Positions 1 through 64,000 of a stretch of 64,000 nucleotides of DNA are shown one piece after another. A model generated the notes under the pieces. That model made no database searches. It saw only the letters and a list, made by a program, of their open reading frames with translations, and was not told the origin of the DNA. The DNA is taken from NCBI GenBank assembly GCA_036504095.1, contig DASXVS010000025.1:1-64000 (forward strand), written 5' to 3'. The position numbers were made by a program, and so were the translations under genes. This stretch comes from Armatimonadota bacterium. Lineage in GTDB: Bacteria > Armatimonadota > DTGP01 > JAKQQT01. How positions within the stretch are numbered: the stretch's first letter is position 1; the number at the start of each line of letters is the position of its first letter.

Positions 1-110
1 CGACCGTTCGCCGCTAACACAAAGACCGAAATCCTCATGTCCGCTCGACTTGCATTTCTCAGGCACGTCGCAAGCGTTCGTCCTGAGCCAGGATCAAACT
101 CTCCATAGAT
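1..110 (-). rRNA. rrs: 16S ribosomal RNA, 5' end only
   Basis: The reverse complement contains the near-universal 16S 5' segment AGAGTTTGATCCTGGCTCAG (about 83-102), followed by GACGAACGC and a normal helix 6 region. The gene runs off the left window edge, so only about 110 nt are present. The mature 5' end is placed a few bases upstream of the conserved segment and is approximate. A promoter and a boxA-like element lie upstream at 299-370. Confidence 0.97.
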
Positions 111-298
111 TTTATCTGTATCAGCAGGTTATCGCTAACCCGCCGCTCAGTCTCGTTTAGAGGTCAAACCCTAGCCAAGAGTTTTGCTTCTTAATCCCTC
201 CCATCAAAGAGAGAGACCAATCACTAGTTCTCAACTAGTTTCTTTGTCCTACCGGCTCCATTACAGAAACCAGCAGGCTCACCAGATACGCTGCTCGA

Positions 299-310
299 TT
301 GTCAAGGTGC
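299..310 (-). promoter_or_regulatory. boxA-like rRNA antitermination element
   Basis: The minus strand reads GCACCTTGACAA, close to ribosomal boxA (TGCTCTTTGACA type). It lies between the rRNA promoter and the 16S 5' end, where NusB/NusE normally load on nascent rRNA. The assignment rests on sequence resemblance and position. TTGACA could also be read as a -35 box, but no good -10 follows it. Confidence 0.5.
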
Positions 311-341
311 TAAGGCATTGCCACCCGGAGTGGCATGCGGC

Positions 342-370
342 AGTATAGCGTTACCAAGTGCCGTTGTCCA
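342..370 (-). promoter_or_regulatory. sigma70-type promoter of the rRNA operon
   Basis: Read on the minus strand: -35 TGGACA (365-370), 17-bp spacer, -10 TATACT (342-347). Transcription would start near 335, giving a leader of about 225 nt before 16S. A/T-rich tracts just upstream (371-405) resemble an UP element. The rest of the stretch up to the first serpin (about 406-713) holds no gene or other feature that I can recognise. Confidence 0.75.
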
Positions 371-713
371 CTCATTTTTCCACCCGATTTTTGGGCGAAA
401 AAAACCTCCGCAGCCGGCGGCCCTTTGGGTTCATATTGCTGAGCAACATGTCCATCGGTTGCCGTGGCGCGGAGTTCAAAACTCAATTGTCTCCAGTTTT
501 TCCGGCGTTTTGGCCGGGTCTCCTGGCGGTGCGGGGTTGTCTCCAACCAGCACCTTTCCCAGTATACACGGGGGATCGGGTGGGGTCAAGGTGAACTTCA
601 GGAGTTTTTCGGGAAGTGCGGCTCGGGGATCAACGCTGCGCTCAAGCGTGCGCCCGCCGAGCGAGGGATTCCCCCGGTTTGACACGCCCGACCACGCCTG
701 CACGCCTGTGGGG

Positions 714-745
714 CTGTTACCGACAATCACGCTGTAGTGTACTAG
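714..745 (+). promoter_or_regulatory. Candidate promoter/upstream element of serpin 1
   Basis: The block CTGTTACCGACAAT (714-727) recurs upstream of the second serpin, in both cases 58 bp before the ATG. It could supply a weak -35 TTACCG followed after 17 bp by TACTAG. The identical spacing suggests that the regulatory region was duplicated with the gene. Whether it is a promoter or a factor binding site is not known. Confidence 0.45.
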
Positions 746-771
746 CATCCAAGGCAAAGGGGGCAGCCTCC

Positions 772-2130
772 ATGAGACGATTCCGCGTAACGGATTGGAT
801 CCACCGAAATGCACGCCTCCTCGTTGCATTGTTCTTCTTCGAAGTCGCGATGGTAGCCATTGGTCTGCCGGACCCCGTCCAGATCGTGATCGTGTGCGGT
901 TACAACGGTTTCCAGTCTGTCCGCGAACTCACAGCCGACGCGGTGGCACGTTTCCACCACCGAAACCCGAGCGGCCCGCCTCCCGACATGAGGGTCGTTG
1001 CCGCTGCCAACGATCTGGGATTCAGCCTGCTTCGCCGCCTGTCCGACGCCGCGCCTGGCCGCAACGTGTTCTTCTCTCCATACAACGTCGCGGCATCAAT
1101 GACGATATGTGCAAACGCTTCCAACGGGGCAACGCGGGCGGCAGTCCTGAAGACGCTCCGGCTGACACCGGCGGACCTCGCTGCCTCAAACACGGCCCAG
1201 GAGAGCCTTGGTGAGTATTTGTCGGCCACCGACCCACGTATCCAGGTCAAGACCGCCACCAGCCTGTGGGCCGATTCCGCCGTGGACCTCAATCCCGCGT
1301 TCACCGGCCAGATGCGGAAAGACCTCAAAGCGGACGTGGAGTCCGCGGACCTGCACAGCGCCGCCGGCATGGCCCGCCTCACGGCCTGGATCGCGCGGAA
1401 CTCAGACGCACAACTAGCGTCCGGCATCCCACCAATGGCGCCGGAAGAGCACATTGCCATCGTGAACACCCTTTCCTTCCACGGCAGGTGGAAGGACCAG
1501 TTCAAGCGCTCAGATACCCGACCCGGCCCGTTTCACTTGGAGGGCGGGACGACGAAGCAGCTGCCGATGATGTCGCGAAGGGGCTCCGTCCGGGGATTCG
1601 ACGGAGAGTATGGCAAGTCCGAACGGCGTTACCTGGTGGCGTCTCTCCCCTATGGAGACGGCTCCATGGGCATGCTGATCATCGTGCCTGCGTTTGACCG
1701 CGCTGCCCGGGTCGCGGATATTCTCCCACTGATCACCGCCAAACAGGTAGACACGTGGATGAGCCACTTACGCTCCTTTGACGGCGGTATAGAAATGCCA
1801 CGCTTCAGGGTGCGATGCCGGCCGGAGATGGATCCGGTTCTGCGGCAGTCTGGCCTGGCGCCGGCGTATGACGCAAGCCGCGCCGACTTCAGTTCAATGG
1901 CAAAAGCCAGATCAGGGCAGAATATCTACCTGGGGCGGACGGTTGAAACCGCCTTCCTGGAAGTGGACGAGGAGGGCACGAGGGCAGCCTCGATGAGGGT
2001 GATGGTCTTCAACACGTTTGGAAAGCCGCGGAAGATTGTCGTGGACAGGCCGTTCATCTGCCTGATACGCGACAACCGGACGGGGATGATCCTGTTCGCC
2101 GGGGCAATCTACGATCCTTCAGCATTGTAG
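772..2130 (+). CDS. Serpin-family protein, membrane-anchored or secreted (tandem copy 1)
   Basis: 452 aa, starting at ATG 772 behind a G-rich ribosome site; the frame is open further upstream, but the conserved upstream element supports this start. A hydrophobic stretch at residues about 15-31 is a signal anchor or uncleaved signal peptide. The serpin fold is recognisable from FFSPYNVA, the NTLSFHGRW strand, MPRF and the C-terminal DRPFICLIRDNRTG block. The hinge reads DEEGTRAAS (about residues 398-406). Counting from the hinge puts P1 at or near a Phe in NTFGK. P13 is Arg, where inhibitory serpins usually have Glu, and P9 is Met, so inhibitory activity is plausible but unproven. Bacterial serpins generally target serine or cysteine proteases outside the cytoplasm. 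The neighbouring gene is a paralogue. Confidence 0.9.
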   Translation: MRRFRVTDWIHRNARLLVALFFFEVAMVAIGLPDPVQIVIVCGYNGFQSVRELTADAVARFHHRNPSGPPPDMRVVAAANDLGFSLLRRLSDAAPGRNVFFSPYNVAASMTICANASNGATRAAVLKTLRLTPADLAASNTAQESLGEYLSATDPRIQVKTATSLWADSAVDLNPAFTGQMRKDLKADVESADLHSAAGMARLTAWIARNSDAQLASGIPPMAPEEHIAIVNTLSFHGRWKDQFKRSDTRPGPFHLEGGTTKQLPMMSRRGSVRGFDGEYGKSERRYLVASLPYGDGSMGMLIIVPAFDRAARVADILPLITAKQVDTWMSHLRSFDGGIEMPRFRVRCRPEMDPVLRQSGLAPAYDASRADFSSMAKARSGQNIYLGRTVETAFLEVDEEGTRAASMRVMVFNTFGKPRKIVVDRPFICLIRDNRTGMILFAGAIYDPSAL

Positions 2131-2282
2131 CGGGGATCGGTCGTTGGGACACTTGACACTTAGGAGCCCGAACCAATTCCATACGGGCAAAGCCGTAGCG
2201 AACCACCGCAGTCCGGATTGACGGGGCGACAGCACCGCTAGCGACTGGCGAACGGGACTGACACGCCTGCACGCCTTTCAGC

Positions 2283-2314
2283 CTGTTACCGACAATAGCA
2301 CTACCCCATACACG
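2283..2314 (+). promoter_or_regulatory. Candidate promoter/upstream element of serpin 2
   Basis: CTGTTACCGACAAT recurs here, 58 bp before the ATG as in the first serpin, with TTACCG, a 17-bp spacer and TACACG. The preceding CGCCTGCACGCCT is shared as well. Between the two genes (2131-2282) I see only this shared upstream material and no other gene. Confidence 0.4.
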
Positions 2315-2340
2315 CCCGCCGACCGAAAGGAGCGCCTTCA

Positions 2341-3708
2341 ATGCCAGAGTCCCGCCTTATGAAATGGACCCGCCGAATAGGCTGTACGCTCGCCGCGCTA
2401 TTCGTAATTGAGATCTTCACCTTGTTCACCGGCCTGCCGGACCCAGTACAGATCGTAATCGTGTACGGGTACAACGGCATCCAGTCCGTCCGCGAGGCCA
2501 CGGCAGACACCGTCGCGCGATTTCGTCGGCACAACCCAGGCGGTCCACCTCCCGATGCGCGGGTTGTCGCTGCGGCCAACGATTTCGGATTTGGGCTGCT
2601 GCGCCGCCTCTGCACCGCCAAGCCGGGACAGAACATCTTCTTCTCCCCCTACAGCGTCTCAGCGGTCACCACGACGTGCGCCAACGCGGCAGACGGAACA
2701 ACAAGGGCAGCTGTTATGAAGACGCTGCGCCTCGCGCCCTCCGGTCTTGCCGCAGCCAATGCCACGCAGAGGAGTATCCGGGAGTACCTTGCAGATACGG
2801 ACCCACGCATTCAGGTCAAGACCGCCAATAGCCTGTGGTCCGATTCCACGGTCGACCTGAATCCGGCGTTCGTTGGGTTGATGAAAGCTGACCTGAAGTC
2901 CGACGTGGAATCGGCAGACCTGCACACGGCGCTCGGCATGGCCCGCCTGACCGGGTGGATCGCCCGGAACTCGAACGCGAGCCTGGCGTCGGTAATCCCA
3001 CCGATGGCGCGGGAAGAACATATCGCGCTCGTGAACACCATCACATTCCACGGCAAGTGGAAGGATCAGTTCAAGCGGGCGAACACTCACCCCGACGAGT
3101 TCCACCTCGAGGATGGCGTCATCAAGATACTGCCCATGATGTCCCGGTCCGGCGCTGTGCAGGCCACCGGCGGACAGGTGCAGTCTCCGTCCGAGGGCCT
3201 GTGGGGTTACACGGTTGCCTGTCTTCCGTACGGCGACGGCTCCATGAGCATGCTGATCGTGCTGCCGAGGTCCGATGTCAAGGCGCATTTATCCGAGCTG
3301 TTGCCGCTCATCACCGCGAAGAACGTTGATCGGTGGACGAAGCACATGGGATCACATGTCGGCGGAATCGTGATGCCTCGCTTCAAGGTGAGCTGCCGGC
3401 CCGAACTGGACCCGGCCCTTCGGGAGATGGGCCTCGCGCCGGCGTATGACCCAGCGGCGGCGGACTTCACCGCGATGGCGACCAGCAGGTCTGGGAACCC
3501 CATCTACCTGAGCCGCACGATCCAGAACGCTTATCTGGAGGTGGACGAGGAGGGTACCCGGGCGGGAGCGATGACCATGCAAAGATACAACACCGCGGGC
3601 ATGCACGTGCCTATCTTCGTGGATCGGCCGTTCATCTGCCTGATTCGGGACAACCGGACGGGAATGATCCTATTCGCCGGGGCAATCTACGATCCTTCGG
3701 CGTGGTAG
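2341..3708 (+). CDS. Serpin-family protein, membrane-anchored or secreted (tandem copy 2)
   Basis: 455 aa, starting at ATG 2341 with AAAGGAG 8 bp upstream. It aligns with the upstream serpin along its whole length, including the N-terminal hydrophobic segment (about residues 14-31) and the conserved GLPDPVQIVIV motif after it. Serpin hallmarks are FFSPYSVS, NTITFHGKW, MPRF and DRPFICLIRDNRTG. The hinge is DEEGTRAGA, and the reactive loop after it (MTMQRYNTAGMHVP) differs sharply from copy 1, putting an Ala or nearby residue at P1. The most divergent stretch is therefore the specificity loop. The pair looks like duplication followed by change of target; the proteases inhibited are unknown. Confidence 0.9.
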   Translation: MPESRLMKWTRRIGCTLAALFVIEIFTLFTGLPDPVQIVIVYGYNGIQSVREATADTVARFRRHNPGGPPPDARVVAAANDFGFGLLRRLCTAKPGQNIFFSPYSVSAVTTTCANAADGTTRAAVMKTLRLAPSGLAAANATQRSIREYLADTDPRIQVKTANSLWSDSTVDLNPAFVGLMKADLKSDVESADLHTALGMARLTGWIARNSNASLASVIPPMAREEHIALVNTITFHGKWKDQFKRANTHPDEFHLEDGVIKILPMMSRSGAVQATGGQVQSPSEGLWGYTVACLPYGDGSMSMLIVLPRSDVKAHLSELLPLITAKNVDRWTKHMGSHVGGIVMPRFKVSCRPELDPALREMGLAPAYDPAAADFTAMATSRSGNPIYLSRTIQNAYLEVDEEGTRAGAMTMQRYNTAGMHVPIFVDRPFICLIRDNRTGMILFAGAIYDPSAW

Positions 3709-3770
3709 GTTGGGACAGCCGTGGTGCAACCGGCGGTCCGATCGACTGCCACGCGATCGCCATCCACACG

Positions 3771-3797
3771 AAAACGGGCACGGCAAGCCGTGCCCGT
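3771..3797 (-). terminator. Rho-independent terminator for the hicB/lysS transcript
   Basis: Perfect 11-bp stem ACGGGCACGGC / GCCGTGCCCGT with a 2-nt loop. On the minus strand it is followed by TTTT. It lies between the convergent serpin 2 and HicB-like genes, so it may also stop serpin transcription on the other strand. Confidence 0.75.
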
Positions 3798-3826
3798 GAA
3801 AGTAACGGGGTATTGGCGCCCTCAGG

Positions 3827-4036
3827 TCAGTTGGCGGGGGTATAGTAGCCGAAGCCGGGGTCGTCGCCGTCGACGTTTTCATCGGCGTCCACGTTGTCCA
3901 CGTAGAACTGGAGGGCTTCCTCGATGTACTGCATTGCCTCCTCCACCGTTGCGCCCCAGCTGTGGCAGCCCTTGAGGTTAGGGCAGTACGCGTGATACGT
4001 GTTGCGCTGGGCCTCAACCACCACTCTGAATTCCAT
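3827..4036 (-). CDS. Orphan HicB-like small protein
   Basis: 69 aa from ATG 4036. It has the HicB-type partial RNase H-like fold: MEFRVVVEA strand, Y.AYCPNLKGC, then a helix with EEAMQYIEEALQFY. HicB is normally the antitoxin of the HicA mRNA-cleaving toxin, but there is no HicA next to it and no C-terminal DNA-binding domain. A solitary regulatory or housekeeping role is as likely as toxin control. The ribosome site AGGAGGAG overlaps the lysS stop codon (TAGGAGGAG), so its translation is probably coupled to lysS. A GTG at 4042 is an alternative start. Confidence 0.8.
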   Translation of the reverse strand: MEFRVVVEAQRNTYHAYCPNLKGCHSWGATVEEAMQYIEEALQFYVDNVDADENVDGDDPGFGYYTPAN

Positions 4037-4051
4037 CGCCACGCGCTCCTC

Positions 4052-5602
4052 CTACGCCCCTTCCGGTTTCATCTGCGGAAACAGGATCACGTCTCTCACG
4101 GAGGCGGTGTCCGTCAGGACCATCACCATCCGGTCGATGCCAAGTCCCAGGCCGCCCGTTGGCGGCATGCCATAGGTCATCGCCTTGACAAACTCGGTGT
4201 CCATCGGGTGCGCTTCTTCGTCGCCCCCGGCCCGGAGGTCCGCTTGAGCGGCGAACCGCTCCCACTGGTCCACCGGGTCGTTGAGCTCGCTGAACGCGTT
4301 GCCGACCTCCTGCAAGGCGATATACGCTTCGAAGCGGCGGACAAGTTTCGGATTGTCGGGGTGCTTCTTCGCGAGCGGTGATGTTTCCAGTGGATAGTTG
4401 GTGATAAACGTCGGTTCCTTGAGATTAGGCTGCACAAACCGTTCCAGAAACTTCTCGATGATGCCGCCCACGAGGTGCTCGCCCTCGGTGGGGAGGCCGA
4501 CGGCCTCCAGCGCTCGAAGGGAAGACTCCAGGGTCTCAAATTCTGACGGTTTCACACCCGCATATTGTTCGATGCCTTCCAGAAGCGGCAGGCGTCTCCA
4601 GGGCGGGGCGACACTGATGCGTCCCTCACCATATGGAATGCTGGGTTCGCCATACAGTTCCATCGCTGCCGAGGAATATACATCTTCGACGAGGCCCATC
4701 ACGTCCTCGAGGTTGGCGTAGGCTTCATAGCACTCCATGAGCGTGAACTCGGGATTGTGGCGGGTGCTGATGCCCTCGTTGCGAAAGACGCGGCCGATCT
4801 CATACACGCGTTCAAAGCCGCCGATGATCAGCCGCTTCAATTCCAGTTCGAGGCTGATCCGGAGATTGAGGTCTGCGTTCAGAGCGTTATGGTGGGTGCG
4901 AAACGGCCGCGCGGCGGCGCCGCCGGCGACTCGCTGAAGAACGGGGGTTTCGACTTCCATGTAGCCGCGCCGCTCCATAGTCTTTCGAACGCTGGATACC
5001 ACCGCGCTGCGCTGGCGGAACCGTTCCCGGACTTCCGGGTGCACGGCCAGGTCCAGGTGGCGATGGCGATGCCGTTCCTCGACGTCTACGAGGGTACCAT
5101 ACTCCTTTCCCTCGTCTGTTTGCTTGCCGAACGGAAGGGGGCGAAGAGCCTTGCTGAGCACCTGGTACGACGAGACAAAGATGGTGACTTCGCCCGTGCG
5201 CGTCTTGTGGACCTCGCCTTCGAATCCGAGGAAATCGCCGCTGTCCACAAGGTTGAGGCGCGCGTATGCCTCGTCGCCAAGGGTATCCTTCTTGAGGTAG
5301 ATCTGAATCCGCCCGGATCCATCCTCTATGTGCATAAACTGGGCCTTGCCCATGACACGGATGGCAACGACGCGACCCGCCATGCGGGCGACCGTTCCTT
5401 CGAGGTCGTCGAATCGGGCGGACACGTCCGCAGCCAGGTTCGTCCGCTCGAATTTCTCAACGGCGAACGGATCCAGTCCGGCCTCGCGCAGAGCGCGCAG
5501 TTTTTCGAGCCGCGTGGCAATCAGTTCGTCTTCGGCGTCTGGAAACGGAAGTGCGGGCATCAGGAATCCGGGCCTCTCGGAAAGGGATGGGGCTGCGCCC
5601 AT
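4052..5602 (-). CDS. lysS: Lysine--tRNA ligase, class II
   Basis: 516 aa in the longest frame. Residue 15 (ATG at 5560) is an equally good start and would give 502 aa, nearer the usual family length. It charges tRNA-Lys with lysine in the cytoplasm. The N-terminal OB-fold anticodon-binding domain (about 70-180) is followed by the class II core: motif 2 includes RVFRNEGISTRHNPEFT, and motif 3 is GLGLGIDRMVM near the C terminus. The VDEERH-type element (DVEERHRHRHLDL) links the domains. Downstream hicB is coupled to its stop codon. Upstream greA is separated by about 190 bp containing a terminator-like hairpin. Confidence 0.97.
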   Translation of the reverse strand: MGAAPSLSERPGFLMPALPFPDAEDELIATRLEKLRALREAGLDPFAVEKFERTNLAADVSARFDDLEGTVARMAGRVVAIRVMGKAQFMHIEDGSGRIQIYLKKDTLGDEAYARLNLVDSGDFLGFEGEVHKTRTGEVTIFVSSYQVLSKALRPLPFGKQTDEGKEYGTLVDVEERHRHRHLDLAVHPEVRERFRQRSAVVSSVRKTMERRGYMEVETPVLQRVAGGAAARPFRTHHNALNADLNLRISLELELKRLIIGGFERVYEIGRVFRNEGISTRHNPEFTLMECYEAYANLEDVMGLVEDVYSSAAMELYGEPSIPYGEGRISVAPPWRRLPLLEGIEQYAGVKPSEFETLESSLRALEAVGLPTEGEHLVGGIIEKFLERFVQPNLKEPTFITNYPLETSPLAKKHPDNPKLVRRFEAYIALQEVGNAFSELNDPVDQWERFAAQADLRAGGDEEAHPMDTEFVKAMTYGMPPTGGLGLGIDRMVMVLTDTASVRDVILFPQMKPEGA

Positions 5603-5712
5603 CTGGAGATCAACTCCATTTTAGGAAGCGCCGCCGCAAATGGCGAGTATTGGTGGATGGCGGATGGTGGAAGGGTACCGCCGCGAAACTGCCGGATCGC
5701 GATTGAAGCAAA

Positions 5713-5730
5713 GCCGGCGGGGACGCCGGC
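5713..5730 (-). terminator. Probable terminator after greA
   Basis: 7-bp GC stem GCCGGCG / CGCCGGC with a 4-nt loop. On the minus strand it is followed by TTTGCTT. It lies in the greA-lysS gap and would separate the two transcripts. Confidence 0.5.
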
Positions 5731-5793
5731 ATTGCTGACGAGGGCAACCACCCCCGGCCCCTCCCCAAACAGGGGGAGCCGTGCCCACGCGGG

Positions 5794-6285
5794 CTATCGC
5801 CCGATTTTCAGAACCTTGAATTTGAGCCGGCCGACGGGAACATCCACCGAGACGGTTTCGCCGACTTTTGAGCCGATCAGACTCTGGCCGACCGGTGATT
5901 CATACGAGATCTTGTCGTCTCCGTTTGCCTCCACCGGGCCAACCATCTGGAAACGCCATTTCTCCTTGAACTCCATGTCCTGGACTTCCACAAGGGATCC
6001 CACGCCAACCTGGTCCGTTGGGACGTCATCCTGTTCAACGATGGAAGCGGCGCCCAGGATGCGTTTGAGATCCAGGATACGCCCTTCGACGAACGCCTGC
6101 TGTTCCTTGGCGACTTCGTACTCGTTGTTCTCCGAAAGATCGCCAAACGCCTTCGCTTCGCGAATCCGATCGGCGACTTCCTTGCGCTCTATGCTACGCA
6201 GTCGTTCGAGTTGTTCCTCAAGGCGACGCGCACCCTCGGCTGTGAGGATAACGCTTCCCTCCAGGACTGCAGCCTCTTCTGGCAT
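5794..6285 (-). CDS. greA: Transcription elongation factor GreA
   Basis: 163 aa, the normal GreA length. It rescues backtracked RNA polymerase by stimulating transcript cleavage through the secondary channel. The N-terminal coiled coil (about 15-85) carries the tip motif GDLSENNEYEVAKEQQ with the acidic residues needed for activity. The C-terminal FKBP-like domain shows SPVGQSLIGSKVGE. The start ATG 6285 has AAGGTAGG upstream. It has its own promoter at 6471-6499 and so a 5' untranslated region of about 180 nt. Confidence 0.97.
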   Translation of the reverse strand: MPEEAAVLEGSVILTAEGARRLEEQLERLRSIERKEVADRIREAKAFGDLSENNEYEVAKEQQAFVEGRILDLKRILGAASIVEQDDVPTDQVGVGSLVEVQDMEFKEKWRFQMVGPVEANGDDKISYESPVGQSLIGSKVGETVSVDVPVGRLKFKVLKIGR

Positions 6286-6470
6286 GTGAACCGTCCTACC
6301 TTCTCTACGGACTCAACGCCCTTGCGGCAAGGCGGGCAACGGTTCCCCGCCTGTAATGGCGGATCGTTGCCCGGCAAACCGGCACAGGCGAGTACTATAT
6401 CTACCGTGCCGCGTGCGAAACGCCTGTCCGGCGCTTCACCGCTAATCGTGACCCGATGAGTGTTCGACCA

Positions 6471-6499
6471 ATTCTAGCACCCGTTGGTTCCATGGTCAA
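6471..6499 (-). promoter_or_regulatory. sigma70-type promoter of greA
   Basis: Minus strand: -35 TTGACC (6494-6499), 17-bp spacer, -10 TAGAAT (6471-6476). It lies just after the stop of the upstream reductase gene. Predicted transcription start is near 6464. Confidence 0.65.
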
Positions 6500-6518
6500 T
6501 ACCTTGAGCACATTCGCT

Positions 6519-7595
6519 CTACCGCGCGGCGATCGCTTTCTTAACGCTTTCGATCGTCTCATCCGTAACGGGGCGTTCAAAACTCCGAAAACCCGCAAGC
6601 TTGAAGCCCTGCTCTTGAGCCAAACGCTGAGTCTCCCGCACTTGTTCCACGCTGACGGTCTTACCTAACGTAAAACTTTCGTAGCGCCCGGCGAGAGCGA
6701 GCATCATCGTCTCCGACATACAGGCGTAAGCCGTGCCAGGCTCAAATCCGAACGAGAAATTAAGGTCCACATGGTCGCCAGGGATTTTCACGACGCCTCC
6801 CTCGATGACGAGGACATCGGGCCGTTCTTTCACCACGCGGACCGACACATCGCGCGGGCGAGCCACATCGCATACAACCGCGCCGGACTTAAGGTCCGCG
6901 GGGTGGATCACCGTATCAACCGCACTGGTGACCGTGACAACGATATCGGCGGCCTTGAGCGCGGACTTGACATCGGTGGACGTTGTGACCTCGCGGGCGC
7001 CGCTCGCCCGCACTTCCCCGGCAACAGCGTTCAGCTTGGACTCGGTTCGTCCAACAAGGGTTACTGATCTGGCGTCGCGCCCGAGGACCATCGCACACGT
7101 GCGCCCGATGGAACCAGTGGCTCCAACGACGGCAACCACGGAATCTTCGACGTTGCGACCAAGCAGTTGGTTCGCAGTGACCGCGGCCTCGATAGCGGTG
7201 GCCACCGTGTAGGAATTGCCGGTGGTCACCGCGATGGGCAGGCGGCTCGCGATCGTGACGCCGGCATCACCAACCACAGAGGTGAAGGCGCCGAGACCCA
7301 GGATACCGGCGCCCAAATCCGCGGCGATCATTCCGCACTGAACGATGCGATCGTAGACGAACTCTGTGGGGAGTTCCAACATCTGGCGCGCCGAAAGCGG
7401 GCAGGCGACAAACCAACCCTCCGCCTCTGCGCCATTGGCCGCGCGGATGCCGGTGCAGTGCCCCACCACCTGGGGATTGCTGAACTTGATGGCGAACTCG
7501 ACAACCTGTTCCGGGAGGTAACGGGCAATGGGATACTTGCGCGCCACGTCTTTTCGGGCGTCCAGAGGATGTATAACGAATGCGAACTTTTCCAT
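6519..7595 (-). CDS. Acyl-ACP reductase-like (AAR family) NAD(P)-dependent oxidoreductase
   Basis: 358 aa, similar length to cyanobacterial long-chain acyl-ACP reductase, which makes fatty aldehydes. Shared landmarks are GLGAFTSVV, TTGNSYT, the Rossmann motif VVGATGSIG (about 163-171), VIEGGVVKIPGD, and YACMSETM with Cys at residue 292. That Cys matches by position the active-site Cys of the cyanobacterial enzyme. The order of motifs along the whole protein agrees. Non-cyanobacterial members are often annotated as shikimate or glutamyl-tRNA reductase-like proteins. No aldehyde-deformylating oxygenase is adjacent, so alkane synthesis is not implied. The real acyl substrate is unknown. The neighbouring gene (7790-8692) is a likely functional partner. 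Confidence 0.75.
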   Translation of the reverse strand: MEKFAFVIHPLDARKDVARKYPIARYLPEQVVEFAIKFSNPQVVGHCTGIRAANGAEAEGWFVACPLSARQMLELPTEFVYDRIVQCGMIAADLGAGILGLGAFTSVVGDAGVTIASRLPIAVTTGNSYTVATAIEAAVTANQLLGRNVEDSVVAVVGATGSIGRTCAMVLGRDARSVTLVGRTESKLNAVAGEVRASGAREVTTSTDVKSALKAADIVVTVTSAVDTVIHPADLKSGAVVCDVARPRDVSVRVVKERPDVLVIEGGVVKIPGDHVDLNFSFGFEPGTAYACMSETMMLALAGRYESFTLGKTVSVEQVRETQRLAQEQGFKLAGFRSFERPVTDETIESVKKAIAAR

Positions 7596-7652
7596 GTCAA
7601 AAGGGCGCGCTTCGCCTCCTGGCGGTGGCCGGGGCGTTTTGCGTGCCGCCTT

Positions 7653-7681
7653 ATTCTACACCCAGAATGCCGTGGAGGCAA
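7653..7681 (-). promoter_or_regulatory. sigma70-type promoter of the AAR-like gene
   Basis: Minus strand: -35 TTGCCT (7676-7681), 17-bp spacer, -10 TAGAAT (7653-7658), the same -10 as at greA. Predicted start near 7646, about 50 nt before the ATG. Confidence 0.6.
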
Positions 7682-7728
7682 GTGCAGAGGTCGGGTGGCA
7701 GGTGGCCGTTGATGGGTATCGGGTGGCA

Positions 7729-7748
7729 GGGGTCAGAGTTCTGACCCC
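7729..7748. repeat. Perfect 9-bp hairpin, REP-like
   Basis: GGGGTCAGAGTTCTGACCCC forms a perfect 9-bp stem with a 2-nt loop in the gap between two co-directional genes. No T-run follows it on either strand, so it does not look like an ordinary terminator. Flanking sequence carries iterated GGGTGGCAGG- and GTTCATCGTTC-type words. Confidence 0.65.
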
Positions 7749-7789
7749 AAGATATGTCGGTCACCGGTCAACGTTCATCGTTCAGTTTT

Positions 7790-8692
7790 TCACCCGAGGC
7801 GGTCCACGTTGGGGGACCAGTTGAGGCGGCCGAGCATTTCCATGTAGCTTTCGGGAGTCATCTCCTCCGGCCTCTTGCCGGCAGCGGTCACGAGCACTCC
7901 TTCCATCACGTTGGTGCCGAACGATTCGCCTCCGAAACTGGGCGTCGTTGTGACGAGCGTGGCGACACCACGATCCACCAACTGCTGACGGTCGGCCTTG
8001 CGTGTTGTGTTCGTGAGGATGACCTTGCCGTCCATGCGCTCCGGCATATACCTGCGTATGAACAGGAAATCACCAGCGATGACGTCGGCCCACTCATACC
8101 ACCTGGGGTATTTCGGCGTAATCGTGTCCTGCTTCTCCCCGGTTGGATACAGCAGTTTGAACGGCGCCTGCACGACGATGGGCAGCAGCATTTTGGCGAT
8201 CAGCTGGAATGACGACCACTGCCGTATCACGACGGGCAGGCCGAGGGTGAACATCAGGTCGCCCATGGCGAGATCGGCGCCGGCTTCGTGAAGCGCTTCG
8301 GCCATTCCGAAGCGATCGACGCCGGCGACCATCAGGACCTTCTTGCCCCGGAAGTCAACCGTGCCGTCTGCCTGGAGGCGGCGGACGGTTTCGCGTTCCA
8401 AAGTGTTTTTCAGGCCGCTTCCATCCACCCACGGCGTTTTATGGAGATGGCTGACGAGGCGTTTAGCCTCGCGGAAGGCATAGCGGCGGCCGTTTGCCCA
8501 GAGGTACACGTCGAGGCCGCCGATACCGATGGCATCCACGTTGCCGTCCAGTTCCTCGAGTTTGGCGATGTACTTGTCAAACGAACCGTCGACGCCAACG
8601 CGCTCGATGCGGAACTGCTCGCCGAAGAACTCTGCGTCCTGGGATTTGTCCCGGGCGGAAGATCCCAGGCTGACGCTGACTACCCTTTTCAC
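7790..8692 (-). CDS. 'Quinate 5-dehydrogenase'-type protein of uncertain function
   Basis: 300 aa from GTG 8692 with AGGAGG 6 bp upstream. It begins KRVVSVSLGSS and contains GLGGID-like IGIGGLDVYLW, DGSGLKNTLERETVR, KVLMVAGVDRFGMAEAL, FGD-like MGDLMFTLGLP, LLYPTGEKQ, WADVIAGDFLFIRRYMP and SFGTNVMEG. These blocks match a conserved family carried in databases under the name quinate 5-dehydrogenase, for which I know of no solid experimental support. No signal peptide or membrane segment is seen, so it is cytoplasmic. It lies upstream of the AAR-like gene on the same strand, separated by a promoter; I recall this neighbourhood from other phyla but could not check it. Confidence 0.7.
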   Translation of the reverse strand: MKRVVSVSLGSSARDKSQDAEFFGEQFRIERVGVDGSFDKYIAKLEELDGNVDAIGIGGLDVYLWANGRRYAFREAKRLVSHLHKTPWVDGSGLKNTLERETVRRLQADGTVDFRGKKVLMVAGVDRFGMAEALHEAGADLAMGDLMFTLGLPVVIRQWSSFQLIAKMLLPIVVQAPFKLLYPTGEKQDTITPKYPRWYEWADVIAGDFLFIRRYMPERMDGKVILTNTTRKADRQQLVDRGVATLVTTTPSFGGESFGTNVMEGVLVTAAGKRPEEMTPESYMEMLGRLNWSPNVDRLG

Positions 8693-8754
8693 AGATGCCT
8701 CCTTCCGGGCTGATTATCGGGAAACCGTGACGCGGCATGCCGGCCCTCGCGGGC

Positions 8755-9687
8755 CTACTTTGGCGGGGCGGTCTTCCAGGTGGCCTTGAGAACGATGTCA
8801 CCGAGCGCGGCGGCCTCGGGATAAAGCGTCCACCAGACCTCATTCGCGTATTCGTCAGACTCTCCGTTTGTCTCCACTACCGTGCCTGGCGGCTTCAGGG
8901 TGAAAGTCATGGACGGCATATCGGTCCCGTCCTTGCTCGCTGAAGATGATCCACCTGGCTCCGGAGACCCTTTGGCTTGGGCCTGGGCGGACATCACGCC
9001 GATGAGTTTCTTGACCGTTGCGCGGCGCTCTTCCGCAGTGAGTCGGCTGCCAACGGTTTCGCCAAGCGTGCGATCGATCGATCGGCCGAGGCGCTGCAGG
9101 AGGATGTGCTCCGCGGCGTCGGGCTGAAGCATCAACTGAGGCAGGACCGATTGGCCGGGGCCAAACATGGCGCCCCAGAGCCCACGCACCAGTCCAACGG
9201 CCAGCGCCTTCGCATTGGCTTCGGTGGCAATTGACGCCGGCAACGCTCCCTTGATTGCCGCGATAGCATCAGCCGGAGGGTTCGCGAGTTCCGCGGGCTT
9301 ATCCCCGGCCCAGTGCAGAGTCTCCGTATACTGCCAGCGGCCCGGCGCAATTTGCCGAACCACGACAGTGTTCGTAACGAGGACGGGACCTTTCTCTTTG
9401 CGGCGGACCATGATATCCTTGCCGAACTGCCCAGGTCCCTTCACCTTCAGCGAGGCGGTATAGGTTACCTCTTTTACGGTCACCGTCTTCTTGGCGGTCC
9501 ATCCTGCGCCCTGTGCCGGGAGGGTGAAGACATCGGAGAGCTGCGCGCCGCCCATGCCGGATTTGGCCTGCGTGAAAACGTCCTGACGCGTCCAGGAGCC
9601 GTCCGGCTTAACCTCAGTGGTCACGGCCACGCGGCTGCAACCGGCAATCAGCGGCATCGCCGCCACCGCAAATAACAGTCTTTTCAC
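8755..9687 (-). CDS. Predicted lipoprotein of unknown function
   Basis: 310 aa from GTG 9687, with GGAAGGAGG upstream. The N terminus MKRLLFAVAAMPLIAGC has a clear lipobox with Cys at residue 17, so the mature protein should be lipid-anchored. The first ~120 residues look beta-rich (alternating V/T/K strands such as VAVTTEVKPDGSW and VTYTASLKVKG). A helical middle section (about 140-240) and a Gly/Ser-rich linker follow, then a C-terminal beta part. I do not recognise a family. Its gene lies upstream of the 'quinate dehydrogenase' gene on the same strand, 62 bp away. Confidence 0.75.
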   Translation of the reverse strand: MKRLLFAVAAMPLIAGCSRVAVTTEVKPDGSWTRQDVFTQAKSGMGGAQLSDVFTLPAQGAGWTAKKTVTVKEVTYTASLKVKGPGQFGKDIMVRRKEKGPVLVTNTVVVRQIAPGRWQYTETLHWAGDKPAELANPPADAIAAIKGALPASIATEANAKALAVGLVRGLWGAMFGPGQSVLPQLMLQPDAAEHILLQRLGRSIDRTLGETVGSRLTAEERRATVKKLIGVMSAQAQAKGSPEPGGSSSASKDGTDMPSMTFTLKPPGTVVETNGESDEYANEVWWTLYPEAAALGDIVLKATWKTAPPK

Positions 9688-9758
9688 GAATCGCCTCCTT
9701 CCGCCGGACTGGAACCGCAGGGGTTTATGGAGAGGCGCAGAATCACAGTCGCTCCGCG

Positions 9759-10733
9759 CTATTCCGCTTCTTGCTGCGGTTCACGGTAATTGTCGAGCAA
9801 GTTCAGGACATCGGACAGACCGGGCATGCGCATAATCGCGTCACGCAGGTGATTGCCGCCAGGAATTCCCTTACAGTATGCCGCCACCTGGCAGCGGAAC
9901 GCCACAACGCCTATCCGCTCACCTTTTTGTTCCACATTGAGCAACAGGTGGCGGCGCATCATGGCAATGCGGTCAGCGGTCCCCGGCGCGGCAAGCGCTT
10001 CACCCTCTTCGAGATACGCGTTGGCTGCGGCGAAGAACCACGGATTGCCCATTGCGGAACGGCCGATCATGACGCCGTCGCACTCGCTCTCGTCCATACG
10101 GCGGTTCACATCCTGGGGCGTCCTGAGGTCGCCGCTGCCAAGAACGGGGATTGTCACCAGTCCCTTCACGTGCCTGACGATATCCCAGTCGGCGTTCCCG
10201 TCGAAGCCCTGTCTGGCGGTCCGCCCGTGAATCGTGACGGCGCAAATGCCCACCTCCTGGCAGAGTTCCGATACCCACGGCGCGCTTACTTCGCCCTCGT
10301 CCCAACCCTTCCTCATCTTGACGCTCACCGGGAGATGCGTTGAGGAAATGACCGCCGTGAGAACCTCGCGAAGGCGGACCGGGTCGCGGGCCAGCGCACT
10401 GCAGGCCCCGGTGCGCGTTACTTTCGGCACCGAACAGCCCAGGTTGACGTCGATGAAATCCGGGCCTTTGGAGGTAACGATGCGGGCCGCGTTTGCCATA
10501 TGATCGGGATCGCCGCCAAAAATCTGCACACCCACGGGGCGCTCATCGTCCGTGAAGTCGATCATCTCGTCCGTGCGTTCGCTGCCGTACCACATGGCTG
10601 TGGCGCTGAGGAGCTCCGTGCAGACGAGGCCGGCACCCTGTTCTTTGCAGAGGAGGCGGAACGGGTGGTCCGTGTAGCCCGCCATGGGGCTGAGCACGAG
10701 CGGGCTTCGGGTTTCAATGGGGCCGTAGTGCAT
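9759..10733 (-). CDS. dusB: tRNA-dihydrouridine synthase, DusB-like
   Basis: 324 aa. FMN enzyme that reduces uridine to dihydrouridine in the D-loop of tRNA. The TIM-barrel motifs are in order: LSPMAGYTDHPFR (residues 15-27), VQIFGGDP, FIDVNLGCSVPKVTRTGAC with the catalytic Cys, PVSVKMRKGW, VTIHGRTARQGF, GSGDL and GVMIGRSAMGNPW. The C-terminal helical tRNA-binding domain follows. It is downstream of coaX; the gap is filled with the inverted repeat at 10738-10814. Confidence 0.93.
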   Translation of the reverse strand: MHYGPIETRSPLVLSPMAGYTDHPFRLLCKEQGAGLVCTELLSATAMWYGSERTDEMIDFTDDERPVGVQIFGGDPDHMANAARIVTSKGPDFIDVNLGCSVPKVTRTGACSALARDPVRLREVLTAVISSTHLPVSVKMRKGWDEGEVSAPWVSELCQEVGICAVTIHGRTARQGFDGNADWDIVRHVKGLVTIPVLGSGDLRTPQDVNRRMDESECDGVMIGRSAMGNPWFFAAANAYLEEGEALAAPGTADRIAMMRRHLLLNVEQKGERIGVVAFRCQVAAYCKGIPGGNHLRDAIMRMPGLSDVLNLLDNYREPQQEAE

Positions 10734-10737
10734 ACAA

Positions 10738-10814
10738 GCAAACGATGAACGATGAGTGATGAACGATGAATGCCGGACCCGGATTCATCGCTCATCGTTC
10801 ATCGTTCATCGTTT
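10738..10814. repeat. Quasi-palindrome built of iterated GATGAAC words
   Basis: Two arms of about 31 nt composed of repeats of AACGATGA pair across an 11-nt centre (GCCGGACCCGG). The right arm encodes the last residues and stop of coaX (ATG AAC GAT GAG CGA TGA). A related element lies at 21601-21715. Confidence 0.8.
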
Positions 10815-11586
10815 TCTCCCAGATGAGGCGGAGGCCGTCGAGGGTAAGCCATGGGTCGACTTCACTCACTTCCTCGGTTTCGGCGCAGATAAGACCGGCG
10901 AGGCCGCCGGTGGCGATGGCGCGCGCGTTGGGACCGAGTTCCCTGCGGAAGCGGCGAACCATCCCGTCTACCTGGGCCGCGTAGCCGTAGACGAGACCGC
11001 TGGTGAGACTGTCGGCCGTGGTGACACCGATGGCGGCCGTCGGTTTGGCGAGTTCGGTTTGCGGGAGTTTGCTGGCAGCGCGATGCAGAGCGTCCGCGCT
11101 GATGCCCAGGCCTGGCGCGATGGCGCCGCCGAGGTAATCGCCATTTTCGGCGATGGCGTCGTACGTGGTCGCCGTGCCGAAATCGACGACGATGCATGGT
11201 CCACCGTATGCGTGATAAGCCGCCACTGCATTGACAAGGCGATCGGCGCCAACGGCTTCGGGCGGGTTGTACCGGATGTTGATGCCAAGGTCCACGGTGC
11301 GGTCGACAACGAGGATGCGCCCGTTGAGGTAGCGCTCACCCCAGTCCCGGATGGCGCGGTCGAGAGGCGGTACGACGGACGAGGACGCGGCGCCGGCGAG
11401 GACCTCGGTGGGTTCGCCGAGGCCCTGAAGCCGAAAGAGGCCACTGAAGGCGAGGGCCAGTTCGTCCGCCGTGATGTGCCGGTTGGTGCCCATGCGCCAG
11501 TGCGCGACGAGTTCCTCGCCCTTGTACGCACCAAGGGTTATGTTCGTGTTGCCGACGTCGAGCGCCAGCAGGAGGTCGTGAGTCAT
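10792..11586 (-). CDS. coaX: Type III pantothenate kinase
   Basis: 264 aa from ATG 11586. A longer in-frame start exists at 11643, but the conserved N terminus LLLALDVGNTNITLG begins right after ATG 11586. It phosphorylates pantothenate, the first step of coenzyme A synthesis, in the cytoplasm. The ASKHA-fold motifs are present: DVGNTN (phosphate 1), GADRLVNAVAA, VVDFGTATTYD and GGAIAPGL, then ATGGLAG. No clear Shine-Dalgarno precedes either start. The C-terminal MNDER and stop codon lie inside a dispersed inverted repeat, so the very end of the protein may have been rewritten by the repeat. Confidence 0.93.
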   Translation of the reverse strand: MTHDLLLALDVGNTNITLGAYKGEELVAHWRMGTNRHITADELALAFSGLFRLQGLGEPTEVLAGAASSSVVPPLDRAIRDWGERYLNGRILVVDRTVDLGINIRYNPPEAVGADRLVNAVAAYHAYGGPCIVVDFGTATTYDAIAENGDYLGGAIAPGLGISADALHRAASKLPQTELAKPTAAIGVTTADSLTSGLVYGYAAQVDGMVRRFRRELGPNARAIATGGLAGLICAETEEVSEVDPWLTLDGLRLIWEKTMNDER

Positions 11587-11656
11587 AGGTGTTGTTGAGG
11601 TTCGTACATCAGGTTGACGATGCCGCGCGCGTCTGGCGCTCAAGGCAGACCGACTG

Positions 11657-11682
11657 GGCCGGGCACGGGAGCCCGACCTACT
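11657..11682. repeat. CGGGC hairpin repeat, copy A
   Basis: GGGC-ACGGGA-GCCC hairpin followed by GACCTACT. Its right end supplies the stop codon of the gene ending at 11678. Related copies lie at about 17201-17225, 49453-49480 and 49527-49556. Confidence 0.6.
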
Positions 11683-12457
11683 GGGTCACTTCCTGGCGCT
11701 GCATGATGACCATGCTCTTGCCGCCGTCCTGCGCAGCTTTGTTCATCTTCTCCTCGATGCGGGCGCGTTCTTCGGGCGGCAGACTCTGCAACGCCTGGGC
11801 ACGCTGTTCCGGTGTCATATCGGAGGAGACCACCACGCCGCCGTGGTCTTTCATCCACTGGGCGCGCTGTTCCGGAGTCATGGCCTTCAGGGCGTCGAGC
11901 CCGCCGGGCGGGAGGGCGTCTCCCAGAAGACCAGGCGCAGCTGCCGGGCTTTCTGTCTGCCGGTAGAGCAGATATACGGCTTTGCGCGTCTTTGCCCATT
12001 CCTTCATGGCGGGCGACGCTTCGAGGTCGCGCGAGACGACGGTCATCTGGCCCGTCGCGGGATCGACGACGCCGATGTTAGGCATATTGACGCCATCCAG
12101 GCTGGCAACAATGCGCTTCAGGCGGCGGGCATCGACGGCGCCGCCAGCGAGGCGCGGAATCTCGTTCTCGGGAAGGTATACCTTGCGCCAGATGGCGTGA
12201 TTGGCTTTCGCGATCGTGTCCAGCCCCTGCTCCAGCGGGAGCCTGGCTGTCGCGGCGGACACATTGACGTTGATATCAGGGTCCACAGCGGCAACGGCGT
12301 TCGCCGCCTTCGCCATGGCGGCAACGGCGGTGGCAACGGTCTGGCCGCGGGTAACTATGACCTTATTCGCCGGTTGCGGCGCTTCGGGCGCCGACTTCGG
12401 CTGCGCGTAGGCTGCCGGCATGAGCGCCGCCGCAGCCAACACGATTAGTCGTTTCAT
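11678..12457 (-). CDS. Secreted STN-like domain protein, paralogue 1
   Basis: 259 aa with a signal peptide (MKRLIVLAAAALMPAAYAQ) and GGAGAG upstream of the ATG. The mature N-terminal part (about 30-120) has a beta-alpha pattern: KVIVTRGQTVATAVAAMAKAAN, then a strand, LEQGLDTIAKANHAIWRKVYLPE. This resembles the short secretin/TonB N-terminal (STN) domain. The C-terminal half carries two MTPEQRAQ helices and a Glu/Arg-rich helical stretch. No enzymatic motif is visible. A paralogue follows immediately upstream in transcription order (12642-13412), so the pair is a tandem duplication. Periplasmic location is inferred; function unknown. Confidence 0.75.
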   Translation of the reverse strand: MKRLIVLAAAALMPAAYAQPKSAPEAPQPANKVIVTRGQTVATAVAAMAKAANAVAAVDPDINVNVSAATARLPLEQGLDTIAKANHAIWRKVYLPENEIPRLAGGAVDARRLKRIVASLDGVNMPNIGVVDPATGQMTVVSRDLEASPAMKEWAKTRKAVYLLYRQTESPAAAPGLLGDALPPGGLDALKAMTPEQRAQWMKDHGGVVVSSDMTPEQRAQALQSLPPEERARIEEKMNKAAQDGGKSMVIMQRQEVTQ

Positions 12458-12479
12458 ACGTTCTCTCCTTCTACAAACC

Positions 12480-12630
12480 AGACTCGACGCGAAGTCGACG
12501 AACTAAGCGGACCAACGATCCAACCCGGTCGTAACCACGAACGAGCGGAGCCGAGGGACGCCCACCGTTGTGTGCGTCCTTCGACTTCGCTCCTCTCAAT
12601 CCTCGCTACGCTGCGTTCGGGATGCCGCCC
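12480..12630. repeat. Intergenic repeat-like sequence between the two paralogues
   Basis: This gap contains CCTTCGACTTCGCTC and CCTCGCTACGCTGCG, words of a type that recurs between genes in many bacterial genomes. Related CTTCGCTTCGCTTC occurs at about 17034. No ORF or terminator is convincing here. Confidence 0.4.
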
Positions 12631-12641
12631 GACACTCTCGC

Positions 12642-13412
12642 CTACTGTTTCGGCTTGGCCTGAGGCGTCATCATCTTGATCGAGATGTCCATCAGCTTGG
12701 CCTTGACCTCCGGCGATAGATTCTGAACGGCCGCCATACTCTGCTGCATCATTTCGCCCATCGCCTCGGGGTCCATGTTCAGGACCTGCTCGATCCCCTG
12801 CGACATCGCCTGGCTGCGCTGCTCCGGCGTCATGTTGCGGAAGGCGTCCAGCGAGTTGCGCTGTGTTGTCAGATAATCGCCGACGGGATCGCCGGAGTTG
12901 CCAAACGCGGAGCCCATGATCGTCGGCCGATAGAGAAGATAGACTGGCTTGCGTGCCTTGAGCCATTCCTGCGTGGCCGGCGAAGCGGCCGCGGTGCGGG
13001 TGGACATCGCGATGGTCCCGGTCGCCGGGTCGAATACGCCGACGCTGATTTCCGGTGCGGCCGAAACGGCCTCAACCATCTGACGCAACTTGGAGACAGA
13101 GATTTTCCCATCCTTGTCTCGCGGGATTTCGGCTTCTTTAAGGTATACCCGTCGCCACTGCACATGGTTCGCCGTCGCGATGCTGGTGAGCGCCGGTTCG
13201 AGAGTCAGTTTTGACACGGCGGGAGTGGCATTGCCAGTTATGCTGGGATCGACAACCGCTTCCACGTTGGCCGCCTTGGCCAATGTGGCGACCACGGCCG
13301 CGATGGGCTGGCCCTGAGAGATGACAACCTTGTTTTGACCGGTGGGCGCGGCGGTCTGAGCAAACGCTCCCGTTGCGACCGCCATCATCGCCAGCGTTGA
13401 TTTCAGTTTCAT
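12642..13412 (-). CDS. Secreted STN-like domain protein, paralogue 2
   Basis: 256 aa with a signal peptide (MKLKSTLAMMAVATGAFA). It matches the downstream paralogue: KVVISQGQPIAAVVATLAKAANV, VDPSI, LEPALTSIATANHVQWRRVYLKEAEIP, FDPATG, KARKPVYLLYR, MTPEQRSQ. The C-terminal quarter diverges and is a Met/Gln-rich helical segment. Both proteins keep an invariant W-R-[KR]-V-Y pattern (residues about 95). The likely fold is an STN-like module plus a helical tail in the periplasm. The Q-rich MTPEQR helices resemble those of small periplasmic stress proteins, but only loosely. Confidence 0.75.
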   Translation of the reverse strand: MKLKSTLAMMAVATGAFAQTAAPTGQNKVVISQGQPIAAVVATLAKAANVEAVVDPSITGNATPAVSKLTLEPALTSIATANHVQWRRVYLKEAEIPRDKDGKISVSKLRQMVEAVSAAPEISVGVFDPATGTIAMSTRTAAASPATQEWLKARKPVYLLYRPTIMGSAFGNSGDPVGDYLTTQRNSLDAFRNMTPEQRSQAMSQGIEQVLNMDPEAMGEMMQQSMAAVQNLSPEVKAKLMDISIKMMTPQAKPKQ

Positions 13413-13475
13413 ACGTTTCTCCTTAGACGTCGCGAATAATGCAATAAGTCACTACGGACAGCCTGGCCGGGCCGG

Positions 13476-16199
13476 TTACGCCGGCTTCATGTCTCGCCAG
13501 TTGGGACCCGCCTTTGCGTCCACCTTGAGGCGGACGCTCAAAGGGTAGGCTTCCTCCATCACTGTACGGACAAGGTGGGCGACAGGTTCCAGATTCTCCG
13601 GCGGCAACTCCAGAACGAGTTCGTCGTGGACCTGAAGCAAAAGCGTTGCTGGCTCGCCCCTGTCGCGCAGCTCGTCGCGAAGATGGATCATCGCCAGCTT
13701 GATGATATCCGCCGACGACCCCTGGATGGGCGAATTCACGGCGGCGCGTTCGCCAAAGGCGCGGACGTTGTGATTACGGTCGTTCAGTTCCGGAACGGCG
13801 CGGCGACGGCCCAGAAGCGTCGTCACGTAGCCGGTTTCCCTGCCTTCGGTGAGTGTGTCGTTAATATAATCCTTCACACTCGGGAACCGGGCGAAATAGG
13901 CTTCTATGTATTCCTTCGCCTCTTTCCGGGGAATCTTCAACTGGGCGCTCAGGCCGAAATCGCTCTGGCCGTAAAGGACCGCGAAATTAACGGTCTTTGC
14001 CGCGCGGCGCTGAGCGGGTGTGACATCGTCCTCAGGGACGCCGAATATGCGCGACGCGGTGATGCGGTGGATGTCCTCGTCCTCGGCGAAGGCGCGCGTT
14101 AGCTCAGGGTCGTTCGTGTAGTGGGCCAGGACACGAAGCTCGATCTGGCTGTAGTCGGCGCTGAGCAGGATCTTGCCGCGGCCCGGCACGAAACATGCGC
14201 GGATCTGTTGGCCTATTTCGGTGCGGATGGGGATGTTCTGGAGGTTGGGATCAGATGACGAGAGGCGCCCCGTTGCGGCGACGGTCTGATTGAACGACGT
14301 GTGAACGCGCCCGGTGGCTGGGTCCCGCGCGTTCAGGAGCGCGTCCGTGTAGGTGGCTTTGAGTTTGGTGAGTTCCCGGTAATCCAGGATGCCTTGAACG
14401 ATGCTGGCGTCCTGACCGCTCTCGACCATATCGGCTGCAAGCTGCTCCAGGACGCCGCTGTCCGTGCTGAATCCGGTCTTCGTCTTCTTGCCGGTCTTCA
14501 GGCCCATCGACTCGAACAGGACGTGCTGCAATTGCTTTGTGCTGCCGATATTGAATTTCTCGCCCGCCATCGTATGGACGACGCTTTCGGCATCACGGAT
14601 CGCCTGGTCAAACTCAGCTGACAAACGCTTCAGCGCCTCGGAGTCGACGCCGATTCCGGTGCGTTCCATTTCGCCGAGGATGGGCACAAGCGGAAGGTCC
14701 ACCTCATCGAAGACCTTCTTCAGTCCGGTTCGCACCAGCTCGTCCGCCATCGGCGCGGCGAGCGCCAGCGCCAGGTCCGCCTCCTCCATCAATCGCAGAT
14801 GCCGCTGCTCGTCGGTTTCGACCGATTTCCGATCGGCCTTGGCAAATACGTAGTCAGCGCGGACGCCGAGGAACTGCGCAGCCAGGTCAGCGAGGCGGTA
14901 ATCGGAGCGGGTGGCATCCAGCAGGTAGCCGGCAACGGCGGTGTCGAACTCCACTTGAATATCCGCGACGCCGTCCAACGCCTTGAGAACCGCCTTCGCG
15001 TTGTGCGCGGTGATGCGTCCCTGCGCCGCCACCCAGACGGGGTCCACGACGGACGGTGGCAGCCCCACGCCCATATCCAGCGTGCCGAATGCCGCGTGGG
15101 TGATGGGCACGTAGACGGCGCTGTCCGGTTCGGCTGAGAGTGCGATGCCGACAATGGCGCCGCGCACATCCTGGTCAAGGGCAACACCCAGCCTGCCCGG
15201 TTGAACCGTTCGGGCAAAATCCGAGACCTCTGCGGGTTTCGCAAGTGTGTGGTAGTCGGAGACCCGTTCGCCCAGGACGGGCTCGGGCGGCGCCGCGGCG
15301 GCATCCATCTTCGCGGCGAACCGGTTCTCCAGGGAGCGCATCTGCCATTCGGCGAAGAACTCGCGTGCCGTGGCAGGATCGGGTTCACGCACGACGCAGC
15401 CGGCCGGGTTCACGTGAAGGTCGATGTCGCAATGGATGCGGGCAAGGTCGCGCGAGAAGCTCGCCTGGTCCCGGCCTTCGTCCAACAGCCGGCGGATGCG
15501 GTCCGGGTTAACGCTGTCCAGGTTCGCGTACAGGTTGTCGAGAGATTCGAACTCGGAGATCAGCTTTGCGGCGGTTTTCTCCCCGATCCCCGCGACTCCG
15601 GGAATGTTGTCGGACGAGTCGCCTTTGAGGGCCTTGTAGTCCACCATCTGGTCCGGGCGAATACCGTAGCGTTCCATGACCTTGGCGCTGTCATAGAGCA
15701 TTACGTCGGTCACGCCCCGCTGAGGTAAAACCACGCGCACGTGGTCATCGACGAGTTGCATCGCGTCCTGGTCGCCGGTGACGATGTAGACCTCGTAGCC
15801 CTCGACCGCCGCGCGGCACGCCAGGGTACCGAGGACATCATCCGCCTCGAAGCCGTGGGCTTCGATGAGCGGGAGTGCGAGCGCGTTGATCATGTCGAGA
15901 ACGGCCGGGACCTGAGCTTTGAAATCGTCCGGGGCCGCCTGCCGGCCGGCCTTGTATTCTGCGTAGGAATCATGGCGGAATGTGGCGGACGGCGCATCCC
16001 AGGCGATCGCCATGGCCGTGGGCTTGTAGTCGTCCAGCAGCTTGAGCATCATGTTCGCAAAGCCGTAGAGGGCGTTTGTCGGCCGGCCGTCGGATGTCCG
16101 GAGGTTGGGCGTGGCAAAGAACGCGCGGAAGAGGAGGCTGTAGCCATCCACAACCACGAATACGGGTCTTGCGCCGAGGGCTGTTTGTTGAGTGGACAT
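13476..16199 (-). CDS. polA: DNA polymerase I with degenerate proofreading domain
   Basis: 907 aa, standard length. The 5' nuclease domain (1-~300) shows VVDGYSLLFRAFF, FEADDVLGTLA, TGDQDAMQLV and KALKGDSSDNIPGVAGIGEKTA. The family A polymerase domain (from ~520) has motif A ADYSQIELRVLAH, O-helix KTVNFAVLYG and motif C QVHDELVLELP. The middle domain lacks the DxE metal site of 3'-5' exonucleases: the equivalent strand reads GVALDQDVRGAIVGIAL. Proofreading is therefore probably absent, as in many Gram-positive and thermophile PolAs. It fills gaps and removes RNA primers in replication and repair. AAGGA lies before the ATG. Confidence 0.97.
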   Translation of the reverse strand: MSTQQTALGARPVFVVVDGYSLLFRAFFATPNLRTSDGRPTNALYGFANMMLKLLDDYKPTAMAIAWDAPSATFRHDSYAEYKAGRQAAPDDFKAQVPAVLDMINALALPLIEAHGFEADDVLGTLACRAAVEGYEVYIVTGDQDAMQLVDDHVRVVLPQRGVTDVMLYDSAKVMERYGIRPDQMVDYKALKGDSSDNIPGVAGIGEKTAAKLISEFESLDNLYANLDSVNPDRIRRLLDEGRDQASFSRDLARIHCDIDLHVNPAGCVVREPDPATAREFFAEWQMRSLENRFAAKMDAAAAPPEPVLGERVSDYHTLAKPAEVSDFARTVQPGRLGVALDQDVRGAIVGIALSAEPDSAVYVPITHAAFGTLDMGVGLPPSVVDPVWVAAQGRITAHNAKAVLKALDGVADIQVEFDTAVAGYLLDATRSDYRLADLAAQFLGVRADYVFAKADRKSVETDEQRHLRLMEEADLALALAAPMADELVRTGLKKVFDEVDLPLVPILGEMERTGIGVDSEALKRLSAEFDQAIRDAESVVHTMAGEKFNIGSTKQLQHVLFESMGLKTGKKTKTGFSTDSGVLEQLAADMVESGQDASIVQGILDYRELTKLKATYTDALLNARDPATGRVHTSFNQTVAATGRLSSSDPNLQNIPIRTEIGQQIRACFVPGRGKILLSADYSQIELRVLAHYTNDPELTRAFAEDEDIHRITASRIFGVPEDDVTPAQRRAAKTVNFAVLYGQSDFGLSAQLKIPRKEAKEYIEAYFARFPSVKDYINDTLTEGRETGYVTTLLGRRRAVPELNDRNHNVRAFGERAAVNSPIQGSSADIIKLAMIHLRDELRDRGEPATLLLQVHDELVLELPPENLEPVAHLVRTVMEEAYPLSVRLKVDAKAGPNWRDMKPA

Positions 16200-16218
16200 A
16201 GACGATTCCTTCAGGGGA

Positions 16219-16230
16219 ATTGTAGCACCA
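16219..16230 (-). promoter_or_regulatory. Candidate extended -10 promoter of polA
   Basis: The minus strand shows TGCTACAAT, an extended -10 (TGn TACAAT), about 25 bp before the polA start. No good -35 is visible. Confidence 0.35.
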
Positions 16231-16270
16231 GGCGTGATGATGAACGAGGAACCATGCCTCCCCAGGGAGC

Positions 16271-16564
16271 CTATCGCACCATCAGCGCTGCGACGGCGCC
16301 GACGAACGCCGCAATAACGATCACTAGCGCCGCCTTTCTGGCCCAGCCCGGCCCCAACGCATGCTGGCGGGCCTGGTATGCCCGGCCCGCCGCTCCGCTC
16401 ACGATAACCAGAGCGAACAGGTCCCAGCAGGGCTGATGCAGCCGTCCGCTCCTGTACATCACGTCCAGGAGGATGCCAAACGAGATCAGCATATAGGCCA
16501 GGCGATAGCTGGCGTTCTCGACGGCTTCTGTGCGCTCATCGCGCTCAATCGGTAAAGACCTCAT
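16271..16564 (-). CDS. Small membrane protein paired with an Xre-type regulator
   Basis: 97 aa. Two or three hydrophobic segments are visible: residues about 22-38 (AYMLISFGILLDVMY), 48-58 (FALVIVSGAAG) and 77-95 (AALVIVIAAFVGAVAALMV). The ATG overlaps the stop of the upstream helix-turn-helix gene by 4 bp (ATGA), so the two are co-translated. Such regulator plus small membrane-protein pairs are common in Firmicutes-type DUF2178/DUF3796 loci; the resemblance here is in architecture, not in a firm sequence match. Function unknown. Confidence 0.75.
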   Translation of the reverse strand: MRSLPIERDERTEAVENASYRLAYMLISFGILLDVMYRSGRLHQPCWDLFALVIVSGAAGRAYQARQHALGPGWARKAALVIVIAAFVGAVAALMVR

Positions 16565-16782
16565 CCCTCGTCTCCTTCCATGTAGAACAAATCATCGACA
16601 CGCTTGTCGAAATGCCGGGCCAGCCTGAAGGCAAGCAGCGCGGACGGGCAGTAGGCGCCGGTTTCGATCGAACTGATGGTCTGGCGGGTCACCCCGATCA
16701 GGCGGGCAAGATCGTCCTGCGAGAGATCCCGCTCGGCGCGGGCCACCCTGAGTCTGTTCATCAAGCGAGCTGTTGTTTTCAT
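16561..16782 (-). CDS. Xre-family helix-turn-helix regulator
   Basis: 73 aa, started at ATG 16782 because AAGGAGG lies 5 bp upstream; an earlier in-frame start at 16797 would sit on that site. The HTH is LRVARAERDLSQDDLARLIGVTRQTISSIETGAYCPS, followed by LLAFRLARHFDKRVDDLFY, typical of the short YozG-like Xre proteins. The 4-bp overlap with the downstream membrane protein suggests a two-gene operon that the regulator may control itself. Confidence 0.9.
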   Translation of the reverse strand: MKTTARLMNRLRVARAERDLSQDDLARLIGVTRQTISSIETGAYCPSALLAFRLARHFDKRVDDLFYMEGDEG

Positions 16783-16801
16783 ACCCACCTCCTTCATCCG
16801 G

Positions 16802-16831
16802 AAGGTACCGCTTGGCGAATACGAATGTCAA
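16802..16831 (-). promoter_or_regulatory. Candidate promoter of the Xre operon
   Basis: Minus strand: consensus -35 TTGACA (16826-16831), 18-bp spacer and TACCTT (16802-16807). The A/T-rich stretch just upstream (16832-16875) contains GTAAAC and GTTTA(T/C) arms that could be an operator. The whole region is more A/T-rich than its surroundings. Confidence 0.4.
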
Positions 16832-16875
16832 GTAAACTGGGCAATTTGTCTTGTTTATTTTACATTATGTCTGCT

Positions 16876-17225
16876 GGAGTTGGCAGGTATGGCATTGGGG
16901 AACCTGCGGAGTAATGCGAAATCAAAAATGGAGGATGAAGGATGCCAAGTGGGTGGCGGCAACGGCCGGAAGTAGGTCGTACCAGGGCGGCGGATCCTGC
17001 GAGTTTGGGCCGACGATTGATGTTAGTGAGATTCTTCGCTTCGCTTCAGAATGACGGGCCGGCGGTGTCGTTTATGTGCGCGGCATCCCGGTGGTCCCCT
17101 ATCCCCCAACGCTGGTGGACCAGATACGCGACGCTCTGGGGCGGGTATGGGATATCTTCCGCGAGCCTCAGCAGTCTTCGCGTCGAATCATCGTTGTCGG
17201 GCACGGAGGCCCGACCTACCGAATG
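16876..17225. other. Gene-free stretch with repeat-like words
   Basis: No ORF with coding character is seen. The stretch contains GATTCTTCGCTTCGCTTC (about 17030), a word of a type scattered through intergenic DNA of many bacteria. At 17201-17225 there is a CGGGC hairpin repeat (GTCGGGC-ACGGAG-GCCCGAC then CTACC). It leads into the tandem repeat at 17226. Confidence 0.5.
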
Positions 17226-17330
17226 CGGGCGAGGCGCCCGCGCTCCATTTTCGGGCGAGGCGCCCGCGCTCCATTTTCGGGCGAGGCGAACGCGCTCCAT
17301 GTTCCGGCGAGGCGCCCGCGCGTCGGGGTT
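17226..17330. repeat. 26-bp tandem repeat, about four units
   Basis: Units start at 17226, 17252, 17278 and 17304. The first two are identical, beginning CGGGCGAGGCGCCCGCGC and ending CTCCATTTT. The third has two substitutions near GAACG and one in the T-run, and the fourth is degenerate. Each unit holds a small GGGCG-AGG-CGCCC hairpin. It lies just after the stop of the kinase gene (17348, minus strand), so it would be in that gene's 3' region. Confidence 0.85.
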
Positions 17331-17347
17331 ACGGCGGAGTAGGCTAG

Positions 17348-18940
17348 TTACTGGGTGCCGAGGCGTTGGGCGGCGGCGGCGCCGGCCGGGCCGATGGAAT
17401 CGATGCGCTGGGCGGTGCGCCACAGATCCTGGGAGGTCTGGCCATTGATGGGGCCGGACCGGTTCGCGTAATCGCCCAGGTTGACGTAAATGACGGCCAG
17501 GTTGCTCCGCATCTGCTGCGTCACGTCTTCAGGGCGGTCGGACATCGCGGCGAGCCCGGCGTTGTACCACCGAAGCGCCGTACCCTTGTCCCCGGCCGTG
17601 TCGTAATAGGAGCCCAGGTAAATGAGGGTTCTCGGGTTCGCCGGGTCGAGCTGGTACGCCGCATTGAGAAGCCGGAGCGTGTTGTCGCCCGACTGCGACA
17701 GGCCAAACTCGATGTACGCATTCACGAGGTTGGCCCTGTCACGCGGGTCGTGTGTGGCGCTGTAGACGCGGACGAACAGGTCCACCGCGCGACCGTAATC
17801 GCCGTTATTGTACGCCGCGATGCCGGGCCGGCGAAGCGCGTCTACGGACGCCATCGCCTCCGCCGTGCGCTGCTGCCGGAACTCCTGGCTGCTGGCCCAG
17901 ATGCCCCAGGCGATCAGGGCGCCCAGCGCCAGCGTGGCGGCCAACGCGGCCATGAAGACACGCGCCTCGTCACTGAGTCGGGGCAGTTTCGGCCATTCAA
18001 ACGAGCGGCGTGGCGTCGGGATGATGAACGCGCCCGCCGGCTGGGACCCGGGCATGTAGGTTGTGCCTTGTCCCTGCGCGGGCGCCCATGATCCCGGCCC
18101 CGGCGCGGATGCCGCAGCCCCATTCGGCGCGCGATGCGCCCGGAGGTCTTCGGCCATCTCGCCCGCGGTGGCATAGCGGTCCTGGGGGCGCTTGTGCAGT
18201 GCCTTGCGGATGATCGCCGCCAGGTAATCGGGGATGGTTGGCGGGATGAGGGGCGTTTCGTTGACGATGTTATAGGTTATCGTGACGACGCTCTCTCCGG
18301 TGAACGGCTTGCGGCCAACCGCCATCTCAAACAGCATGACGCCCAGGGAGAAGACGTCGGTCCGAGCGTCAATCTCGCCACCCGCGACCTGCTCCGGCGA
18401 CATATACGACGGCGTGCCGAAAACCTGCCCGGAAAGGGTTATATTGGTCTCCGCCTGAATTCGCGCGATGCCGAAATCAGTGAGCTTGGGGACAGTTGGG
18501 GTCACGAGGTGGACATTATCGGGCTTCACATCCCGATGAATGACCCCATGGGAGTGGGCGTACTGGAGGGCATCGGCGATCTGCGCCGCGATGAGGACCG
18601 CGCGGTCCACCGGGAACGGCTGGCCACCCTGGAGTGATTCGCGCAGCGTCGGGCCTTCAAGGTACTCCATCGCGATGAAGTGGCGGCCCATATCCTCGCC
18701 GACCTCGTAAATGGTGACGATATTGGGATGCGAAAGGCCGCCCGCCGCGCGCGCTTCACGGTAGAAGCGCTGGACGCGCTCATCAGCGGCGGCCGCGCCG
18801 ACACCAGGCGGCATGACCATCTCTTTCAAGGCCACGCGCCGGTTTACCGCGGGGTCCCAGGCCTCGTAAACAACGTCATTGGAACGCGCAATCTCGCGGC
18901 GAAGTTCGTACCTGCCCAGTTTGTTCGCGGAGACAGCCAT
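17348..18940 (-). CDS. Membrane Ser/Thr protein kinase with extracytoplasmic TPR-like region
   Basis: 530 aa from ATG 18940 (AAGG upstream; a TTG one codon earlier is possible). The kinase domain (about 8-275) shows ALKEMV with the VAIK-type Lys, HRDVKPDNV, TDFGIARI, SYMSPEQV and DARTDVFSLGVMLFEM. The Gly-rich loop is degenerate (EIARSNDVVYEAW). After a Pro/Gly-rich linker comes one membrane helix (about 335-355), then an Ala-rich region with TPR-like helices (YNNGDYGRAVDLFVRVY, YQLDPANPRTLIYLGSYYDTAGDKGTALRWYNAGL). The topology places the TPR region outside. It probably phosphorylates other proteins in response to an envelope signal; targets are unknown. Confidence 0.92.
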   Translation of the reverse strand: MAVSANKLGRYELRREIARSNDVVYEAWDPAVNRRVALKEMVMPPGVGAAAADERVQRFYREARAAGGLSHPNIVTIYEVGEDMGRHFIAMEYLEGPTLRESLQGGQPFPVDRAVLIAAQIADALQYAHSHGVIHRDVKPDNVHLVTPTVPKLTDFGIARIQAETNITLSGQVFGTPSYMSPEQVAGGEIDARTDVFSLGVMLFEMAVGRKPFTGESVVTITYNIVNETPLIPPTIPDYLAAIIRKALHKRPQDRYATAGEMAEDLRAHRAPNGAAASAPGPGSWAPAQGQGTTYMPGSQPAGAFIIPTPRRSFEWPKLPRLSDEARVFMAALAATLALGALIAWGIWASSQEFRQQRTAEAMASVDALRRPGIAAYNNGDYGRAVDLFVRVYSATHDPRDRANLVNAYIEFGLSQSGDNTLRLLNAAYQLDPANPRTLIYLGSYYDTAGDKGTALRWYNAGLAAMSDRPEDVTQQMRSNLAVIYVNLGDYANRSGPINGQTSQDLWRTAQRIDSIGPAGAAAAQRLGTQ

Positions 18941-18979
18941 CAATTACCTTGACGCCATGGAAGCGGGGTTAGGTTCCCG

Positions 18980-19223
18980 ACCGACTGACCACAAAAGCAT
19001 AAAGACGCGGAGACCAGTGATGAGTTCTGAGTGATGAATGGGAATACCCAGAAGCGGGCGGAGCCCATACGGGCCGGCAGTTCGTTCCGCCACCTCCGAG
19101 CATAGGAGAAGTGGGAGGCAAGGATAGAGTTTTGACACCTCATTCAGTAAGCGCGTTGATCCCGCAGTAGCGTTTTGTACTTGACTCGACGCGATGAGCG
19201 GGGCAAGAGTGCTGGTGTATATA
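18980..19223. other. Gene-free stretch upstream of the outer-membrane protein gene
   Basis: No gene is seen. It holds a relic of the CACAAAGGCACAAAGAC repeat (GACCACAAAAGCATAAAGAC, about 18984-19003) and GATGAGTTCTGAGTGATGAAT-type words (about 19018-19038). These belong to the dispersed repeat families seen elsewhere in the window. Confidence 0.45.
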
Positions 19224-19257
19224 CGACCATATTGGTCGGAATTAACGAGCTGGTTAA
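19224..19257 (+). promoter_or_regulatory. Two adjacent palindromes upstream of the outer-membrane protein
   Basis: CGACCA-TAT-TGGTCG (19224-19238) is a perfect 6-bp palindrome with a 3-nt centre. TTAAC-N6-GTTAA (19242-19257) follows at once. Both lie 12-45 bp before the GTG start and look like an operator pair. The regulator is not in evidence. Confidence 0.5.
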
Positions 19258-19268
19258 CAGGAGTTCTT

Positions 19269-19973
19269 GTGAGGATCAGAGACAAGTACATTTTGTGGGC
19301 CGTGGTTGTCGCCGCGATTGCGCTTCCTGCCACGGCGCCTTCCGCCCGAGCCAACAGACGCGACTTCGCATTCACATATGAATGGTGGACCCCAGCCAAG
19401 GGTGAAAAGGAAATTGAGGTCTGGAATACCTACGCCACCCATGAGAAGGCTTATCAGGGCCAGGTGGAATTCGAGACAGGAATCACGGATCGACTTACCG
19501 TGGCCGCTTACGCACTGCGCGAGAAGACATCGGGCGAATCCGGCGTCAACGGCTATAAAATCGAGACGATCTACCGGATGGGAGACTACAAGGACGGCGC
19601 TGTCCTACCTTCCGCGTATCTGGAATACGAGAAAGTGAAGGGTGAGACCGGCGAACTGGAGGGCAAGATCCTCCTCAGCCGGTATAAAGCAGATACAAAC
19701 CTGTCGCTAAATCTGATCGCGACCCGTCGCACAGGGAGTGGAGCGGAGACAGAAACCGGTTACGCGCTCGGCTATGCGCGTGGGACCAAGAACCCGAAAC
19801 TACGCGCCGGCCTTGAGGCCATCGGCTCATTCCGCGATCGAGTCCACGGCCTTGGCCCCACCGTGGCCTACGATCTTAGTCCCAGCACGCGCGCCATCCT
19901 AAGCACGAACTTCGCCCTGACAAGCCAGGCGGACAACCAGGCGAGGCTCCTGGTTGAGTACGAGTTCTTCTAG
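19269..19973 (+). CDS. Predicted outer-membrane beta-barrel protein
   Basis: 234 aa from GTG 19269, chosen because AGGAG lies 5 bp upstream and the resulting N terminus is a classic signal peptide (MRIRDKYILWAVVVAAIALPATAPSARA in two parts). The mature protein is a run of amphipathic strands: RRDFAFTYEWWTPAKGEKEIEVWNTY, EFETGITDRLTVAAYAL, YLEYEKVKGET, and so on. It ends LLVEYEFF with the C-terminal aromatic residue typical of outer-membrane barrels. Family is uncertain; it recalls uncharacterised transporter-like barrels of DUF-type. One of only three plus-strand genes here, and preceded by two palindromes. Confidence 0.75.
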   Translation: MRIRDKYILWAVVVAAIALPATAPSARANRRDFAFTYEWWTPAKGEKEIEVWNTYATHEKAYQGQVEFETGITDRLTVAAYALREKTSGESGVNGYKIETIYRMGDYKDGAVLPSAYLEYEKVKGETGELEGKILLSRYKADTNLSLNLIATRRTGSGAETETGYALGYARGTKNPKLRAGLEAIGSFRDRVHGLGPTVAYDLSPSTRAILSTNFALTSQADNQARLLVEYEFF

Positions 19974-19982
19974 ACCTCGACT

Positions 19983-20118
19983 AACCACAAAGGCACAAAG
20001 ACAGCAAGCGGAGTTGATGATCTCGGTGTGCGGAATAGTGTGCGGAATGCTGATGGCAGACATCATGCGGTGACTCAGCACTCATCCCGGGCCTTTGTAT
20101 CTTCGTGCCTTTGTGATT
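19983..20118. repeat. Inverted repeat flanked by CACAAAGGCACAAAGA arms
   Basis: AACCACAAAGGCACAAAGA (19983-20001) is matched at 17 of 19 positions by the reverse complement of 20100-20118, enclosing about 98 bp. The right arm overlaps the stop codon of the beta-lactamase-like gene. It lies between convergent genes and could act as a bidirectional stop. Related single arms lie near 18984 and 25627. Confidence 0.7.
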
Positions 20119-20929
20119 AGATTGTCTCTGCAACGTAGCGGTAGCAGGCGAGCGCCATCATGGCCATGATGAGGTTGGCCGCGTCGCGGTTCGTATCGTC
20201 CTCTCGGCCTTTGAGGTCTCCGAAGCAGATAGTGAGGGCGAACCAGTCTCCGTTGGGGAGGTAGATTATACCGCAATCGTGGGAAACCTCGTCGAGCGAT
20301 CCGGATTTTGTTGCGGTGACGGCATCGGGTGGCAACAGATGGGGGATCTTCTCCCTGTACTGCTGCTTTTTCATCATGCCGATGAGGTCCGCGTCCCATT
20401 CGGGGCCGTTGAGGCGTCCGTCTCCGGCTAATGTGAGCAGGTAATTGATCTCGCCCGCAGCGATGTAGTTGTGGATTCCCTTCTCAATCAACGGCATGTC
20501 GTAGAGTTTGCGAACGCACCGCGTGACGGACAGGCCATGATCCGTGATGAACTTGTTGACGTTCACAACCCCGAGGCGTTCGATCATTATGTTGGTGGCG
20601 GTATTGTCGCTCACAACGGTCATCAGAACGGCCACATCGCGTGCGGTGAGGGGCAGGCCGGCGTGCAGCACGTTCAGCACTCCGGAGCCGCCGACCTTGT
20701 CCTCGTCGCGTAACGGGAGGATTTCCTCCCAGTCAATTTGTCCCGCCTTCGCCTGGCGAAAGGCCTCCATCAGGATGGGGGTCTTGATGACGCTCGCGGA
20801 GATGAACTGCTCGTCGGGCGCACGCTCCACACGGGCGCCGGACGCCGGGTGCTCGAACGCATAGGCGACTCGGCCGGGGATCTTCTCGGCGAGCGCGTCG
20901 AGGCTCTGTTTGAGGTCCGCGATCGTCAT
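20117..20929 (-). CDS. Class A beta-lactamase-like serine hydrolase
   Basis: 270 aa. The active-site motifs of the penicillin-binding/beta-lactamase fold are present in order: SASVIK (SxxK, about residues 44-49), SDN (about 108-110) and KSG (about 208-210). The region between SDN and KSG lacks a convincing omega-loop ExxN with the deacylating Glu, so efficient penicillin hydrolysis is doubtful. It has no signal peptide, which is unusual for the family and suggests a cytoplasmic role or a mis-set start. Its ATG overlaps the stop of the NYN gene (ATGA), so the two are co-translated. Alternative: a PBP-like hydrolase acting on an unknown ester or amide. Confidence 0.85.
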   Translation of the reverse strand: MTIADLKQSLDALAEKIPGRVAYAFEHPASGARVERAPDEQFISASVIKTPILMEAFRQAKAGQIDWEEILPLRDEDKVGGSGVLNVLHAGLPLTARDVAVLMTVVSDNTATNIMIERLGVVNVNKFITDHGLSVTRCVRKLYDMPLIEKGIHNYIAAGEINYLLTLAGDGRLNGPEWDADLIGMMKKQQYREKIPHLLPPDAVTATKSGSLDEVSHDCGIIYLPNGDWFALTICFGDLKGREDDTNRDAANLIMAMMALACYRYVAETI

Positions 20930-21591
20930 GATGGGCGGTCCATGTGGTGAGGAACGTCGGTAACCCCTCGCACCCCGGCGAGCGGACTCGGCGTCGGAAT
21001 CTCACCGGGCTCAAGGTCCGGGTGAACGGCGCCATTCTCGGGCAGCATCTCCTGGGTTTTCGGGTGATGGCCGTAGCCCATCTCGCGCTCTCCGTTTACG
21101 CGGGCCGGCATCGGGCGCAAGAGGTATTCATCGATGTAGAACGCCGCGTCCGACACCCGCTGAAGCTCCTCGGCAAAACTGCCGCGAACCCCGTACGACT
21201 CCACGCGGACACCCTTCGATTTGAGGGCGGTCACGAGGTCGGCGAAATCACTATCGCCCGAGACCAGGCAGATGGTGTCCACTTTTTGCCCAATCGCGAG
21301 GGCGTCCAGCGCGATGCCCATGTCCCAGTCGCCTTTTACACTGCCGTCCGGGCGGACTTTCAGGGGCTTGGACTTCACTTCAAAGCCCATCTGGCGAAGC
21401 GCCGTGAGGAAATTGGTGGCGTCCGTTTCCGGTGAACAAATGACGTAGGCGATAGCACGGACGACGGGTCGTCCGGCGGCCACGCGCTCCAGCAGTTTTC
21501 CGTAGTCTACGCGCCCATTGTATTGGCGCCGGTAGGAATAATAGAGGTTTTGCGCGTCCACCAGGACGGCAACCTTCTGAGCCAGTTGCAT
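20926..21591 (-). CDS. NYN-domain (LabA/DUF88) putative nuclease
   Basis: 221 aa from ATG 21591 (GGGAG 7 bp upstream; the longer frame to 21696 runs through a repeat). The NYN/PIN-like core shows VAVLVDAQNLYY with the first catalytic Asp, KGDWDMGIALDALA and LVSGDSDFADLVTALKSKG. The three acidic sites match the Mg2+-dependent nuclease fold. The last ~60 residues are Pro/Gly/His-rich and probably disordered. It is likely an RNase acting in the cytoplasm. It is co-translated with a beta-lactamase-like protein, an uncommon pairing. Confidence 0.9.
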   Translation of the reverse strand: MQLAQKVAVLVDAQNLYYSYRRQYNGRVDYGKLLERVAAGRPVVRAIAYVICSPETDATNFLTALRQMGFEVKSKPLKVRPDGSVKGDWDMGIALDALAIGQKVDTICLVSGDSDFADLVTALKSKGVRVESYGVRGSFAEELQRVSDAAFYIDEYLLRPMPARVNGEREMGYGHHPKTQEMLPENGAVHPDLEPGEIPTPSPLAGVRGVTDVPHHMDRPS

Positions 21592-21600
21592 AGTTTGCTC

Positions 21601-21715
21601 CCACAAGAAACGATGAAGCTGGAACGATGAACGAAGAGAGTCCGGTGCAGACGCGTCTGCGTCCACACCAGTCCAATCCCGGGATTCATCGCTCATCGTT
21701 CATCGGTCATCGTTA
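21601..21715. repeat. GATGAAC-type inverted repeat, second copy
   Basis: The left part has AACGATGAAGCTGGAACGATGAACG and the right part ATTCATCGCTCATCGTTCATC, which is the reverse complement of the same iterated words as at 10738-10814. The right end abuts the stop codon of the GH38 gene. An inner palindrome CAGACGCGTCTG lies at about 21650. Confidence 0.65.
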
Positions 21716-24463
21716 ATATTCGAACTCGACCGTCACGATCTCCTTCGGCTTCGCCGTGATCGCCACAGTCCCATCTTCCATTATCGGCAGGCCGCGCTGC
21801 CGTTCCTCGTTCATATTTACTCGCCACGCGGCCTTCGCGCCCGGGATGCCTGCCCTGCCTTCAGCAACCTGCGTGCCTATGTTCCAGAACCGGACGATGC
21901 GCGTGTGCCGGTCCTGCGCCATCTTGTACGCGCTGAGGACGAGGGAGTCCGGCTCCAGCAGCAGGCCCGGGCCCCCGCCCTCTCGGGCGGGAAGCGCAAG
22001 CCGCACGCGGTTGTAATCGGGGCTTTCCCGTTCAGCCTCGGGCGTCTGCATCGCCAGCAGAGGCGTGTTGAAGGCGTGCGCTGCCTTCCAGACCTTATCC
22101 TCTTCCCAAGTGCCCTGGTGGGGCAATACGGCGTAGTGGAAGGTCAACGTGCGTTGGCACTGCGCGTCAGGGGTACGGTCATGCCCCAGCGGGTCGTGCT
22201 TGATCATATTGATGCCGTCCACGGCGCGAAGAAGGGTCAGGGCCAGCGTGCCCTCGCCGTCTCGAAGGAGTTCGTGTTCGTAGAGGCCGTCTGTCAGGAC
22301 CGTTAGCGAGATCCTGGGAAAATCCTGGAGATCAGGAATTCTGTAATTGCCCGAAACGCTCACCCATTGTTCCAACGGGTGCTGCCCAGCCTGGACAGAC
22401 AACACGTCCCGTGACACAGGAGGCCGCTCGATCACATCGAAAGCGGATTGTGCAAACGTGACACCAGCATCCGAGTCGGTTGGGAACAAGGTTCGGAGGC
22501 GGTGGTCTTTCGCCAAGTTCTCCACAACTCTCGTGATCTCCACCCACGGTTGATCCGCTCTCAGGCGGATGGTGGTCTCCACTGGCAAGGACACCCGTTG
22601 CAGGCCGCGCGCCTCCTTATCTGAGGATGCGGCGGCGGGTAGGTCCAAAGTCATCCGCGTTCGATACGCAGCAGCCAGGAGCGTGTTCTCAACCAGTTCT
22701 ATCTGCCCCTCCGACTGGCTGCTGTTGATAACTGCATCGCGGCGGGGCGCTCGATATACATACTCGTCCCCGACATCCCCACCATCTTCCAACGTATTGC
22801 ATCCGAAATTCCCAACTGGCCCGTTGATTGAGAACGCCCCATCATGACACACGACAACTGATAGAAACTCGTTTTCCAAGCCACCCATGCTCTTCACGAG
22901 GGTTGTCCGCTGGCCTTCCGCGCCGGTCGCCATCGTGGCGCCGGCGTTGGAGTGGCCGTCCTGACCCTGGAAGCCGACGACGCGGAAGGCCTTGAAGCCG
23001 ACGGGTGGGACGTCGGCGGCGCGAACCTGGATGACGAAACGGCGGATTTGCTGGGCCATCGGGAGGACGGTTGGCGAGATGACGCGGGTTTGGCGGATTT
23101 CGCTGCTGACGATGTGGAAAGTGACGGGCTCGCCCTCCTCATCGAAGACCGCAACGTTCTGGACGTCGGTCGATTCGTCCGCGACGGCTTTGTAGCGGTT
23201 GGGCGGGCAGAGCGCGAAATCGATGGTGACTTCGGCGATATCGGTGCGGGGGAATGAGAGCGCGTTGAAGACGGCGAAGGTCGTGTGGCGGCCTTCCATC
23301 TCGACCGTCGCGGGCACCCGGAGATTCTCGGCGATAGCGCCGAAGGCGGTCGCGACGAGTTCGTCGCCGACCTGCCGGACCTCCTCGAAGCGGACCTCCA
23401 TCTCGCGGTGCACCTGGTCCTGGCTGCAGCCGCAGATGCTGTCGTGCGGGTGGTTCTCCATCAGGCGCTTCCACGCCCAGGTCAGGTACTCGCGCGGGTA
23501 CTTCTCCCCTACCGCATCCGCGATCGTACAAAGCGGTTCGGCATAGCGTTCCAGAAGCGTCTGGCATCTCGCGTTGGCCTGCTTGAGGTAGACGCGGCTG
23601 CTGAGTGTCCCCGGCAGCCCTCCCAGGCTGGGGCCGTGGCGCAATTCGCCGACGACCTTCTGGAGGTCCAGGTTCTCGCTTTCGACACCTTTGAAGTAAT
23701 CGTCCAGCGTGCTGTGGACCAACTGACCGCCTTCATATTCCGCATTGACCGCCTTCATCTTGCCGCTCAGGTTGGCCTGCGCCTCAAAGTGATCAACCCC
23801 GTTCATGAACAGCAGATGGCTGCTGGCGGCGGCGGGCGCCATGTATTTCTCCGTGAGTTCCTTCACACGGGCGACGGCCTCGGCGTGGTCCTCCGGGATG
23901 CGCTCGAAATTGTTGTACCAGTAGGCGAGGAAGGAGGTCAGCACGCTGGAGCCGTCCGGCGATTCCCACAGGAACTCCATTTTGTCGCCCGGCCTGAAAT
24001 CGCGTCCGCGCCCCACCACGGCGTACGGGATGTCAAAGCCCCGGAATATCTGGGGCATCTGGCTGATGTTGCCGAACTGGTCCGGCAGGTAGCCGATCTT
24101 CATCGCCCCCCCGAATTCCGCGGCGATACGGTGACCGATGAGCAGGCTGCGGATGGTGGACTCCCCGCTCACCAGGAACTCGTCGTTCAACTGGTACCAC
24201 GGCCCGACCAGGATCCGGCCCTCGCGGATGAACTTCTCGAGGCGCGGGCGGTTGGCCGGCTTCACGGCCAGGTAGTCCTCCAGAACGATGGTCTGGGCAT
24301 CGAGGTGGAAGACCTTGAAGTCCGGATCGGAGTCGAGGAGGTCCATCAGGCGATCGATGAGGCGCACGAGACGATAGCGGAACTGCTGGAACGGGAGGTA
24401 CCATTCGCGGTCCCAATGGGTGTGGGATATGACGTGCAGTGTGCGCGATGTGGGATTGGTCAT
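21713..24463 (-). CDS. Glycoside hydrolase family 38 alpha-mannosidase
   Basis: 916 aa from ATG 24463 (GGAG 7 bp upstream). GH38 retaining, Zn-dependent alpha-mannosidase. The catalytic domain begins HVISHTHWDREWY with the zinc His and Asp, continues FHLDAQTIVLEDY, and has the nucleophile Asp in GYLPDQFGNISQMPQI. The helical middle domain follows, with LMENHPHDSICGC (third zinc His). The C-terminal half is beta-rich as in family members. No signal peptide is seen, which suggests cytoplasmic turnover of mannosides or mannosylglycerate-type compounds. The downstream NYN gene is separated by a repeat, so it may be transcribed apart. Confidence 0.95.
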   Translation of the reverse strand: MTNPTSRTLHVISHTHWDREWYLPFQQFRYRLVRLIDRLMDLLDSDPDFKVFHLDAQTIVLEDYLAVKPANRPRLEKFIREGRILVGPWYQLNDEFLVSGESTIRSLLIGHRIAAEFGGAMKIGYLPDQFGNISQMPQIFRGFDIPYAVVGRGRDFRPGDKMEFLWESPDGSSVLTSFLAYWYNNFERIPEDHAEAVARVKELTEKYMAPAAASSHLLFMNGVDHFEAQANLSGKMKAVNAEYEGGQLVHSTLDDYFKGVESENLDLQKVVGELRHGPSLGGLPGTLSSRVYLKQANARCQTLLERYAEPLCTIADAVGEKYPREYLTWAWKRLMENHPHDSICGCSQDQVHREMEVRFEEVRQVGDELVATAFGAIAENLRVPATVEMEGRHTTFAVFNALSFPRTDIAEVTIDFALCPPNRYKAVADESTDVQNVAVFDEEGEPVTFHIVSSEIRQTRVISPTVLPMAQQIRRFVIQVRAADVPPVGFKAFRVVGFQGQDGHSNAGATMATGAEGQRTTLVKSMGGLENEFLSVVVCHDGAFSINGPVGNFGCNTLEDGGDVGDEYVYRAPRRDAVINSSQSEGQIELVENTLLAAAYRTRMTLDLPAAASSDKEARGLQRVSLPVETTIRLRADQPWVEITRVVENLAKDHRLRTLFPTDSDAGVTFAQSAFDVIERPPVSRDVLSVQAGQHPLEQWVSVSGNYRIPDLQDFPRISLTVLTDGLYEHELLRDGEGTLALTLLRAVDGINMIKHDPLGHDRTPDAQCQRTLTFHYAVLPHQGTWEEDKVWKAAHAFNTPLLAMQTPEAERESPDYNRVRLALPAREGGGPGLLLEPDSLVLSAYKMAQDRHTRIVRFWNIGTQVAEGRAGIPGAKAAWRVNMNEERQRGLPIMEDGTVAITAKPKEIVTVEFEY

Positions 24464-24628
24464 TCGGTCGCTCCAGGCAAACGGGGGCAATTCTCTTTTG
24501 CCCGTATTGTATGCGCGGATGACAGGCCCGGAGCGAAGCGGCGGGGAGCGGTTGCGGTGAGACCGATATGCGTCAGGGACGCACAGATCGGCAGCGCCCC
24601 GCGTCTTCCGCGTTGAGCCGGTGTTCGG

Positions 24629-25609
24629 TCAGTCCTTCAAGAGCCGCGCGGCGTCCTTGGCGTGGTATGTGATGATGATCTCCGCGCCGGCGCGTTTGAT
24701 GCCGGTGAGGATCTCCATCATCACGCGTTCGCCGTCGATCCAGCCGTTGCGGGCGGCAGCGTGGACCATGGCGTACTCGCCGCTGACGTTGTAGGCGGCC
24801 AGCGGGTGGTCGAAACGGTTGCGCGCCTCGCGGAGGATATCCAGGTAGGCCAGCGCCGGCTTGACCATCAGAATGTCGGCCCCCTCTTCCGCGTCCAGTT
24901 CCATCTCGCGAAGCGCTTCGCGGCGGTTGGGCGGGTCCATCTGGTACTGGCGGCGATCGCCGAAGGCGGGTGCGCTGTCCGCGGCGTCGCGGAAGGGTCC
25001 GTAGAAGCCGCTGGCGAACTTGGCTGCGTAGGACATGATCGGCGTGAGCTCGAAGCCGGCGGCATCGAGGGCGGAGCGGATGGCGGCAACGCGGCCGTCC
25101 ATCATATCGCTGGGTGCAATGATGTCCGCGCCCGCAGCGGCTTGTGAGACGGCGGCGCGGGAAAGAAGGTCGAACGTCAGATCATTGTTGAGGTAACCGT
25201 CCGAGTCCAGGCGGCCGCAGTGGCCGTGTGACGTGTACTCGCACATGCAGGTATCCGCGACGACCATCAGGTCGGGCGCGTGGGTCTTGAGCGCGCGGGC
25301 GGCCCTTTGAACGATGCCGTCTTCGGCAAAGGCGCCGCTGCCGCATTCATCCTTGGTCTCCGGCAGCCCGAACAGCAGCACACCGGGGATGCCGAGCGAG
25401 AGGATTTCATCGGCTTCGGCGTCCAACAAATCCACGCTCAACTGGTAGACGCCGGGCATGGACGACACTTCGTGGCGCACCCCGGTCCCGGGGACGACGA
25501 ACAGCGGGTAGATGAAATCGCCCGGTCTGACTTCGGTCTCGCAGACCAGGCTGCGAAGGGCCGGCGTCTTCCGCAGGCGGCGCATACGGGTTATGGGAAA
25601 GGCTGACAT
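24629..25609 (-). CDS. hemB: Porphobilinogen synthase
   Basis: 326 aa, usual length. It condenses two 5-aminolevulinates to porphobilinogen in heme and cobalamin synthesis. The zinc site [14 protein letters not shown] is intact with three Cys. The active-site Lys regions [15 protein letters not shown] and [14 protein letters not shown] are both present. It starts at ATG 25609 and follows the cobA-hemD fusion on the same strand, 40 bp away; the gap contains an ACGTAGGCACAAAGACC repeat relic (about 25627-25645). Confidence 0.97.
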
Positions 25610-25649
25610 ATTCTAACTCTCGTTTCAGCACGTAGGCACAAAGACCAAC

Positions 25650-27149
25650 TCACAGAATCGCCTTCGTGAGCGCCCCGATGAGGCCGGGGACGCTGTAAGT
25701 GTCCGCGGTTACGCGAACGTCGTAGCCGAGTTCGCGAGCGGTCAGCGCTGTCACCGGGCCGATACAGGCGACGGTGACGCCGTCCATTGGGACGTCGCCG
25801 ATCGCGTCGTGAAAATTCCGCACGGTGCTGCTACTGGTGAAGGTGACAACGTCCACCTGCCCGTTCTCGAATCGAGCCTTGAGCTCATCTGCGCCTTCTC
25901 CATCGGGCACAGTGCGGTAGACCGGCAGGACCGTGACCTCCGCTCCGCGCGCGCCGAGTTCCTCCGGCAGCACTTCCCGGGCAACCTCGGCGCGCGGGAT
26001 CAGGATGCGCTTGCCGGCAGGATTGTCCGGGAAGCCGGCGAGCACGGCCTCCGCGACGAATTCACCCGGCACATAGTCCACGATCAGCCCCATGCCCGCC
26101 AGCGATTCGGCGGTTGCCGGTCCAATGGCGGCCAGTTTGGCGGCTCCCAGCGCACGTATGTCTCCACCATTCGCCTTGAGCGCTGCCAGAAGGCAGGCAA
26201 CGGTATTGGCGGACGTGAAGATGATCCAATCGTAATCCAGAGGCAGGCAGCCGAAGACGGGCGAGCCTTCCAGGGCCGGCATCGGCTCAATTCGGATAGT
26301 TGGAAACTCGATGGTTTCGGCCCCGAGTTCTTCCAAACGTTCGCTGAGTTCGGACGCCTGCTCGCGAGAGCGTGTGACGACAATTCTCTTGCCGCTCAGC
26401 GGCCGGTTGTCCCACCACCGAAGCGTTTCGCGGAGATTGACGACCTCGCCCACGATGGTAACGGCGGGCGCCTTGAACCCCGCCTCGCGGACGCGGTCCA
26501 CAATATCGGCCAGGGTGCCGGTGAGAGTCGCCTGATCGCTGGTCGTTCCCCATCGGACAAGCGCCACCGGGGTTTCGGGAGCCTTGCCGTTCGCCACGAG
26601 TTCGCGAACGATGTTGGGCAGATTCTCAACGCCCATCAGAAAGACCAGAGTGTCCAGCCCCTCGGCCAGCCCGGCCCAGCGGATAGAAGATTCGGTCTTG
26701 CCCGGGTCTTCGTGCCCCGTGATGATGCCGAGGGCCGAGCATAGTTTGCGGTGCGTAACAGGGATGCCCGCGTACGCCGGGGCGGCGATAGCGGAGGTGA
26801 CGCCAGGCACGATCACAAACGGTACGCCGGCCTTAACGCATTCCTCGGCCTCCTCGCCGCCACGGCCATATACGAACGGATCCCCGCCCTTGAGGCGGCA
26901 CACCGTCTTGCCGGCCAGCGCCCGATCCACGATGAGCGCGTTAATCTCGTCCTGGGTAAGGGTATGGCGCGACGACTGCTTGCCTACATACACGCGCTCG
27001 GCGTCCACGCGGCAATGCTTCAGCAGGCGAGGCGATGCCAGGCGGTCGTAGACGATTACGTCCGCCGCTTCGAGGGCTTCGCGCCCCCGGACGGTGATAA
27101 GGCCGGGATCACCCGGCCCAGCGCCAACAAGATAGACTTTTCCGGCCAC
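25650..27149 (-). CDS. cobA-hemD: Uroporphyrinogen-III C-methyltransferase / uroporphyrinogen-III synthase fusion
   Basis: 499 aa from GTG 27149 with GGGAG upstream. The N-terminal half is SUMT: VYLVGAGPGDPGLITVRG (4-21), VCRLKGGDPFVYGRGGEE, VIVPGVTSAIAAPAYAGIPVTHR. It makes precorrin-2 for siroheme/cobalamin. The C-terminal half (from ~250) is HemD: KRIVVTRSREQASELSERL, WIIFTSANTV, AIGPATAESL, VVTFTSSSTVRNF, CIGPVTA. It cyclises hydroxymethylbilane. The fusion joins the branch point of tetrapyrrole synthesis in one polypeptide and is common in Gram-positives and allied phyla. It precedes hemB; hemC and hemA are not in the window. Confidence 0.95.
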   Translation of the reverse strand: MAGKVYLVGAGPGDPGLITVRGREALEAADVIVYDRLASPRLLKHCRVDAERVYVGKQSSRHTLTQDEINALIVDRALAGKTVCRLKGGDPFVYGRGGEEAEECVKAGVPFVIVPGVTSAIAAPAYAGIPVTHRKLCSALGIITGHEDPGKTESSIRWAGLAEGLDTLVFLMGVENLPNIVRELVANGKAPETPVALVRWGTTSDQATLTGTLADIVDRVREAGFKAPAVTIVGEVVNLRETLRWWDNRPLSGKRIVVTRSREQASELSERLEELGAETIEFPTIRIEPMPALEGSPVFGCLPLDYDWIIFTSANTVACLLAALKANGGDIRALGAAKLAAIGPATAESLAGMGLIVDYVPGEFVAEAVLAGFPDNPAGKRILIPRAEVAREVLPEELGARGAEVTVLPVYRTVPDGEGADELKARFENGQVDVVTFTSSSTVRNFHDAIGDVPMDGVTVACIGPVTALTARELGYDVRVTADTYSVPGLIGALTKAIL

Positions 27150-27235
27150 GCAAGATTCTCCCTATTGCCGAACCGCCAGGGACATAGGCCCCTGCCTGAA
27201 GGCCCCCCGGCCCATCGTACTTCGGATGCAGCGTC

Positions 27236-28249
27236 CTACTCCTCGAAGTCCGCCAATCGTACCGGTACGCCGCGCTGGGCGCTGGCATAGGCCGCGCGGA
27301 TTACACGCAGGCATTCGAGGCCTTCGTTGGCGGTCGTACACGGCACGCCGTGCCCCTGAACGCACTCCAGGAAGCGCTTGAACACGGCCTGAAATCCCGC
27401 GTCCGGCGCCGCGTGATGCCGGTCCCAATGTCCACTCCCCCGGCTGATGGCCACAGTTCCATCGGGCTCGAAGCGCATGGTGCCCTCGTCGCCGTAGATC
27501 TCGTTGACCGCGGCGCTCTCTCCACCGAGGCTCCATGCCGCCTGAAGGCTGGTCGTCGCGCCGCCTTCGTGCGTCACAAGCAGCAATGCGGTGTCTTCAA
27601 CCTCAACGCCGGGACGCAGCGCGCCGATGCGGGCAAAAACGGACTCCACGGTTCCGCAGAAATCCTGCGAAAGATAGACGCCGTGGTAGCCGTTATCCAG
27701 CAAACAGCCTCCTCCCGCCGCCGCGCGGCGGATGCGCCAGTCGGCATCGTATCCCGCAGCGCCGGGGTGCCAGCCCATTCCGAGCGATTCCGTGCGGTAC
27801 AGGAATGGGCGGCCAACCGCCCCGTCGGCAAGCAGCTTTCTGGCGAGTTCGCTTTGAGGCCGCGACCGGTAGTTGTGGATGACGCCCAGCGGAACGCCCT
27901 CGGCCTCGGAGACAGCGATCATGCGTCGCGCGGCGGATAGAGTCGCGGCCATCGGCTTCTCCACTAGAACGGGGACCCCAACGCGCAGACAGTCGATCAC
28001 GATCGTCTCGTGAGACACGTGCGGCGAGTTCACGACCGCGAAGTCCGGGCGTTCCCGCAAGAGCAGCGCGCGATAATCGCTGTACGCGTGCTGGGCCGGG
28101 ACACCCAAAGCCATCTGGACGGCATAGCGGCTCTCGGACGTAGGGTCCGCGATGGTCCAGTCGCTGACGGCCGCACGACCGAGAGCCTGCCATGCCGGCA
28201 CGTGGTGGTCTTGAACGATGCGCCCACAGCCGATGATCGCTCCCGTCAC
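27236..28249 (-). CDS. Gfo/Idh/MocA-family NAD(P)-dependent oxidoreductase
   Basis: 337 aa from GTG 28249, overlapping the ribH stop by 4 bp (GTGA). The N-terminal Rossmann domain has GAIIGCGRIVQDHHVPAW (3-20) and the family signature VLVEKPMAAT (about 95). The C-terminal domain shows ADWRIRRAAAGGGCLLDNGYHGVYL with the catalytic-region Asp and His. The usual substrates are sugars or inositols. Its tight coupling to ribH and its place before the heme genes do not point to a known step in either pathway. The substrate is unknown. Confidence 0.93.
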   Translation of the reverse strand: MTGAIIGCGRIVQDHHVPAWQALGRAAVSDWTIADPTSESRYAVQMALGVPAQHAYSDYRALLLRERPDFAVVNSPHVSHETIVIDCLRVGVPVLVEKPMAATLSAARRMIAVSEAEGVPLGVIHNYRSRPQSELARKLLADGAVGRPFLYRTESLGMGWHPGAAGYDADWRIRRAAAGGGCLLDNGYHGVYLSQDFCGTVESVFARIGALRPGVEVEDTALLLVTHEGGATTSLQAAWSLGGESAAVNEIYGDEGTMRFEPDGTVAISRGSGHWDRHHAAPDAGFQAVFKRFLECVQGHGVPCTTANEGLECLRVIRAAYASAQRGVPVRLADFEE

Positions 28250-28746
28250 GCTTCGGCCCCTTCCGCGATCGGCTGCACCGGCCTGACGCAGAGGGCCATT
28301 TCGACGGCGGTCAGGGCGGCTTCCCGGCCCTTGTTCGCCTCGTCCGGGCGGCTCCGCTCAAGCGCCTGGGCCTGATTATCGGTCGTTAGCACGCCGAAGC
28401 CGATGGGGATACCCGAGTCAAGGCTCACGCGCATCAGACCCTGCATGCAGCCCTGAGCCACGAAATCGAAATGTGGTGTACCGCCGCGAACTACGGCGCC
28501 CAGGGCAACCGCGGCATCGAACATGCCTGTGTTCAGGAGAGCCTGCAATGCGAGAGGCAGTTCGAATGCACCCGGAACGCGAACGACCGTAACGTCCGCC
28601 TCAGCCGCCCCGGCCTCACGCAGGGCGGACAGCGCGCCGTTCAGCAGCGCATCGGTCACATCGCGATTGTAGCGGCTTGCCGCAACGGCAATACGCAGAC
28701 CTTCCGCCGTGACGCCTTCGCCTGTGGTGTTCTCGTAGTGCCTCAT
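28246..28746 (-). CDS. ribH: 6,7-dimethyl-8-ribityllumazine synthase
   Basis: 166 aa. It joins the ribBA product (dihydroxybutanone phosphate) to the ribD-derived aminopyrimidine. Characteristic pieces are VAASRYNRDVTDALLNGAL, VRVPGAFELPLAL, AVALGAVVRGGTPHFDFVA with the catalytic His, and IPIGFGVLTTDNQAQALERS. It forms an icosahedral or pentameric assembly in the cytoplasm. It follows ribBA with a 7-bp gap, and the next gene overlaps it. Confidence 0.97.
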   Translation of the reverse strand: MRHYENTTGEGVTAEGLRIAVAASRYNRDVTDALLNGALSALREAGAAEADVTVVRVPGAFELPLALQALLNTGMFDAAVALGAVVRGGTPHFDFVAQGCMQGLMRVSLDSGIPIGFGVLTTDNQAQALERSRPDEANKGREAALTAVEMALCVRPVQPIAEGAEA

Positions 28747-28753
28747 CTTCGTG

Positions 28754-29959
28754 TCAGTGTTCGATCTTCTCGAGCAAGTGCCCCATTTTGTCGCGCTTGG
28801 TCTTGAGGTAGCGGGCGTTCATGTCGTTCGGTGTTATCTCCAGCGGGACGCGCTCGACGATTTCTAGGTCATAGCCTTCCATGCCGGCGCGTTTCGCGGG
28901 ATTGTTCGTCATCAGGCGAATCTTGCTGACCCCCAGGTCCACCAGTATCTGCGCGCCGATGCCGTAGTCCCGCGCGTCCGGCGGCAAGCCCAGCAATTCG
29001 TTCGCCTCCACGGTGTCCGCGCCTTCGTCCTGCAGTTCGTAGGCCCGCAATTTGTTCAGTATCCCGATACCGCGGCCTTCCTGCTCAATGTAAAGCAGGA
29101 GTCCTCGACCTTCCTGGGCAATCCGGGCAAGGGCCAGTTGCAGCTGGTCGCCGCAGTCACATCGCAGACTGGAAAGGATGTCGCCCGTAAGGCAGGAACT
29201 GTGTATGCGTACGAGGGTTGGCTCGCCTGTCGTGACATCGCCCATCGTGAGAGCGATGTACGGGTTCGGATCGACTTTGCTTTTGTAGCCGTGGACACGG
29301 AACAGGCCGTACGACGTGGGAAGATCGGTCTCGGCGACCTTCTCGATGAGGCGTTCGGTGCGTCGGCGGTATTTGATTAGGTCGGCGATTGTGATGATCT
29401 TCAGGCCGGCTCGATCGGCGATCTCGCGGAGTTCCGGCAGACGGGCGCTGGAACCGTTTTCGCTCAGAATCTCGCACACGACGCCGGCGGGCTGAAGCCC
29501 GGCGAGGCGCGCCAGGTCCACGCTGGCTTCCGTGTGCCCGGCCCGGCGCAAGACGCCACCTTCAGCGGCCTGAAGCGGAAAAACGTGTCCTGGGCGCGCC
29601 AGATCGGACGGTTTGGCCGCCGGATCCACCAGCGTCTGAATGGTCCGCGCGCGGTCGAAGGCCGAGATTCCGGTCGTCGTGCCGTGCGATGCGTCAACGG
29701 TGACCGTGAACGCCGTGCCAAGCGCGGCGGTATTGCGCTGGACCATCAGGGGCAGGCTGAGCTGTTCCAGGCGCGCGGCCGTAAGCGGCACGCAAAGGGT
29801 GCCGCGACCGTGCGTGATCATGAAGTTGACGTGCTCCGGCGTGACCTTTTCCGCCGCCATCACGAAATCGCCTTCGTTCTCGCGGTCCTCGTCGTCGGTC
29901 ACGATCACCATGTGACCCGCGCGCAGGTCCTCCAGCGCCTCTTCTATCTTGCTGAACAT
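28754..29959 (-). CDS. ribBA: Bifunctional dihydroxybutanone-phosphate synthase / GTP cyclohydrolase II
   Basis: 401 aa from ATG 29959; an earlier ATG at 29980 lies within an inverted repeat and is less likely. The RibB half shows [28 protein letters not shown]-like [11 protein letters not shown], and [18 protein letters not shown]. The RibA half (from ~205) has the zinc site [15 protein letters not shown], and [20 protein letters not shown] with the catalytic Arg. It opens both branches of riboflavin synthesis. Gene order ribD-ribE-ribBA-ribH is the classic operon order. No FMN riboswitch was seen upstream of ribD. Confidence 0.97.
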
Positions 29960-29965
29960 AATTCG

Positions 29966-30033
29966 CTCAGTATCCGGCATCCGGCAATCAGCATTCGGGT
30001 TCCGACCTGAATGCTGAATGCCGGTTGCCGGAT
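29966..30033. repeat. Inverted repeat between ribE and ribBA
   Basis: The left arm reads TATCCGGCATCCGGCAATCAGCATTC (in two words) and the right arm is GAATGCTGAATGCCGGTTGCCGGATGC, imperfectly complementary over about 25 nt. Loop about 10 nt. The right end abuts the ribE stop. It is built of iterated ATGCCGG/ATGCTGA words, like the other hairpin families here. It may modulate ribBA expression. Confidence 0.7.
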
Positions 30034-30034
30034 G

Positions 30035-30628
30035 CTACTTTCTCTCCGTCATCAAACTGTCAACGTATTTGCCGAGCATGTCGGCCTCAAGGTTCACGAG
30101 GTCGCCGGCCCTCTTCGCACCGAGCCCGGTATTCTCCAATGTATGCGGAATCAGGGCCACGGTGAACTCATCCGGGTCCAGGCGGGCAACGGTCAGGCTC
30201 ACGCCGTCCACGCTGACGCTGCCGTGCGGGATAAGGTAACGCTTCACGAGTTCGGGGGCTGTTATCGCGATGAGATACCATTCGCCCTCCGCGTCCACCC
30301 GGGTGACGGTACCGACGCCGTCCACATGACCCTGAACGAAATGGCCGCCCAGCCGGTCTCCTACGCGCATGGCGCGCTCAAGGTTCACGGGAGAGCCGGG
30401 CTTCAGCACGCCGAGAGCGGTCTTGCTAAGTGTTTCCGGCATCACGTCGAACCCCACGGAGTCCGCGGCGACTTCCACCACCGTCAGACATACGCCATCC
30501 ACGGCGATACTGCTGGCCGGTCCCGCGTCCTCACGGACCTTCGCACATTCCACGCGCAGAATAAGGGCTTCGCCACGCGGTTCAACCGCGCGAACCTTTC
30601 CAACTTCCTCGATGATTCCAGTAAACAT
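30035..30628 (-). CDS. ribE: Riboflavin synthase, alpha chain
   Basis: 197 aa from ATG 30628, which gives the canonical MFTGIIEEVGKV start; no clear Shine-Dalgarno is seen and longer frames are unlikely. Two similar lumazine-binding halves are visible: GVCLTVVEV and GVSLTVARL, MPETLSKTAL and IPHTLENTGL. Each has the NLE motif (VNLERAMRVGDRLGGHFVQGHVDG). It dismutates lumazine to riboflavin. Trimer in the cytoplasm. It follows ribD by 61 bp. Confidence 0.96.
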   Translation of the reverse strand: MFTGIIEEVGKVRAVEPRGEALILRVECAKVREDAGPASSIAVDGVCLTVVEVAADSVGFDVMPETLSKTALGVLKPGSPVNLERAMRVGDRLGGHFVQGHVDGVGTVTRVDAEGEWYLIAITAPELVKRYLIPHGSVSVDGVSLTVARLDPDEFTVALIPHTLENTGLGAKRAGDLVNLEADMLGKYVDSLMTERK

Positions 30629-30689
30629 AATCGGAAGGATAAGGGAGACAGGAACCAGGAGAATGCCGCCAATCTCCTGTGCGTCCCGC

Positions 30690-31793
30690 TTACCTGACAA
30701 AACCTCGAAATACAAAATCCCTGCCGCAGCGGCGTATAGTGATATCGCTCAGCCGCGCCGACACCGCCGGCGACGCGAACCCGGCACCCCCGATGGGCGT
30801 ATGGGCATCGCGCCCGCCCATGAGCGTCGGCGCAATAAAATACAGGACCTCGTTGACACAACCGTCCCGCAGAGCGGTAAAGGCAAGTTCGCCGCCGCCC
30901 TCGAGCACGATTCCGGTAACGCCCCGCATTCCCAGCTCCGCAAGCAGTATAGCAAAGTCGGGTTTCCCGTCACGCTCGGGAACGCGGAGCACCACGACTC
31001 CGGCCTCGCGCAGACGGTTTTCGCGTTCCGCACTCGCGGTCTCTCCGCAAGCGGCGATGAGCGGCGAGGACGCTGCGGACGCGACGAGGCGGGATTCGAC
31101 CGGCAGGCGGAGGTGGGAATCCATCACGATTCGCGCAGGCTGCGACCGCGCCTCAAGCGATGAATGCTCGTGGCGGACCGTCAACAGAGGATCATCGATG
31201 AGCGCGGTTTCGACGCCGACCATGACCGCTCCGAACCGGGCGCGCAGGCGGTGGACGTATGCTCGAGCGACCGAAGATGTGATCCAACGAGACTCACCGC
31301 TTGCGGATGCCGTCTTCCCGTCCAGGGTCATCGCGGCCTTCAGCAGCACATAGGGACGCCCGGTGCGGGCCCAATGCAGAAACGGGGCCAGCAGGGCTGC
31401 GGCGCGGCCACCCGGATCCAGCACAGCCGTACCGACTCCCGCCTTCTGAAGCGAATCAAACCCGCCGGATGCCAGAGGGTTGGGATCGCGGACGCCGGCA
31501 ACCACGCGTGAAATGCCGGCTTCAATAAGGGCCGACGCGCACGGCGGTGTCCGACCGTGGTGGTTGCACGGTTCCAGCGAAACGTAAGCGGTCGCCCCGC
31601 GGGCCAGACGGCCGGCCTGCTCCAGCGATGTGACTTCAGCGTGGGGGCCGGGCGGTGGCTGTGTATGTCCGCGCCCGACGACAACGCCGTCGCGAACGAT
31701 GACACACCCCACCGGAGGATTGGGGTGCGTGCTCCCCACGGCCCGCACGGCTTCCCGGTAGGCCGCGCACATCCATGCTGCATCATTCATCAT
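30690..31793 (-). CDS. ribD: Diaminohydroxyphosphoribosylaminopyrimidine deaminase / reductase
   Basis: 367 aa. The deaminase half (1-~145) has HPNPPVGCVIV, GPHAEV, and EPCNHHGRTPPC with zinc ligands. The reductase half shows KAAMTLDGKTAS, SRWITS, VGVETALIDDPLLTVR and VLEGGGELAFTALRDG. It carries out the second and third steps of the GTP branch to riboflavin. It starts with ATG ATG and overlaps the end of the upstream membrane-protein gene by about 4 bp, so it is translated in the same operon. Confidence 0.97.
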   Translation of the reverse strand: MMNDAAWMCAAYREAVRAVGSTHPNPPVGCVIVRDGVVVGRGHTQPPPGPHAEVTSLEQAGRLARGATAYVSLEPCNHHGRTPPCASALIEAGISRVVAGVRDPNPLASGGFDSLQKAGVGTAVLDPGGRAAALLAPFLHWARTGRPYVLLKAAMTLDGKTASASGESRWITSSVARAYVHRLRARFGAVMVGVETALIDDPLLTVRHEHSSLEARSQPARIVMDSHLRLPVESRLVASAASSPLIAACGETASAERENRLREAGVVVLRVPERDGKPDFAILLAELGMRGVTGIVLEGGGELAFTALRDGCVNEVLYFIAPTLMGGRDAHTPIGGAGFASPAVSARLSDITIRRCGRDFVFRGFVR

Positions 31794-32215
31794 TTGCCCA
31801 CGTCATCCGGGTGATCCTTGTGATCCGCGCGAAGGATCCGGTCAACGTCCTCCCGTGTGATGGTTGCCTGGCGGATCGCCTTGCGCGACGCGAGATACTG
31901 TCGACTGATCTCGCCCGCATCCATCACCGCCATCAGCAGCAGGAGCACCGTCATGCCCAGGCAAATTCCCCAATAGCCAAGCGTGAGCGCATCTCGCTGT
32001 AGAATGGTCGTTCCGGGTAACGGCTGGAGGGCGATGGGAGAGTAGACCAGCATGATGGCGATGCCCATCAGGAGTACGCCACCGAGCAAACGCACAACCT
32101 TCTGGCGCGGCGTCAGGGTGACTTCTCCACGCTGGAATTTGAAAAACTCCCGCGCCAGGAACACTGCGACCAGCGCAATGCCCGCTACTCCCCACCAACC
32201 GCCCGCCAAACCCAT
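31790..32215 (-). CDS. Small integral membrane protein of unknown function
   Basis: 141 aa with three hydrophobic segments: residues about 6-21 (GWWGVAGIALVAVFLA), 44-61 (LGGVLLMGIAIMLVYSPI) and 80-103 (GYWGICLGMTVLLLLMAVMDAG). The C-terminal ~35 residues are charged (ISRQYLASRKAIRQATITREDVDRILRADHKDHPDD). I do not recognise a family. The stop overlaps the ribD start, and rpe ends 21 bp upstream, so it sits inside the kinase-rpe-rib operon. Confidence 0.8.
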   Translation of the reverse strand: MGLAGGWWGVAGIALVAVFLAREFFKFQRGEVTLTPRQKVVRLLGGVLLMGIAIMLVYSPIALQPLPGTTILQRDALTLGYWGICLGMTVLLLLMAVMDAGEISRQYLASRKAIRQATITREDVDRILRADHKDHPDDVGK

Positions 32216-32236
32216 TACGCCCCTCCGTGGTCCGCG

Positions 32237-32893
32237 CTAACGCAGAGCAGCAATGCCGGCGGCCACACCACCGGGGTGTGAGAAAACAGCTGTGCCCGCG
32301 ATCAGCACGTTGGCGCCCGCATCCACCACTAAGGGCGCCGTCCTCGCGTCCACTCCGCCGTCAACGGCCACATCGACGTTCGGGCCCAGCATGGCCCGCG
32401 CTGCGCGGATCTTTGGCAGCATCGCTTCGATGAATGACTGCCCGCCGAACCCCGGGTTGACAGTCATAATGAGCACCGCGTCGAGGTCGTCCTTCACCCA
32501 CTCCAGCACGTCCAGCGGGGTGTGCGGATTGAGCGCGACGCCCGCTTTCGCCCCGGCGGCGTGGATAGCCTGCAAAGAACGATGCAGATGGGGCGACGCC
32601 TCGGCGTGAACCCAGATCTGATCGCTGCCGGCTTTTCGAAACGCCTCGATGTAGCGATCAGCATCCTGGATCATCAGGTGCGTCTGCAACGGCAGCCCGG
32701 TTACCTTACGCACGCTGTTGATGACCGGCACGCCAAACGATATGTTCGGAACGAACGCGCCGTCCATCACGTCGAGGTGAATGATGTCCGCCCCGGCACG
32801 TTCGGCTTCCGAGACCTGTTCCCCGATGCGGGCGAAATCGCATGCCAGCAAGGATACGGAAATCTTGATGGCTGGATCGCCCGAGCCGATCAT
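32237..32893 (-). CDS. rpe: Ribulose-phosphate 3-epimerase
   Basis: 218 aa, TIM barrel. It interconverts ribulose-5- and xylulose-5-phosphate. Motifs: KISVSLLACDF, IIHLDVMDGAFVPNISFG with the metal-binding residues, THLMI, IMTVNPGFGGQSFI and VAVDGGVDARTAPLVVDAGAN. Ribulose-5-phosphate is also the RibB substrate, so the link with the rib genes downstream makes biochemical sense. Its ATG overlaps the kinase stop by 4 bp. Confidence 0.97.
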   Translation of the reverse strand: MIGSGDPAIKISVSLLACDFARIGEQVSEAERAGADIIHLDVMDGAFVPNISFGVPVINSVRKVTGLPLQTHLMIQDADRYIEAFRKAGSDQIWVHAEASPHLHRSLQAIHAAGAKAGVALNPHTPLDVLEWVKDDLDAVLIMTVNPGFGGQSFIEAMLPKIRAARAMLGPNVDVAVDGGVDARTAPLVVDAGANVLIAGTAVFSHPGGVAAGIAALR

Positions 32894-34665
32894 TTCAGCT
32901 CCTGACTGTACAATTTGCCATTCAGGAATACGCGGATGCGAACGCCATCACCCACCGTGTCTACGTTCTTGGTGACAACTTCACCGAGCCGATGCTGTTC
33001 ATCGGCGACAGTGGTTTCACCGCGGTCGTCCACGATAACCAGTTGAACCTCGACTGGCTCTTCATAACCCGTCGCGGGGATCTGGAAGGATATCTTGAAG
33101 CTGCGCGGGCGTCCCGTGGGCGCGCCTGCCGCTCCGTACGACGCTCCGGGCGGGGCGGGGTTATCCGGGTTATACGTATCCACCGGAGGCGGTGGGGCGG
33201 GCACCGGTACCGGGCCCAGGCTGACAGTGACCTTCACTGTGGACCCCGGCGCGACCTGTTCGGCGGCCGGCGGGTCCTGGTCCATCACGTAGTCCTTCTG
33301 GATGTCTTCGCTGTGTTTGAGTGCGGTCTTCTTCACCGCGAGGTTCGCCGCGGCGGCAATTTCCCTAGCGCGGTCTATGGACATCTCCGTAAGCGCCGGC
33401 ACCGTGGTCATTCTCGGTCCCTTGCTGACCAGCAACAGAATGGTTCGGTTGGGCCTGACGGTGCCGTTGGGCTCCGGGTCCTGGTTCACCACTTCACCGG
33501 CGTGACGCCGGTTCTCGGTCATCTTCAGGTTGGACTGGAGGCCCTTGTCCAGGAGAATCTGCTGCGCCTCCCCTTTGTCCTTTCCGATCACATCGGGGAC
33601 GACAATCTCTTTCTGCGGCTGAAGGGCGTTGTACAGGAGCACGCAGACGGCGACGAGGCCGGCGCCGATAAGCATCAGGATCAGCGCCCGCAAAATGACG
33701 ACAATCTTCGGATCGCCGTCATCGTAGTAGTCTTCAGTTCGTTCCGGTCGTTTGGTGTGTGTCACTGGTTTGAGCACCTGTGCAGGAGTGAAGTCCAATG
33801 GCTTATTGTATCGCAAAGCGTCCTGGATGCGGCGCAGATCGGCCAGCATAGCGGCGCCCTCGGCGTATCGCGCGCCCGGTTCCTTCTCGAGACACCGCAT
33901 CACGAGGTCGGCCAGGGGCTTCGGAACCGAGGGATTCACGGCGTCTATGGGCCGGGGGGTGTCCTTCGCGTGCTTCAGCGCGACCACGATGGCGTTGTCA
34001 CCAGGGAAGACCGGCGCGCCCGTAAGCATCTCGTACAGAATACACCCAAGGCTGTAGGTGTCGGAGGCGGGTGTGGGAATCTGCCCCTCGGCCGCTTCCC
34101 AAGACGCGCACTGCACCCACCGAAGAAGCGAATTCTGCTCGAGGTCGGGGCTGGCGGAAATGGCGCGCGAAAGCCCGAAATCCGCGACCTTGACGAACGA
34201 CTGCTGGGTCAACAGCACGTTCTCCGGCCGGAGATCGCCGTGCACGATGCCGGCGGCGTGCGCGGCCGCAAGCGCTTCGGCAATCTCAACGGCGATGTCC
34301 ACGGCAACGGCGACCGGCATCGGCGCCGTACGCCGGATGCGGTCACGCAGGTTGGCGCCGGGCACAAACTCTGTAACGATGCACACGCTGCCATCGTCCA
34401 GGCCGGAATCGAAAACGCGGGCCACGTGCGAGTCGATCAGCGATTCGGTCGCCTTCGCCTCGGCGACGAGGCGGGCCGCGAAGCGGCGGTCACGGGCAAG
34501 CGCGGATTTTAGGATCTTCACGGCGACGGTTCGCCCGGTCTCGCGGTCCCGGGCGCGAGCGACGTCAAAGAGCGCGCCCTCGCCAACCCGCTGTTCGAGT
34601 TCGTAGCGCCCCGCGATCAGGGGGGCGTCGTTTTTCGATCCAGTTGTGCTTGAGTCCGACATCAA
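32890..34665 (-). CDS. PASTA-domain Ser/Thr protein kinase (PknB/StkP type)
   Basis: 591 aa. Kinase domain about 18-280: RVGEGALFDVARARD, VAVKILK (ATP Lys), ADFGLSRA (DFG), SDTYSLGCILYEML. The catalytic loop is HGDLRPEN, with Gly in place of the usual Arg of HRD, so it is a non-RD kinase. One membrane helix lies near residues 326-347. Two PASTA repeats follow (IVVPDVIGKDKGEAQQIL; VPALTEMSIDRAREIA), which elsewhere bind peptidoglycan fragments. A Pro-rich stretch and a beta-rich C-terminal domain of ~100 residues end the protein. It is translationally coupled to rpe, and may couple wall status to metabolism. Confidence 0.95.
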   Translation of the reverse strand: MMSDSSTTGSKNDAPLIAGRYELEQRVGEGALFDVARARDRETGRTVAVKILKSALARDRRFAARLVAEAKATESLIDSHVARVFDSGLDDGSVCIVTEFVPGANLRDRIRRTAPMPVAVAVDIAVEIAEALAAAHAAGIVHGDLRPENVLLTQQSFVKVADFGLSRAISASPDLEQNSLLRWVQCASWEAAEGQIPTPASDTYSLGCILYEMLTGAPVFPGDNAIVVALKHAKDTPRPIDAVNPSVPKPLADLVMRCLEKEPGARYAEGAAMLADLRRIQDALRYNKPLDFTPAQVLKPVTHTKRPERTEDYYDDGDPKIVVILRALILMLIGAGLVAVCVLLYNALQPQKEIVVPDVIGKDKGEAQQILLDKGLQSNLKMTENRRHAGEVVNQDPEPNGTVRPNRTILLLVSKGPRMTTVPALTEMSIDRAREIAAAANLAVKKTALKHSEDIQKDYVMDQDPPAAEQVAPGSTVKVTVSLGPVPVPAPPPPVDTYNPDNPAPPGASYGAAGAPTGRPRSFKISFQIPATGYEEPVEVQLVIVDDRGETTVADEQHRLGEVVTKNVDTVGDGVRIRVFLNGKLYSQELK

Positions 34666-34693
34666 TGGTTCTAACGCAAAGTAAGCCCGGCTG

Positions 34694-35791
34694 TCACGAC
34701 ACGGGCGCCGGGTTCAGGTATGTCTCAAAAAGGCGACCCCAGTCCGAGCGCATGAACTCGCGCACATTGCGGCGGCCCACCATCGGGTACCACCAGCCAT
34801 CATGATACGCGTTCGAAGCCGCCGGCGCCCATCCGCTCAGCGAGGAATGCAGCAGAGGCTTCTTCAGCAGGCGCAGCGGTCCCTTTCGAAGCATCTGGTC
34901 GCCCCAGATGACGAACGATCGCCGTGTGCTGAAACCCCATCTCTCCGCGGCCCGCGCGGTGTCTCCTACTATCTCGATCCGGCTGATATCCGCGCACCCC
35001 AACCCGCGGTCATGCGCCATTTTCAGGTACGGGATCGCCATCGGATCAAAACCCATCAGCGACGCCGCGACGCTGTCGATCGCCACCTGATCGGCGCTTG
35101 CCAACAACACGTTCTTTTCCCGCGGGACCATGGTGCGGGGACCGGCTCCATCGCCGCACACAGCGCCGTCCATCACCGCGAAGACTCCGGGGTGGATCTC
35201 CCTCTGCATCAGGAGAAGGTCCACCAGCGTCTCGTGGATAAACTCGTGGCAATAGTGCCGTACTTCCTTGAGGAGACCGCCAAACGAATTCTTGATCGCC
35301 CCCGTGGTTGTGCTGTGTCCGTGGGTCTTTACGGTCGGCATATGCAGCACGTTTCGACCGACGAACATTTTGGGGATTTCAATCCCCTCCGGGAAGATCC
35401 TGTTCAGCACCAGGAAATCGTTCGTGAACGGATAGCGTGTCCACTCGACGCTCGGAAGATCGGTGAACGGAATGCCTTCGCGCTTGAGGACCGGCAGCCA
35501 GCCATTATTCGCGGCCCCCTTCCAAGGGTCGGTAACGACCGTCTTGTTCTCAACCGGGTAGAGCGACCCCTTGCGATAACCGTCGGCGAGCATGGCCCGG
35601 AGAACGCCGTCAAGCTGCCACGGGGGCGAGGAGCACGCCGGATAGAAAAGGGTCCACGACAGGTTGAGTTTGAGGATCGTGTCGCGATCCGGGGAGAGAG
35701 CCTGCTGATAGCCGGCGAGGCGCATCACCCGTGCGTAATCGTCCAACACGGTCGATGGGGACGTATTGACGATCGCGACGAGGCTGCTCAT
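34694..35791 (-). CDS. DUF362-domain protein
   Basis: 365 aa. DUF362 features: VAIVNTSPSTVLDDYARVMRLAGY, ILKLNLSW, NVLHMPTVKTHGHSTTTGAIKNSFGG and VAIDSVAASLMGFDP. The ferredoxin-like 4Fe-4S module found in many family members is absent. The biochemical role of DUF362 is poorly defined. Its ATG overlaps the stop of the 77-aa membrane protein by 4 bp. No signal peptide or membrane helix is obvious. Confidence 0.9.
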   Translation of the reverse strand: MSSLVAIVNTSPSTVLDDYARVMRLAGYQQALSPDRDTILKLNLSWTLFYPACSSPPWQLDGVLRAMLADGYRKGSLYPVENKTVVTDPWKGAANNGWLPVLKREGIPFTDLPSVEWTRYPFTNDFLVLNRIFPEGIEIPKMFVGRNVLHMPTVKTHGHSTTTGAIKNSFGGLLKEVRHYCHEFIHETLVDLLLMQREIHPGVFAVMDGAVCGDGAGPRTMVPREKNVLLASADQVAIDSVAASLMGFDPMAIPYLKMAHDRGLGCADISRIEIVGDTARAAERWGFSTRRSFVIWGDQMLRKGPLRLLKKPLLHSSLSGWAPAASNAYHDGWWYPMVGRRNVREFMRSDWGRLFETYLNPAPVS

Positions 35792-36021
35792 TTACGCTTG
35801 TTGTCCCGATTCTCGACAGGCACGGCATCCGGTACGAGGCGCCGTGCAATCGCCACGACGACAACCAGGCCGGCAAGGAGTGTGTACTGAGGCGTGAAAT
35901 CGATGAGGCCGAGACGAACGGGCAGGCCGGGGACCAGGCCGTAGCGCGCGAGATGCGAAACGCCCTGCAGCCCAACGGTGAACAGCCAAAGCGCGGCGGT
36001 AAACGATATAATAGTTCTCAT
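35788..36021 (-). CDS. Small two-helix membrane protein
   Basis: 77 aa with two hydrophobic segments (about 3-22, FTAALWLFTVGL; and about 45-60, TLLAGLVVVVAIA). A basic C terminus follows (RRLVPDAVPVENRDNKRK). It is co-translated with the DUF362 gene through an ATGA overlap. It could be a membrane partner of that protein, but this is guesswork. Confidence 0.7.
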   Translation of the reverse strand: MRTIISFTAALWLFTVGLQGVSHLARYGLVPGLPVRLGLIDFTPQYTLLAGLVVVVAIARRLVPDAVPVENRDNKRK

Positions 36022-36089
36022 GATTCCGCTTTCAACCTCTTCGCAACGCAGAGTCGCCGGGGACGCCTGTTCCCGGTTCGCCGCCCTCC

Positions 36090-37193
36090 CTACACGGCAC
36101 CCATGCCAGTCAGGACGGAGCGGACAAGGTCAACCGGCGCCTCGACGCCGGTTTCCACGGCTCCGATACGCGTAGCCATCACCCACCGCACGCTGCCGCC
36201 CCGGGCTTTCTTATCGAACGCCATCGCCGCCATCAACTGATCCGCCGTGATACCCGACGGCACACTCGCGGGCAAACCAAGCGCGGTGATCAGGGCCTCG
36301 ATTCGACGAACCGCATCCCCGGGTGTGATGCCCATTTCCCGGCCTGTGCGCGCGGCGGCGATCATCCCGATAGCGACCGCCTCGCCGTGCCGAAGCCTTC
36401 GGTAACCGGCAGCCTTCTCCACGGCATGTCCGGCCGTGTGCCCGTAATTCAGTATGGCCCGCAGGCCGCCCTCGCATTCGTCCGCACTCACAACCCGCGC
36501 CTTGCAGGCCGCGGAATCGGAGATGCAGCGAGCCAGTGCGGAAGGCTCGCCCGCCGCGCACGCGTTCACGTTCGCCTCCATGAACTCAAACAGTGGCGCA
36601 TCGGCGATGACGCCGTATTTCGCCACCTCGGCCAACCCGCTACGAATGTCGCGGGCAGGAAGGGTTCGCAGGACGTCCGGATCGGCAAGGACCGCCCTCG
36701 GTTGATGAAAAGCGCCCACCAGATTCTTGCCGATGGGCAGGTTCACACCCGTCTTACCGCCAATGGCCGAATCAACCATCGCCAGAAGCGTGGTTGGAAT
36801 CTGGATGACGTCTATTCCCCGGAGCCACGTTGCCGCCGCGAACCCGGCCAGGTCTCCTATCACGCCGCCACCCAGCGCCAGCACGCAGCCGTGGCGATCC
36901 AGGCCCGCCTCGGCCATCTCGCCGTAAATACGAGCGACCATAGACAGCGATTTCGACTTTTCCCCGGCCGGCACAACCGCCACGCGGAGGTCATATCCGG
37001 CCTTCAATAGATCTGACGCGATGATATGCCCGTGTAGTTCCATCAGAACGGGATGTGACACCATTAGCAGGCGCCGTGCGGGGACCAGGTGCGGGAGGAT
37101 ATCCGCGATCCCACCCGTCAGACCGGGGCGAACGATTATGGGGTATGTCCGCGCGCCCAGCTCCACTTGAATCATCTTTTCAGTTCGCTTCAT
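36090..37193 (-). CDS. aroB: 3-dehydroquinate synthase
   Basis: 367 aa. Second step of the shikimate pathway, NAD- and metal-dependent. Motifs: PAGEKSKSL, LALGGGVIGDLAGFAAATWLRG, QIPTTLLAMVDSAIGGKTGVN, SGLAEVAKYGVI, LNYGHTAGHAVE with metal-binding His, and RHGEAVAIGM. Its ATG overlaps the stop of the upstream P-loop kinase gene by one base. aroK and aroC lie upstream, separated by three other genes. Confidence 0.97.
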   Translation of the reverse strand: MKRTEKMIQVELGARTYPIIVRPGLTGGIADILPHLVPARRLLMVSHPVLMELHGHIIASDLLKAGYDLRVAVVPAGEKSKSLSMVARIYGEMAEAGLDRHGCVLALGGGVIGDLAGFAAATWLRGIDVIQIPTTLLAMVDSAIGGKTGVNLPIGKNLVGAFHQPRAVLADPDVLRTLPARDIRSGLAEVAKYGVIADAPLFEFMEANVNACAAGEPSALARCISDSAACKARVVSADECEGGLRAILNYGHTAGHAVEKAAGYRRLRHGEAVAIGMIAAARTGREMGITPGDAVRRIEALITALGLPASVPSGITADQLMAAMAFDKKARGGSVRWVMATRIGAVETGVEAPVDLVRSVLTGMGAV

Positions 37194-37738
37194 CAGCCCT
37201 CACCCCGTGGAACCATTGGCCGGCCCATCGTCGCCGCGAAGTCATCGGCGCCATGCCTGCCCTGTAATACGACCACCGTTCTGGCACCGTCGCGATACCG
37301 CTCAATTGCGGCGAGTATCAGCGGTCGCTTTCGCCGATTGAACGTCATCGTGTACCAGACGAACGGCCCGAAATCCCACGTCAACCGCTCAACACACCCT
37401 TCGTTCAAGTCGGGGCGGGCTGAGCCGCGGGTGCGCCACATTCGAGCCACGATTCGCCAGGTGCAGCACGCGGAGCCCTCGTCCAGATAGATGATGGTGT
37501 CTGCGGCGGTGAACCGGTCGTCCATGGTCGCGCCATAGTTGCCGTCGATGACCCAGGCGTCCGACCGGATCAGGGACTGGTGTATCGCGGCGAACTCGTC
37601 ACGCGGGCTTTCGACCCAGCCTGGACGCCAGAAATAGCGGTCCAAATGGATGACCTCCAACCCGAGGGCTGTCCCGATACGACGCGCCAGCGTGCTTTTT
37701 CCCGAACCTGGGGGTCCGACAACGGCGATGCGACGCAT
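37193..37738 (-). CDS. P-loop kinase, topology-modulation/adenylate-kinase-like
   Basis: 181 aa from ATG 37738; the frame stays open upstream only through the neighbouring gene. The Walker A motif is VVGPPGSGKSTLA at residues 6-18, then EVIHLDRYFWRPGWV, WVIDGNYGATMDDRF, and IYLDE. It matches the small AAA/adenylate kinase-like family annotated as DNA topology modulation protein (FlaR). No real function is established for the family. It sits between a DUF2721 gene (2-nt gap) and aroB (1-nt overlap), so it is surely co-transcribed with both. Confidence 0.9.
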   Translation of the reverse strand: MRRIAVVGPPGSGKSTLARRIGTALGLEVIHLDRYFWRPGWVESPRDEFAAIHQSLIRSDAWVIDGNYGATMDDRFTAADTIIYLDEGSACCTWRIVARMWRTRGSARPDLNEGCVERLTWDFGPFVWYTMTFNRRKRPLILAAIERYRDGARTVVVLQGRHGADDFAATMGRPMVPRGEG

Positions 37739-37740
37739 CG

Positions 37741-38259
37741 TCAGGCCCCTGCTTCGATGCCTTCGACCAAATCCGCGACGAACTGGCTCTCCAGTTCGAT
37801 TGGTTCGAGAGCGGCCAGCAGTTCCCGCATCGCGAACACAACCGCAGCCAGCACGCTCAGAAGGCCCACGACAAACATGATCGCCGCCACGGTGATGGCC
37901 TCGGGCCACTCGATGCTTAAGCCGGAACAGAGCGAAGACACGATGAGGGAACCGATGGCGGTCAGCAGACACAGCAGCGTCCGCTGAATGAGCCTCGCCC
38001 GGCGGGTAACGTGCGTGGTCTGGACCTGCAGCATATCCAGAAGCTGCTGATGCCGCGCGACAACCGTCTGGTCATCCTCTGTTGCGTGGTTGGTCAGCCA
38101 GTCCTGTTCCTGAAGCCGTTCGCGCTGAAAGGCGCGCAGCCGCCCGACGATCGAGGACAGACGGTTGTAGAACGCAAGGCACATCAAACCACACGCCGAG
38201 ATGATGACGACAGGGACGACGGACGCGGCGATCACTCTGGACAGATCCTGAACCGGCAT
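37741..38259 (-). CDS. DUF2721-family membrane protein
   Basis: 172 aa. A first hydrophobic segment (about 8-29) precedes a helical cytoplasmic region (RLRAFQRERLQEQDWL...TRRARLIQRTLL). Two more membrane helices follow (about 95-145, AIGSLIVSSLCSGL and TVAAIMFVVGLLSVLAAVVFA). The pattern matches DUF2721. Function unknown. It is the first gene of the run DUF2721-kinase-aroB and has a promoter at 38323-38351. Confidence 0.85.
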   Translation of the reverse strand: MPVQDLSRVIAASVVPVVIISACGLMCLAFYNRLSSIVGRLRAFQRERLQEQDWLTNHATEDDQTVVARHQQLLDMLQVQTTHVTRRARLIQRTLLCLLTAIGSLIVSSLCSGLSIEWPEAITVAAIMFVVGLLSVLAAVVFAMRELLAALEPIELESQFVADLVEGIEAGA

Positions 38260-38292
38260 ATAAACCTCTGCTTTCCGGTAAGTGACTGATTT

Positions 38293-38308
38293 GGGCGTTC
38301 AAACGCCC
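38293..38308. repeat. 7-bp hairpin in the DUF2721 5' region
   Basis: GGGCGTT-CA-AACGCCC forms a perfect 7-bp stem between the promoter and the start codon. It could influence translation or message stability. Confidence 0.5.
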
Positions 38309-38322
38309 GTCTATTGTCACAG

Positions 38323-38351
38323 ATGTTAGCGCAACCCGGTCGCGCTGTCCA
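38323..38351 (-). promoter_or_regulatory. sigma70-type promoter of the DUF2721-kinase-aroB run
   Basis: Minus strand: -35 TGGACA (38346-38351), 17-bp spacer, -10 TAACAT (38323-38328). The -35 is identical to that of the rRNA promoter. Confidence 0.55.
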
Positions 38352-38360
38352 AAATCGCGC

Positions 38361-38388
38361 AAAGGGGGGAGCAAGCCCGCCTCCCCCC
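38361..38388 (-). terminator. Terminator after the AAE-type transporter
   Basis: Stem GGGGGGAG / CTCCCCCC (8 bp) with a 9-nt loop; on the minus strand it is followed by TTTGCG. It lies about 107 bp beyond the transporter stop and just upstream of the promoter at 38323-38351. Confidence 0.6.
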
Positions 38389-38494
38389 GGACGCAATCCG
38401 TTGCCTGGCGCCGCTAATGAGCCCCGAGCTATTCACGACGTTTGCTGCGCCGGATAACTGCAGCGGGATACGCGATGACAAGCGTGTTCCGCGC

Positions 38495-40156
38495 TTACCG
38501 GGCCACGCCCATCAGTTGCGCAAGCCCCTGAACGAGGAATTGCGCCGTGACGATTTTCAGGATCAGCGCGACGGGGTACACACTGGCGTAGGCGAGGGTG
38601 GGCACATCGGTCTCGCTCTGACCCTGCGCCGCCGCGAGGGCCGGTGGGTTGGTCATGCAGGCGCTGAGCGCTCCCATTGACTGCGACACCGTCATCCGGG
38701 AGATCGCCAGCATGAGGACGAGAACCGTCACCACCGTGGCCGCGGTTATCAGGGCGCCCGCCCCGAGCAACTGCCACCCGTAGCGCTCAAAGACCGGCAG
38801 GAATTTGGATCCGGCCGCAGTTCCCGCGCCGGCCAGGAAGAGCATGAGGCCCAATTCTCGGGAGAAATTGCGCGCTCCGGCGGGGACGTGGAGTCGGAAT
38901 CGGCCTACGCCTCCGAAGTGGCCCATCAACAGGCTGACGATGAACGCTCCACCCGATGCGCCGAGTTTCACCGCCATCCCGTTCGGGAGGCGAAGCTGGA
39001 TCACGCCGATCGCGACCCCGGCGGCGAGTCCGAACAGGAACGGCACGAAGTTGGTTTCATCCTGTTTGCGATGTCCGGTGTCAACGGCTCCCGCGAATTG
39101 AGCTACGTTCCGGCGCTCGCCCACGATTCGAAGGGTATCGCCAAACTCCAGCGTTGTGCTTCCGGTCGGTGCGAGCTCCACATCCTGGCGCCGGATGCGG
39201 GTGATGACGACGCCGTACTCTTCCCAGACGCCGAGATCGGCGATGGTTTGGCCGACGATGGCCTTGTTCGTGACGTCGGCTTCATCCGCCGTGACGGACG
39301 TATCGAGGTCGCTCGGTTTGTGCGTTTCCTCGCCGATGAGCATCGCCATCTTGTCGAGTTCGTCATCGGCGCCGACGGCCGTGACGACGTCACCCAGCAT
39401 GAGCACCGTGTCCGGCCCCGCCGGCATAACGACACCGGCGTGCCGCACGCGCGAAATGTTGGATACGCTGGCGCGATGGGGATTGATTTCGCGAACCCCT
39501 TTGCCATCACACGCAGGATTGGTGACCTTGAAATGCCTGGCTTTGAGTCGCTCATTGCGCTTAGCACGGTCCCGGAGCCACTTCTGGTCTTCACCTTTCA
39601 CCCGCTTCGCCATGAACTTCGGCAGAACCTGGATGAGCAGGACCACGCTGATGGCGCTGAACGGATACGCAATGCCATAGCCGACGGCTGTGAGCGGCGT
39701 CTGCGCGGGCCCAAGGATCCCCTTCGCCGTCTCAGTGGCTGAAGCGAGGGCCGGTGTGTTCATCAGCGCTCCGGCAAACAGGCCCGCTCCCAGGTCAAAC
39801 GGGAGATTGAGCACTTTGACCATGACGACCGTGAGGGCGCAACCCATCAGAACTGCGACGGTTGCTATGAGGGCGTATTGAAGGCCGCGGCGCTTGAAGG
39901 TCCGGAAGAAGCTGGGCCCGGCCTGAAGACCCACTGCGTAGACGAACAAGAGGAGCCCGATATCGGTGATCTCTTTTGAAACGGTGTGGCCATAATTCCC
40001 GAATACGAGCGCCACCGCAAGCACGCCGGCCGTCCCCAGCGAGATGCCTTTGATAGAGAGATGACCGATCCACGATCCCAGCAGAAGGATGGCGAATAGT
40101 ACCAGCAGTTTCTCCGCGAAGAGAACCGATAGCAGGTCGTTAAGAGCCGCGAGCAT
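38495..40156 (-). CDS. AAE-type (YidE/YbjL) transporter with TrkA-C domains
   Basis: 553 aa. Two homologous blocks of about five membrane helices each (about 8-195 and 385-550) flank a cytoplasmic region with two TrkA-C (RCK_C) domains (about 210-370: VMPAGPDTVLMLGDVVTAVGADDEL; ELAPTGSTTLEFGDTLRIVGER). Each membrane half has the NTPALASATE / TNPPALAAAQ motif. The family includes the aspartate:alanine exchanger. Substrate here is unknown. SD-like GGGGG lies before the ATG. It sits between aroK and the DUF2721 run, without overlap. Confidence 0.92.
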   Translation of the reverse strand: MLAALNDLLSVLFAEKLLVLFAILLLGSWIGHLSIKGISLGTAGVLAVALVFGNYGHTVSKEITDIGLLLFVYAVGLQAGPSFFRTFKRRGLQYALIATVAVLMGCALTVVMVKVLNLPFDLGAGLFAGALMNTPALASATETAKGILGPAQTPLTAVGYGIAYPFSAISVVLLIQVLPKFMAKRVKGEDQKWLRDRAKRNERLKARHFKVTNPACDGKGVREINPHRASVSNISRVRHAGVVMPAGPDTVLMLGDVVTAVGADDELDKMAMLIGEETHKPSDLDTSVTADEADVTNKAIVGQTIADLGVWEEYGVVITRIRRQDVELAPTGSTTLEFGDTLRIVGERRNVAQFAGAVDTGHRKQDETNFVPFLFGLAAGVAIGVIQLRLPNGMAVKLGASGGAFIVSLLMGHFGGVGRFRLHVPAGARNFSRELGLMLFLAGAGTAAGSKFLPVFERYGWQLLGAGALITAATVVTVLVLMLAISRMTVSQSMGALSACMTNPPALAAAQGQSETDVPTLAYASVYPVALILKIVTAQFLVQGLAQLMGVAR

Positions 40157-40219
40157 TTATACCCCCTGTTGACTGATGCCTGATTGATGCGTCAAGAGTC
40201 GCCTATTGATGAGCGACCG

Positions 40220-40233
40220 AATCATTAATGATT
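40220..40233. promoter_or_regulatory. 14-bp perfect palindrome between aroK and the transporter
   Basis: AATCATTAATGATT is a perfect palindrome, A/T-rich in a GC-rich genome, about 64 bp upstream of the transporter ATG. It may be an operator. GATTGAT words around it (TGATGCCTGATTGATG; GATTGATTGCG) repeat the half-site loosely. At about 40262-40300 lie AAATGTAAACAGCAAGG and GGGACGTTCCC, similar to sequences often met in REP-type elements. Confidence 0.45.
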
Positions 40234-40322
40234 GATTGCGTCATTCATATGGTGTCATGGATCGGGAGCAAATGTAAACAGCAAGGGGACGTTCCCGCAG
40301 CCAAACGGGCCGGTCTGGCGGA

Positions 40323-40877
40323 CTACGGAGCGAGTTCGCGCCATTCGTCGAGGATGGCGGCGACCACCGCCTCGACGGTAAGGCCGGTTGTGTCGACGGT
40401 GAAGTGCGCCGATGCGTAGAACGGTTCCCGGGCAGCGAGCACCTCCCCGGCTCCCTGCACGGGGTCGCTGTAGCGGTCCAGAACGGGCCGCCTCTCGCTA
40501 CTCTGCACCCGCCGGCAGTGTTCGTCGAGACTTGCGGCGAGCCAGACAACCCAGCACCGGGACCACAGCACCTCGCGGTTTCGCGGGCGGAGTATCGCGC
40601 CGCCCCCGGTCGCAATGACGACCTGATCCGCGCGAACGGCATCGCGGACGGCGGAGGACTCGAGGTCGCGGAACGCTTCCTCGCCGTCGGTCGCGAAGAT
40701 ATCGGGGATGGTCCGCCCGGTTGTTTCCGTGATGGCCGTGTCGGTATCCGTGAATCGCCATCCAAGGCGCTCGGCCAGCGCGATGCCGACCGACGACTTG
40801 CCGCTTCCCATCATCCCGATGAGCGCGATTCTAGGTGGAGAGGGCCGGGGCTGAAGATGCGAGGCGGGGATGCCCAC
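40323..40877 (-). CDS. aroK: Shikimate kinase
   Basis: 184 aa from GTG 40877, which overlaps the aroC stop by one base (TAGTG). P-loop LIGMMGSGKSSVG at about 19-31; DTDTAI with Mg2+ and shikimate-binding Asp, FRDLES, IATGGGAIL, and the lid Arg in SERRPVL. It phosphorylates shikimate at O3. It is co-translated with aroC, the gene for the last step of the pathway. Confidence 0.95.
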   Translation of the reverse strand: MGIPASHLQPRPSPPRIALIGMMGSGKSSVGIALAERLGWRFTDTDTAITETTGRTIPDIFATDGEEAFRDLESSAVRDAVRADQVVIATGGGAILRPRNREVLWSRCWVVWLAASLDEHCRRVQSSERRPVLDRYSDPVQGAGEVLAAREPFYASAHFTVDTTGLTVEAVVAAILDEWRELAP

Positions 40878-42103
40878 TATCTGTCGGCCCGGGCCGGGGG
40901 CCGCCAGAGGTCGGCGATGCGGGCAGCGTAGGCTTCGAACGCGACGCGAATATCCGAGAGGCTATCGGCGCCGAACTTCTCCAGGAAGGCTTGCGCGACA
41001 ACGATGGCAACCATGGCCTCTCCGACCACTGCCGCGGCGGGCACGGCGCAGACGTCGGAGCGCTCAAAATGCGCGTCAACAGGCTCCAGGGTGCGGATAT
41101 CGACGCTCCGGAGCGGTTTTCGGAGCGTAGCGATCGGTTTCATCGCGGCGCGAACTACCAATGGCTGTCCGGTCGTGATTCCGCCCTCCAGGCCGCCGGC
41201 GCCGTTGGTGGGCCTTTCTATGGCGCCATCGTACAGGATCTCATCGTGGACGCGGCTACCCGGGAGCGCCGCCGCGCCGAAACCGAGGCCAATCTCTACG
41301 CCTTTGATCGCCTGGATACTCATCAACGCCCGGGCGAGGCTGCCATCCAGCTTCCGGTCCCATTGGGTGTGGCTTCCGAGGCCCGGCGGGAGTCCTTCGG
41401 CAACGACCTCGAAGACCCCGCCGAGCGTATCGCCATCGCCTCGCGTGGCATCGATGGAGGCAATCATCGCGGCCTCCGCGTTTGGGTCCAGGCAGCGAAC
41501 TTCGCTGTTTTCGGCGCGTTCACTCCACTCGGCGATCGGCCCCGCCGGCGTATCGTCGGTGACGGCGCCGATGCGGGTTACCCGGCCGCGTATATCTACC
41601 CCGAACTCCGACAGAAGGCGCTTTGCCACCCCGCCAACCGCGACGCGCATCGCAGTTTCCCGCGCGCTCGCCCGTTCGAGGACATTCCGCAAGTCCGACC
41701 GCTGATCATACTTCAGCGCACCCGCCAGGTCGGCGTGGCCCGGACGCGGCACGGTGATAGGCGCGCGGCGGAAGGCTTCGGCTCCCTGAACGGCCTCCGC
41801 CGCCTGATCGTCTGTCAGAGGTTCTGCGCTCATCGCCGTGTACCAGTTCGCCCAATCCCTGTTCTCCACCATCAGAGCGACCGGGCTGCCAAGCGTCACG
41901 CCGTGGCGTACTCCGCTCAGGATGCGCACGTGGTCGTGCTCGATAGCCATCCGGCCACCTCGACCGTACCCCTTCTGGCGACGGGCCAGGTCAACGTCAA
42001 TGGCAGACGCCGTGAATGGAAGGCCGGCCGGAAGGCCGTCGATCGTTGCCGTCAGCGCCGGTCCGTGCGATTCGCCGGCCGTGATAAAGCGGAATGGGTT
42101 CAT
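40877..42103 (-). CDS. aroC: Chorismate synthase
   Basis: 408 aa. It eliminates phosphate from EPSP to give chorismate, using reduced FMN. Motifs: [22 protein letters not shown] (in two parts, residues 8-29), [48 protein letters not shown]. No clear Shine-Dalgarno is visible at ATG 42101-42103. It follows pilQ on the same strand but is separated by a strong hairpin. Confidence 0.97.
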
Positions 42104-42154
42104 GATGGGTATCAGGTTTCAGGTGTCGGGTGTCAGGGTGTCTGGTATTTCAAA

Positions 42155-42186
42155 CGCGAACGGCCCGCCTTGGCGGACCGTTCGCG
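42155..42186 (-). terminator. Hairpin terminator between pilQ and aroC
   Basis: Stem CGCGAACGG / CCGTTCGCG, one mismatch, then CCGCC / GGCGG around a 2-nt loop. On the minus strand it is followed by TTTGAAAT. It would end or attenuate the pil transcript. The 40 bp beyond it carry iterated GGTGTCGGGTGTCAGG words of a dispersed repeat family. Confidence 0.6.
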
Positions 42187-42213
42187 CATTCTTTTCGATT
42201 CGCTGCGTTTCGC

Positions 42214-43845
42214 CTAGCCCGGCGAGTTCTGGGCGCCTGAATCGTCTTCAACGATGGTCGGCGTCAGGAAGATCAGAAGCTGCGAGTTCTTGACGCTCTT
42301 GTCGTGGCTCTGGAAGAAGCGGCCAACGAACGGCAGATCCTGCAGGAACGGGATGCCTCGGGTCGTCACGGAGTCCGTCTTGGTCTGGAGGCCGCCGAGA
42401 ACGATGCTCTCACCGCTCTTGACGCGCCGGATCGTCTGAAGCTGCTGCCCAATGATGATCGGGGCGGACTGACCGTTCGGGCCGGCGATGAAGCCGTTGA
42501 TCTGCTGAACCTGCGGGGACAGTTGGACGGTGACGCTGCCATCCCGGTTGATTCGCGGCAGAACGTAGAGGCCGGTAGTCGTCGGGATCTGCTGCAGCGT
42601 GCTGGTCGCGATGTTGCCGCCAACGTTTCCCTGCGAGATGCTGGAGGTCCAGATCGGGTAGGATTCGTTGCTGGAGATCGTGGCGCCGACGTTATTGAGT
42701 GTGCTGATCAGTGGAGCCAGAATCGTATGGGCGCGGTTGTTCTGCTTGAGAGCAGTCAGCGTGGCGTTTATGTTGCCCTGGGCGATATTCATCGTGATGG
42801 TAGGTGTCGCCTGGGTGCCCTGGCCGCCGATGTCGGTTGTGACGTTGCTGTTGAGGACCGAGGTGGACCAGTTCAGCCCGAAGGCGTCCAGGTCGTTATC
42901 GCTGACGGTTACGAATTCCGCCTTGATACTTACCTGCTTCACCGGAACGTCGAGAAGCTGGATGATGTTCTTCAACTCGTCGATGGCATCCGGCTCACCG
43001 CGAACGAGGAGGCTGTTGTCCTCCTGATACGGGAAGATTGTGTCGATGCCGTCGGGTACGAGGCGGTTCTGGTTGTTGTTGGCGTTGGTGCCGGTGTTGG
43101 GGGCCTGCCCCAGCCCGGTGGTTCCGGTGGCGCCGGGCTGTCCGGGCTGTGTGCCGAAGCCGGTCGTTCCACCGCGCCGTCCGCCCCGTGGGAAGCCGAT
43201 CTGCCCCGCGGAATCCAGTTCCTGGATATCGGCGTTCGCCTGATCGGAGCTGGTATCGCTTCCGATCACGGTCACGGGCCGGACTCCCGGTCCCATCGCG
43301 CCGGCCGGGTTGAGCCCGCCTGTCCGTCCATTGGGGAGCAGATTGAGGCTGTTACCCGACGTGAAGGGTCGAACCGAAAGAGAGTCGTCCATGTAGAGCG
43401 CAACCATGATGTCTGACGGGCTAGCGCTCCGCAACTGGATCTTCTCGGTTGTCACGATACGGGCCGGCGCGGGAGCGGTGGCTTCCACAACAACGGGCGC
43501 CACGGGCGCTTCGGAGTTGATGTAGAAGATGCCATCTTCTCCCTTGTACCAGGGTGTCTTGGTCGCGGTGAGAATGGTGTTGAGGGCCTTCTCAACGGAC
43601 ATGCCGTTGAGGGACACCGTTACCTTCTTGCTGGCCAGCGAAGGGGGATCCGCGATAATGATCTTGGCTCCGCTGCGTTGGGTCAGCATTTCGATGGCCG
43701 CGGTAAGGGGCGTATTGCTCAGTTCCAATTGGACCTGGCCGGCCGGTTTCTGAGCCATCAATGGAGCGGCCAGAGAGGCGGCAAGAATGCCGGAGACCGC
43801 CAGCCAGAGCCGGGGCCTAGCGCTGTGTCGCCGCGCAGAATTCAT
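42214..43845 (-). CDS. pilQ: PilQ-like type IV pilus secretin
   Basis: 543 aa from ATG 43845 with AGGAGGG 7 bp upstream; the longer frame has no leader. A signal peptide (ending APLMAQ) is followed by an STN-like domain (about 33-105, VTVSLNGMSVEKALNTILTATKTPWY). Then comes a second module, a low-complexity Gly/Thr/Asn linker (about 220-260), a secretin N1-type domain (LLVRGEPDAIDELKNIIQLLDVPVKQVSIKAEFV) and the secretin pore (GLNWSTSVL, VGATISSNESYPIW, GESIVLGGLQTK, FLQDLPFVGRFFQS, LIFLTPTIVED). It forms the outer-membrane pore for the pilus. AMIN domains of proteobacterial PilQ are not seen. Confidence 0.95.
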   Translation of the reverse strand: MNSARRHSARPRLWLAVSGILAASLAAPLMAQKPAGQVQLELSNTPLTAAIEMLTQRSGAKIIIADPPSLASKKVTVSLNGMSVEKALNTILTATKTPWYKGEDGIFYINSEAPVAPVVVEATAPAPARIVTTEKIQLRSASPSDIMVALYMDDSLSVRPFTSGNSLNLLPNGRTGGLNPAGAMGPGVRPVTVIGSDTSSDQANADIQELDSAGQIGFPRGGRRGGTTGFGTQPGQPGATGTTGLGQAPNTGTNANNNQNRLVPDGIDTIFPYQEDNSLLVRGEPDAIDELKNIIQLLDVPVKQVSIKAEFVTVSDNDLDAFGLNWSTSVLNSNVTTDIGGQGTQATPTITMNIAQGNINATLTALKQNNRAHTILAPLISTLNNVGATISSNESYPIWTSSISQGNVGGNIATSTLQQIPTTTGLYVLPRINRDGSVTVQLSPQVQQINGFIAGPNGQSAPIIIGQQLQTIRRVKSGESIVLGGLQTKTDSVTTRGIPFLQDLPFVGRFFQSHDKSVKNSQLLIFLTPTIVEDDSGAQNSPG

Positions 43846-44054
43846 CGAGATTCCCTCCTGATTTGGATACGGGCGCCGGATAGGGTAGCAGAATGGCTCC
43901 CGCCGTAATTCACGTGCCGCTCCCGGCGGGATGGCATCGCCCGTGATGTGTTCTTGTTCAAAATCCATGTATATCAAACGGATGCGAACGCTCGCACACG
44001 CTTGATGCGCCGGGCCCCTTTGTTTGGAAGGCGCCCGGCGCAAAACGCTGGCGT

Positions 44055-44810
44055 CTAGCGGCCGAAGCCGCCGCCGCCAAAGCCGCCGCCGCCAAAGCCG
44101 CCGCCGCCGAAGCCGCCGCCGCCACCGAAGCTGCTGCCGCCGCCGAAGCCGCCGCCGCCGAAGCCGCTGCTGCCGCCGAAGCCGCCGCCGCCGAAGCTGC
44201 TGCCGCCGCCGAAGCCGCCGCTCATGCCGCCGCCGCCGAAGCCGCCGCCCATGCCGCCGCCGCTCATGCCGCCGCCCATATTATTGGCCGCGCGGTTGCT
44301 GCCCTGGCCAGAAAGCGTTCCGTAGATATCCAGCGAGTCCGCGAAGTTCATCGGGATCTTTTCAATCTGAAGCGGGGGAGCGACATCCGTCGTCGCCGGG
44401 CCGGCGTCGGTCGGAAGTGTGCCGCCCACCGGGCTGGCCGCCACGTCAACTTTCTTGGCGTCGATGATGTACACGCCGGTGTCGCGGTCTTTCTTATACG
44501 AGAGGTTCGCGGTCTTCGTGATGATGTTAAGCGCGGCGTCGAACGTGACGTCCTGCAGCGTTACCGTTACCGTTGGAGCGACCTGTGTGGCTTCCGGAGT
44601 AAGGGCGTAGTTAAGGCCAGTGCCACGAAATAGAGTGTCCATTGCGTCTCGAGTGGCCATGTCCTTAAAGTCGATGCTGATCGTCTTCGCGGGCTTGGCC
44701 ACCGGCGCGGGCGCGGGCGTCGGAGCAGGTGTTGTGTCTTGCGCGGAAGACACACCGAGGGAGGTCAACCCGACCAGCACGACGGCTGTTCCAAACAGGC
44801 TAAATCTCAT
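44055..44810 (-). CDS. STN-domain secreted protein with Gly/Phe-rich tail
   Basis: 251 aa from ATG 44810, which starts a signal peptide (MRFSLFGTAVVLVGLTSLGV). After a Pro/Ala linker the region at about 45-115 is a secretin-type STN domain: ISIDFKDMATRDAMDTLF, VTVTLQDVTFDAALNIITKTANLSY, TGVYIIDAKK. The last ~75 residues are nearly all Gly with regular Phe, Met and Ser (GGGFGGGGMSGG, SSFGGGG). It lies between pilP and pilQ, so it may dock on PilQ. The STN resemblance to PilQ suggests it arose from a secretin N-domain. Low-complexity tails of this kind are prone to self-association. Confidence 0.8.
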   Translation of the reverse strand: MRFSLFGTAVVLVGLTSLGVSSAQDTTPAPTPAPAPVAKPAKTISIDFKDMATRDAMDTLFRGTGLNYALTPEATQVAPTVTVTLQDVTFDAALNIITKTANLSYKKDRDTGVYIIDAKKVDVAASPVGGTLPTDAGPATTDVAPPLQIEKIPMNFADSLDIYGTLSGQGSNRAANNMGGGMSGGGMGGGFGGGGMSGGFGGGSSFGGGGFGGSSGFGGGGFGGGSSFGGGGGFGGGGFGGGGFGGGGFGR

Positions 44811-44950
44811 TACAGAAACGTTTCCTTCCGTTGGGTGCTGCTGACGGTACATCAGCGGAAGCACACCATATTGTACTCATTTTCATTGGACTCGGCAATG
44901 AGCCGCATCCCTCAAATTCGCCATAGACTCGCAGAACATCGGCCGGGGCC

Positions 44951-45976
44951 TTAGCCTTCAGGCAGCGGCGGGCCGCCGGGACGTGGCCCGCCGGGCATCG
45001 GTGGGCCACCACGGAAGCCGCCAGGGACCGGGCCGCCATACGGCACACCGCGTCCCATGCCACCGGGGGTGGTGACGCTCCCTTCGGGAGCGCCCTTTAG
45101 CGGAACCCTGATCGTGCTGGACTGACCTGGTTTCGGACTATCGAGCCGTTTGAGAACGATGCCATCGCGGTCGATGCGGGTCACCTTGACACGTTCGGTG
45201 CCTGAGGTGAGGACGTCGCCGGGCTTAACTACACTGGTCTTACCATCGGTTTCCAGAACACCGAGCACGCGATCTCCATACAGGAGACCGGCAACGCGGC
45301 GTACGACGGGGATCTCATTTGGTTGGGAAGGATTGGGCGTCTCTGCCACGAGAGCTTTGGTTCGCCAGAGGGACGGCGGAGATGGAAGCTGGCGCATCTG
45401 CTCGTTCAGTGCAATCTCCCTTTGCTGCGCAAGCCATTTGCGCCGCAATTCACGGAGCGCAGCCGCGCTCCTCATGCCGAACGGGGCGAACGGATCCCGG
45501 CGCGGCGCATATATGGAAGCCCCTGAAACCTTTTTCGACGCCCTCCTGGGCCCCGCGGCAACCGGAGCGGAACCGGTAGAGCCGCCGTCCAGCGTTTGAA
45601 CGCCGCCCCCGAGGGTCTGCGGAGCGTCATTGGAAGGGCTTGGGGCCGGAGCGGTTTCGGGAGTCGGGGCGCCTGGCGCACCCGCAGCTCCGCCGGGCAT
45701 CGGCGGACCACCCGGCATCGGCGGGCCGCCGGGCATCGGTGGGCCACCTGGCCGCATGCCACCGGGCAGCGGTGGGCCGGCGGCGTTGCCGCCGAACCCG
45801 GCCGTCGTGCCATCCGGATTCGCAGCCACCTCTTCCGAACCGGACCCGCCAATGATGCCCGTCACCTTGAATAGACCGAGGATCAGGAGCAACAGGACCA
45901 CCGCTCCCACACCACCGTATATCATGGCCTGCTGGCGGTTGTTCTCGATGTATTCTTTTAGGTCAAACTTCGCCAT
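44951..45976 (-). CDS. PilP-like pilus assembly protein with Pro/Met/Gly repeats
   Basis: 341 aa. A short cytoplasmic N terminus (MAKFDLKEYIENNRQQ) is followed by one membrane helix (about 19-39). The region at about 65-100 is a tandem GGPPMP repeat. Then comes a Pro/Thr linker and an RRDPFAPF motif (about 157), typical of the PilP linker just before its beta domain. The C-terminal beta domain (VRRVAGLLYGDRVLGVLE, VVKPGDVL, VKVTRIDRDGIVLKR) matches PilP. It would bridge PilN/PilO to PilQ. The last 35 residues repeat the GGPPMPGG motif. Confidence 0.85.
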   Translation of the reverse strand: MAKFDLKEYIENNRQQAMIYGGVGAVVLLLLILGLFKVTGIIGGSGSEEVAANPDGTTAGFGGNAAGPPLPGGMRPGGPPMPGGPPMPGGPPMPGGAAGAPGAPTPETAPAPSPSNDAPQTLGGGVQTLDGGSTGSAPVAAGPRRASKKVSGASIYAPRRDPFAPFGMRSAAALRELRRKWLAQQREIALNEQMRQLPSPPSLWRTKALVAETPNPSQPNEIPVVRRVAGLLYGDRVLGVLETDGKTSVVKPGDVLTSGTERVKVTRIDRDGIVLKRLDSPKPGQSSTIRVPLKGAPEGSVTTPGGMGRGVPYGGPVPGGFRGGPPMPGGPRPGGPPLPEG

Positions 45977-46036
45977 TCAATCTGCCTCTCACTCAGCACA
46001 ACACTGCTCGGCAACGCTCGTCGCGACCCGCGCCGA

Positions 46037-46945
46037 TCAGCCCATCGGCGCGCCGCCGGGGCGCGGTCCACCGGGCATCGGCGGTCCACCGGGCATGGGC
46101 GGGCCACCTGGCATCGGCGGGCCGCCTGGCCTCATGCCGCCAGGCATCGGGCCGCCGGGTTGTCCGGACGCACCCGGGGTGGTTGCGCCGCCGGCCGCGC
46201 CGCCGCCCGGAACCGAAGCCTTCTGCATCTTGTCGCCGTTCAACGGGTACACATAGACCGTCATGTTCATTTCCGCAACGACGGTGTCGCCGTTGCCGGT
46301 CAGGAACGCCGGAACGGGGCTGCCTCCGATGGTATTCGCGTCCTGCGTCTGCGACTGGGCGGACGTAAGGATCACCTTGTCGATCGAGGCCAGGCGCCGG
46401 CATTCCCTGGTGGACCTGAGCATCCGCATGATACCCGGAAATGTGCCTCGAACCTTCACGCCTTCGATAACCAGTTTTTCGAGCGTGGGATCGATGGTGT
46501 TGGGGTTCGTTCCATCCGGCGGCCCTTTCACCTCGGGCATGGTGATCACCGTGTTGCCGGTGCTCCTGATCCATCGCGTGATTACGGAGGCGCAGACGGT
46601 GTTCTTCTCAAGGGTGAGATCCTCCCAGGCCGTCCAGATATCCGCGCCGAGGTCAAGCGGCTGATTCCGAGGACCAATGCGGAAGTAGTGAGCCTGGGCC
46701 ACCCTCCACTGGTTCTGGGTAATCGCGGCCTTCTGCTCGGCGGTCGCCAGCTGTTTCTCCGCGGCGGCCTTCTTCGAAGGATCCGCCTGGGCTTCCAGGT
46801 CCTCGACAGCGGCACGGTTGGCGGTGTTGGTCTTCACAAGCGGCGCGATCCAAAGGTACGCCGCCGCTCCTCCGACGATGGCCGCCAGGAGGATCGCCAG
46901 GATTCCGATGTGAACAGGCTTCAGTTTGGGGGGGGTTAGATTCAT
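46037..46945 (-). CDS. PilO-like pilus assembly protein
   Basis: 302 aa. Membrane helix about 13-36 (IGILAILLAAIVGGAAAYLW), coiled coil about 40-90, then an alpha-beta periplasmic domain (LEKLVIEGVKVRGTFPGIMRMLRSTREC) of PilO type. The C-terminal ~55 residues are Gly/Pro/Met-rich with PMPGGPP repeats. It would pair with PilN in the inner-membrane alignment complex. The start is 2 bp downstream of the pilN stop. The low sequence similarity typical of PilO makes the call rest on order, topology and the GTF-type core. Confidence 0.8.
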   Translation of the reverse strand: MNLTPPKLKPVHIGILAILLAAIVGGAAAYLWIAPLVKTNTANRAAVEDLEAQADPSKKAAAEKQLATAEQKAAITQNQWRVAQAHYFRIGPRNQPLDLGADIWTAWEDLTLEKNTVCASVITRWIRSTGNTVITMPEVKGPPDGTNPNTIDPTLEKLVIEGVKVRGTFPGIMRMLRSTRECRRLASIDKVILTSAQSQTQDANTIGGSPVPAFLTGNGDTVVAEMNMTVYVYPLNGDKMQKASVPGGGAAGGATTPGASGQPGGPMPGGMRPGGPPMPGGPPMPGGPPMPGGPRPGGAPMG

Positions 46946-46947
46946 CT

Positions 46948-47796
46948 CTATTGTACTTGCGGCTGGGCGGCGCCCGGCGGAGTGGCGATATCTATCTTGT
47001 TCAGTAGGTCGATGGCGATCTCAACGTCATACATCGCCGGCTGCGGCGGACCGGACGGCGCGGCGGCGGCGGGCATGCCTGACGCTCCGCCAAGCGCATA
47101 ATTGTATTGACCGGAGGCTCCCGTCGCGGGACTGGCAATGCTCATGGGAGAGTTCGGGTTCATGCCACCTGGCATGGGGGGGCCGCCCGCCATCGGTGGC
47201 CCGCCGGGCATGGGTGGTCCGCCGGACAGGGACTGCGCGCCGACAGACGAGCCGGAACCCGACGTGTCTGTACTCGCCGCGCCGTACGAGACGGCCATAA
47301 CGGAATCGATGATCGGGCAGCGCCGCAGATTCCGCGTCGTCATGTTGACCAAAGTGGCCTGCGCCATTCTCTTCGATTCCGGCAGGCGAACATGCATGGT
47401 GACGGAAACCGAGCCCGGCGTGGGCGTGATGTCTGAGACAACGGCGCCGGGGTAGGTATAATTGGCGATGGAATTGAACACCTTCGCCCAACCGGCGTTC
47501 TTTCCCGTGACGGGGTTCACGGCCGTGTCGATGAACGTGGTCTTTTCCAGAACACCCTTTACCGCCGCCGTGGCGTCATCCGCCTTCTTGTTGATTCCGG
47601 CGATCTCCGTCACCGCGGCTTGGGCAACTCCCTGTCGGGCGGCCAGGTCTTTGGCGACGTTATTCTGGAACATGCCGAACGCGACCAATCCGGCCGCTTC
47701 GGCCAGAATGAGTAACGCGGCAAGCAACCACGCCACTCTCACCTTCTTGCGGAGGTAATAGGCGGCCGGTATCAGGTTAATGGTCGGGATTGACAT
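46948..47796 (-). CDS. PilN-like pilus assembly protein
   Basis: 282 aa. It begins MSIPTINLIP, the PilN signature by which the cytoplasmic tail binds PilM. One membrane helix (about 21-42) and a coiled coil follow, then the periplasmic domain with WAKVFNSIAN and VSVTMHVRLPE. A disordered stretch with GGPPMPGG repeats sits at about 190-215 inside the C-terminal third. The start directly abuts the pilM stop (TAAATG). Confidence 0.88.
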   Translation of the reverse strand: MSIPTINLIPAAYYLRKKVRVAWLLAALLILAEAAGLVAFGMFQNNVAKDLAARQGVAQAAVTEIAGINKKADDATAAVKGVLEKTTFIDTAVNPVTGKNAGWAKVFNSIANYTYPGAVVSDITPTPGSVSVTMHVRLPESKRMAQATLVNMTTRNLRRCPIIDSVMAVSYGAASTDTSGSGSSVGAQSLSGGPPMPGGPPMAGGPPMPGGMNPNSPMSIASPATGASGQYNYALGGASGMPAAAAPSGPPQPAMYDVEIAIDLLNKIDIATPPGAAQPQVQ

Positions 47797-49284
47797 TTAT
47801 GCGGCCTTTTTCTTTCCAACGGGGGCCGTGGCGATGGCGTTGCGCGCGCTGAGACCGATGGCCACCGGTATGAGCGCGGCTATCTGCTGAAGGTAGTCCG
47901 ATGGAACCGCCGGGGAGCCCAGCGATGTCGCCGCGGGCAATCCAGCGATCTGAACGGGAAGGCCCAATTCCTTCTCCAGGAAGCCATTGAGACCCGGGAG
48001 ATTCGTCACGCCGCCGAACAGGACCACGCGGTCCACCCGGGCGTCATTCGCTCGCGTGGTATAGTACTCTACGGAACGCTTGATCTCGGTGGCCATTTCG
48101 GCGACCACCGGCATAAACGCGTCGGAAATCTCCCGGCGATGCCTTTCAGCCTCAGTGAGGACCTCAGGTACGGGCTCCGGGGCCGGCGCTGGGGCAGCCT
48201 CGACAACAGGCTCCACGGGGCCGCTGTTGGCCGGGCCGACATCGGGCAGTTCAAAGGTCGGGCCGTCGGCGGGCGCTGGCGAGAAGTCAACACCGAACGC
48301 GGGCGGAATCTCGGGGTCACCGAAGGCGGGCGCCGTCCCGAACGTTGGTTCCGGGATCGTCTGCGGAGTGTCGCCGAATATCGGGATATCCGGGGCGGAA
48401 GGGGGAACGATACCGGCTGCGCTAGGAGTGAGCGGGGCAGAGAGGTTCAGGCCCTGGCCGGCAAAATCGCCGAACTCGAACTGCTCCTCGGCCTGCGGGG
48501 CTTCCCCACCCCAACGCTCGCTGGCGTCATCGGGAACGAAGCCGTGCTGCTTCTTCAGGTGCTCCGCCTGGGTGATGTCCACATTGAGCGCGTGGGAGAC
48601 CGCTTCCGTCATCGCGTTGCCCGCAACGGGGATCGTACGCGGGAAGGCAAGCGTTCCGGACTCGTAAATGCCGACGTCAATCTTGGAGGCGCCGATATTT
48701 ACGAGGGCAACGGTCTGGCCGGGATAGGCATCGTCCACGTCAAACAGCGCGCGCGCGCCTGCGAGGCACTCTACATCGATCGCCACCGGTGTGAGGCCGG
48801 CCATAAGTATCGTCTGCAGCATGCCCGCGACAACGGCGTTTTGGGCGACGGCCAGCAGAACCGCCATGTTGGGCGAGTTCGGGTCGTCGGTGGGGCGCGC
48901 CATCGGCTCAAAATCTTTAACAACCTCGTCCGGAGCGAACGGGATGTGCCGGTCGATTTCCCATTTCATCGTCTCCGCGAGTTCCTTGTCGGTCATCTTG
49001 GGGACTTCAATCACGCGCACAACAACCGACGATTGCCCGGCGACCGAGGCCACCACGGATTTCGTCTTGATGCGGCTTTCGGCCAGCAATTGCTTGATCG
49101 CTGAAGCGAGGACGGCGGGATCAACGATCTCGTCGTTCACGATGCACCCGGGAGGGGTGGGCAACACTCCGACTCCGGTAATCGAGAGGGCGCCTTTGCT
49201 TGGGCGCATTTCAACGACCTTGATGAAGGCCGCCCCGATATCCAGACCGAGAACCGGGGTTCCGCCCTTGTTGGTAACCGCCAT
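47797..49284 (-). CDS. pilM: PilM, actin-like pilus assembly ATPase
   Basis: 495 aa from ATG 49284 (AGAGGA 4-5 bp upstream). PilM features: VLGLDIGAAFIKVVEM (phosphate 1), VVRVIEVPKMTDKEL, MKWEIDRHIPF, FDVDDAYPGQTVALVNIGASKIDVGIYESG, and VDRVVLFGGVTNLPGLNGFLEKELGLPVQIA. Typical PilM is about 350 aa; the excess is an acidic Pro/Ala/Phe-rich insertion (about 240-375) inside subdomain 2. It would recruit PilN from the cytoplasm. Confidence 0.95.
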   Translation of the reverse strand: MAVTNKGGTPVLGLDIGAAFIKVVEMRPSKGALSITGVGVLPTPPGCIVNDEIVDPAVLASAIKQLLAESRIKTKSVVASVAGQSSVVVRVIEVPKMTDKELAETMKWEIDRHIPFAPDEVVKDFEPMARPTDDPNSPNMAVLLAVAQNAVVAGMLQTILMAGLTPVAIDVECLAGARALFDVDDAYPGQTVALVNIGASKIDVGIYESGTLAFPRTIPVAGNAMTEAVSHALNVDITQAEHLKKQHGFVPDDASERWGGEAPQAEEQFEFGDFAGQGLNLSAPLTPSAAGIVPPSAPDIPIFGDTPQTIPEPTFGTAPAFGDPEIPPAFGVDFSPAPADGPTFELPDVGPANSGPVEPVVEAAPAPAPEPVPEVLTEAERHRREISDAFMPVVAEMATEIKRSVEYYTTRANDARVDRVVLFGGVTNLPGLNGFLEKELGLPVQIAGLPAATSLGSPAVPSDYLQQIAALIPVAIGLSARNAIATAPVGKKKAA

Positions 49285-49399
49285 GCGTTCCTCTTGTGGT
49301 GGGATCCGGACCATCGCCTCAGCGACGGCCAAAGGTGGTGCGGGAAGCGCTGCGCCGTGTAGGGGCGCACGCGACCTCATGCTAACACTAAGACGGGCA

Positions 49400-49590
49400 A
49401 AGGGTCAATACGGTGTCAGGTTTCGGGTGACCGGTTGCTGGTGACGGGTGTCCGGTATCGGGCACGGTGGCCCGGTCTACCCCAACACACGCCTCCCGTC
49501 ACCTGTCACCCGTCAGGCTGCGGGTGACGGGTGGGTCAGGCACGAAAGCCCGACCTTCCCGACACCCGCTGCCTTCCACCTGTCACCCAT
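49400..49590. repeat. Cluster of iterated GTGTCGGGTGACGG hairpin repeats
   Basis: The pilM upstream gap is filled with GGTGTCAGG, GGTGACGGGTG, CCCGTCACCTGTCACCCGTC and similar iterated words that pair across the gap. It also contains two CGGGC hairpins (about 49453-49480 and 49527-49556, each with GCCCG and CTACC or CTTCC). No promoter for pilM is discernible inside it. The right-hand gene ends at 49596 beside it. Confidence 0.75.
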
Positions 49591-49595
49591 TCACC

Positions 49596-52500
49596 CTACT
49601 TGTTCCGGAAATCCGGACTCAGAGTTGTATAGTAGACGTCGCTTGCGGAGCCCGCGTACATCAGACCTCCGAACGAGCTCTTGGGGTCATCGAATATCTG
49701 GTAGTAATACGGATCGACCGGTTTAGACTGGATGAGCGACGGCACACTGGTTGTATTCCCCGCGCTGCGGCTGGGCCTGGTGCTTTCCCAGAACAGCCAC
49801 ATGCTGTTATTGCCACGGACGTAATACAGCGGATCACCCGGCGGCACGTCGCTGAACGGGTCCTTGAACATCCAGGGCACGCTGTCATTGCCTTGCGCCT
49901 GGGTTGGAACGGCCCGCGGCTGGGTCCACGTCTCCATCGGAAGCCTGAAATCGCCGCCCGCGGTCCCGTACCTTACAGGAGCCGGGATGCCTTCCGGTAT
50001 CCACCCGATCGTGAAGCGCCCCACTTTGCTTCCGCCCATATAGACGTCCACAACATCTCCATCGTTCGCTCCGGTAAAGAAGAGACGTCCATTTTTCCGG
50101 TCGACCGTCACATAGAGATCGACCTGCGCTCCCGAAGTGTCCGTGAAGCTGATGACGGGCAGCTTGCCTTTGCTGTCCAATGGTATAGGCGCGACGCCGG
50201 TGTCGACGCCCAGCCGATACGTCTGGTAGAACAGCGAGCTCTGGCGCGTGGCGCCTTCGGGCGCCGCGCTGCGGCGCCACAAGACCCACATCCGGTCGCG
50301 ACGGATCACCAGCGGGTTCGTCGCCGTAATGGGCGCATTTGTCTCCGTCGGATCCGTCACCACCTCGTGCGTTTCGTCGATCCATATCTGCGGCATCGTG
50401 TCGGAGATGTCGTCGTCGGCGGTCACGCGCAGCGCATAGGGGTTCATCGCCACGAAGACGAAGTCCTGCACCAGGACGTTATTGGCATCGGAATGCGGCA
50501 CGGTCATCGGCGCAGGGTGCCCCACCGGGTCCGAGGTTGTGAAGCGGACGGTGCCGCCGCCGGCGTCGATAAACGCCGTCACATTCGGCAGGTTACCGCC
50601 CGCGGCCATATGGCCCGTGACTTCCACGATGCCACCCTGGTTGTTCCCGGGATTGCGCGACGTGAAGGTCGCAAACAACCGGTAGTCGTTGTCATTGCTC
50701 GGCTGGCCTTGAGGCGCCACGGGCTTCTGGAACCAGTAGACGACCGTTCCGAGCGGCCCACGGCCGAGCCAGTCCGCCCAGCGCGAGCGGAAGATGGGGC
50801 GCGGTTCGCCGGCCACGCGGATCAGCGGGTCCAGCGGCTTGTTGTCGATGCTCCTGGGGTCGGCGCCCTTTCGCGCGAATCCCATCGTGCCCCAACCGCC
50901 GACGGTGGCGGCCGAGCCATCCTCCGCGGATTTCATCGCCACGTAGCGCACCACGTATATGTCCGGGTTGCGCGCCGAGCGGTTGTAGCCCGTGAAGGCG
51001 ACTTCCAGGACGCCCTGCCGGTATTTCGCGTTGGACGAATCCAGGAGCACCTTGGGCATTTGATGGTAGTACACGCTGGGGTGTAGCGCGCTGCCGACGC
51101 CGGTCGGCAGCGCCAACTGCGTCGTTTTCCAGGTAGCGTCCTTGCTGATGGCGCCGGTATTGTCGGTCGCGATCGTGCTGACGTAGAGTTTCCAGGCGCC
51201 CGGGGCGCCGCCGAACCACGCGACACCGAGCCCGATCACGCGCTCGCCAGTCAGGTAGGCGGATCCCACCTCGGCGCCATTCTTCGTGAGGGTGCCGCCG
51301 GCGGTGATCAGGAAAGGCCGCGGCCCGTATTTCGGGGTGAACGGATCGAGCGAGCGCAGGCCATTCACCACGCCGACAGCCTGAATGGAGCCACCGGAAA
51401 TGCCCACGGTGGCGTTGGAACGATCCACCGCGATGGGCGCGTAGAAGATGGCGCTCCGCTGGTCGGCGCCGATGCCCGTCGTTCCGACCCAGAAGACGAC
51501 GCGCGGGAAATTCGTGCCGTGATACTCAGTCAGAGGCGCGGGCGACGTGTAATTGAGATCGGACGCCGATATCTCGCCCGGTTTCACGCCCAGCGCATCC
51601 GCCACGGTTGCGTTGTCAGGAAGCCACGGCTCCGCGCTCGGCGCACCGAACCATCGGGCGGGCGCGCCGAAATTCGGGAACAGGAAGAGCCCGCCGGTGT
51701 TGCCGCCCTGGTACTGCCAGCCCCACGGGTTCTGCGCCAGCACGCCGGTGAGGAACTGATTCACGTTGGCGCCGTAGTTGATGGGCGGATTGGTCGGATC
51801 CTGCCACGTCATCGCGCTGGCGAAGATATGGTACTTAGAGGCCGCTTCCGCCTTCGGAACGAACGGCGCAATCGGCTGGAAGCCGCTGCTCCCGACTTCC
51901 CCGACGCGGTTACTGGACCAGAAGGTGACAAGGTCGCCCGTCGAAGGATCGCGGAAGGCAGACGGTGTCGTATCCTGGGCCAGCGACTGCCACACTTTTC
52001 CGAGGCTGGCCAAGTCGTTCGGCGTGGCGAACGTTGCGGACATGGCGACGCCGGTGTCGGCGTTCGGCAGGAACGGGGCGAGGCGCGAGGTCTTGTCGGT
52101 AAGCCGGGCTTCGCCCACGTTGACGGTGACCACCGAGTCCGCGCTCACTCCGGACTCGCCGGGCGTTAGGACGCCGTCGCCGGAAGTGAACTTGCCCGCG
52201 GCAAACTGGATGTCCTCGAAGACAACAAACCGGCCGTTAGGCGTGGAATAGCGTCCCGGCGGCGTTCCCGGCGGGATGGCAACCGTGAGATACGGCAGCC
52301 CCGGAGGCGACGCCACGCCGGTCGCGTTGTGCTGGCGGCGGACATAGCCCGCGGCCCAGAGGTTGGGAGCGTCCGGCGCCGTCGAGGGAGACGCTGCAAA
52401 GACGTCCTTCACCTGGATGATACGGCCGTTTCCGTCGTCGCCGATGGCGCCCGGGGTCGGCTTGCGAACCGGCGTCCACAGCCGCGGATCGGACGGACCG

Positions 52501-55500
52501 CCCGCGCCGGATTTCGGCAGCGGATCGATTGTGGAGGCCAGGTTAAACCGCTTCAACTTGCCGGACCCAGGCCAGTTGCTGTGCTCGTCGGCGCCCAGGT
52601 ACGGGTTCTGGTCGATCTCTGGCGCTTCCAGATGGGCGGCCAGCGGATCGTACTTGTCGAGGCGCAGGCTCCAGAGGTTCACATTTCCCGTGTTGTAGAC
52701 CGCAAACGGCGCATAGTAGGAGCGCTCGCCGAACAGCAATCTGTCTTCGTCGCCCGGACTTGCGCCGGCGGTAACGGCCTGGTTGTCGTAGTAGTACTGG
52801 AACGGGATATAGCCGGCAGGGATGCTGGATTCCGGGCTGCGCGGCACGTCGATGGTGGTCGTCGCGACCTTCAACGATTCGTTCGGACGGACCTGCGCGC
52901 CGGACACGAACATACGATAGGCTTCGCCGGCGTCGGTGTCGGGCGAGCCGTTGCCATTCACGTCCGCGTATACCTTGGTCAGGTACTGCTGTTCCCGGGC
53001 AACGAAAGCGTTGGATGTGGGCAGCAGCGGGTTGTTGATACCGCCGGCGTAATACTGCTGCGCATTGGTGTGGCTCGGATCGGTGAACGCGCCATACAAC
53101 CCGGCCCCCAGGGACCGGCCGGCGGGGTTCCACGCCAGTAGAGCCGCCGCGGCCGCCGAGTTGTTCGTCGGATTGATGGTGTAGTAACCGGGGCCAACGC
53201 CCGAAACCTTGCTCTGATCGCCGGGATCGATGTTCGGCGGCGAGTAGTTGGCGGGCTGATATTTCGGGACGGCGACGCGCATCGAGAAGTTGGCGAACCC
53301 GTTCGGGAAAAGCGGGGCGTCATCGAGGGTGGCGTCGGACTCCGTGTCGCCGGCCATGGTCGGCTCCCGCAGCCAGGTTGTCTTGCCCGCGTCAATGTCC
53401 GGGTAGTCGAGGCTCTTGTTCTCCTCGCCCGTGACGAACGGGGGGGTCTCGGCGCCAATGTACACATGCGCGTTCGGATCCTGGGCGCTTGCTATCTGCG
53501 GCCCCCAATAGGACGGCAGGTTCGGATCGGTAGCCTGCGCATACAGCGGCTCCGGCGGCAACGTGCCCAGCGATGACGGAAGGCCGTTCGGGAGATTGCC
53601 TGTATTCACTAGCAGCGGCTTGTAAGCCGCCTTCGGGCCGCCGACCCAGCGAAGCCTGTTGCCCTGGACGCGGACGCGCAGGTAGATGTTGTCGCCGGAG
53701 CCGGCGAGCTTGGAGTTCGCCAGCGCGCGCAACTGCGGCAGGTGGCTCCGGTCAACGACCGTCACCAGGTTCTGCGGGATCGTATTCGTCCCGTGGTCTC
53801 CGATCACGGACGTCTCGATCGGGATGCGCTCGTTGCCGTTGCGGTCGACTTCCTTCTCCTGGTCCGTTGTAGGCGTCACGGGCGTCGTGGCGGTCGCCAG
53901 CAACGGCGCCGGTACGGTGGTGGCGTCACCGGGCGTGAAATGCCCCATCATATTGATCGGGTTGCCCAGGCGGAATTTGGTGAGCGAAGCAATCTTCACG
54001 CGTTGTGAAGCCTGTCTGCGCCGGACTTCCTTGCCATTGACCACGTCGACGAGATCGGGCGCCTGATAGAACGCCGTGACGGTGTAGCCCGATCCGCGCC
54101 AGCCCGGGGCCAGCAATTGCCCGTGCAGCGGGTTGACGTATTCGGATTGCGGCGCCATCGGATATCGCAGGCCGATCGGAACAGATTCGCCAAACGGGTT
54201 CAGGTAGAATATCTGCCGGGAGAATCCGGTGGTCCCCGAACTCTCCAGCGAGCCCTTCAGCGTCGCCGTGGTGCCCGGCCCCGTCAACTGGAAGGTTAGT
54301 GTGCCCCAGTCGGTTTTAGCCTTGGCGGCCTCGGTGTCGAGGCCCGGGCCCCATGCGACCACGCCTACCGGATCGCCCCATTCCAGGAGGGCGCCGTTGG
54401 CGGCCTGGAAGTTGGCGTTGGCCACCCCCACAGGCTGCGGCGTGGTGGGTCCCAATTTGGCGGCATTGCCCGGAGGTCCACCGGTGGGCGCGGCCGTGCC
54501 CTGAAACGCCTGAGGCGTGGTGAAGTTGTAGCCGAACCCGGCCTGGAAGATGTCAACGTAGAACTCGAGGTCGCCCGCCACGGACGCGCCGCCGCTGGGG
54601 CGGACGCGGTCGGGCGCCGGGCCGCGCTGGCCCCTGTTGCGGTAGCCAGTGCGTCCGCCGCCGCCGACGTTCCCGAAGTCAAAATCAGGCAGTTGGTTCG
54701 CCCACGCATATAGAAGCCCGTTGTCGCCGCCCGCATACACATAACCGGCGTGGATGACCGGGGTGGAGACGACCGGCTGCTGGACCGGCTGAAGGCTCGT
54801 GACCGGCGGATCGACGCTCGTGTCGGTGGTCGGTACGTCCGAATCGACTTCCCAGCCCCAAGACAATTCACCGCCCGTTGTCGCCGGCGTCATGAGTTTG
54901 TTGTGGACGTCGGTCACCGGCTGGGTGCGCGCGGATGTGGTATCGAGGGCGAGCACACCGGTTGTGACACCGATAAAGACGTAACTGCGCCCGGCCGCCG
55001 CCGGATAGCTTGACGTGAGCATAAGGGGCGAACTGACCACGGGCGACGAGTAAAGCCCCGCCGTTCCCGCGACATTGCCGGGAAGCGAATACGGAAGACG
55101 CCAGTACAGGCGGTCCACGCTGGCTTTGGCATCGTCGGCCGGCCCGGCCCGCAGGGGGTAGACCCGTCCGTTGTTGTCGATCGCGAAAAGGATGCTCTGA
55201 TCCTTTAGCGGGCTTCCCTCTCCAGACCCGGCGCTGACCGCTTCGTTGACCTCGCTGAATATCTGTTGGCCGGTGGCGTACGCGGGTGTGACGTTGAACG
55301 CGGACGGGCGGATGGTGTAGTCGGTGGCGGGTGTTTTGTCGAAATCCGTGTTGACATCGCGCGTCACGTCATTCCAGCGGTCAAAGGTCCACTTGACGGT
55401 TCCGTTCAAAGGATTGACGCAGAAGATGGTGCCGCCGCTGAGGCCGGCTTCAGCGCCGATCGTGGCGTCGTTCTGGTTCGTGGGCGAGGTCACAAAGATC

Positions 55501-57788
55501 GCGTCTATCTGGGGAATGACGTGGCCGGACGACGGTTCAATGTAGGGGCTTCCGGCGATTGGCCGGGCGACCACCGTCGCCAGCAGCGGCTTGGACTGCG
55601 CGGGGACGAGGCGGCCGCTCTGGGAGTTCACCTTCGTGTCCGGCAGAATCACCGTGCCGGATGTGGTAACCTTCTCAAAAGGGTAAGCCACGAAGCCGAA
55701 ATGGTCCAGCCGGTATCGCGTGCCGTTGGTGGACGTTGTGCCGATGGTTCCGCCCTGGACGGAATCGGTGACGTCCCAGCCCGCGCTTGTGCCGTCGCGG
55801 ATCGGCGAACCGTCCGCCGCGTCTAGCGCGTACACCTTGCCGTCATCGCAGCCGAAGAACAGAGCGAGGCGGCCGGTCGCATCAGCCGCACCGGGCCGCA
55901 GCTGGCTCTTGGCGGTCGGCAGGAACCCAAGTGTGGGCGACGTGTTGATCGGGTTGCCCGCGACGCTGTCGTAAGTGATGTAAGTGGGATTCTTCGCGTC
56001 GCCCGTGCGCAGAATGCCCTGCCCCAGCGGCGTCGTCTTGAACTCCCATTCCTCCAAGCCGGTCGCGGCGTCGATGCAGAACATGCGGCCCATCGCGGAG
56101 CCTACGAACACCACGACGCGTGTCTGCCCCGGGTGGCTGAACGCCGTGGAGGGAAGGGCGATTTCGGCGGAAACCGGGCTCGAGATAATGGCGCCGGAAA
56201 CGATTGGAGCATAGGGAGCGAGCAGCGGGCCGTCCGATTTCGCATTAACGGTATCGCCGCTCAGCGTCGGGATATATTCGCCGGGCGGTGTAGTAATGAC
56301 CGCCACCTGGGAGCGTGTGCTGCCGTTAAGCGTCGAGTAGACCGGAACGCGGGCGGCGGCGTGGAACGCCCATACCAAGCGGCCCATATACGTGCTGGTG
56401 AGCGAGCCGCCTCCTGTGGCGGGAACGCGGCGGGCGCCTCGCGGATCGGCGTCGAAAGCATACAGGTATCCGTCATCGGACCCAACGATGTACAACTGCT
56501 CGGTCGCGAGGCCCGCTTCCTTGACGATCTTCAGCGGGTCGCGACGGTCGTCCCGGACGTGCTGGAGGTTCGTGTCGTAGTTGTAATACGCGGAGATGTA
56601 GGAAACGGGGACCTGGAGCCGAACGAAGGCGCCCGTGGAATTGATGGGCCCCATGCCGTTCGCCTGCCGGAATCTGTTGTCCAGCGGGCCGGAGAACACG
56701 TCGCCCTTCGTCTTGCCGGCGTTTTCAACCAGCCCGAACGCCTTGCCGGTGATGCTGAGGTTGTACAGGCGGTCCGTGACGCGCTCCGGGATATCCGCGC
56801 GGTTCGGGCCAACGGGGCCGGCGCCGCTGTCGATGCCGGGGCCGGTACCTTTGATATCGGTCGTATTGGCGACGGCGGGCATCATCCACTGGGTGGCCAC
56901 GGCCTCGCGGCCGGGCTTCTCAATCGTCGCATCCTCCGTGCTGTACGGCGAGGTGCTGCTGCGTGATTCCTCAGGAGAGTAGTCGAACGCGCGCATCGCG
57001 GTATCCGACGCGTTGATGAAGAAGCGGTGCTGCGCGAGCGACGGAGACCCGGCAAAGGTGCCCTGTGAAGAGGTGCTGGCATTCCCGATCTCGTCCTGCG
57101 GGACCAGGTAATACGGAAGGTTTCGGACGCCATACCACCAGAACGGCTTGAAGTTGCGGGAGAAATTGGTGAACTCGGCGAGTTCGGTCGTGCCCGCGAA
57201 GCCTTCAAGTGAGAACACGCAACCGGTGTTCTGCATGTTCAAATAGTTGTACGGGTCGGAATTGGCATCGTAGACCTCCGTTCCGGAGGCGTCCGTGGAA
57301 AAGTCTCCCACACGCGTGCCGGGCAGGTTGTTGCGCACATCGCGGCGGACCATTGTGGTGGATCCGAACATGACGGTCATCGCCAATTCGGGGGTGATAT
57401 CGTCACCGCCCACCATGACGCCGGCCACTGTGGCGGACGAACGGATCTGGCCCAGGGTGTAGCCAAGGGGGTAGGCGTTGCCGGGGTCGTCGAAACCCGC
57501 ACCCTCAACGTCCAGCGGGTAGAACCAGGTCAGGTCCGGATTCGGGAGCCAGCCGGCGGTGCCCCTGCTGTCCGTGTATTTGACCTTGAAGGCGGGCATC
57601 TGGTTGGATTTCAGGCCCTGGCCCGTCGGGTCGTCCGGATCAAAGCCGAGACTGGTGCGCAATTCGTTTTGCCGGTATGTGCGCCATTGGCCCTTGACCA
57701 GATTCTGGGTTTCCGCGGCGAAGGCCCCACCGGCAATGGCCAGCGCGAGCCCCGCAACCGTGACCGACGATCTTCGCAGCAACTTCAT
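49596..57788 (-). CDS. Giant secreted PQQ-type beta-propeller protein
   Basis: 2730 aa from ATG 57788 (GGGGGATGGG upstream), with a signal peptide (MKLLRRSSVTVAGLALAIAGG then AFAAE). Residues about 470-1010 hold about seven PQQ-like blades: VGSDDGYLYAFDADP, VVFVGSAMGRMFCIDAATG, FFGCDDGKVYALDAADG, GTIFCVNPLNGTVKWTF, LFAIDNNGRVYPL, YVFIGVTTGVLALD, YVYAGGDNGLLYAWA. A Ca2+-loop-like DVNGNGSPDTDAGE lies near 1606. The long C-terminal half is beta-rich with no family I recognise and ends YTTLSPDFRNK. It lies between the 1526-aa protein and pilM. By analogy with PilY1, which also pairs a propeller with Ca2+ loops, it could be a pilus-tip or surface adhesin; this is inference. Confidence 0.85.
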   Translation of the reverse strand: MKLLRRSSVTVAGLALAIAGGAFAAETQNLVKGQWRTYRQNELRTSLGFDPDDPTGQGLKSNQMPAFKVKYTDSRGTAGWLPNPDLTWFYPLDVEGAGFDDPGNAYPLGYTLGQIRSSATVAGVMVGGDDITPELAMTVMFGSTTMVRRDVRNNLPGTRVGDFSTDASGTEVYDANSDPYNYLNMQNTGCVFSLEGFAGTTELAEFTNFSRNFKPFWWYGVRNLPYYLVPQDEIGNASTSSQGTFAGSPSLAQHRFFINASDTAMRAFDYSPEESRSSTSPYSTEDATIEKPGREAVATQWMMPAVANTTDIKGTGPGIDSGAGPVGPNRADIPERVTDRLYNLSITGKAFGLVENAGKTKGDVFSGPLDNRFRQANGMGPINSTGAFVRLQVPVSYISAYYNYDTNLQHVRDDRRDPLKIVKEAGLATEQLYIVGSDDGYLYAFDADPRGARRVPATGGGSLTSTYMGRLVWAFHAAARVPVYSTLNGSTRSQVAVITTPPGEYIPTLSGDTVNAKSDGPLLAPYAPIVSGAIISSPVSAEIALPSTAFSHPGQTRVVVFVGSAMGRMFCIDAATGLEEWEFKTTPLGQGILRTGDAKNPTYITYDSVAGNPINTSPTLGFLPTAKSQLRPGAADATGRLALFFGCDDGKVYALDAADGSPIRDGTSAGWDVTDSVQGGTIGTTSTNGTRYRLDHFGFVAYPFEKVTTSGTVILPDTKVNSQSGRLVPAQSKPLLATVVARPIAGSPYIEPSSGHVIPQIDAIFVTSPTNQNDATIGAEAGLSGGTIFCVNPLNGTVKWTFDRWNDVTRDVNTDFDKTPATDYTIRPSAFNVTPAYATGQQIFSEVNEAVSAGSGEGSPLKDQSILFAIDNNGRVYPLRAGPADDAKASVDRLYWRLPYSLPGNVAGTAGLYSSPVVSSPLMLTSSYPAAAGRSYVFIGVTTGVLALDTTSARTQPVTDVHNKLMTPATTGGELSWGWEVDSDVPTTDTSVDPPVTSLQPVQQPVVSTPVIHAGYVYAGGDNGLLYAWANQLPDFDFGNVGGGGRTGYRNRGQRGPAPDRVRPSGGASVAGDLEFYVDIFQAGFGYNFTTPQAFQGTAAPTGGPPGNAAKLGPTTPQPVGVANANFQAANGALLEWGDPVGVVAWGPGLDTEAAKAKTDWGTLTFQLTGPGTTATLKGSLESSGTTGFSRQIFYLNPFGESVPIGLRYPMAPQSEYVNPLHGQLLAPGWRGSGYTVTAFYQAPDLVDVVNGKEVRRRQASQRVKIASLTKFRLGNPINMMGHFTPGDATTVPAPLLATATTPVTPTTDQEKEVDRNGNERIPIETSVIGDHGTNTIPQNLVTVVDRSHLPQLRALANSKLAGSGDNIYLRVRVQGNRLRWVGGPKAAYKPLLVNTGNLPNGLPSSLGTLPPEPLYAQATDPNLPSYWGPQIASAQDPNAHVYIGAETPPFVTGEENKSLDYPDIDAGKTTWLREPTMAGDTESDATLDDAPLFPNGFANFSMRVAVPKYQPANYSPPNIDPGDQSKVSGVGPGYYTINPTNNSAAAAALLAWNPAGRSLGAGLYGAFTDPSHTNAQQYYAGGINNPLLPTSNAFVAREQQYLTKVYADVNGNGSPDTDAGEAYRMFVSGAQVRPNESLKVATTTIDVPRSPESSIPAGYIPFQYYYDNQAVTAGASPGDEDRLLFGERSYYAPFAVYNTGNVNLWSLRLDKYDPLAAHLEAPEIDQNPYLGADEHSNWPGSGKLKRFNLASTIDPLPKSGAGGPSDPRLWTPVRKPTPGAIGDDGNGRIIQVKDVFAASPSTAPDAPNLWAAGYVRRQHNATGVASPPGLPYLTVAIPPGTPPGRYSTPNGRFVVFEDIQFAAGKFTSGDGVLTPGESGVSADSVVTVNVGEARLTDKTSRLAPFLPNADTGVAMSATFATPNDLASLGKVWQSLAQDTTPSAFRDPSTGDLVTFWSSNRVGEVGSSGFQPIAPFVPKAEAASKYHIFASAMTWQDPTNPPINYGANVNQFLTGVLAQNPWGWQYQGGNTGGLFLFPNFGAPARWFGAPSAEPWLPDNATVADALGVKPGEISASDLNYTSPAPLTEYHGTNFPRVVFWVGTTGIGADQRSAIFYAPIAVDRSNATVGISGGSIQAVGVVNGLRSLDPFTPKYGPRPFLITAGGTLTKNGAEVGSAYLTGERVIGLGVAWFGGAPGAWKLYVSTIATDNTGAISKDATWKTTQLALPTGVGSALHPSVYYHQMPKVLLDSSNAKYRQGVLEVAFTGYNRSARNPDIYVVRYVAMKSAEDGSAATVGGWGTMGFARKGADPRSIDNKPLDPLIRVAGEPRPIFRSRWADWLGRGPLGTVVYWFQKPVAPQGQPSNDNDYRLFATFTSRNPGNNQGGIVEVTGHMAAGGNLPNVTAFIDAGGGTVRFTTSDPVGHPAPMTVPHSDANNVLVQDFVFVAMNPYALRVTADDDISDTMPQIWIDETHEVVTDPTETNAPITATNPLVIRRDRMWVLWRRSAAPEGATRQSSLFYQTYRLGVDTGVAPIPLDSKGKLPVISFTDTSGAQVDLYVTVDRKNGRLFFTGANDGDVVDVYMGGSKVGRFTIGWIPEGIPAPVRYGTAGGDFRLPMETWTQPRAVPTQAQGNDSVPWMFKDPFSDVPPGDPLYYVRGNNSMWLFWESTRPSRSAGNTTSVPSLIQSKPVDPYYYQIFDDPKSSFGGLMYAGSASDVYYTTLSPDFRNK

Positions 57789-57977
57789 TTCCCATCCCCC
57801 GGCGCGCGCCGGTAATATCGTGTGTAACACAAGCAGTACGCGCCCAATTGATTGGACCGAAGCCCATACCGGGCGGTTCCAGGCCGTGGGGCCGGGTTCA
57901 ATACCAAAACAGCGTTTCAGCCCGTGCCGGACGGGCACGGAATTGCCAGCGCCACTCTCGGCTCGCGATGGCTCCGT
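57789..57977. other. Gap between the two giant genes
   Basis: No gene is seen. A hairpin CCGTGCC-GGACG-GGCACGG lies at about 57922-57941 without a T-run on the minus strand. The region otherwise holds only the ribosome site of the 2730-aa protein. Confidence 0.4.
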
Positions 57978-60900
57978 CTAGAACAGACGGTCCGCGTAGA
58001 CGGGACGGTTCAAAGCGCCCGTTCCCTCGATGCTGGGCGCCGTCTGAGACAGGATGCTCTGTAGGTCGCCGGCCAGCGCGGCCTTAGGTGAGTATTCGAA
58101 CACGCGGCCGGTTTTCTGATTCACCATCAGCACATTGCCATTTTGCAGACGCTTGGCCATGGACGTTCCGGTGGTGTGCCCCCCGCTACCCATCAGGCCG
58201 TTCGTGATAGTGCCCAACGGTATATTGGCGACGATCGGCCCATTGGGGAACGTCGTGAGGATGGTCGCCAGGCCCGCCGGATCAGCGGGGCGCTTCGTAA
58301 GGTCGAAGATGTTGTTCCCGTCGGTCATTGTCACGCGCCAGTCAAAGGCGCCGTCGCCGGTTACGTAGCGGTTGAAATACACGGGTCGCGCCAGCGGGAA
58401 GCCCTTGGTCGGGTCGCTGTCGTAGTGCGCCTTGCTGAGGAAGTAGACGACCTTCCCAGCCGCGCTCTTCGCCCCGCCGCCATAGGTTTCCGATTTGCCA
58501 CCCAACAAGACCAGGCTGCCGCCGGCCGTGGCCGGAAGTCCCGTTACGGCGCCGGACAGGGCCGAGTCATCGGATTGCACTTCCGCGCTGTTCACGGCAT
58601 AGTTGATGACGCTGGCGATGGTGCGGCCATAATCCAGGCTGCCGTTGTTGGGATCATTTGGCTTATAGTACGCTTCGCGTTGAGCCTGGAAGAACTGATA
58701 GCCCTTCCCCGCCGGCCCCCTGCCCGCCCATACAAGCACATTGTTCGCCTGATCCGCGTCGTCCGGCGAGAACCGCGAAACGATTTCCAGGATGCGGTTG
58801 TTGCCGAAGTCCGTTATCAGGGTGTGCTGGGCCCGCGCGCCCACATTATCGTTCGCATCCCACTCGTAGGTTTCCCATCGCTGGGCGGACGTGGGGCTGC
58901 TGAGCGCACGGCTCTCATTGGCGCCAAGGAGGCCATACGGATCCGCAAACTCGGTGCACTGCCACACGATGTTTCCGGTGCGGTCCACCTCAACCACCCG
59001 GTTGTTGCCTGTGTCGCAGACAAGCGTGTTGGTGGAGTTGATCCGCACGGCCATCGTCGGCTGGTTGAGGGCCTTCGATACCGGGGGATCCAGCCGACCT
59101 TCAGCCCAGGGCGGGTGCTGCGCCCCGACGCCGGGCGATCCGAACTCGCGGTTCTGCACCGTGCTGTCGAGGCTCCAGATGATCTCGCTGCCTGTGGGGG
59201 AAAACTCGACGAGTCCTCCGACCGGCGCGTACGTGGATGCCACCTCGATAATGCGCGTGGAGTCGGTGATGAGTGTGCGCGGCGAATAGAACGAATAGAG
59301 GCCAACCGGTGCGTTCTCAATCAGGGTCCCGTTCGCGACGATCGGTGTTGAGCGGAGCGGCGCGCGCGGATCTACCGATGGATTCGGATACGTCGAGATG
59401 GAGAAACCGGCCGAAGCCGCGAGGCTCGGGTACGTGGCGCGGAGCATTTTGCGGGTGGTCAGCCGCCGCACGACGTCCAGGCTCGTGGGCAGAGGAACCG
59501 TCCAGATGTCTCCGCTGTCCGAACCGACGTAGATGCTGCCGCCGGCAACCGTCACGCCCGTTCGCACGCCCCCGCCGGCGCCCACCGGGACAGCCGCGGA
59601 AAACGCGAGCAGGTTTGTCGGATCCGAACCTTCGCCCCGTTCCGACTTGTAGTACACGGTGGGCGTTTCGCTCTGGACCGCCACGGCCTTCCCCGTGGTC
59701 ACGTCGAGCGCCTGATAATTGACCTGCATATCGCCCGGCCGGCTGAAATCGATAGCGCCGCTGCCCGACCCGCTGCTGAGCGTGCGGAAGGTGATCAAGC
59801 CGCGAAGCACGTTTCCGATGTTGGTGTTGTCCACATCGAAGAGCCCGTAGCCCACCTGCTGGAGGTCGCCGGTGCAGAGGTTTCGCTGAAGGATGCTGAC
59901 GGAGCCCTTCTGCGACGGGTCAATTGGCGAGTTCAGCAACAAACCGAACTTGGTGTTCTGAACATAGAAGCCATCCACGCCACCGGTAGAAGTGACCGGA
60001 TCCCGCCAATGCCCGTTCGCAACGTAGAGGATGCCGCGATCGACTGCCGGCGTGCCCAGAACCACAGGCTGCGGCGTTGGCGGAGCTGAGGCGCAGCCTC
60101 CGCTCACGTACGATGCGGAACCGACAGAGTAGACGAAGGTGAGCTGCGGCGAGTTCAACGGCGGCTGATAGTTCGGGTTGCCGGTGACCGTGAATCCCAG
60201 GTTCTGCTGGCGCATTTCCACGCCCATGACGATAGGCGCCTGGTTAGCGCCTTGCCCGACATCGGAGGCCACCCAGTACATACCGCCGGCGGACGACACA
60301 ACGGGGGTCGTCAGGATCTCCATGAACTTATTGATGTCGCCGACCACGTACGACCACGCGTCATAAGTCCACCGGGGATTGTAGCCCGCGAACGGCGCCA
60401 CGGGAGCCTGGGGCGCAAAATCGTAGTCAGCGCGAAGGTCGTTTTCGAGCCCCACAGGCACCGGGGCATCGATGTACATGCGGTTGCGGTTGTTGGCCGT
60501 ATCCACCGCCATTGTGCCGATGACCGGTACGCCCGAGCTCCCAACCCACACAGTCACATTCACAGCGGGTATGGAATTGTCCCGCGAAAAGCGCGTCCAG
60601 AATTTGCGGTTATTGGAGTCGCCGTTGTAAAGCAGCTTCTCGCCGCGCACGCCGATTGGGAAAGCGGTGACGCGCGACGCCTGCGCGGGGCCGTAGCCGG
60701 AGCTCGCTTTGATGGACAGCGAGGGAACGAGGAGCATAATGTCCGTGGCGCCGCTGTAGCCCTTGTCCGGTATCGCCGCGACGGTGGGTGTGGCGCTTGG
60801 GATGCCGAGGCGCGTGACGCGGACGCCTGCCGCTGTGCCCGCCGTGATATCAGGGTATTGCCAGCGCGTCTGCAGTGTGACCGGATCGATCTCCGCCAGC

Positions 60901-62558
60901 GCGCCGACGCCCAGGTCGGCGCTGGGGCTTGCACGCACGCCCACCACGAACAGGCGGCCGTTATACCAAACGGGCGCGGGGATCCGGTAGGTGGCCTTCT
61001 CGCCAGGAGGGTAATCTGTAGCCGACGAGGGCAGGTTCGCACCAAGGAGCGGCGGGAACGTTCCGAAGCCGTTAACCCTAACAGACTGAATCGTCGTAGT
61101 TGGCTTCAGTCGCCCGTTGGCGGTCCGGGGCAGTGCGTCCGCCGCGAACACGCTTCCGTTCGCCAGCATGCCATAGAGACGCGGGCGGTTGCCGAAGTCC
61201 CCGATTACGAGCGATGAGCACGGCCCTGGGAGTGGCACCTCCCAGATGCGGTCGCTGCTGGGCGTGAGCGGATTTTGAAGCCCATCGTCAGGGTTGCCGT
61301 CGCCGTCCAGATCGCGGTCCGGGTCCATGTCATACGCGCGGAGGAAGCCATCCGATGTGGCGGCGTAGCAGATGCCGTTCCACACCACGGGATCGCTCAC
61401 AAAGGGCACGGTTGCGACCTTGTACTTGCCGGATGCCGAGTCGAGTTTGAAGTTTTCGGGGTACTGCCATTTGCGACCGAGCGGCGTGTTCAGATCCTGC
61501 CGGCTGCCGGACGCGTGGCGCGCGCCGCCGCCGGGCTGCGGTGATTGGAACCGGTACGATATCAGGTTGATGAGAAACTTCAGTTCGGGCGCCGGGACGC
61601 GCGACGCGTCCGATCCGCTGGCGGGCCCTGTGTTGGCGCCGCGCCAGCCCGCGCCCGTCGTCACGTCATCGACGCCCGGAACCGCCCGGAACCCCTGGGT
61701 CAGTTCACGCCCGAAAGCGCGGCTTGTGACCACGATGGCGCCCTGTCCGTACGTGGTCGCAGCGATAACGGGGCGATCGGCTATCGCGGAAACCACGGTC
61801 CACGGCAGGGGGGCGCCCGGGCTGATCGTCTGGGTTAAGGCGTTGTTCAACGAGATGGAAGCGCCGCCGCGGTTAAGGCCCAACTGGGCAATTTCACGGG
61901 CCGACAATGGGTTGGGAGTGCTGAGCAGGGCGTTGAGCGGATCGCCGGCGGGCCGACCGCGTCCGCCTGCCATGAACCCGACGCCGATCAGGTCTTCGTC
62001 CAGTGTTTCGGGGTTCATCGAACCGCCCGTCGCGTTGTCATACCAAAGCGTCAGTCCGGCGTCCACCGCACGCCGTAGTTTCTCGCGGTCGTCCACGGTC
62101 AGGGTATCTGTGGTGGAGTCATTGTACGGGAGCGGTATGTAAAGCACGTCGTAATTGGCCAATTGCTCCGCGGTGACCTCGTGAAGGTAGACCTCCCAGT
62201 ACGCGCCCATATTCTTGTTCAGGCGCGGTGGATTACTGGGGTTGATCGTCAGCCCGTAGCGCGCGGCCATGATGCCGTCCATGAACGGTGCAGCATAGGG
62301 GTTCACGATCTCCCACGAGTAGGGCCGTATGTCCGGCCTGGCGTTCAGCGCGTGGAATACGTAACTGAACGGGTGCGCCCCGTCCGCGGCGGTGGACGTT
62401 ATCGCCCTGCCATCCGCCCACGCGTAGCGATTCGCCAGCAACACCCCGCAGCGTATCGTCTGCACCTTGGTGTTGTAGGTATGCGCCGCGGCGAACAACG
62501 GCGCGGCGCTGAGAGCCAGCGCCAGTCCGATGCCCAGATATCTTGTTCCGTGCTTCAT
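57978..62558 (-). CDS. Large secreted protein, GATase-like domain plus PQQ/NHL-type propeller
   Basis: 1526 aa with a signal peptide (MKHGTRYLGIGLALALSAAP). Residues about 30-290 look like a class I GATase/DUF4159-type alpha-beta domain: YDVLYIPLPYND, TVDDREKLRRAVDAGLTLWYDNATGG, YGQGAIVVTSRAFGREL. Then PQQ-like segments (GICYAATSDGFLRAYDMD, LFVVGVRA, ILYVANGHW, GSIYVGSDSGDIWTV). Later come NHL-like pieces (NTLVCDTGNNRVVEVDRTGNIVWQC; TLITDFGNNRILEIV). A DLDGDGNPDDG Ca2+-loop-like motif lies inside the propeller near 412. It shares layout with the 2730-aa protein next to it. No ribosome site is evident. Confidence 0.8.
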   Translation of the reverse strand: MKHGTRYLGIGLALALSAAPLFAAAHTYNTKVQTIRCGVLLANRYAWADGRAITSTAADGAHPFSYVFHALNARPDIRPYSWEIVNPYAAPFMDGIMAARYGLTINPSNPPRLNKNMGAYWEVYLHEVTAEQLANYDVLYIPLPYNDSTTDTLTVDDREKLRRAVDAGLTLWYDNATGGSMNPETLDEDLIGVGFMAGGRGRPAGDPLNALLSTPNPLSAREIAQLGLNRGGASISLNNALTQTISPGAPLPWTVVSAIADRPVIAATTYGQGAIVVTSRAFGRELTQGFRAVPGVDDVTTGAGWRGANTGPASGSDASRVPAPELKFLINLISYRFQSPQPGGGARHASGSRQDLNTPLGRKWQYPENFKLDSASGKYKVATVPFVSDPVVWNGICYAATSDGFLRAYDMDPDRDLDGDGNPDDGLQNPLTPSSDRIWEVPLPGPCSSLVIGDFGNRPRLYGMLANGSVFAADALPRTANGRLKPTTTIQSVRVNGFGTFPPLLGANLPSSATDYPPGEKATYRIPAPVWYNGRLFVVGVRASPSADLGVGALAEIDPVTLQTRWQYPDITAGTAAGVRVTRLGIPSATPTVAAIPDKGYSGATDIMLLVPSLSIKASSGYGPAQASRVTAFPIGVRGEKLLYNGDSNNRKFWTRFSRDNSIPAVNVTVWVGSSGVPVIGTMAVDTANNRNRMYIDAPVPVGLENDLRADYDFAPQAPVAPFAGYNPRWTYDAWSYVVGDINKFMEILTTPVVSSAGGMYWVASDVGQGANQAPIVMGVEMRQQNLGFTVTGNPNYQPPLNSPQLTFVYSVGSASYVSGGCASAPPTPQPVVLGTPAVDRGILYVANGHWRDPVTSTGGVDGFYVQNTKFGLLLNSPIDPSQKGSVSILQRNLCTGDLQQVGYGLFDVDNTNIGNVLRGLITFRTLSSGSGSGAIDFSRPGDMQVNYQALDVTTGKAVAVQSETPTVYYKSERGEGSDPTNLLAFSAAVPVGAGGGVRTGVTVAGGSIYVGSDSGDIWTVPLPTSLDVVRRLTTRKMLRATYPSLAASAGFSISTYPNPSVDPRAPLRSTPIVANGTLIENAPVGLYSFYSPRTLITDSTRIIEVASTYAPVGGLVEFSPTGSEIIWSLDSTVQNREFGSPGVGAQHPPWAEGRLDPPVSKALNQPTMAVRINSTNTLVCDTGNNRVVEVDRTGNIVWQCTEFADPYGLLGANESRALSSPTSAQRWETYEWDANDNVGARAQHTLITDFGNNRILEIVSRFSPDDADQANNVLVWAGRGPAGKGYQFFQAQREAYYKPNDPNNGSLDYGRTIASVINYAVNSAEVQSDDSALSGAVTGLPATAGGSLVLLGGKSETYGGGAKSAAGKVVYFLSKAHYDSDPTKGFPLARPVYFNRYVTGDGAFDWRVTMTDGNNIFDLTKRPADPAGLATILTTFPNGPIVANIPLGTITNGLMGSGGHTTGTSMAKRLQNGNVLMVNQKTGRVFEYSPKAALAGDLQSILSQTAPSIEGTGALNRPVYADRLF

Positions 62559-62564
62559 TATTTG

Positions 62565-62640
62565 TAGCCAGTAGTCAGTAGGCAGTAGTCAGTAGACCGG
62601 GAGCGGCGGGCAGGTAACGGCGGCTTGAACCCATGCTCAT
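62565..62640. repeat. AGTAGTC-iterated repeat
   Basis: AGCCAGTAGTCAGTAGGCAGTAGTCAGTAG-type words (in shorter runs) fill the gap upstream of the 1526-aa gene. The same kind of 7-nt iteration in other words appears at 10738, 21601, 42105 and 49400. Confidence 0.6.
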
Positions 62641-62651
62641 CATCCATGGAG

Positions 62652-64000
62652 CTAGGAGGCCTCACCGCTGAACACCAGATCCGGGCTCACCGGGAGCGCC
62701 GGCGTGGGAGGAAGCGGACGATTGAACCTGTCAAACCGCACCGGAACCCGCAGGTTGTTGTCGTACATATAGACCAAACCTTCGCCGCCGTGCACTCCGT
62801 TCGAGCCGTCCGGACGAACCGTCGGGGTCCAGCCCCAGTGCCGCGACCAAGCGGTCTGGAAATCCTTGTCCGCGGGCTGGTTCTCGGCGATCGCGCCGCA
62901 GATCACCACCCGGATGTCCGCCGGTTCGCCGTAGAACGGGTAGGGAGATTTGTCCGGGTTGTCCGCCAGGCGCCAACCGGCGTCGATAGGGCTGGTGAAT
63001 CGGCGCGACGACGCGATGGCGTCGGCTCGGACGTCTGCCGGGTTTCCGTTCATCCATTCGCCCGGTATCACGAAGAACGAGCCCTCCTGGGCGTAGATCA
63101 CCGCTTCGATGCGTATATCGAGGGGCGAGATGGTCACGCGGCTGAGCCACAACGGCTGGTTGTAGTTCTGCGTGAACTCCGTGCCGGTCGACGCTCCGAC
63201 GGGCGGGGGGCCGAAGTACGGCCTGTACGTGAATGCGTACTGGTCCGGCATGGCGTGCCCCGTGATTTCCCAGGATGTCTTGCGGTTGTTCGGCGCCTGG
63301 GTCAGCGGGATCACCCGGTGCTGCCAGATATTCTCGGCGGGCGCTTCGGGGTACTGGCCGGGGGCAACCGTCATCGGCACGCCGGGCGCGATGAGGCTCC
63401 GCGATGCCGAAGCGTTATCGCCATACGCATACATATCGAGTTCCGCGGCGCCGCCGGGATAGCCCTCCGCCGTCTGGAGGAGCATCAGTTCCTGGCCGGC
63501 CCCAAGGGCGTCCTTACCGTAGGTGGTGGGGTTGACGGCGCTGTATCCACCGGTGACAAAGCGTTCGTCCGGCGCCGAAAGCTCGGAATACGGATTGCCC
63601 AGCGCGAAATTCCAGGGGCCCGAATCCGGCTGCCTCATGAAGTACGCCGTACTGTTCACGCAGACGTAGTCCTTGGCGATGACGGTGATGCTGCCCACCT
63701 GGAGACCGGGCCCGTATCCGTTCACGTTCGCCACAGAGGCGGCATCGCCTTTCAAGAGGTTTCCCTCTATGTAGGCGGTCCCCAGCGTGACGAACGTCAG
63801 ATGCTGGCCGACGACGCGCCCGCTGCTGGGAGCGACCCAGTCCGCGGGCAGCTTGCCCTGCAGCCGGAGGTTGCCTTCGAAGTACAACACGCCATTCTGG
63901 AATGTCTTGTACGCGCCGGTCGCATCCCTGAACTGGTCGCCTGCAACGTTATCGTACGTGTCCGTGTCAACCAGCGCGCCGGTGTTGTCGAACACCTGGC
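62652..64000 (-). CDS. PilX-like pilus-associated protein, C-terminal part
   Basis: The frame is open through the right edge, so the N terminus is missing; at least 449 codons are present. The visible part is beta-rich, with NGVLYFEGNLRLQGKLPADW, GQHLTFVTLGTAYIEGNLLKGD and ISPLDIRIEAVIYAQEGSFFVIPG. These resemble the C-terminal region of PilX/DUF4900-type minor-pilin proteins, which carry repeated strand-and-turn units. It is upstream of and co-oriented with the giant propeller genes and pilMNO. A prepilin N terminus would be expected just beyond the window but cannot be checked here. Confidence 0.7.
   Translation of the reverse strand, partial: QVFDNTGALVDTDTYDNVAGDQFRDATGAYKTFQNGVLYFEGNLRLQGKLPADWVAPSSGRVVGQHLTFVTLGTAYIEGNLLKGDAASVANVNGYGPGLQVGSITVIAKDYVCVNSTAYFMRQPDSGPWNFALGNPYSELSAPDERFVTGGYSAVNPTTYGKDALGAGQELMLLQTAEGYPGGAAELDMYAYGDNASASRSLIAPGVPMTVAPGQYPEAPAENIWQHRVIPLTQAPNNRKTSWEITGHAMPDQYAFTYRPYFGPPPVGASTGTEFTQNYNQPLWLSRVTISPLDIRIEAVIYAQEGSFFVIPGEWMNGNPADVRADAIASSRRFTSPIDAGWRLADNPDKSPYPFYGEPADIRVVICGAIAENQPADKDFQTAWSRHWGWTPTVRPDGSNGVHGGEGLVYMYDNNLRVPVRFDRFNRPLPPTPALPVSPDLVFSGEAS

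Follow-up and report, generated by a model that had tools for sequence, protein, structure and literature searches.

A putative acyl-thioester reductase and its conserved partner gene in Armatimonadota, with a possible link to membrane-lipid synthesis

What does a relative of the cyanobacterial acyl-ACP reductase (AAR) do in a genome of the Armatimonadota, and why does it follow a gene annotated as a 'quinate 5-dehydrogenase'? Both genes lie on the minus strand of the 64,000-nt stretch of contig DASXVS010000025.1 analyzed here (the window), in a neighborhood whose other members were assigned by family searches: lysS (4052..5602) and greA (5794..6285) on one side, and dusB (9759..10733) and coaX, encoding a type III pantothenate kinase (10792..11643), on the other, all likewise on the minus strand. 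Between the two genes is an inverted repeat, GGGGTCAGA-GT-TCTGACCCC (7729..7748), a possible operator whose core pattern occurs once in the genome. A preliminary description of the locus had stated that no aldehyde-deformylating oxygenase (ADO) accompanies the reductase. In agreement, PF11266 searches at E<=1e-5 found none in 151 genomes of the phylum (0/151), the window's own included, while the Synechococcus positive control was detected.

Fold and active site of the reductase

The reductase gene (6519..7595, minus strand) encodes a 358-aa protein from an ATG start codon, with an AGGAGG motif ~19 bases 5′ of the ATG, a longer spacing than usual. Its predicted model (pLDDT 90.4) has the two-domain AAR fold. 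In structure alignments it matched cyanobacterial AAR (6jzq) with a Z-score of 34.9 at 2.8 A over 324 residues and the carmabin TAD domain with a Z-score of 34.0, the next fold falling to 14.3; Foldseek gave an E-value of 4.5e-22 and TM-scores of 0.77/0.80. The AAR motif order noted in the preliminary description is present, consisting of TTGNSYT (residues 124-130; 7206..7226), the dinucleotide-binding loop GATGSIG (residues 158-164; 7104..7124), which reads GATGDIG in cyanobacterial AAR (PMC7089970), and a Cys at residue 292 (TGT codon, 6720..6722) within YACMSETMML. We aligned 99 AAR sequences, the window's included, in a set gathered by similarity to the window protein and therefore devoid of strongly decayed relatives. 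C292 and E295 were unchanged in 99/99 (96/96 when near-copies were removed), and T124, G126 and T130 of the first motif were invariant in the same 99/99, as were G158, G161 and G164, which make up the GxxGxxG signature of the AAR/thioester-reductase superfamily. In the HMMER alignment, C292 falls opposite the active-site Cys of 6jzq, reported as C294 in cyanobacterial AAR (PMC7089970). Together, this pairing and the whole-model match place C292, the putative catalytic residue, at the active-site position, as had been proposed. Residues R183, K187 and K312, all basic, occupy the three NADPH 2′-phosphate positions when mapped by hand from the alignment.

The likeness to cyanobacterial AAR extends to the fold, the position of the catalytic Cys, the GATGxIG loop and the TTGN motif, but not to family membership. 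Identity in the structure alignments is 22-24%, and the protein scores 74.3 bits on TIGR04058, far below the curated cut-off of 449.7 for cyanobacterial AAR equivalogs. By sequence it is closer to the reductase part of PigE (4ppm), its best match in the PDB (E 7.7e-32). Hence, of the 'cyanobacterial AAR' likeness drawn earlier, the motif order stands whereas a cyanobacterial type does not. In a quick tree of 89 rows, which left out some of the Armatimonadota loci, the cyanobacterial reference was found on a very long branch. A control search with TIGR04058 gave matches below the cut-off in Thermus composti, Deinobacterium chartae and also Methanocaldococcus jannaschii, and because the last of these matches as well, such hits may include Rossmann noise. 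Two further differences from the cyanobacterial system are the lack of a detected ADO in the sampled phylum and the presence of a linked partner gene.

The partner protein

The partner gene (7790..8692, minus strand) encodes 300 aa from a GTG start codon, with an AAGGAGG motif close by on its 5′ side. No curated family model matched the protein above cut-off: there were no NCBIfam families, only a sub-threshold DUF5122 match in Pfam, and no PF01488. It is the reductase itself that matches PF01488 ('Shikimate / quinate 5-dehydrogenase'). The annotated name is therefore unsupported, and the earlier suspicion that it masks an unknown function gains support. Neither protein matched a PHROG, and searches for the partner on plasmids gave no place at E<=1e-5. 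The same annotation name is carried by deino9.00587, a gene present in Thermus and other bacteria that is listed in Table 3 of Karamycheva et al. 2022 as 'annotated as quinate 5-dehydrogenase', uncharacterized and expected to be important (PMC9425974). In the portion of that paper concerned, deino9.00587 is not linked to AAR; by name, the partner may belong to this family of uncharacterized, probably important Deinococcus genes.

The predicted model of the partner (pLDDT 92.4) suggests an AAR-like fold. Its nine best VIA-align entries were all AAR or TAD structures (Z 13.9-12.2), followed by glutamate-dehydrogenase folds at 10.5; in Foldseek, AAR ranked fifth by E-value with a TM-score of only about 0.5 at 8.2 A. 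Comparison of the partner and AAR profiles with hhalign detected no homology in sequence, the probabilities being 0.4 and 0.2 % (0.06-0.16 % with secondary structure). The partner has neither the catalytic Cys nor GxxGxxG, the corresponding loop being AGVDRFG. A helix starts at residue 260 in the partner model and at residue 291 in that of AAR, and judging by these matching starts, Asn261 of the partner (codon 7910..7912; invariant in 135/135 sequences) would be the equivalent of Cys292. Along the low-confidence hhalign path, Glu264 of the partner lies opposite a residue other than Glu295 of AAR. The segment VDGSGLK, which contains Lys95 (codon 8408..8410), is possibly equivalent to the TTGNSYT motif, which would set Lys95 against Thr130 of AAR. 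Charged residues D90, K95, E99, D126, R127, D145 and D208 were likewise invariant in 135/135 sequences.

Linkage of the two genes across genomes

Among 151 sampled Armatimonadota genomes, 142 have AAR and 139 have both genes. The partner was upstream on the same strand within 300 bp in 75/139, while in 49/139 the two genes lay on separate contigs, including long ones; of the 90 genomes with both genes on one contig, 88 had them in this order less than 20 kb apart. In a group of Bacillota, 132/199 genomes have both genes (Fisher p 1e-22, a value that ignores relatedness), and AAR was directly downstream of the partner in 93/108 parsed genomes. The link between the genes suggested in the preliminary description is thus far above chance, and neither of the two outcomes named there as refuting the idea was seen. 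Our searches of open-licence PMC papers turned up no function or description of the pair. Two candidate fusions were set aside: an apparent joining of AAR and partner, 636 aa long, at L181/L199 was an artefact, as the stretch ahead of the partner there is a reading frame other than that of AAR, and an 806-aa frame at L187 was not accepted since it contains X residues.

The shared coaX-dusB-greA-lysS neighborhood could by itself, without a shared pathway, be the reason the pair stays together. In that case the partner would be a housekeeping enzyme in its own right, such as an oxidoreductase that uses NAD and has Lys95 for a catalytic residue, with only its neighborhood in common with AAR. Its many invariant charged residues, as expected of an active site, and the glutamate-dehydrogenase folds that come next after AAR are consistent with this, as is its position between dusB and greA where no AAR follows (e.g., L138, L216). 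Furthermore, AAR was undetected at E<=1e-15 in 21/153 partner-bearing Bacillota genomes, and in 18/19 regions fetched from AAR-negative Bacillota genomes the surroundings of the partner yielded no ORF derived from AAR, implying that the partner can probably act without AAR. The converse is rare, however: AAR occurred without the partner in only 4/136 AAR-bearing Bacillota genomes, and among these, G222 is a confirmed aminotransferase fusion and G342 is one by frame length. In addition, the pair is adjacent outside the coaX-lysS cluster in Armatimonadota loci L108, L112, L139, L148, L161, L163 and L169. A fully independent partner is therefore unlikely, if still a serious contender, and AAR and its partner are probably functionally coupled.

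Fusions, relatives and a proposed role in lipid synthesis

Fusions point to where the product of the reductase might be used. In seven genomes, an AAR domain is fused to PlsY (Pfam was run on one, and a PF02660 search on all seven), and in each the fusion was the sole PF02660 match, which ties AAR relatives to phospholipid synthesis. Other relatives are fused to a class-III aminotransferase, and aminotransferase and SRPBCC genes adjoin AAR and the partner at L104, L179 and L181/L199. The longest AAR frame listed in Armatimonadota was 667 aa, none being long enough for an aminotransferase fusion. PlsX was present in 58/61 genomes and, at the thresholds used, in 25/26 genomes without AAR; the notion that loss of AAR follows loss of PlsX stemmed from a single genome (G010). 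Both the idea that the partner is a PlsX replacement and that of sequential loss were therefore dropped, and we conclude that AAR neither replaces nor follows PlsX.

PigE, TamH and KecF combine a thioester reductase with an aminotransferase, and the same reduction chemistry is expected for the window's AAR; partner-bearing Bacillota resemble them in having aminotransferase fusions. The TamH reductase domain yields a C12 aldehyde that its aminotransferase domain then converts to an amine, and it required an ACP-bound substrate, not acyl-CoA, and NADH (PMC9594044); cyanobacterial AAR also reduces ACP-bound acyl thioesters (PMC7089970). From its fold and conserved residues, the window's AAR very probably performs thioester reduction. 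Its kinship with these proteins and with the carmabin TAD domain (9e4s, 9e4u; known here by PDB titles only, a literature search having brought up nothing on carmabin), which shares the fold of the AAR model at Z 34, also allows that it reduces a non-fatty thioester, for example a polyketide or a substrate on a peptidyl carrier, in the manner of secondary-metabolite clusters. Unlike PigE, TamH and KecF, the window's AAR stands alone with no aminotransferase adjoining it in the window, and unlike the TAD domain it is not part of an assembly line. Its occurrence in 142/151 genomes and its housekeeping neighbors speak for core and not secondary metabolism, as does the finding that relatives are fused to the sole PlsY detected, making a non-fatty substrate improbable. 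Least probable is a role for the Cys enzyme in acyl transfer, or in acyl-phosphate/acyl-ACP exchange, that would feed PlsY without net reduction. The PlsY-AAR fusions and the use of acyl-phosphate by PlsY fit such a role, but the NAD(P) loop is kept, with its three glycines in every aligned sequence, and the PlsX counts above likewise weigh against it.

We propose instead that the acyl group of an acyl-ACP (or acyl-CoA) would be transferred to Cys292 of AAR, where hydride from NAD(P)H would release it as an aldehyde. Rather than yield alkanes, the aldehyde (or acyl-enzyme) would then supply an alkyl or amine part for the synthesis of membrane lipids. The partner, as a second protein of AAR-like fold, would work with the reductase, either as a subunit or aldehyde acceptor or by catalyzing the step that follows. 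Substrate, product and partner chemistry are our inference; a membrane-lipid destination seems to us evenly balanced, and the proposal as a whole, in which the partner accompanies or succeeds the reductase, is the likeliest reading but could equally prove right or wrong. A literature search for such compounds listed neither alkylamine lipids nor aldehyde lipids from Armatimonadota, and the parts of the literature consulted on the phosphoglycolipid alkylamine of Thermus and Deinococcus name no genes for its origin. A bolder and distinctly doubtful extension is that the pair is the missing entry to an ancient long-chain alkyl/alkylamine lipid pathway of Armatimonadota, many Bacillota and Deinococcota. 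Here, the reductase would make a fatty aldehyde and the Cys-less, AAR-fold partner, with its invariant Lys maybe facing the cleft, would take it up (e.g., as a Schiff base) and relay it to phospholipid synthesis or a transaminase.

Taken as a whole, the occurrence of the pair in most genomes of both groups suggests that aldehyde-based lipid chemistry is part of core metabolism there. The genes are kept together in several bacterial phyla, and AAR relatives are sometimes joined to enzymes that make membrane lipids or amines, so the pair may be the entry to a lipid pathway not yet charted. The alkylamine lipids of Thermus and Deinococcus offer an assayable product for such a pathway, and the long-chain alkyl/alkylamine reading, if true, would account for where the alkylamine of their phosphoglycolipids comes from.

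The probable reductase and its locus

The acyl-ACP reductase (AAR)-like gene of the window (6519-7595; 358 aa) lies on the minus strand behind a gene for a 300-aa protein (7790-8692), annotated as a 'quinate 5-dehydrogenase' and termed here the partner; both reading frames are intact. On the same strand, coaX (10792-11643), dusB (9759-10733) and a 310-aa ORF without a confident family match (8755-9687) precede the pair, and greA (5794-6285) and lysS (4052-5602) follow it. An inverted repeat with 9-bp arms and a 2-bp spacer was observed between partner and AAR (7729-7748), and its 18-base core occurs once in the whole genome. Elsewhere in the window, tandem serpin genes were found on the plus strand (616-2130 and 2341-3708; PF00079, E 1.2e-76 and 1.9e-78). 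Also present on the minus strand are two neighbouring ~257-aa ORFs that share a BLAST cluster (11678-12457 and 12642-13412), for which a Pfam search returned no family above cut-off, and two adjacent giant ORFs of 2780 aa (49596-57938) and 1526 aa (57978-62558), the latter having no Pfam match at E<=0.001.

The best curated matches of the window AAR were the models of PigE, a thioester reductase-aminotransferase protein (196.9 bits; cut-off 850), and of cyanobacterial acyl-ACP reductase (TIGR04058; 74.3 bits, cut-off 449.7). On these scores, both below cut-off, the protein is placed in the superfamily but outside the cyanobacterial equivalog. Its nearest PDB sequences were PigE (4ppm; E 7.7e-32) and a cyanobacterial AAR (6jzq; E 2.7e-17). 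Residue 292 is a Cys, which pairs in the sequence alignment with the active-site Cys of 6jzq; in the account of PMC7089970, this Cys of the cyanobacterial enzyme holds the acyl group, which then receives a hydride from NADPH. An AlphaFold2 model of the window AAR (pLDDT 90.4; 17-row alignment) superimposed on 6jzq with Z 34.9 (2.8 A, 324 residues) and on the carmabin TAD domain with Z 34.0, the next family scoring 14.3. In a set of 99 aligned sequences collected by similarity to the window AAR, and including it, H9, C292, E295 and three loop glycines were invariant (96/96 once near-copies were removed). The basic positions for the NADPH phosphate, mapped by hand from the PDB sequence alignment to R183, K187 and K312, were basic in 84-87 of the 99.

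Family and fold of the partner

The partner had no sequence match in NCBIfam, PHROGs or PDB, and in Pfam DUF5122 alone was found, below threshold. PF01488, whose description the label 'quinate 5-dehydrogenase' resembles, has its match in the adjacent AAR rather than in the partner; the label appears to have been transferred. The confidently predicted structure (pLDDT 92.4; 24-row alignment) was compared with known folds by realigning the 1000 top Foldseek chains with VIA-align. AAR and TAD structures took the first nine places (Z 13.9 to 12.2), followed by glutamate dehydrogenases (Z 10.5 and below). By Foldseek itself, AAR ranked fifth, after sugar-binding proteins of lower TM (E 1.9e-5; TM 0.50/0.45; 8.2 A), and profile-profile comparison of partner and AAR gave no significant homology. 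Because of these ranks and the profile result, the modelled fold is taken to be only probably AAR-like, and descent from AAR is unproved.

The GxxGxxG loop is absent from the partner, which reads AGVDRFG there. Asn261 stands near a helix start where AAR has Cys292 and was invariant in 135/135 sequences, as were K95, D90, E99, D126, R127, D145 and D208 (133/133 once near-copies were removed). Judged from helix boundaries, Asn261 would be the counterpart of Cys292, an equivalence that the profile alignment did not confirm.

Linkage of the two genes

Within the phylum of the window, Armatimonadota, the partner was present in 143 and AAR (E<=1e-10) in 142 of 151 genomes: 139 had both, four the partner only, three AAR only and five neither, absences that hold at the stated E thresholds in a set with many drafts. 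The partner was upstream on the same strand within 300 bp in 75 of the 139 two-gene genomes, and the same order was kept at 0.3-3 kb in 11 and at 3-20 kb in two. One genome had the reverse order (10.6 kb apart), one had the genes >1 Mb apart, and in 49 they were on different contigs. Two extra co-directional genes (~117-137 and 466-468 aa) were seen between them in three loci of one family (L063, L064, L065).

When GTDB contigs were searched with the alignment of partner sequences, at least 590 relatives were confirmed, of which 80 were retained. Most of the 80 have a Bacillota/Clostridia or Armatimonadetes title; the others comprise a few Actinomycetota, a single Abditibacteriota record and some bins with different or imprecise names. 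A strong AAR was directly downstream in 36, nearby in five and absent from the stretch in 35, four leaving no room for it. The recurrent order was coaX-dusB-(HTH gene)-partner-AAR-greA-lysS, at least one member often being missing from the stretch. Genomes were searched for 27 of the 35 loci without a nearby AAR: 21 had AAR elsewhere (E<1e-15), several of them only as long aminotransferase-type frames, three had weak matches only and three had none. In one record titled 'Methanoregulaceae archaeon' (L124) the partner is present, and a full AAR was found in the same genome; the bin is possibly mislabelled or mixed.

In the phylum group that includes Thermoanaerobacter wiegelii, 199 genomes were searched: 132 had both genes, 21 the partner only, four AAR only and 42 neither. 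Related genomes are not independent, and the Fisher value for co-occurrence serves as a guide only. AAR positions were taken for 108 of the 136 AAR-positive genomes of this Bacillota group. Among the matches listed, the partner was directly upstream of AAR in 93; in the other 15 it was on another contig (10), far away on the same contig (two, including G373, whose AAR is a fusion) or without a parsed place (three). A ~180-aa helix-turn-helix protein is kept in 39 loci (cluster c3; L102:7368-7898 and 38 others). In Bacillota and Actinomycetota loci its gene usually precedes that of the partner directly, and it also adjoins several partner genes in genomes without detected AAR; the one member searched matched Pfam HTH families below cut-off.

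Partner regions were examined in 19 of the 21 partner-only Bacillota-group genomes. An AAR-derived ORF was found behind the partner in one of them, L202 (a locus identical with L157), and none was among the ORFs picked in the other 18; picking was imperfect, as the partner itself was missed in L219 and the antisense of greA was often taken, and the L210 and L220 stretches end shortly after the partner, which limits this reading. Where no strong AAR stands between partner and greA (17 loci), five ORFs of this slot (L115, L157, L177, L123 and L162) matched an AAR HMM with 72 to 23 bits, at E<=5e-8 for a small set of about 30 sequences; of the four whose genomes were searched as a whole (L115, L157, L123 and L162), L115 and L157 alone reached 1e-5. 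On visual inspection, all five lack a Cys at the position three residues ahead of the Glu that is likely the conserved one. For another cluster of this slot, c15, the resemblance to AAR is no more than suggestive (hhalign probability 26%). These observations fit a slot that sometimes keeps a Cys-less, AAR-derived protein beside the partner; plain decay fits too. In one 96% complete relative (G010), the partner was present and neither AAR nor PlsX was detected; its phospholipid route may differ.

Fusions and a possible role in membrane lipids

Seven genomes, six of Armatimonadota and one of Bacillota, encode a PlsY domain followed by an AAR domain in one 567-625-aa frame. In each of the seven the fusion was the only PF02660 match (E<=1e-5), and a second PlsY could be missing from four of the six Armatimonadota genomes, which are <90% complete (69-88%). 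A class-III aminotransferase preceded AAR in nine of 20 fetched regions, many of them selected for long frames, and also in L116 (by Pfam) and L130 (by eye); in L185 AAR comes first and the aminotransferase second, as in PigE. In L104, L179 and L181/L199, aminotransferase and SRPBCC proteins are encoded by separate genes next to AAR and partner. AAR homologues occurred in 16 plasmid records; of the 15 listed, 13 were within an annotated class-III aminotransferase and two lacked annotation. In a quick tree, the PlsY fusions (SH-aLRT 100) and the aminotransferase fusions (99) formed separate groups, and stand-alone AARs grouped largely by phylum.

No description of the partner-AAR pair was found in the open-licence PMC literature. 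TamH, an aminotransferase-AAR fusion, is reported to convert C12-ACP with NADH to a C12 amine, and not to form it from acyl-CoA or with NADPH (PMC9594044); PigE is described as likewise reducing its thioester (PMC8341465). Glyceroyl-alkylamine phosphoglycolipids are reported from Thermus, Meiothermus and Deinococcus, and a 2012 Thermus paper presents the pathway as still under study (PMC3398001, PMC3035268). Karamycheva et al. count deino9.00587, described there as 'annotated as quinate 5-dehydrogenase' and given genome number 33 and protein number 33, with the uncharacterised families of probable importance and as common to Thermus (PMC9425974); it is likened to the partner by annotation name alone. 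In a control search with TIGR04058, Thermus composti and Deinobacterium chartae gave matches below cut-off, though an archaeon did so as well. On these grounds we favour a reading, for which we infer substrate, cofactor and partner chemistry, in which AAR would form an aldehyde for a membrane lipid and the partner would act as its co-worker; an alkylamine lipid as the product would be the bold case.

Follow-up and report, generated by a model that had tools for sequence, protein, structure and literature searches.

Giant secreted propeller proteins encoded after pilX are a candidate type IVa pilus tip in Armatimonadota

Two giant secreted proteins of Armatimonadota, here called A (Y1a) and B (Y1b), may together form a type IVa pilus tip that sits on a PilX-like minor pilin and works in the manner of PilY1 while belonging to another lineage. 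We assign this reading a probability of about 0.6 and, from gene order and architecture, infer a tip-adhesin role for the pair. Among the tip components of the well-studied type IVa pili, PilY1 is the defining one. No paper on the Armatimonadota pilus tip turned up in a literature search.

The window, that is, the whole stretch of DNA analyzed here, comprises bases 1 to 64,000 of contig 25 of a 4.68-Mb genome (Table 1); start codons of its open reading frames (ORFs) were assigned mechanically. In the direction of transcription, the order on the minus strand is pilT-pilC-pilD, two prepilin genes, pilV-like, pilW-like, and pilX-like genes, the genes for A and B, and pilM-N-O-P-Q; everything from pilT to the 5' part of the pilX-like gene lies on the contig past the window edge. 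A first-pass annotation of the window had described ORFs of 1,526 and 2,730 residues, a PilX-like protein preceding them, and pilM downstream on the same strand. All of this held: both ORFs are as claimed, the PilX-like gene is the upstream neighbor of A, and PilM matches PilM_2 (E = 3.9e-50) and scores above the TIGR01175 cutoff. The 311 bp before pilM contain a promoter-like site, so pilM-Q may be transcribed separately in this genome, although such sites are expected by chance. Together with the 189 bp separating A from B, this gap is a point against the tip reading. Between B and pilM there are also repeats resembling GGTGACAGGTGACGGG, some of them inverted (window positions 49420 to 49570).

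TABLE 1 Features of the pil locus, in window coordinates
Feature	Position	Strand	Basis or remark
PilX-like minor pilin	62652..64000	-	C-terminal 448 residues; gene runs on to ~C25:65456, 934-935 aa
Propeller protein A (Y1a), 1,526 aa, secreted	57978..62558	-	ORF; 93 bp from pilX, 189 bp from protein B
DUF4159 domain of A, residues ~30-340	61539..62471	-	PF13709 in relatives; boundaries from alignment
BamB/PQQ-type beta-propeller of A with insertions, residues ~361-1060	59379..61478	-	AlphaFold2, Foldseek, PDB profile matches to BamB
Calcium motif 1 of A, DLDGDGNPD, residues 416-424, first blade C-D loop	61287..61313	-	Conservation and model
NHL-type propeller region of A, residues ~1085-1320	58599..59306	-	NHL in relatives; Foldseek
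Propeller protein B (Y1b), 2,730 aa, secreted	49596..57788	-	ORF from ATG at 57788
PQQ-type blades, N-terminal half of B, residues 555-669	55782..56126	-	PQQ_2, E = 1.4e-6
Calcium-loop-like DVNGNGSPD of B, residues 1609-1617	52938..52964	-	Poorly conserved
Conserved C-terminal part of B, residues ~1930-2730	49599..52001	-	Ends W.FWTSTR.G..DLY..T..P.F
Promoter-like sequence before pilM (TTGACC, 18 nt, TAGCAT with TG)	49379..49408	-	3 sites found versus 2.5 expected by chance
pilM	47797..49284	-	PilM_2, TIGR01175
pilN-like	46948..47796	-	Position and topology; family search without match
pilO-like	46037..46945	-	Position and topology; family search without match
pilP-like	44951..45976	-	Position only
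Separate STN-domain protein, Gly-rich tail, matching N-terminal part of PilQ	44055..44864	-	PF07660, E = 5.7e-14; TIGR02515, E = 7.8e-9
pilQ secretin	42214..43860	-	PF00263, E = 6.5e-38; TIGR02515, E = 7.6e-45

Gene order in relatives ties the two giants to pilus genes across the phylum. Profiles were run over ~80 loci; 40 loci had been fetched solely for holding A (A-selected loci). A was present in 200 of 251 phylum genomes (157 of the 179 good ones), usually as a single copy, and members of the PilX family were detected in 233 genomes (174 of the good ones). All 36 testable A-selected loci have pilX upstream of A within 700 bp: in 34 of them it lies at ≤500 bp (median gap, 21 bp), in L072 at 667 bp, and in L073 at 649 bp. 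B comes directly after A in 29/37 A-selected loci (median gap, 18 bp), and pilM after B in 15/26. The pilW-pilX-A-B block stays intact even where pilM is elsewhere, as in families f4, f8, and others and in loci L072 to L077 and L080. Because the linkage is phylum-wide, we reject accidental adjacency of A and B to pil genes. A was not detected in 51 of the 251 genomes, part of which may be explained by profile limits, and families f19 and f28 have pilX directly followed by pilM; some pili of the phylum thus do without the pair, a further point against the tip reading. At two family f8 loci, pilM is preceded by another secreted protein, of 862 to 876 residues (L036, 1870 to 4455; L037, 15393 to 18020), and the A/B block is located elsewhere.

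Outside the phylum, the search covered named genomes, scanned once using a shallow pattern, plus plasmid records. Three named relatives of A, all labeled Chthonomonas and 27 to 37% identical in the best segment, were returned by the five-sequence alignment pattern; from these, the phylum was taken to be Armatimonadota. Neither Y1a (L047) nor PilX matched any plasmid record, and a PilM scan of genome contigs gave no match. An alignment of 13 Y1a sequences contained no conserved stretch.

The first-pass annotation had named a prepilin leader in the upstream gene as a condition for its proposal. Read from the contig beyond the window, the PilX-like protein does begin with a prepilin-type leader, KERG^QIIVIAVGVMFLL, that lacks Glu5 (the contig reads ...KERG^QIIVIAVGVMFLLALIAGIFL, then ...AQYLAEAGIRYADQQL). 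The leader is conserved in relatives: RGQ[ST]L[IV][IV]A, cut at RG^Q, is kept in ~57 homologues with few exceptions at Gly or Gln, and these homologues also have ...LAEAGIRYAD..L..S.EGADWRP in common. The prepilin-type features of the family are Gly at -1 and a long hydrophobic helix, with Glu5 absent. The profile search with a PilX family model that had also been proposed came back negative, PilX_N (PF14341) matching none of five family members scanned, so the name PilX rests on leader, topology, and position. The family profile likewise had no match in the PDB. PilX proteins without Glu5 have been published for Myxococcus and others (PMC7541494).

On inspection, A and B each start with a Sec-type signal sequence. 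Strongly hydrophobic stretches are absent from both past residue 60, so that there is no other membrane anchor. In A, the signal peptide is followed in order by a DUF4159 domain, a BamB/PQQ-type propeller, and an NHL-type propeller. PF13709 was significant (best E = 9.3e-8) in 9/19 A homologues but fell under the threshold in the A of this window, and NHL was found by sequence in 3/19. AlphaFold2 models were made of parts of A and B as single proteins and are of moderate confidence; that of A residues 341 to 1526 has a pLDDT of 70.4 and a pTM of 0.76. Its first propeller resembles BamB (Foldseek TM-score, 0.63 to 0.65 by target length), which is also among the PDB profile matches of the A family, and its second resembles the NHL domain of TRIM71 (TM-score, ~0.5 by target length). 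The top-ranked Foldseek matches of A were to DDB1, with TM-scores of only ~0.15, which we take as a sign of several propellers in a row and nothing further. The fold check thus favors a propeller in A; the PQQ-like blades read in A by the first-pass annotation are found in relatives and at the fold level, but not by sequence in the window protein.

The calcium-loop motif that had been noticed near residue 412 of A proved to be strongly conserved. DLDGDGNPD is kept strictly in 44/63 A homologues and in relaxed form in 50/63, and D416, D420, G421, and D424 are nearly invariant alignment columns. Chance occurrence was rejected, the motif appearing in 0.3% of shuffled sequences. In the model, it lies between strands 405 to 410 and 436 to 442, which are strands three and four of blade one, and Ca2+ binding is predicted for this conserved loop.

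Protein B is up to 3,811 residues long in relatives; here, A and B amount to ~4,250 residues together. The PQQ-like blades noted earlier in B are supported by sequence. A Ca2+-loop-like motif, placed near residue 1606 by the first-pass annotation, is indeed present but poorly kept, with 28/59 homologues having a relaxed, scattered form and 5/59 a strict one; we therefore rejected it as weak for a defining feature of B. The C-terminal half is the better conserved, and its AlphaFold2 model (residues 1541 to 2730; pLDDT, 68.5) gave weak Foldseek matches to neuraminidase-like and GH43-like propellers (best E = 1e-3). This is weakly favorable to a propeller fold, and the C-terminal part of B is probably a second propeller of unclear type.

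The machinery encoded at the locus is, by its sequence matches, that of a type IVa pilus, with PilT, PilM, PilC, PilD, and PilQ all present. PilT matches TIGR01420 (E = 1.3e-144, above the cutoff), pointing to a retractable type IVa pilus; PilC and PilQ have strong family matches, yet below the equivalog cutoffs, and PilD was identified by sequence reading alone. The pilV-like protein (626 residues) matched TIGR02523 at E = 9.7e-8, under the cutoff; the pilW-like and PilX-like proteins have 591 and ~934 residues.

Gene order, leader, secretion signals, propellers, and calcium motif parallel those of minor-pilin/PilY1 clusters, and the simplest reading is that A caps the pilus. In such a complex, the pilV-, pilW-, and pilX-like minor pilins would prime pilus assembly, and the PilX-like protein, lacking Glu5, would be the topmost pilin and carry A. 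A, with or without B, would then form the distal, surface-exposed part of the tip; B would be placed with or on A, adding more propeller modules and probably some of Ig-like type. The tip complex would exit through PilQ and be retracted by PilT, and the propellers of A and B may bind surfaces or glycans. In the minor-pilin/PilY1 clusters, PilX is the uppermost pilin and carries PilY1, and a PilX lacking Glu5 with PilY1 at the tip has been described for Myxococcus (PMC7541494, PMC13190605). Within Armatimonadota, Fimbriimonas is fimbriated and nonmotile, and its pili are thought to serve attachment (PMC4072686).

Three other explanations deserve consideration. A and B could be highly divergent true PilY1 orthologues whose sequence similarity has been lost. 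Like the PilY1/PilC tip adhesin of proteobacterial type IVa pili (PF05567, 3HX6), A is a secreted propeller protein with a signal peptide, whose gene comes immediately after pilX among minor-pilin genes, with a variable N-terminal domain ahead of the propeller and a fit to PilY1 calcium motif 1, Dx(D/N)xDGxxD; the PilY1 sequences published so far also diverge from one another, mostly sharing <40% identity, and differ in their N-terminal domains (PMC13190605). However, PF05567 matched nothing in 121 phylum genomes while matching 2/2 proteobacterial records used as a positive control, and hhalign against two PilY1 proteins gave probabilities of ≤3.5%, with a shallow PilY1 profile. Among the 50 best PDB fold matches listed, A is closest to BamB/PQQ and NHL propellers; these matches comprise BamB, PQQ, NHL, and multipropeller proteins and no PilY1 structure. 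The calcium loops also differ in position: A has its loop between strands C and D, but in the two PilY1 proteins the motif directly precedes the strand IYVGD or LYFGD, a position that we interpret as the loop joining strands one and two. Moreover, A has DUF4159 where PilY1 has a vWFA or DUF4114 domain, and there are usually two giant proteins here versus one. Given the absence of a PF05567 match, of profile similarity, and of PilY1 from the 50 listed fold matches, we do not claim membership in the PilY1 family, and we regard orthology as quite unlikely. What survives of the "PilY1-type" label in the first-pass annotation is the pil linkage, the secreted propellers, the PilX-like leader, and the conserved calcium motif; family membership does not, in view of PF05567, hhalign, and loop position.

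The two remaining alternatives take A and B away from the tip. They might be cargo of a type II-like function of the pilus machine, released as exoproteins rather than held at the tip, as could be argued from large secreted proteins encoded beside a secretin and pseudopilin-like genes, from the likening of PilY1 to a type II secretion system substrate (PMC7541494), and from the weak neuraminidase/GH43-like matches of B, which could represent exoprotein domains. We think this unlikely, since A adjoins pilX, usually in single copy, across most of the phylum and the ATPase gene of the cluster encodes PilT, a retraction ATPase. Very unlikely, in our estimate, is a role in envelope assembly, with A and B as scaffolds of the BamB kind serving PilQ or the outer membrane and encoded in the pil operon by chance. 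BamB is the best full-domain fold match of the first propeller of A, and pilM-Q follow in many families; against this, A and B are far larger than BamB, show no lipobox in their signal sequences, and remain beside pilX and pilW at loci where pilM lies apart. BamB and PQQ-type propellers share the fold of the first propeller of A and the PQQ_2 blades of B, but differ from the pair in calcium loop and pil context. The BamB model TIGR03300 gave 14.3 bits for B against a cutoff of 285 and no match for A.

Other propellers occupy the slot after pilX in family f21, where, in the two genomes concerned, A was not found and the secreted proteins after pilX are unrelated to A and B. One genome has two such proteins of 497 and 442 residues (L125, 13325 to 16159, minus strand), and the other has a single confirmed protein of 560 residues (L127, 4505 to 6184). 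The first protein of L125 and that of L127 match PD40 (E = 5.9e-18 and 2.6e-11, respectively) and carry several calcium-loop motifs; no homology of A or B to them was found when tested. These propellers hint, independently of A and B, at a tip role for the post-pilX slot. Tentatively, and with some doubt, we suggest that secreted calcium-loop propellers of unrelated origin came to occupy this slot independently of one another (PilY1 in proteobacteria, A and B in most Armatimonadota, PD40 proteins in f21), the ~4,250 residues of A plus B then being among the largest known pilus tips.

Known systems offer partial precedents for a tip built from A and B. The FimU-PilV-PilW-PilX-PilY1 clusters of Pseudomonas and Myxococcus (PMC7541494, PMC13190605) share the order V-W-X-propeller and a PilX without Glu5, but the PilV-, PilW-, and PilX-like proteins here are far larger, pilTCD and often pilMNOPQ adjoin the cluster, and PilX lacks a PF14341 match. 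ComZ of Thermus thermophilus (PMC6561018), likewise a large modified pilin, has been proposed to sit at the pilus tip; the PilX-like family profile had no PDB match that would connect it with ComZ. PilX2 of Saccharibacteria (PMC12206443) also places a propeller at a presumed pilus tip outside the Proteobacteria, although there an RCC1-repeat propeller is fused to the pilin, whereas here the propellers are separate giant proteins. Phylum-wide, pilX-linked propellers with a PilY1-type calcium motif and no detectable PilY1 kinship would point to a rule broader than the PilY1 family, testable in the form that PilX holds a secreted calcium-binding propeller. A and B become annotated attachment candidates for Armatimonadota.

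Several further features of the pilus genes were observed. The PilN-, PilO-, and PilP-like proteins bear PPMPGG-type repeats (window positions 44951 to 47796), and the corresponding proteins of three relatives (L120, L122, and L130) bear other Gly-rich tails. PilQ is apparently divided between two genes (42214 to 44864), one for a secretin and one for a separate STN-domain protein bearing a Gly-rich tail; a similar gene pair follows pilM in one of these relatives (L120, genome G057). A second PilM gene, with a full PilM_2 match, and a 527-residue secretin-like protein form a separate cluster (G000:C2:42000-47200; L112); this genome thus probably encodes a second pilus-type machine. The same genome (G000) has 54 prepilin-type N_methyl matches, far above the needs of one pilus; 65 prepilin-type matches have been reported for F. 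ginsengisoli (PMC4072686).
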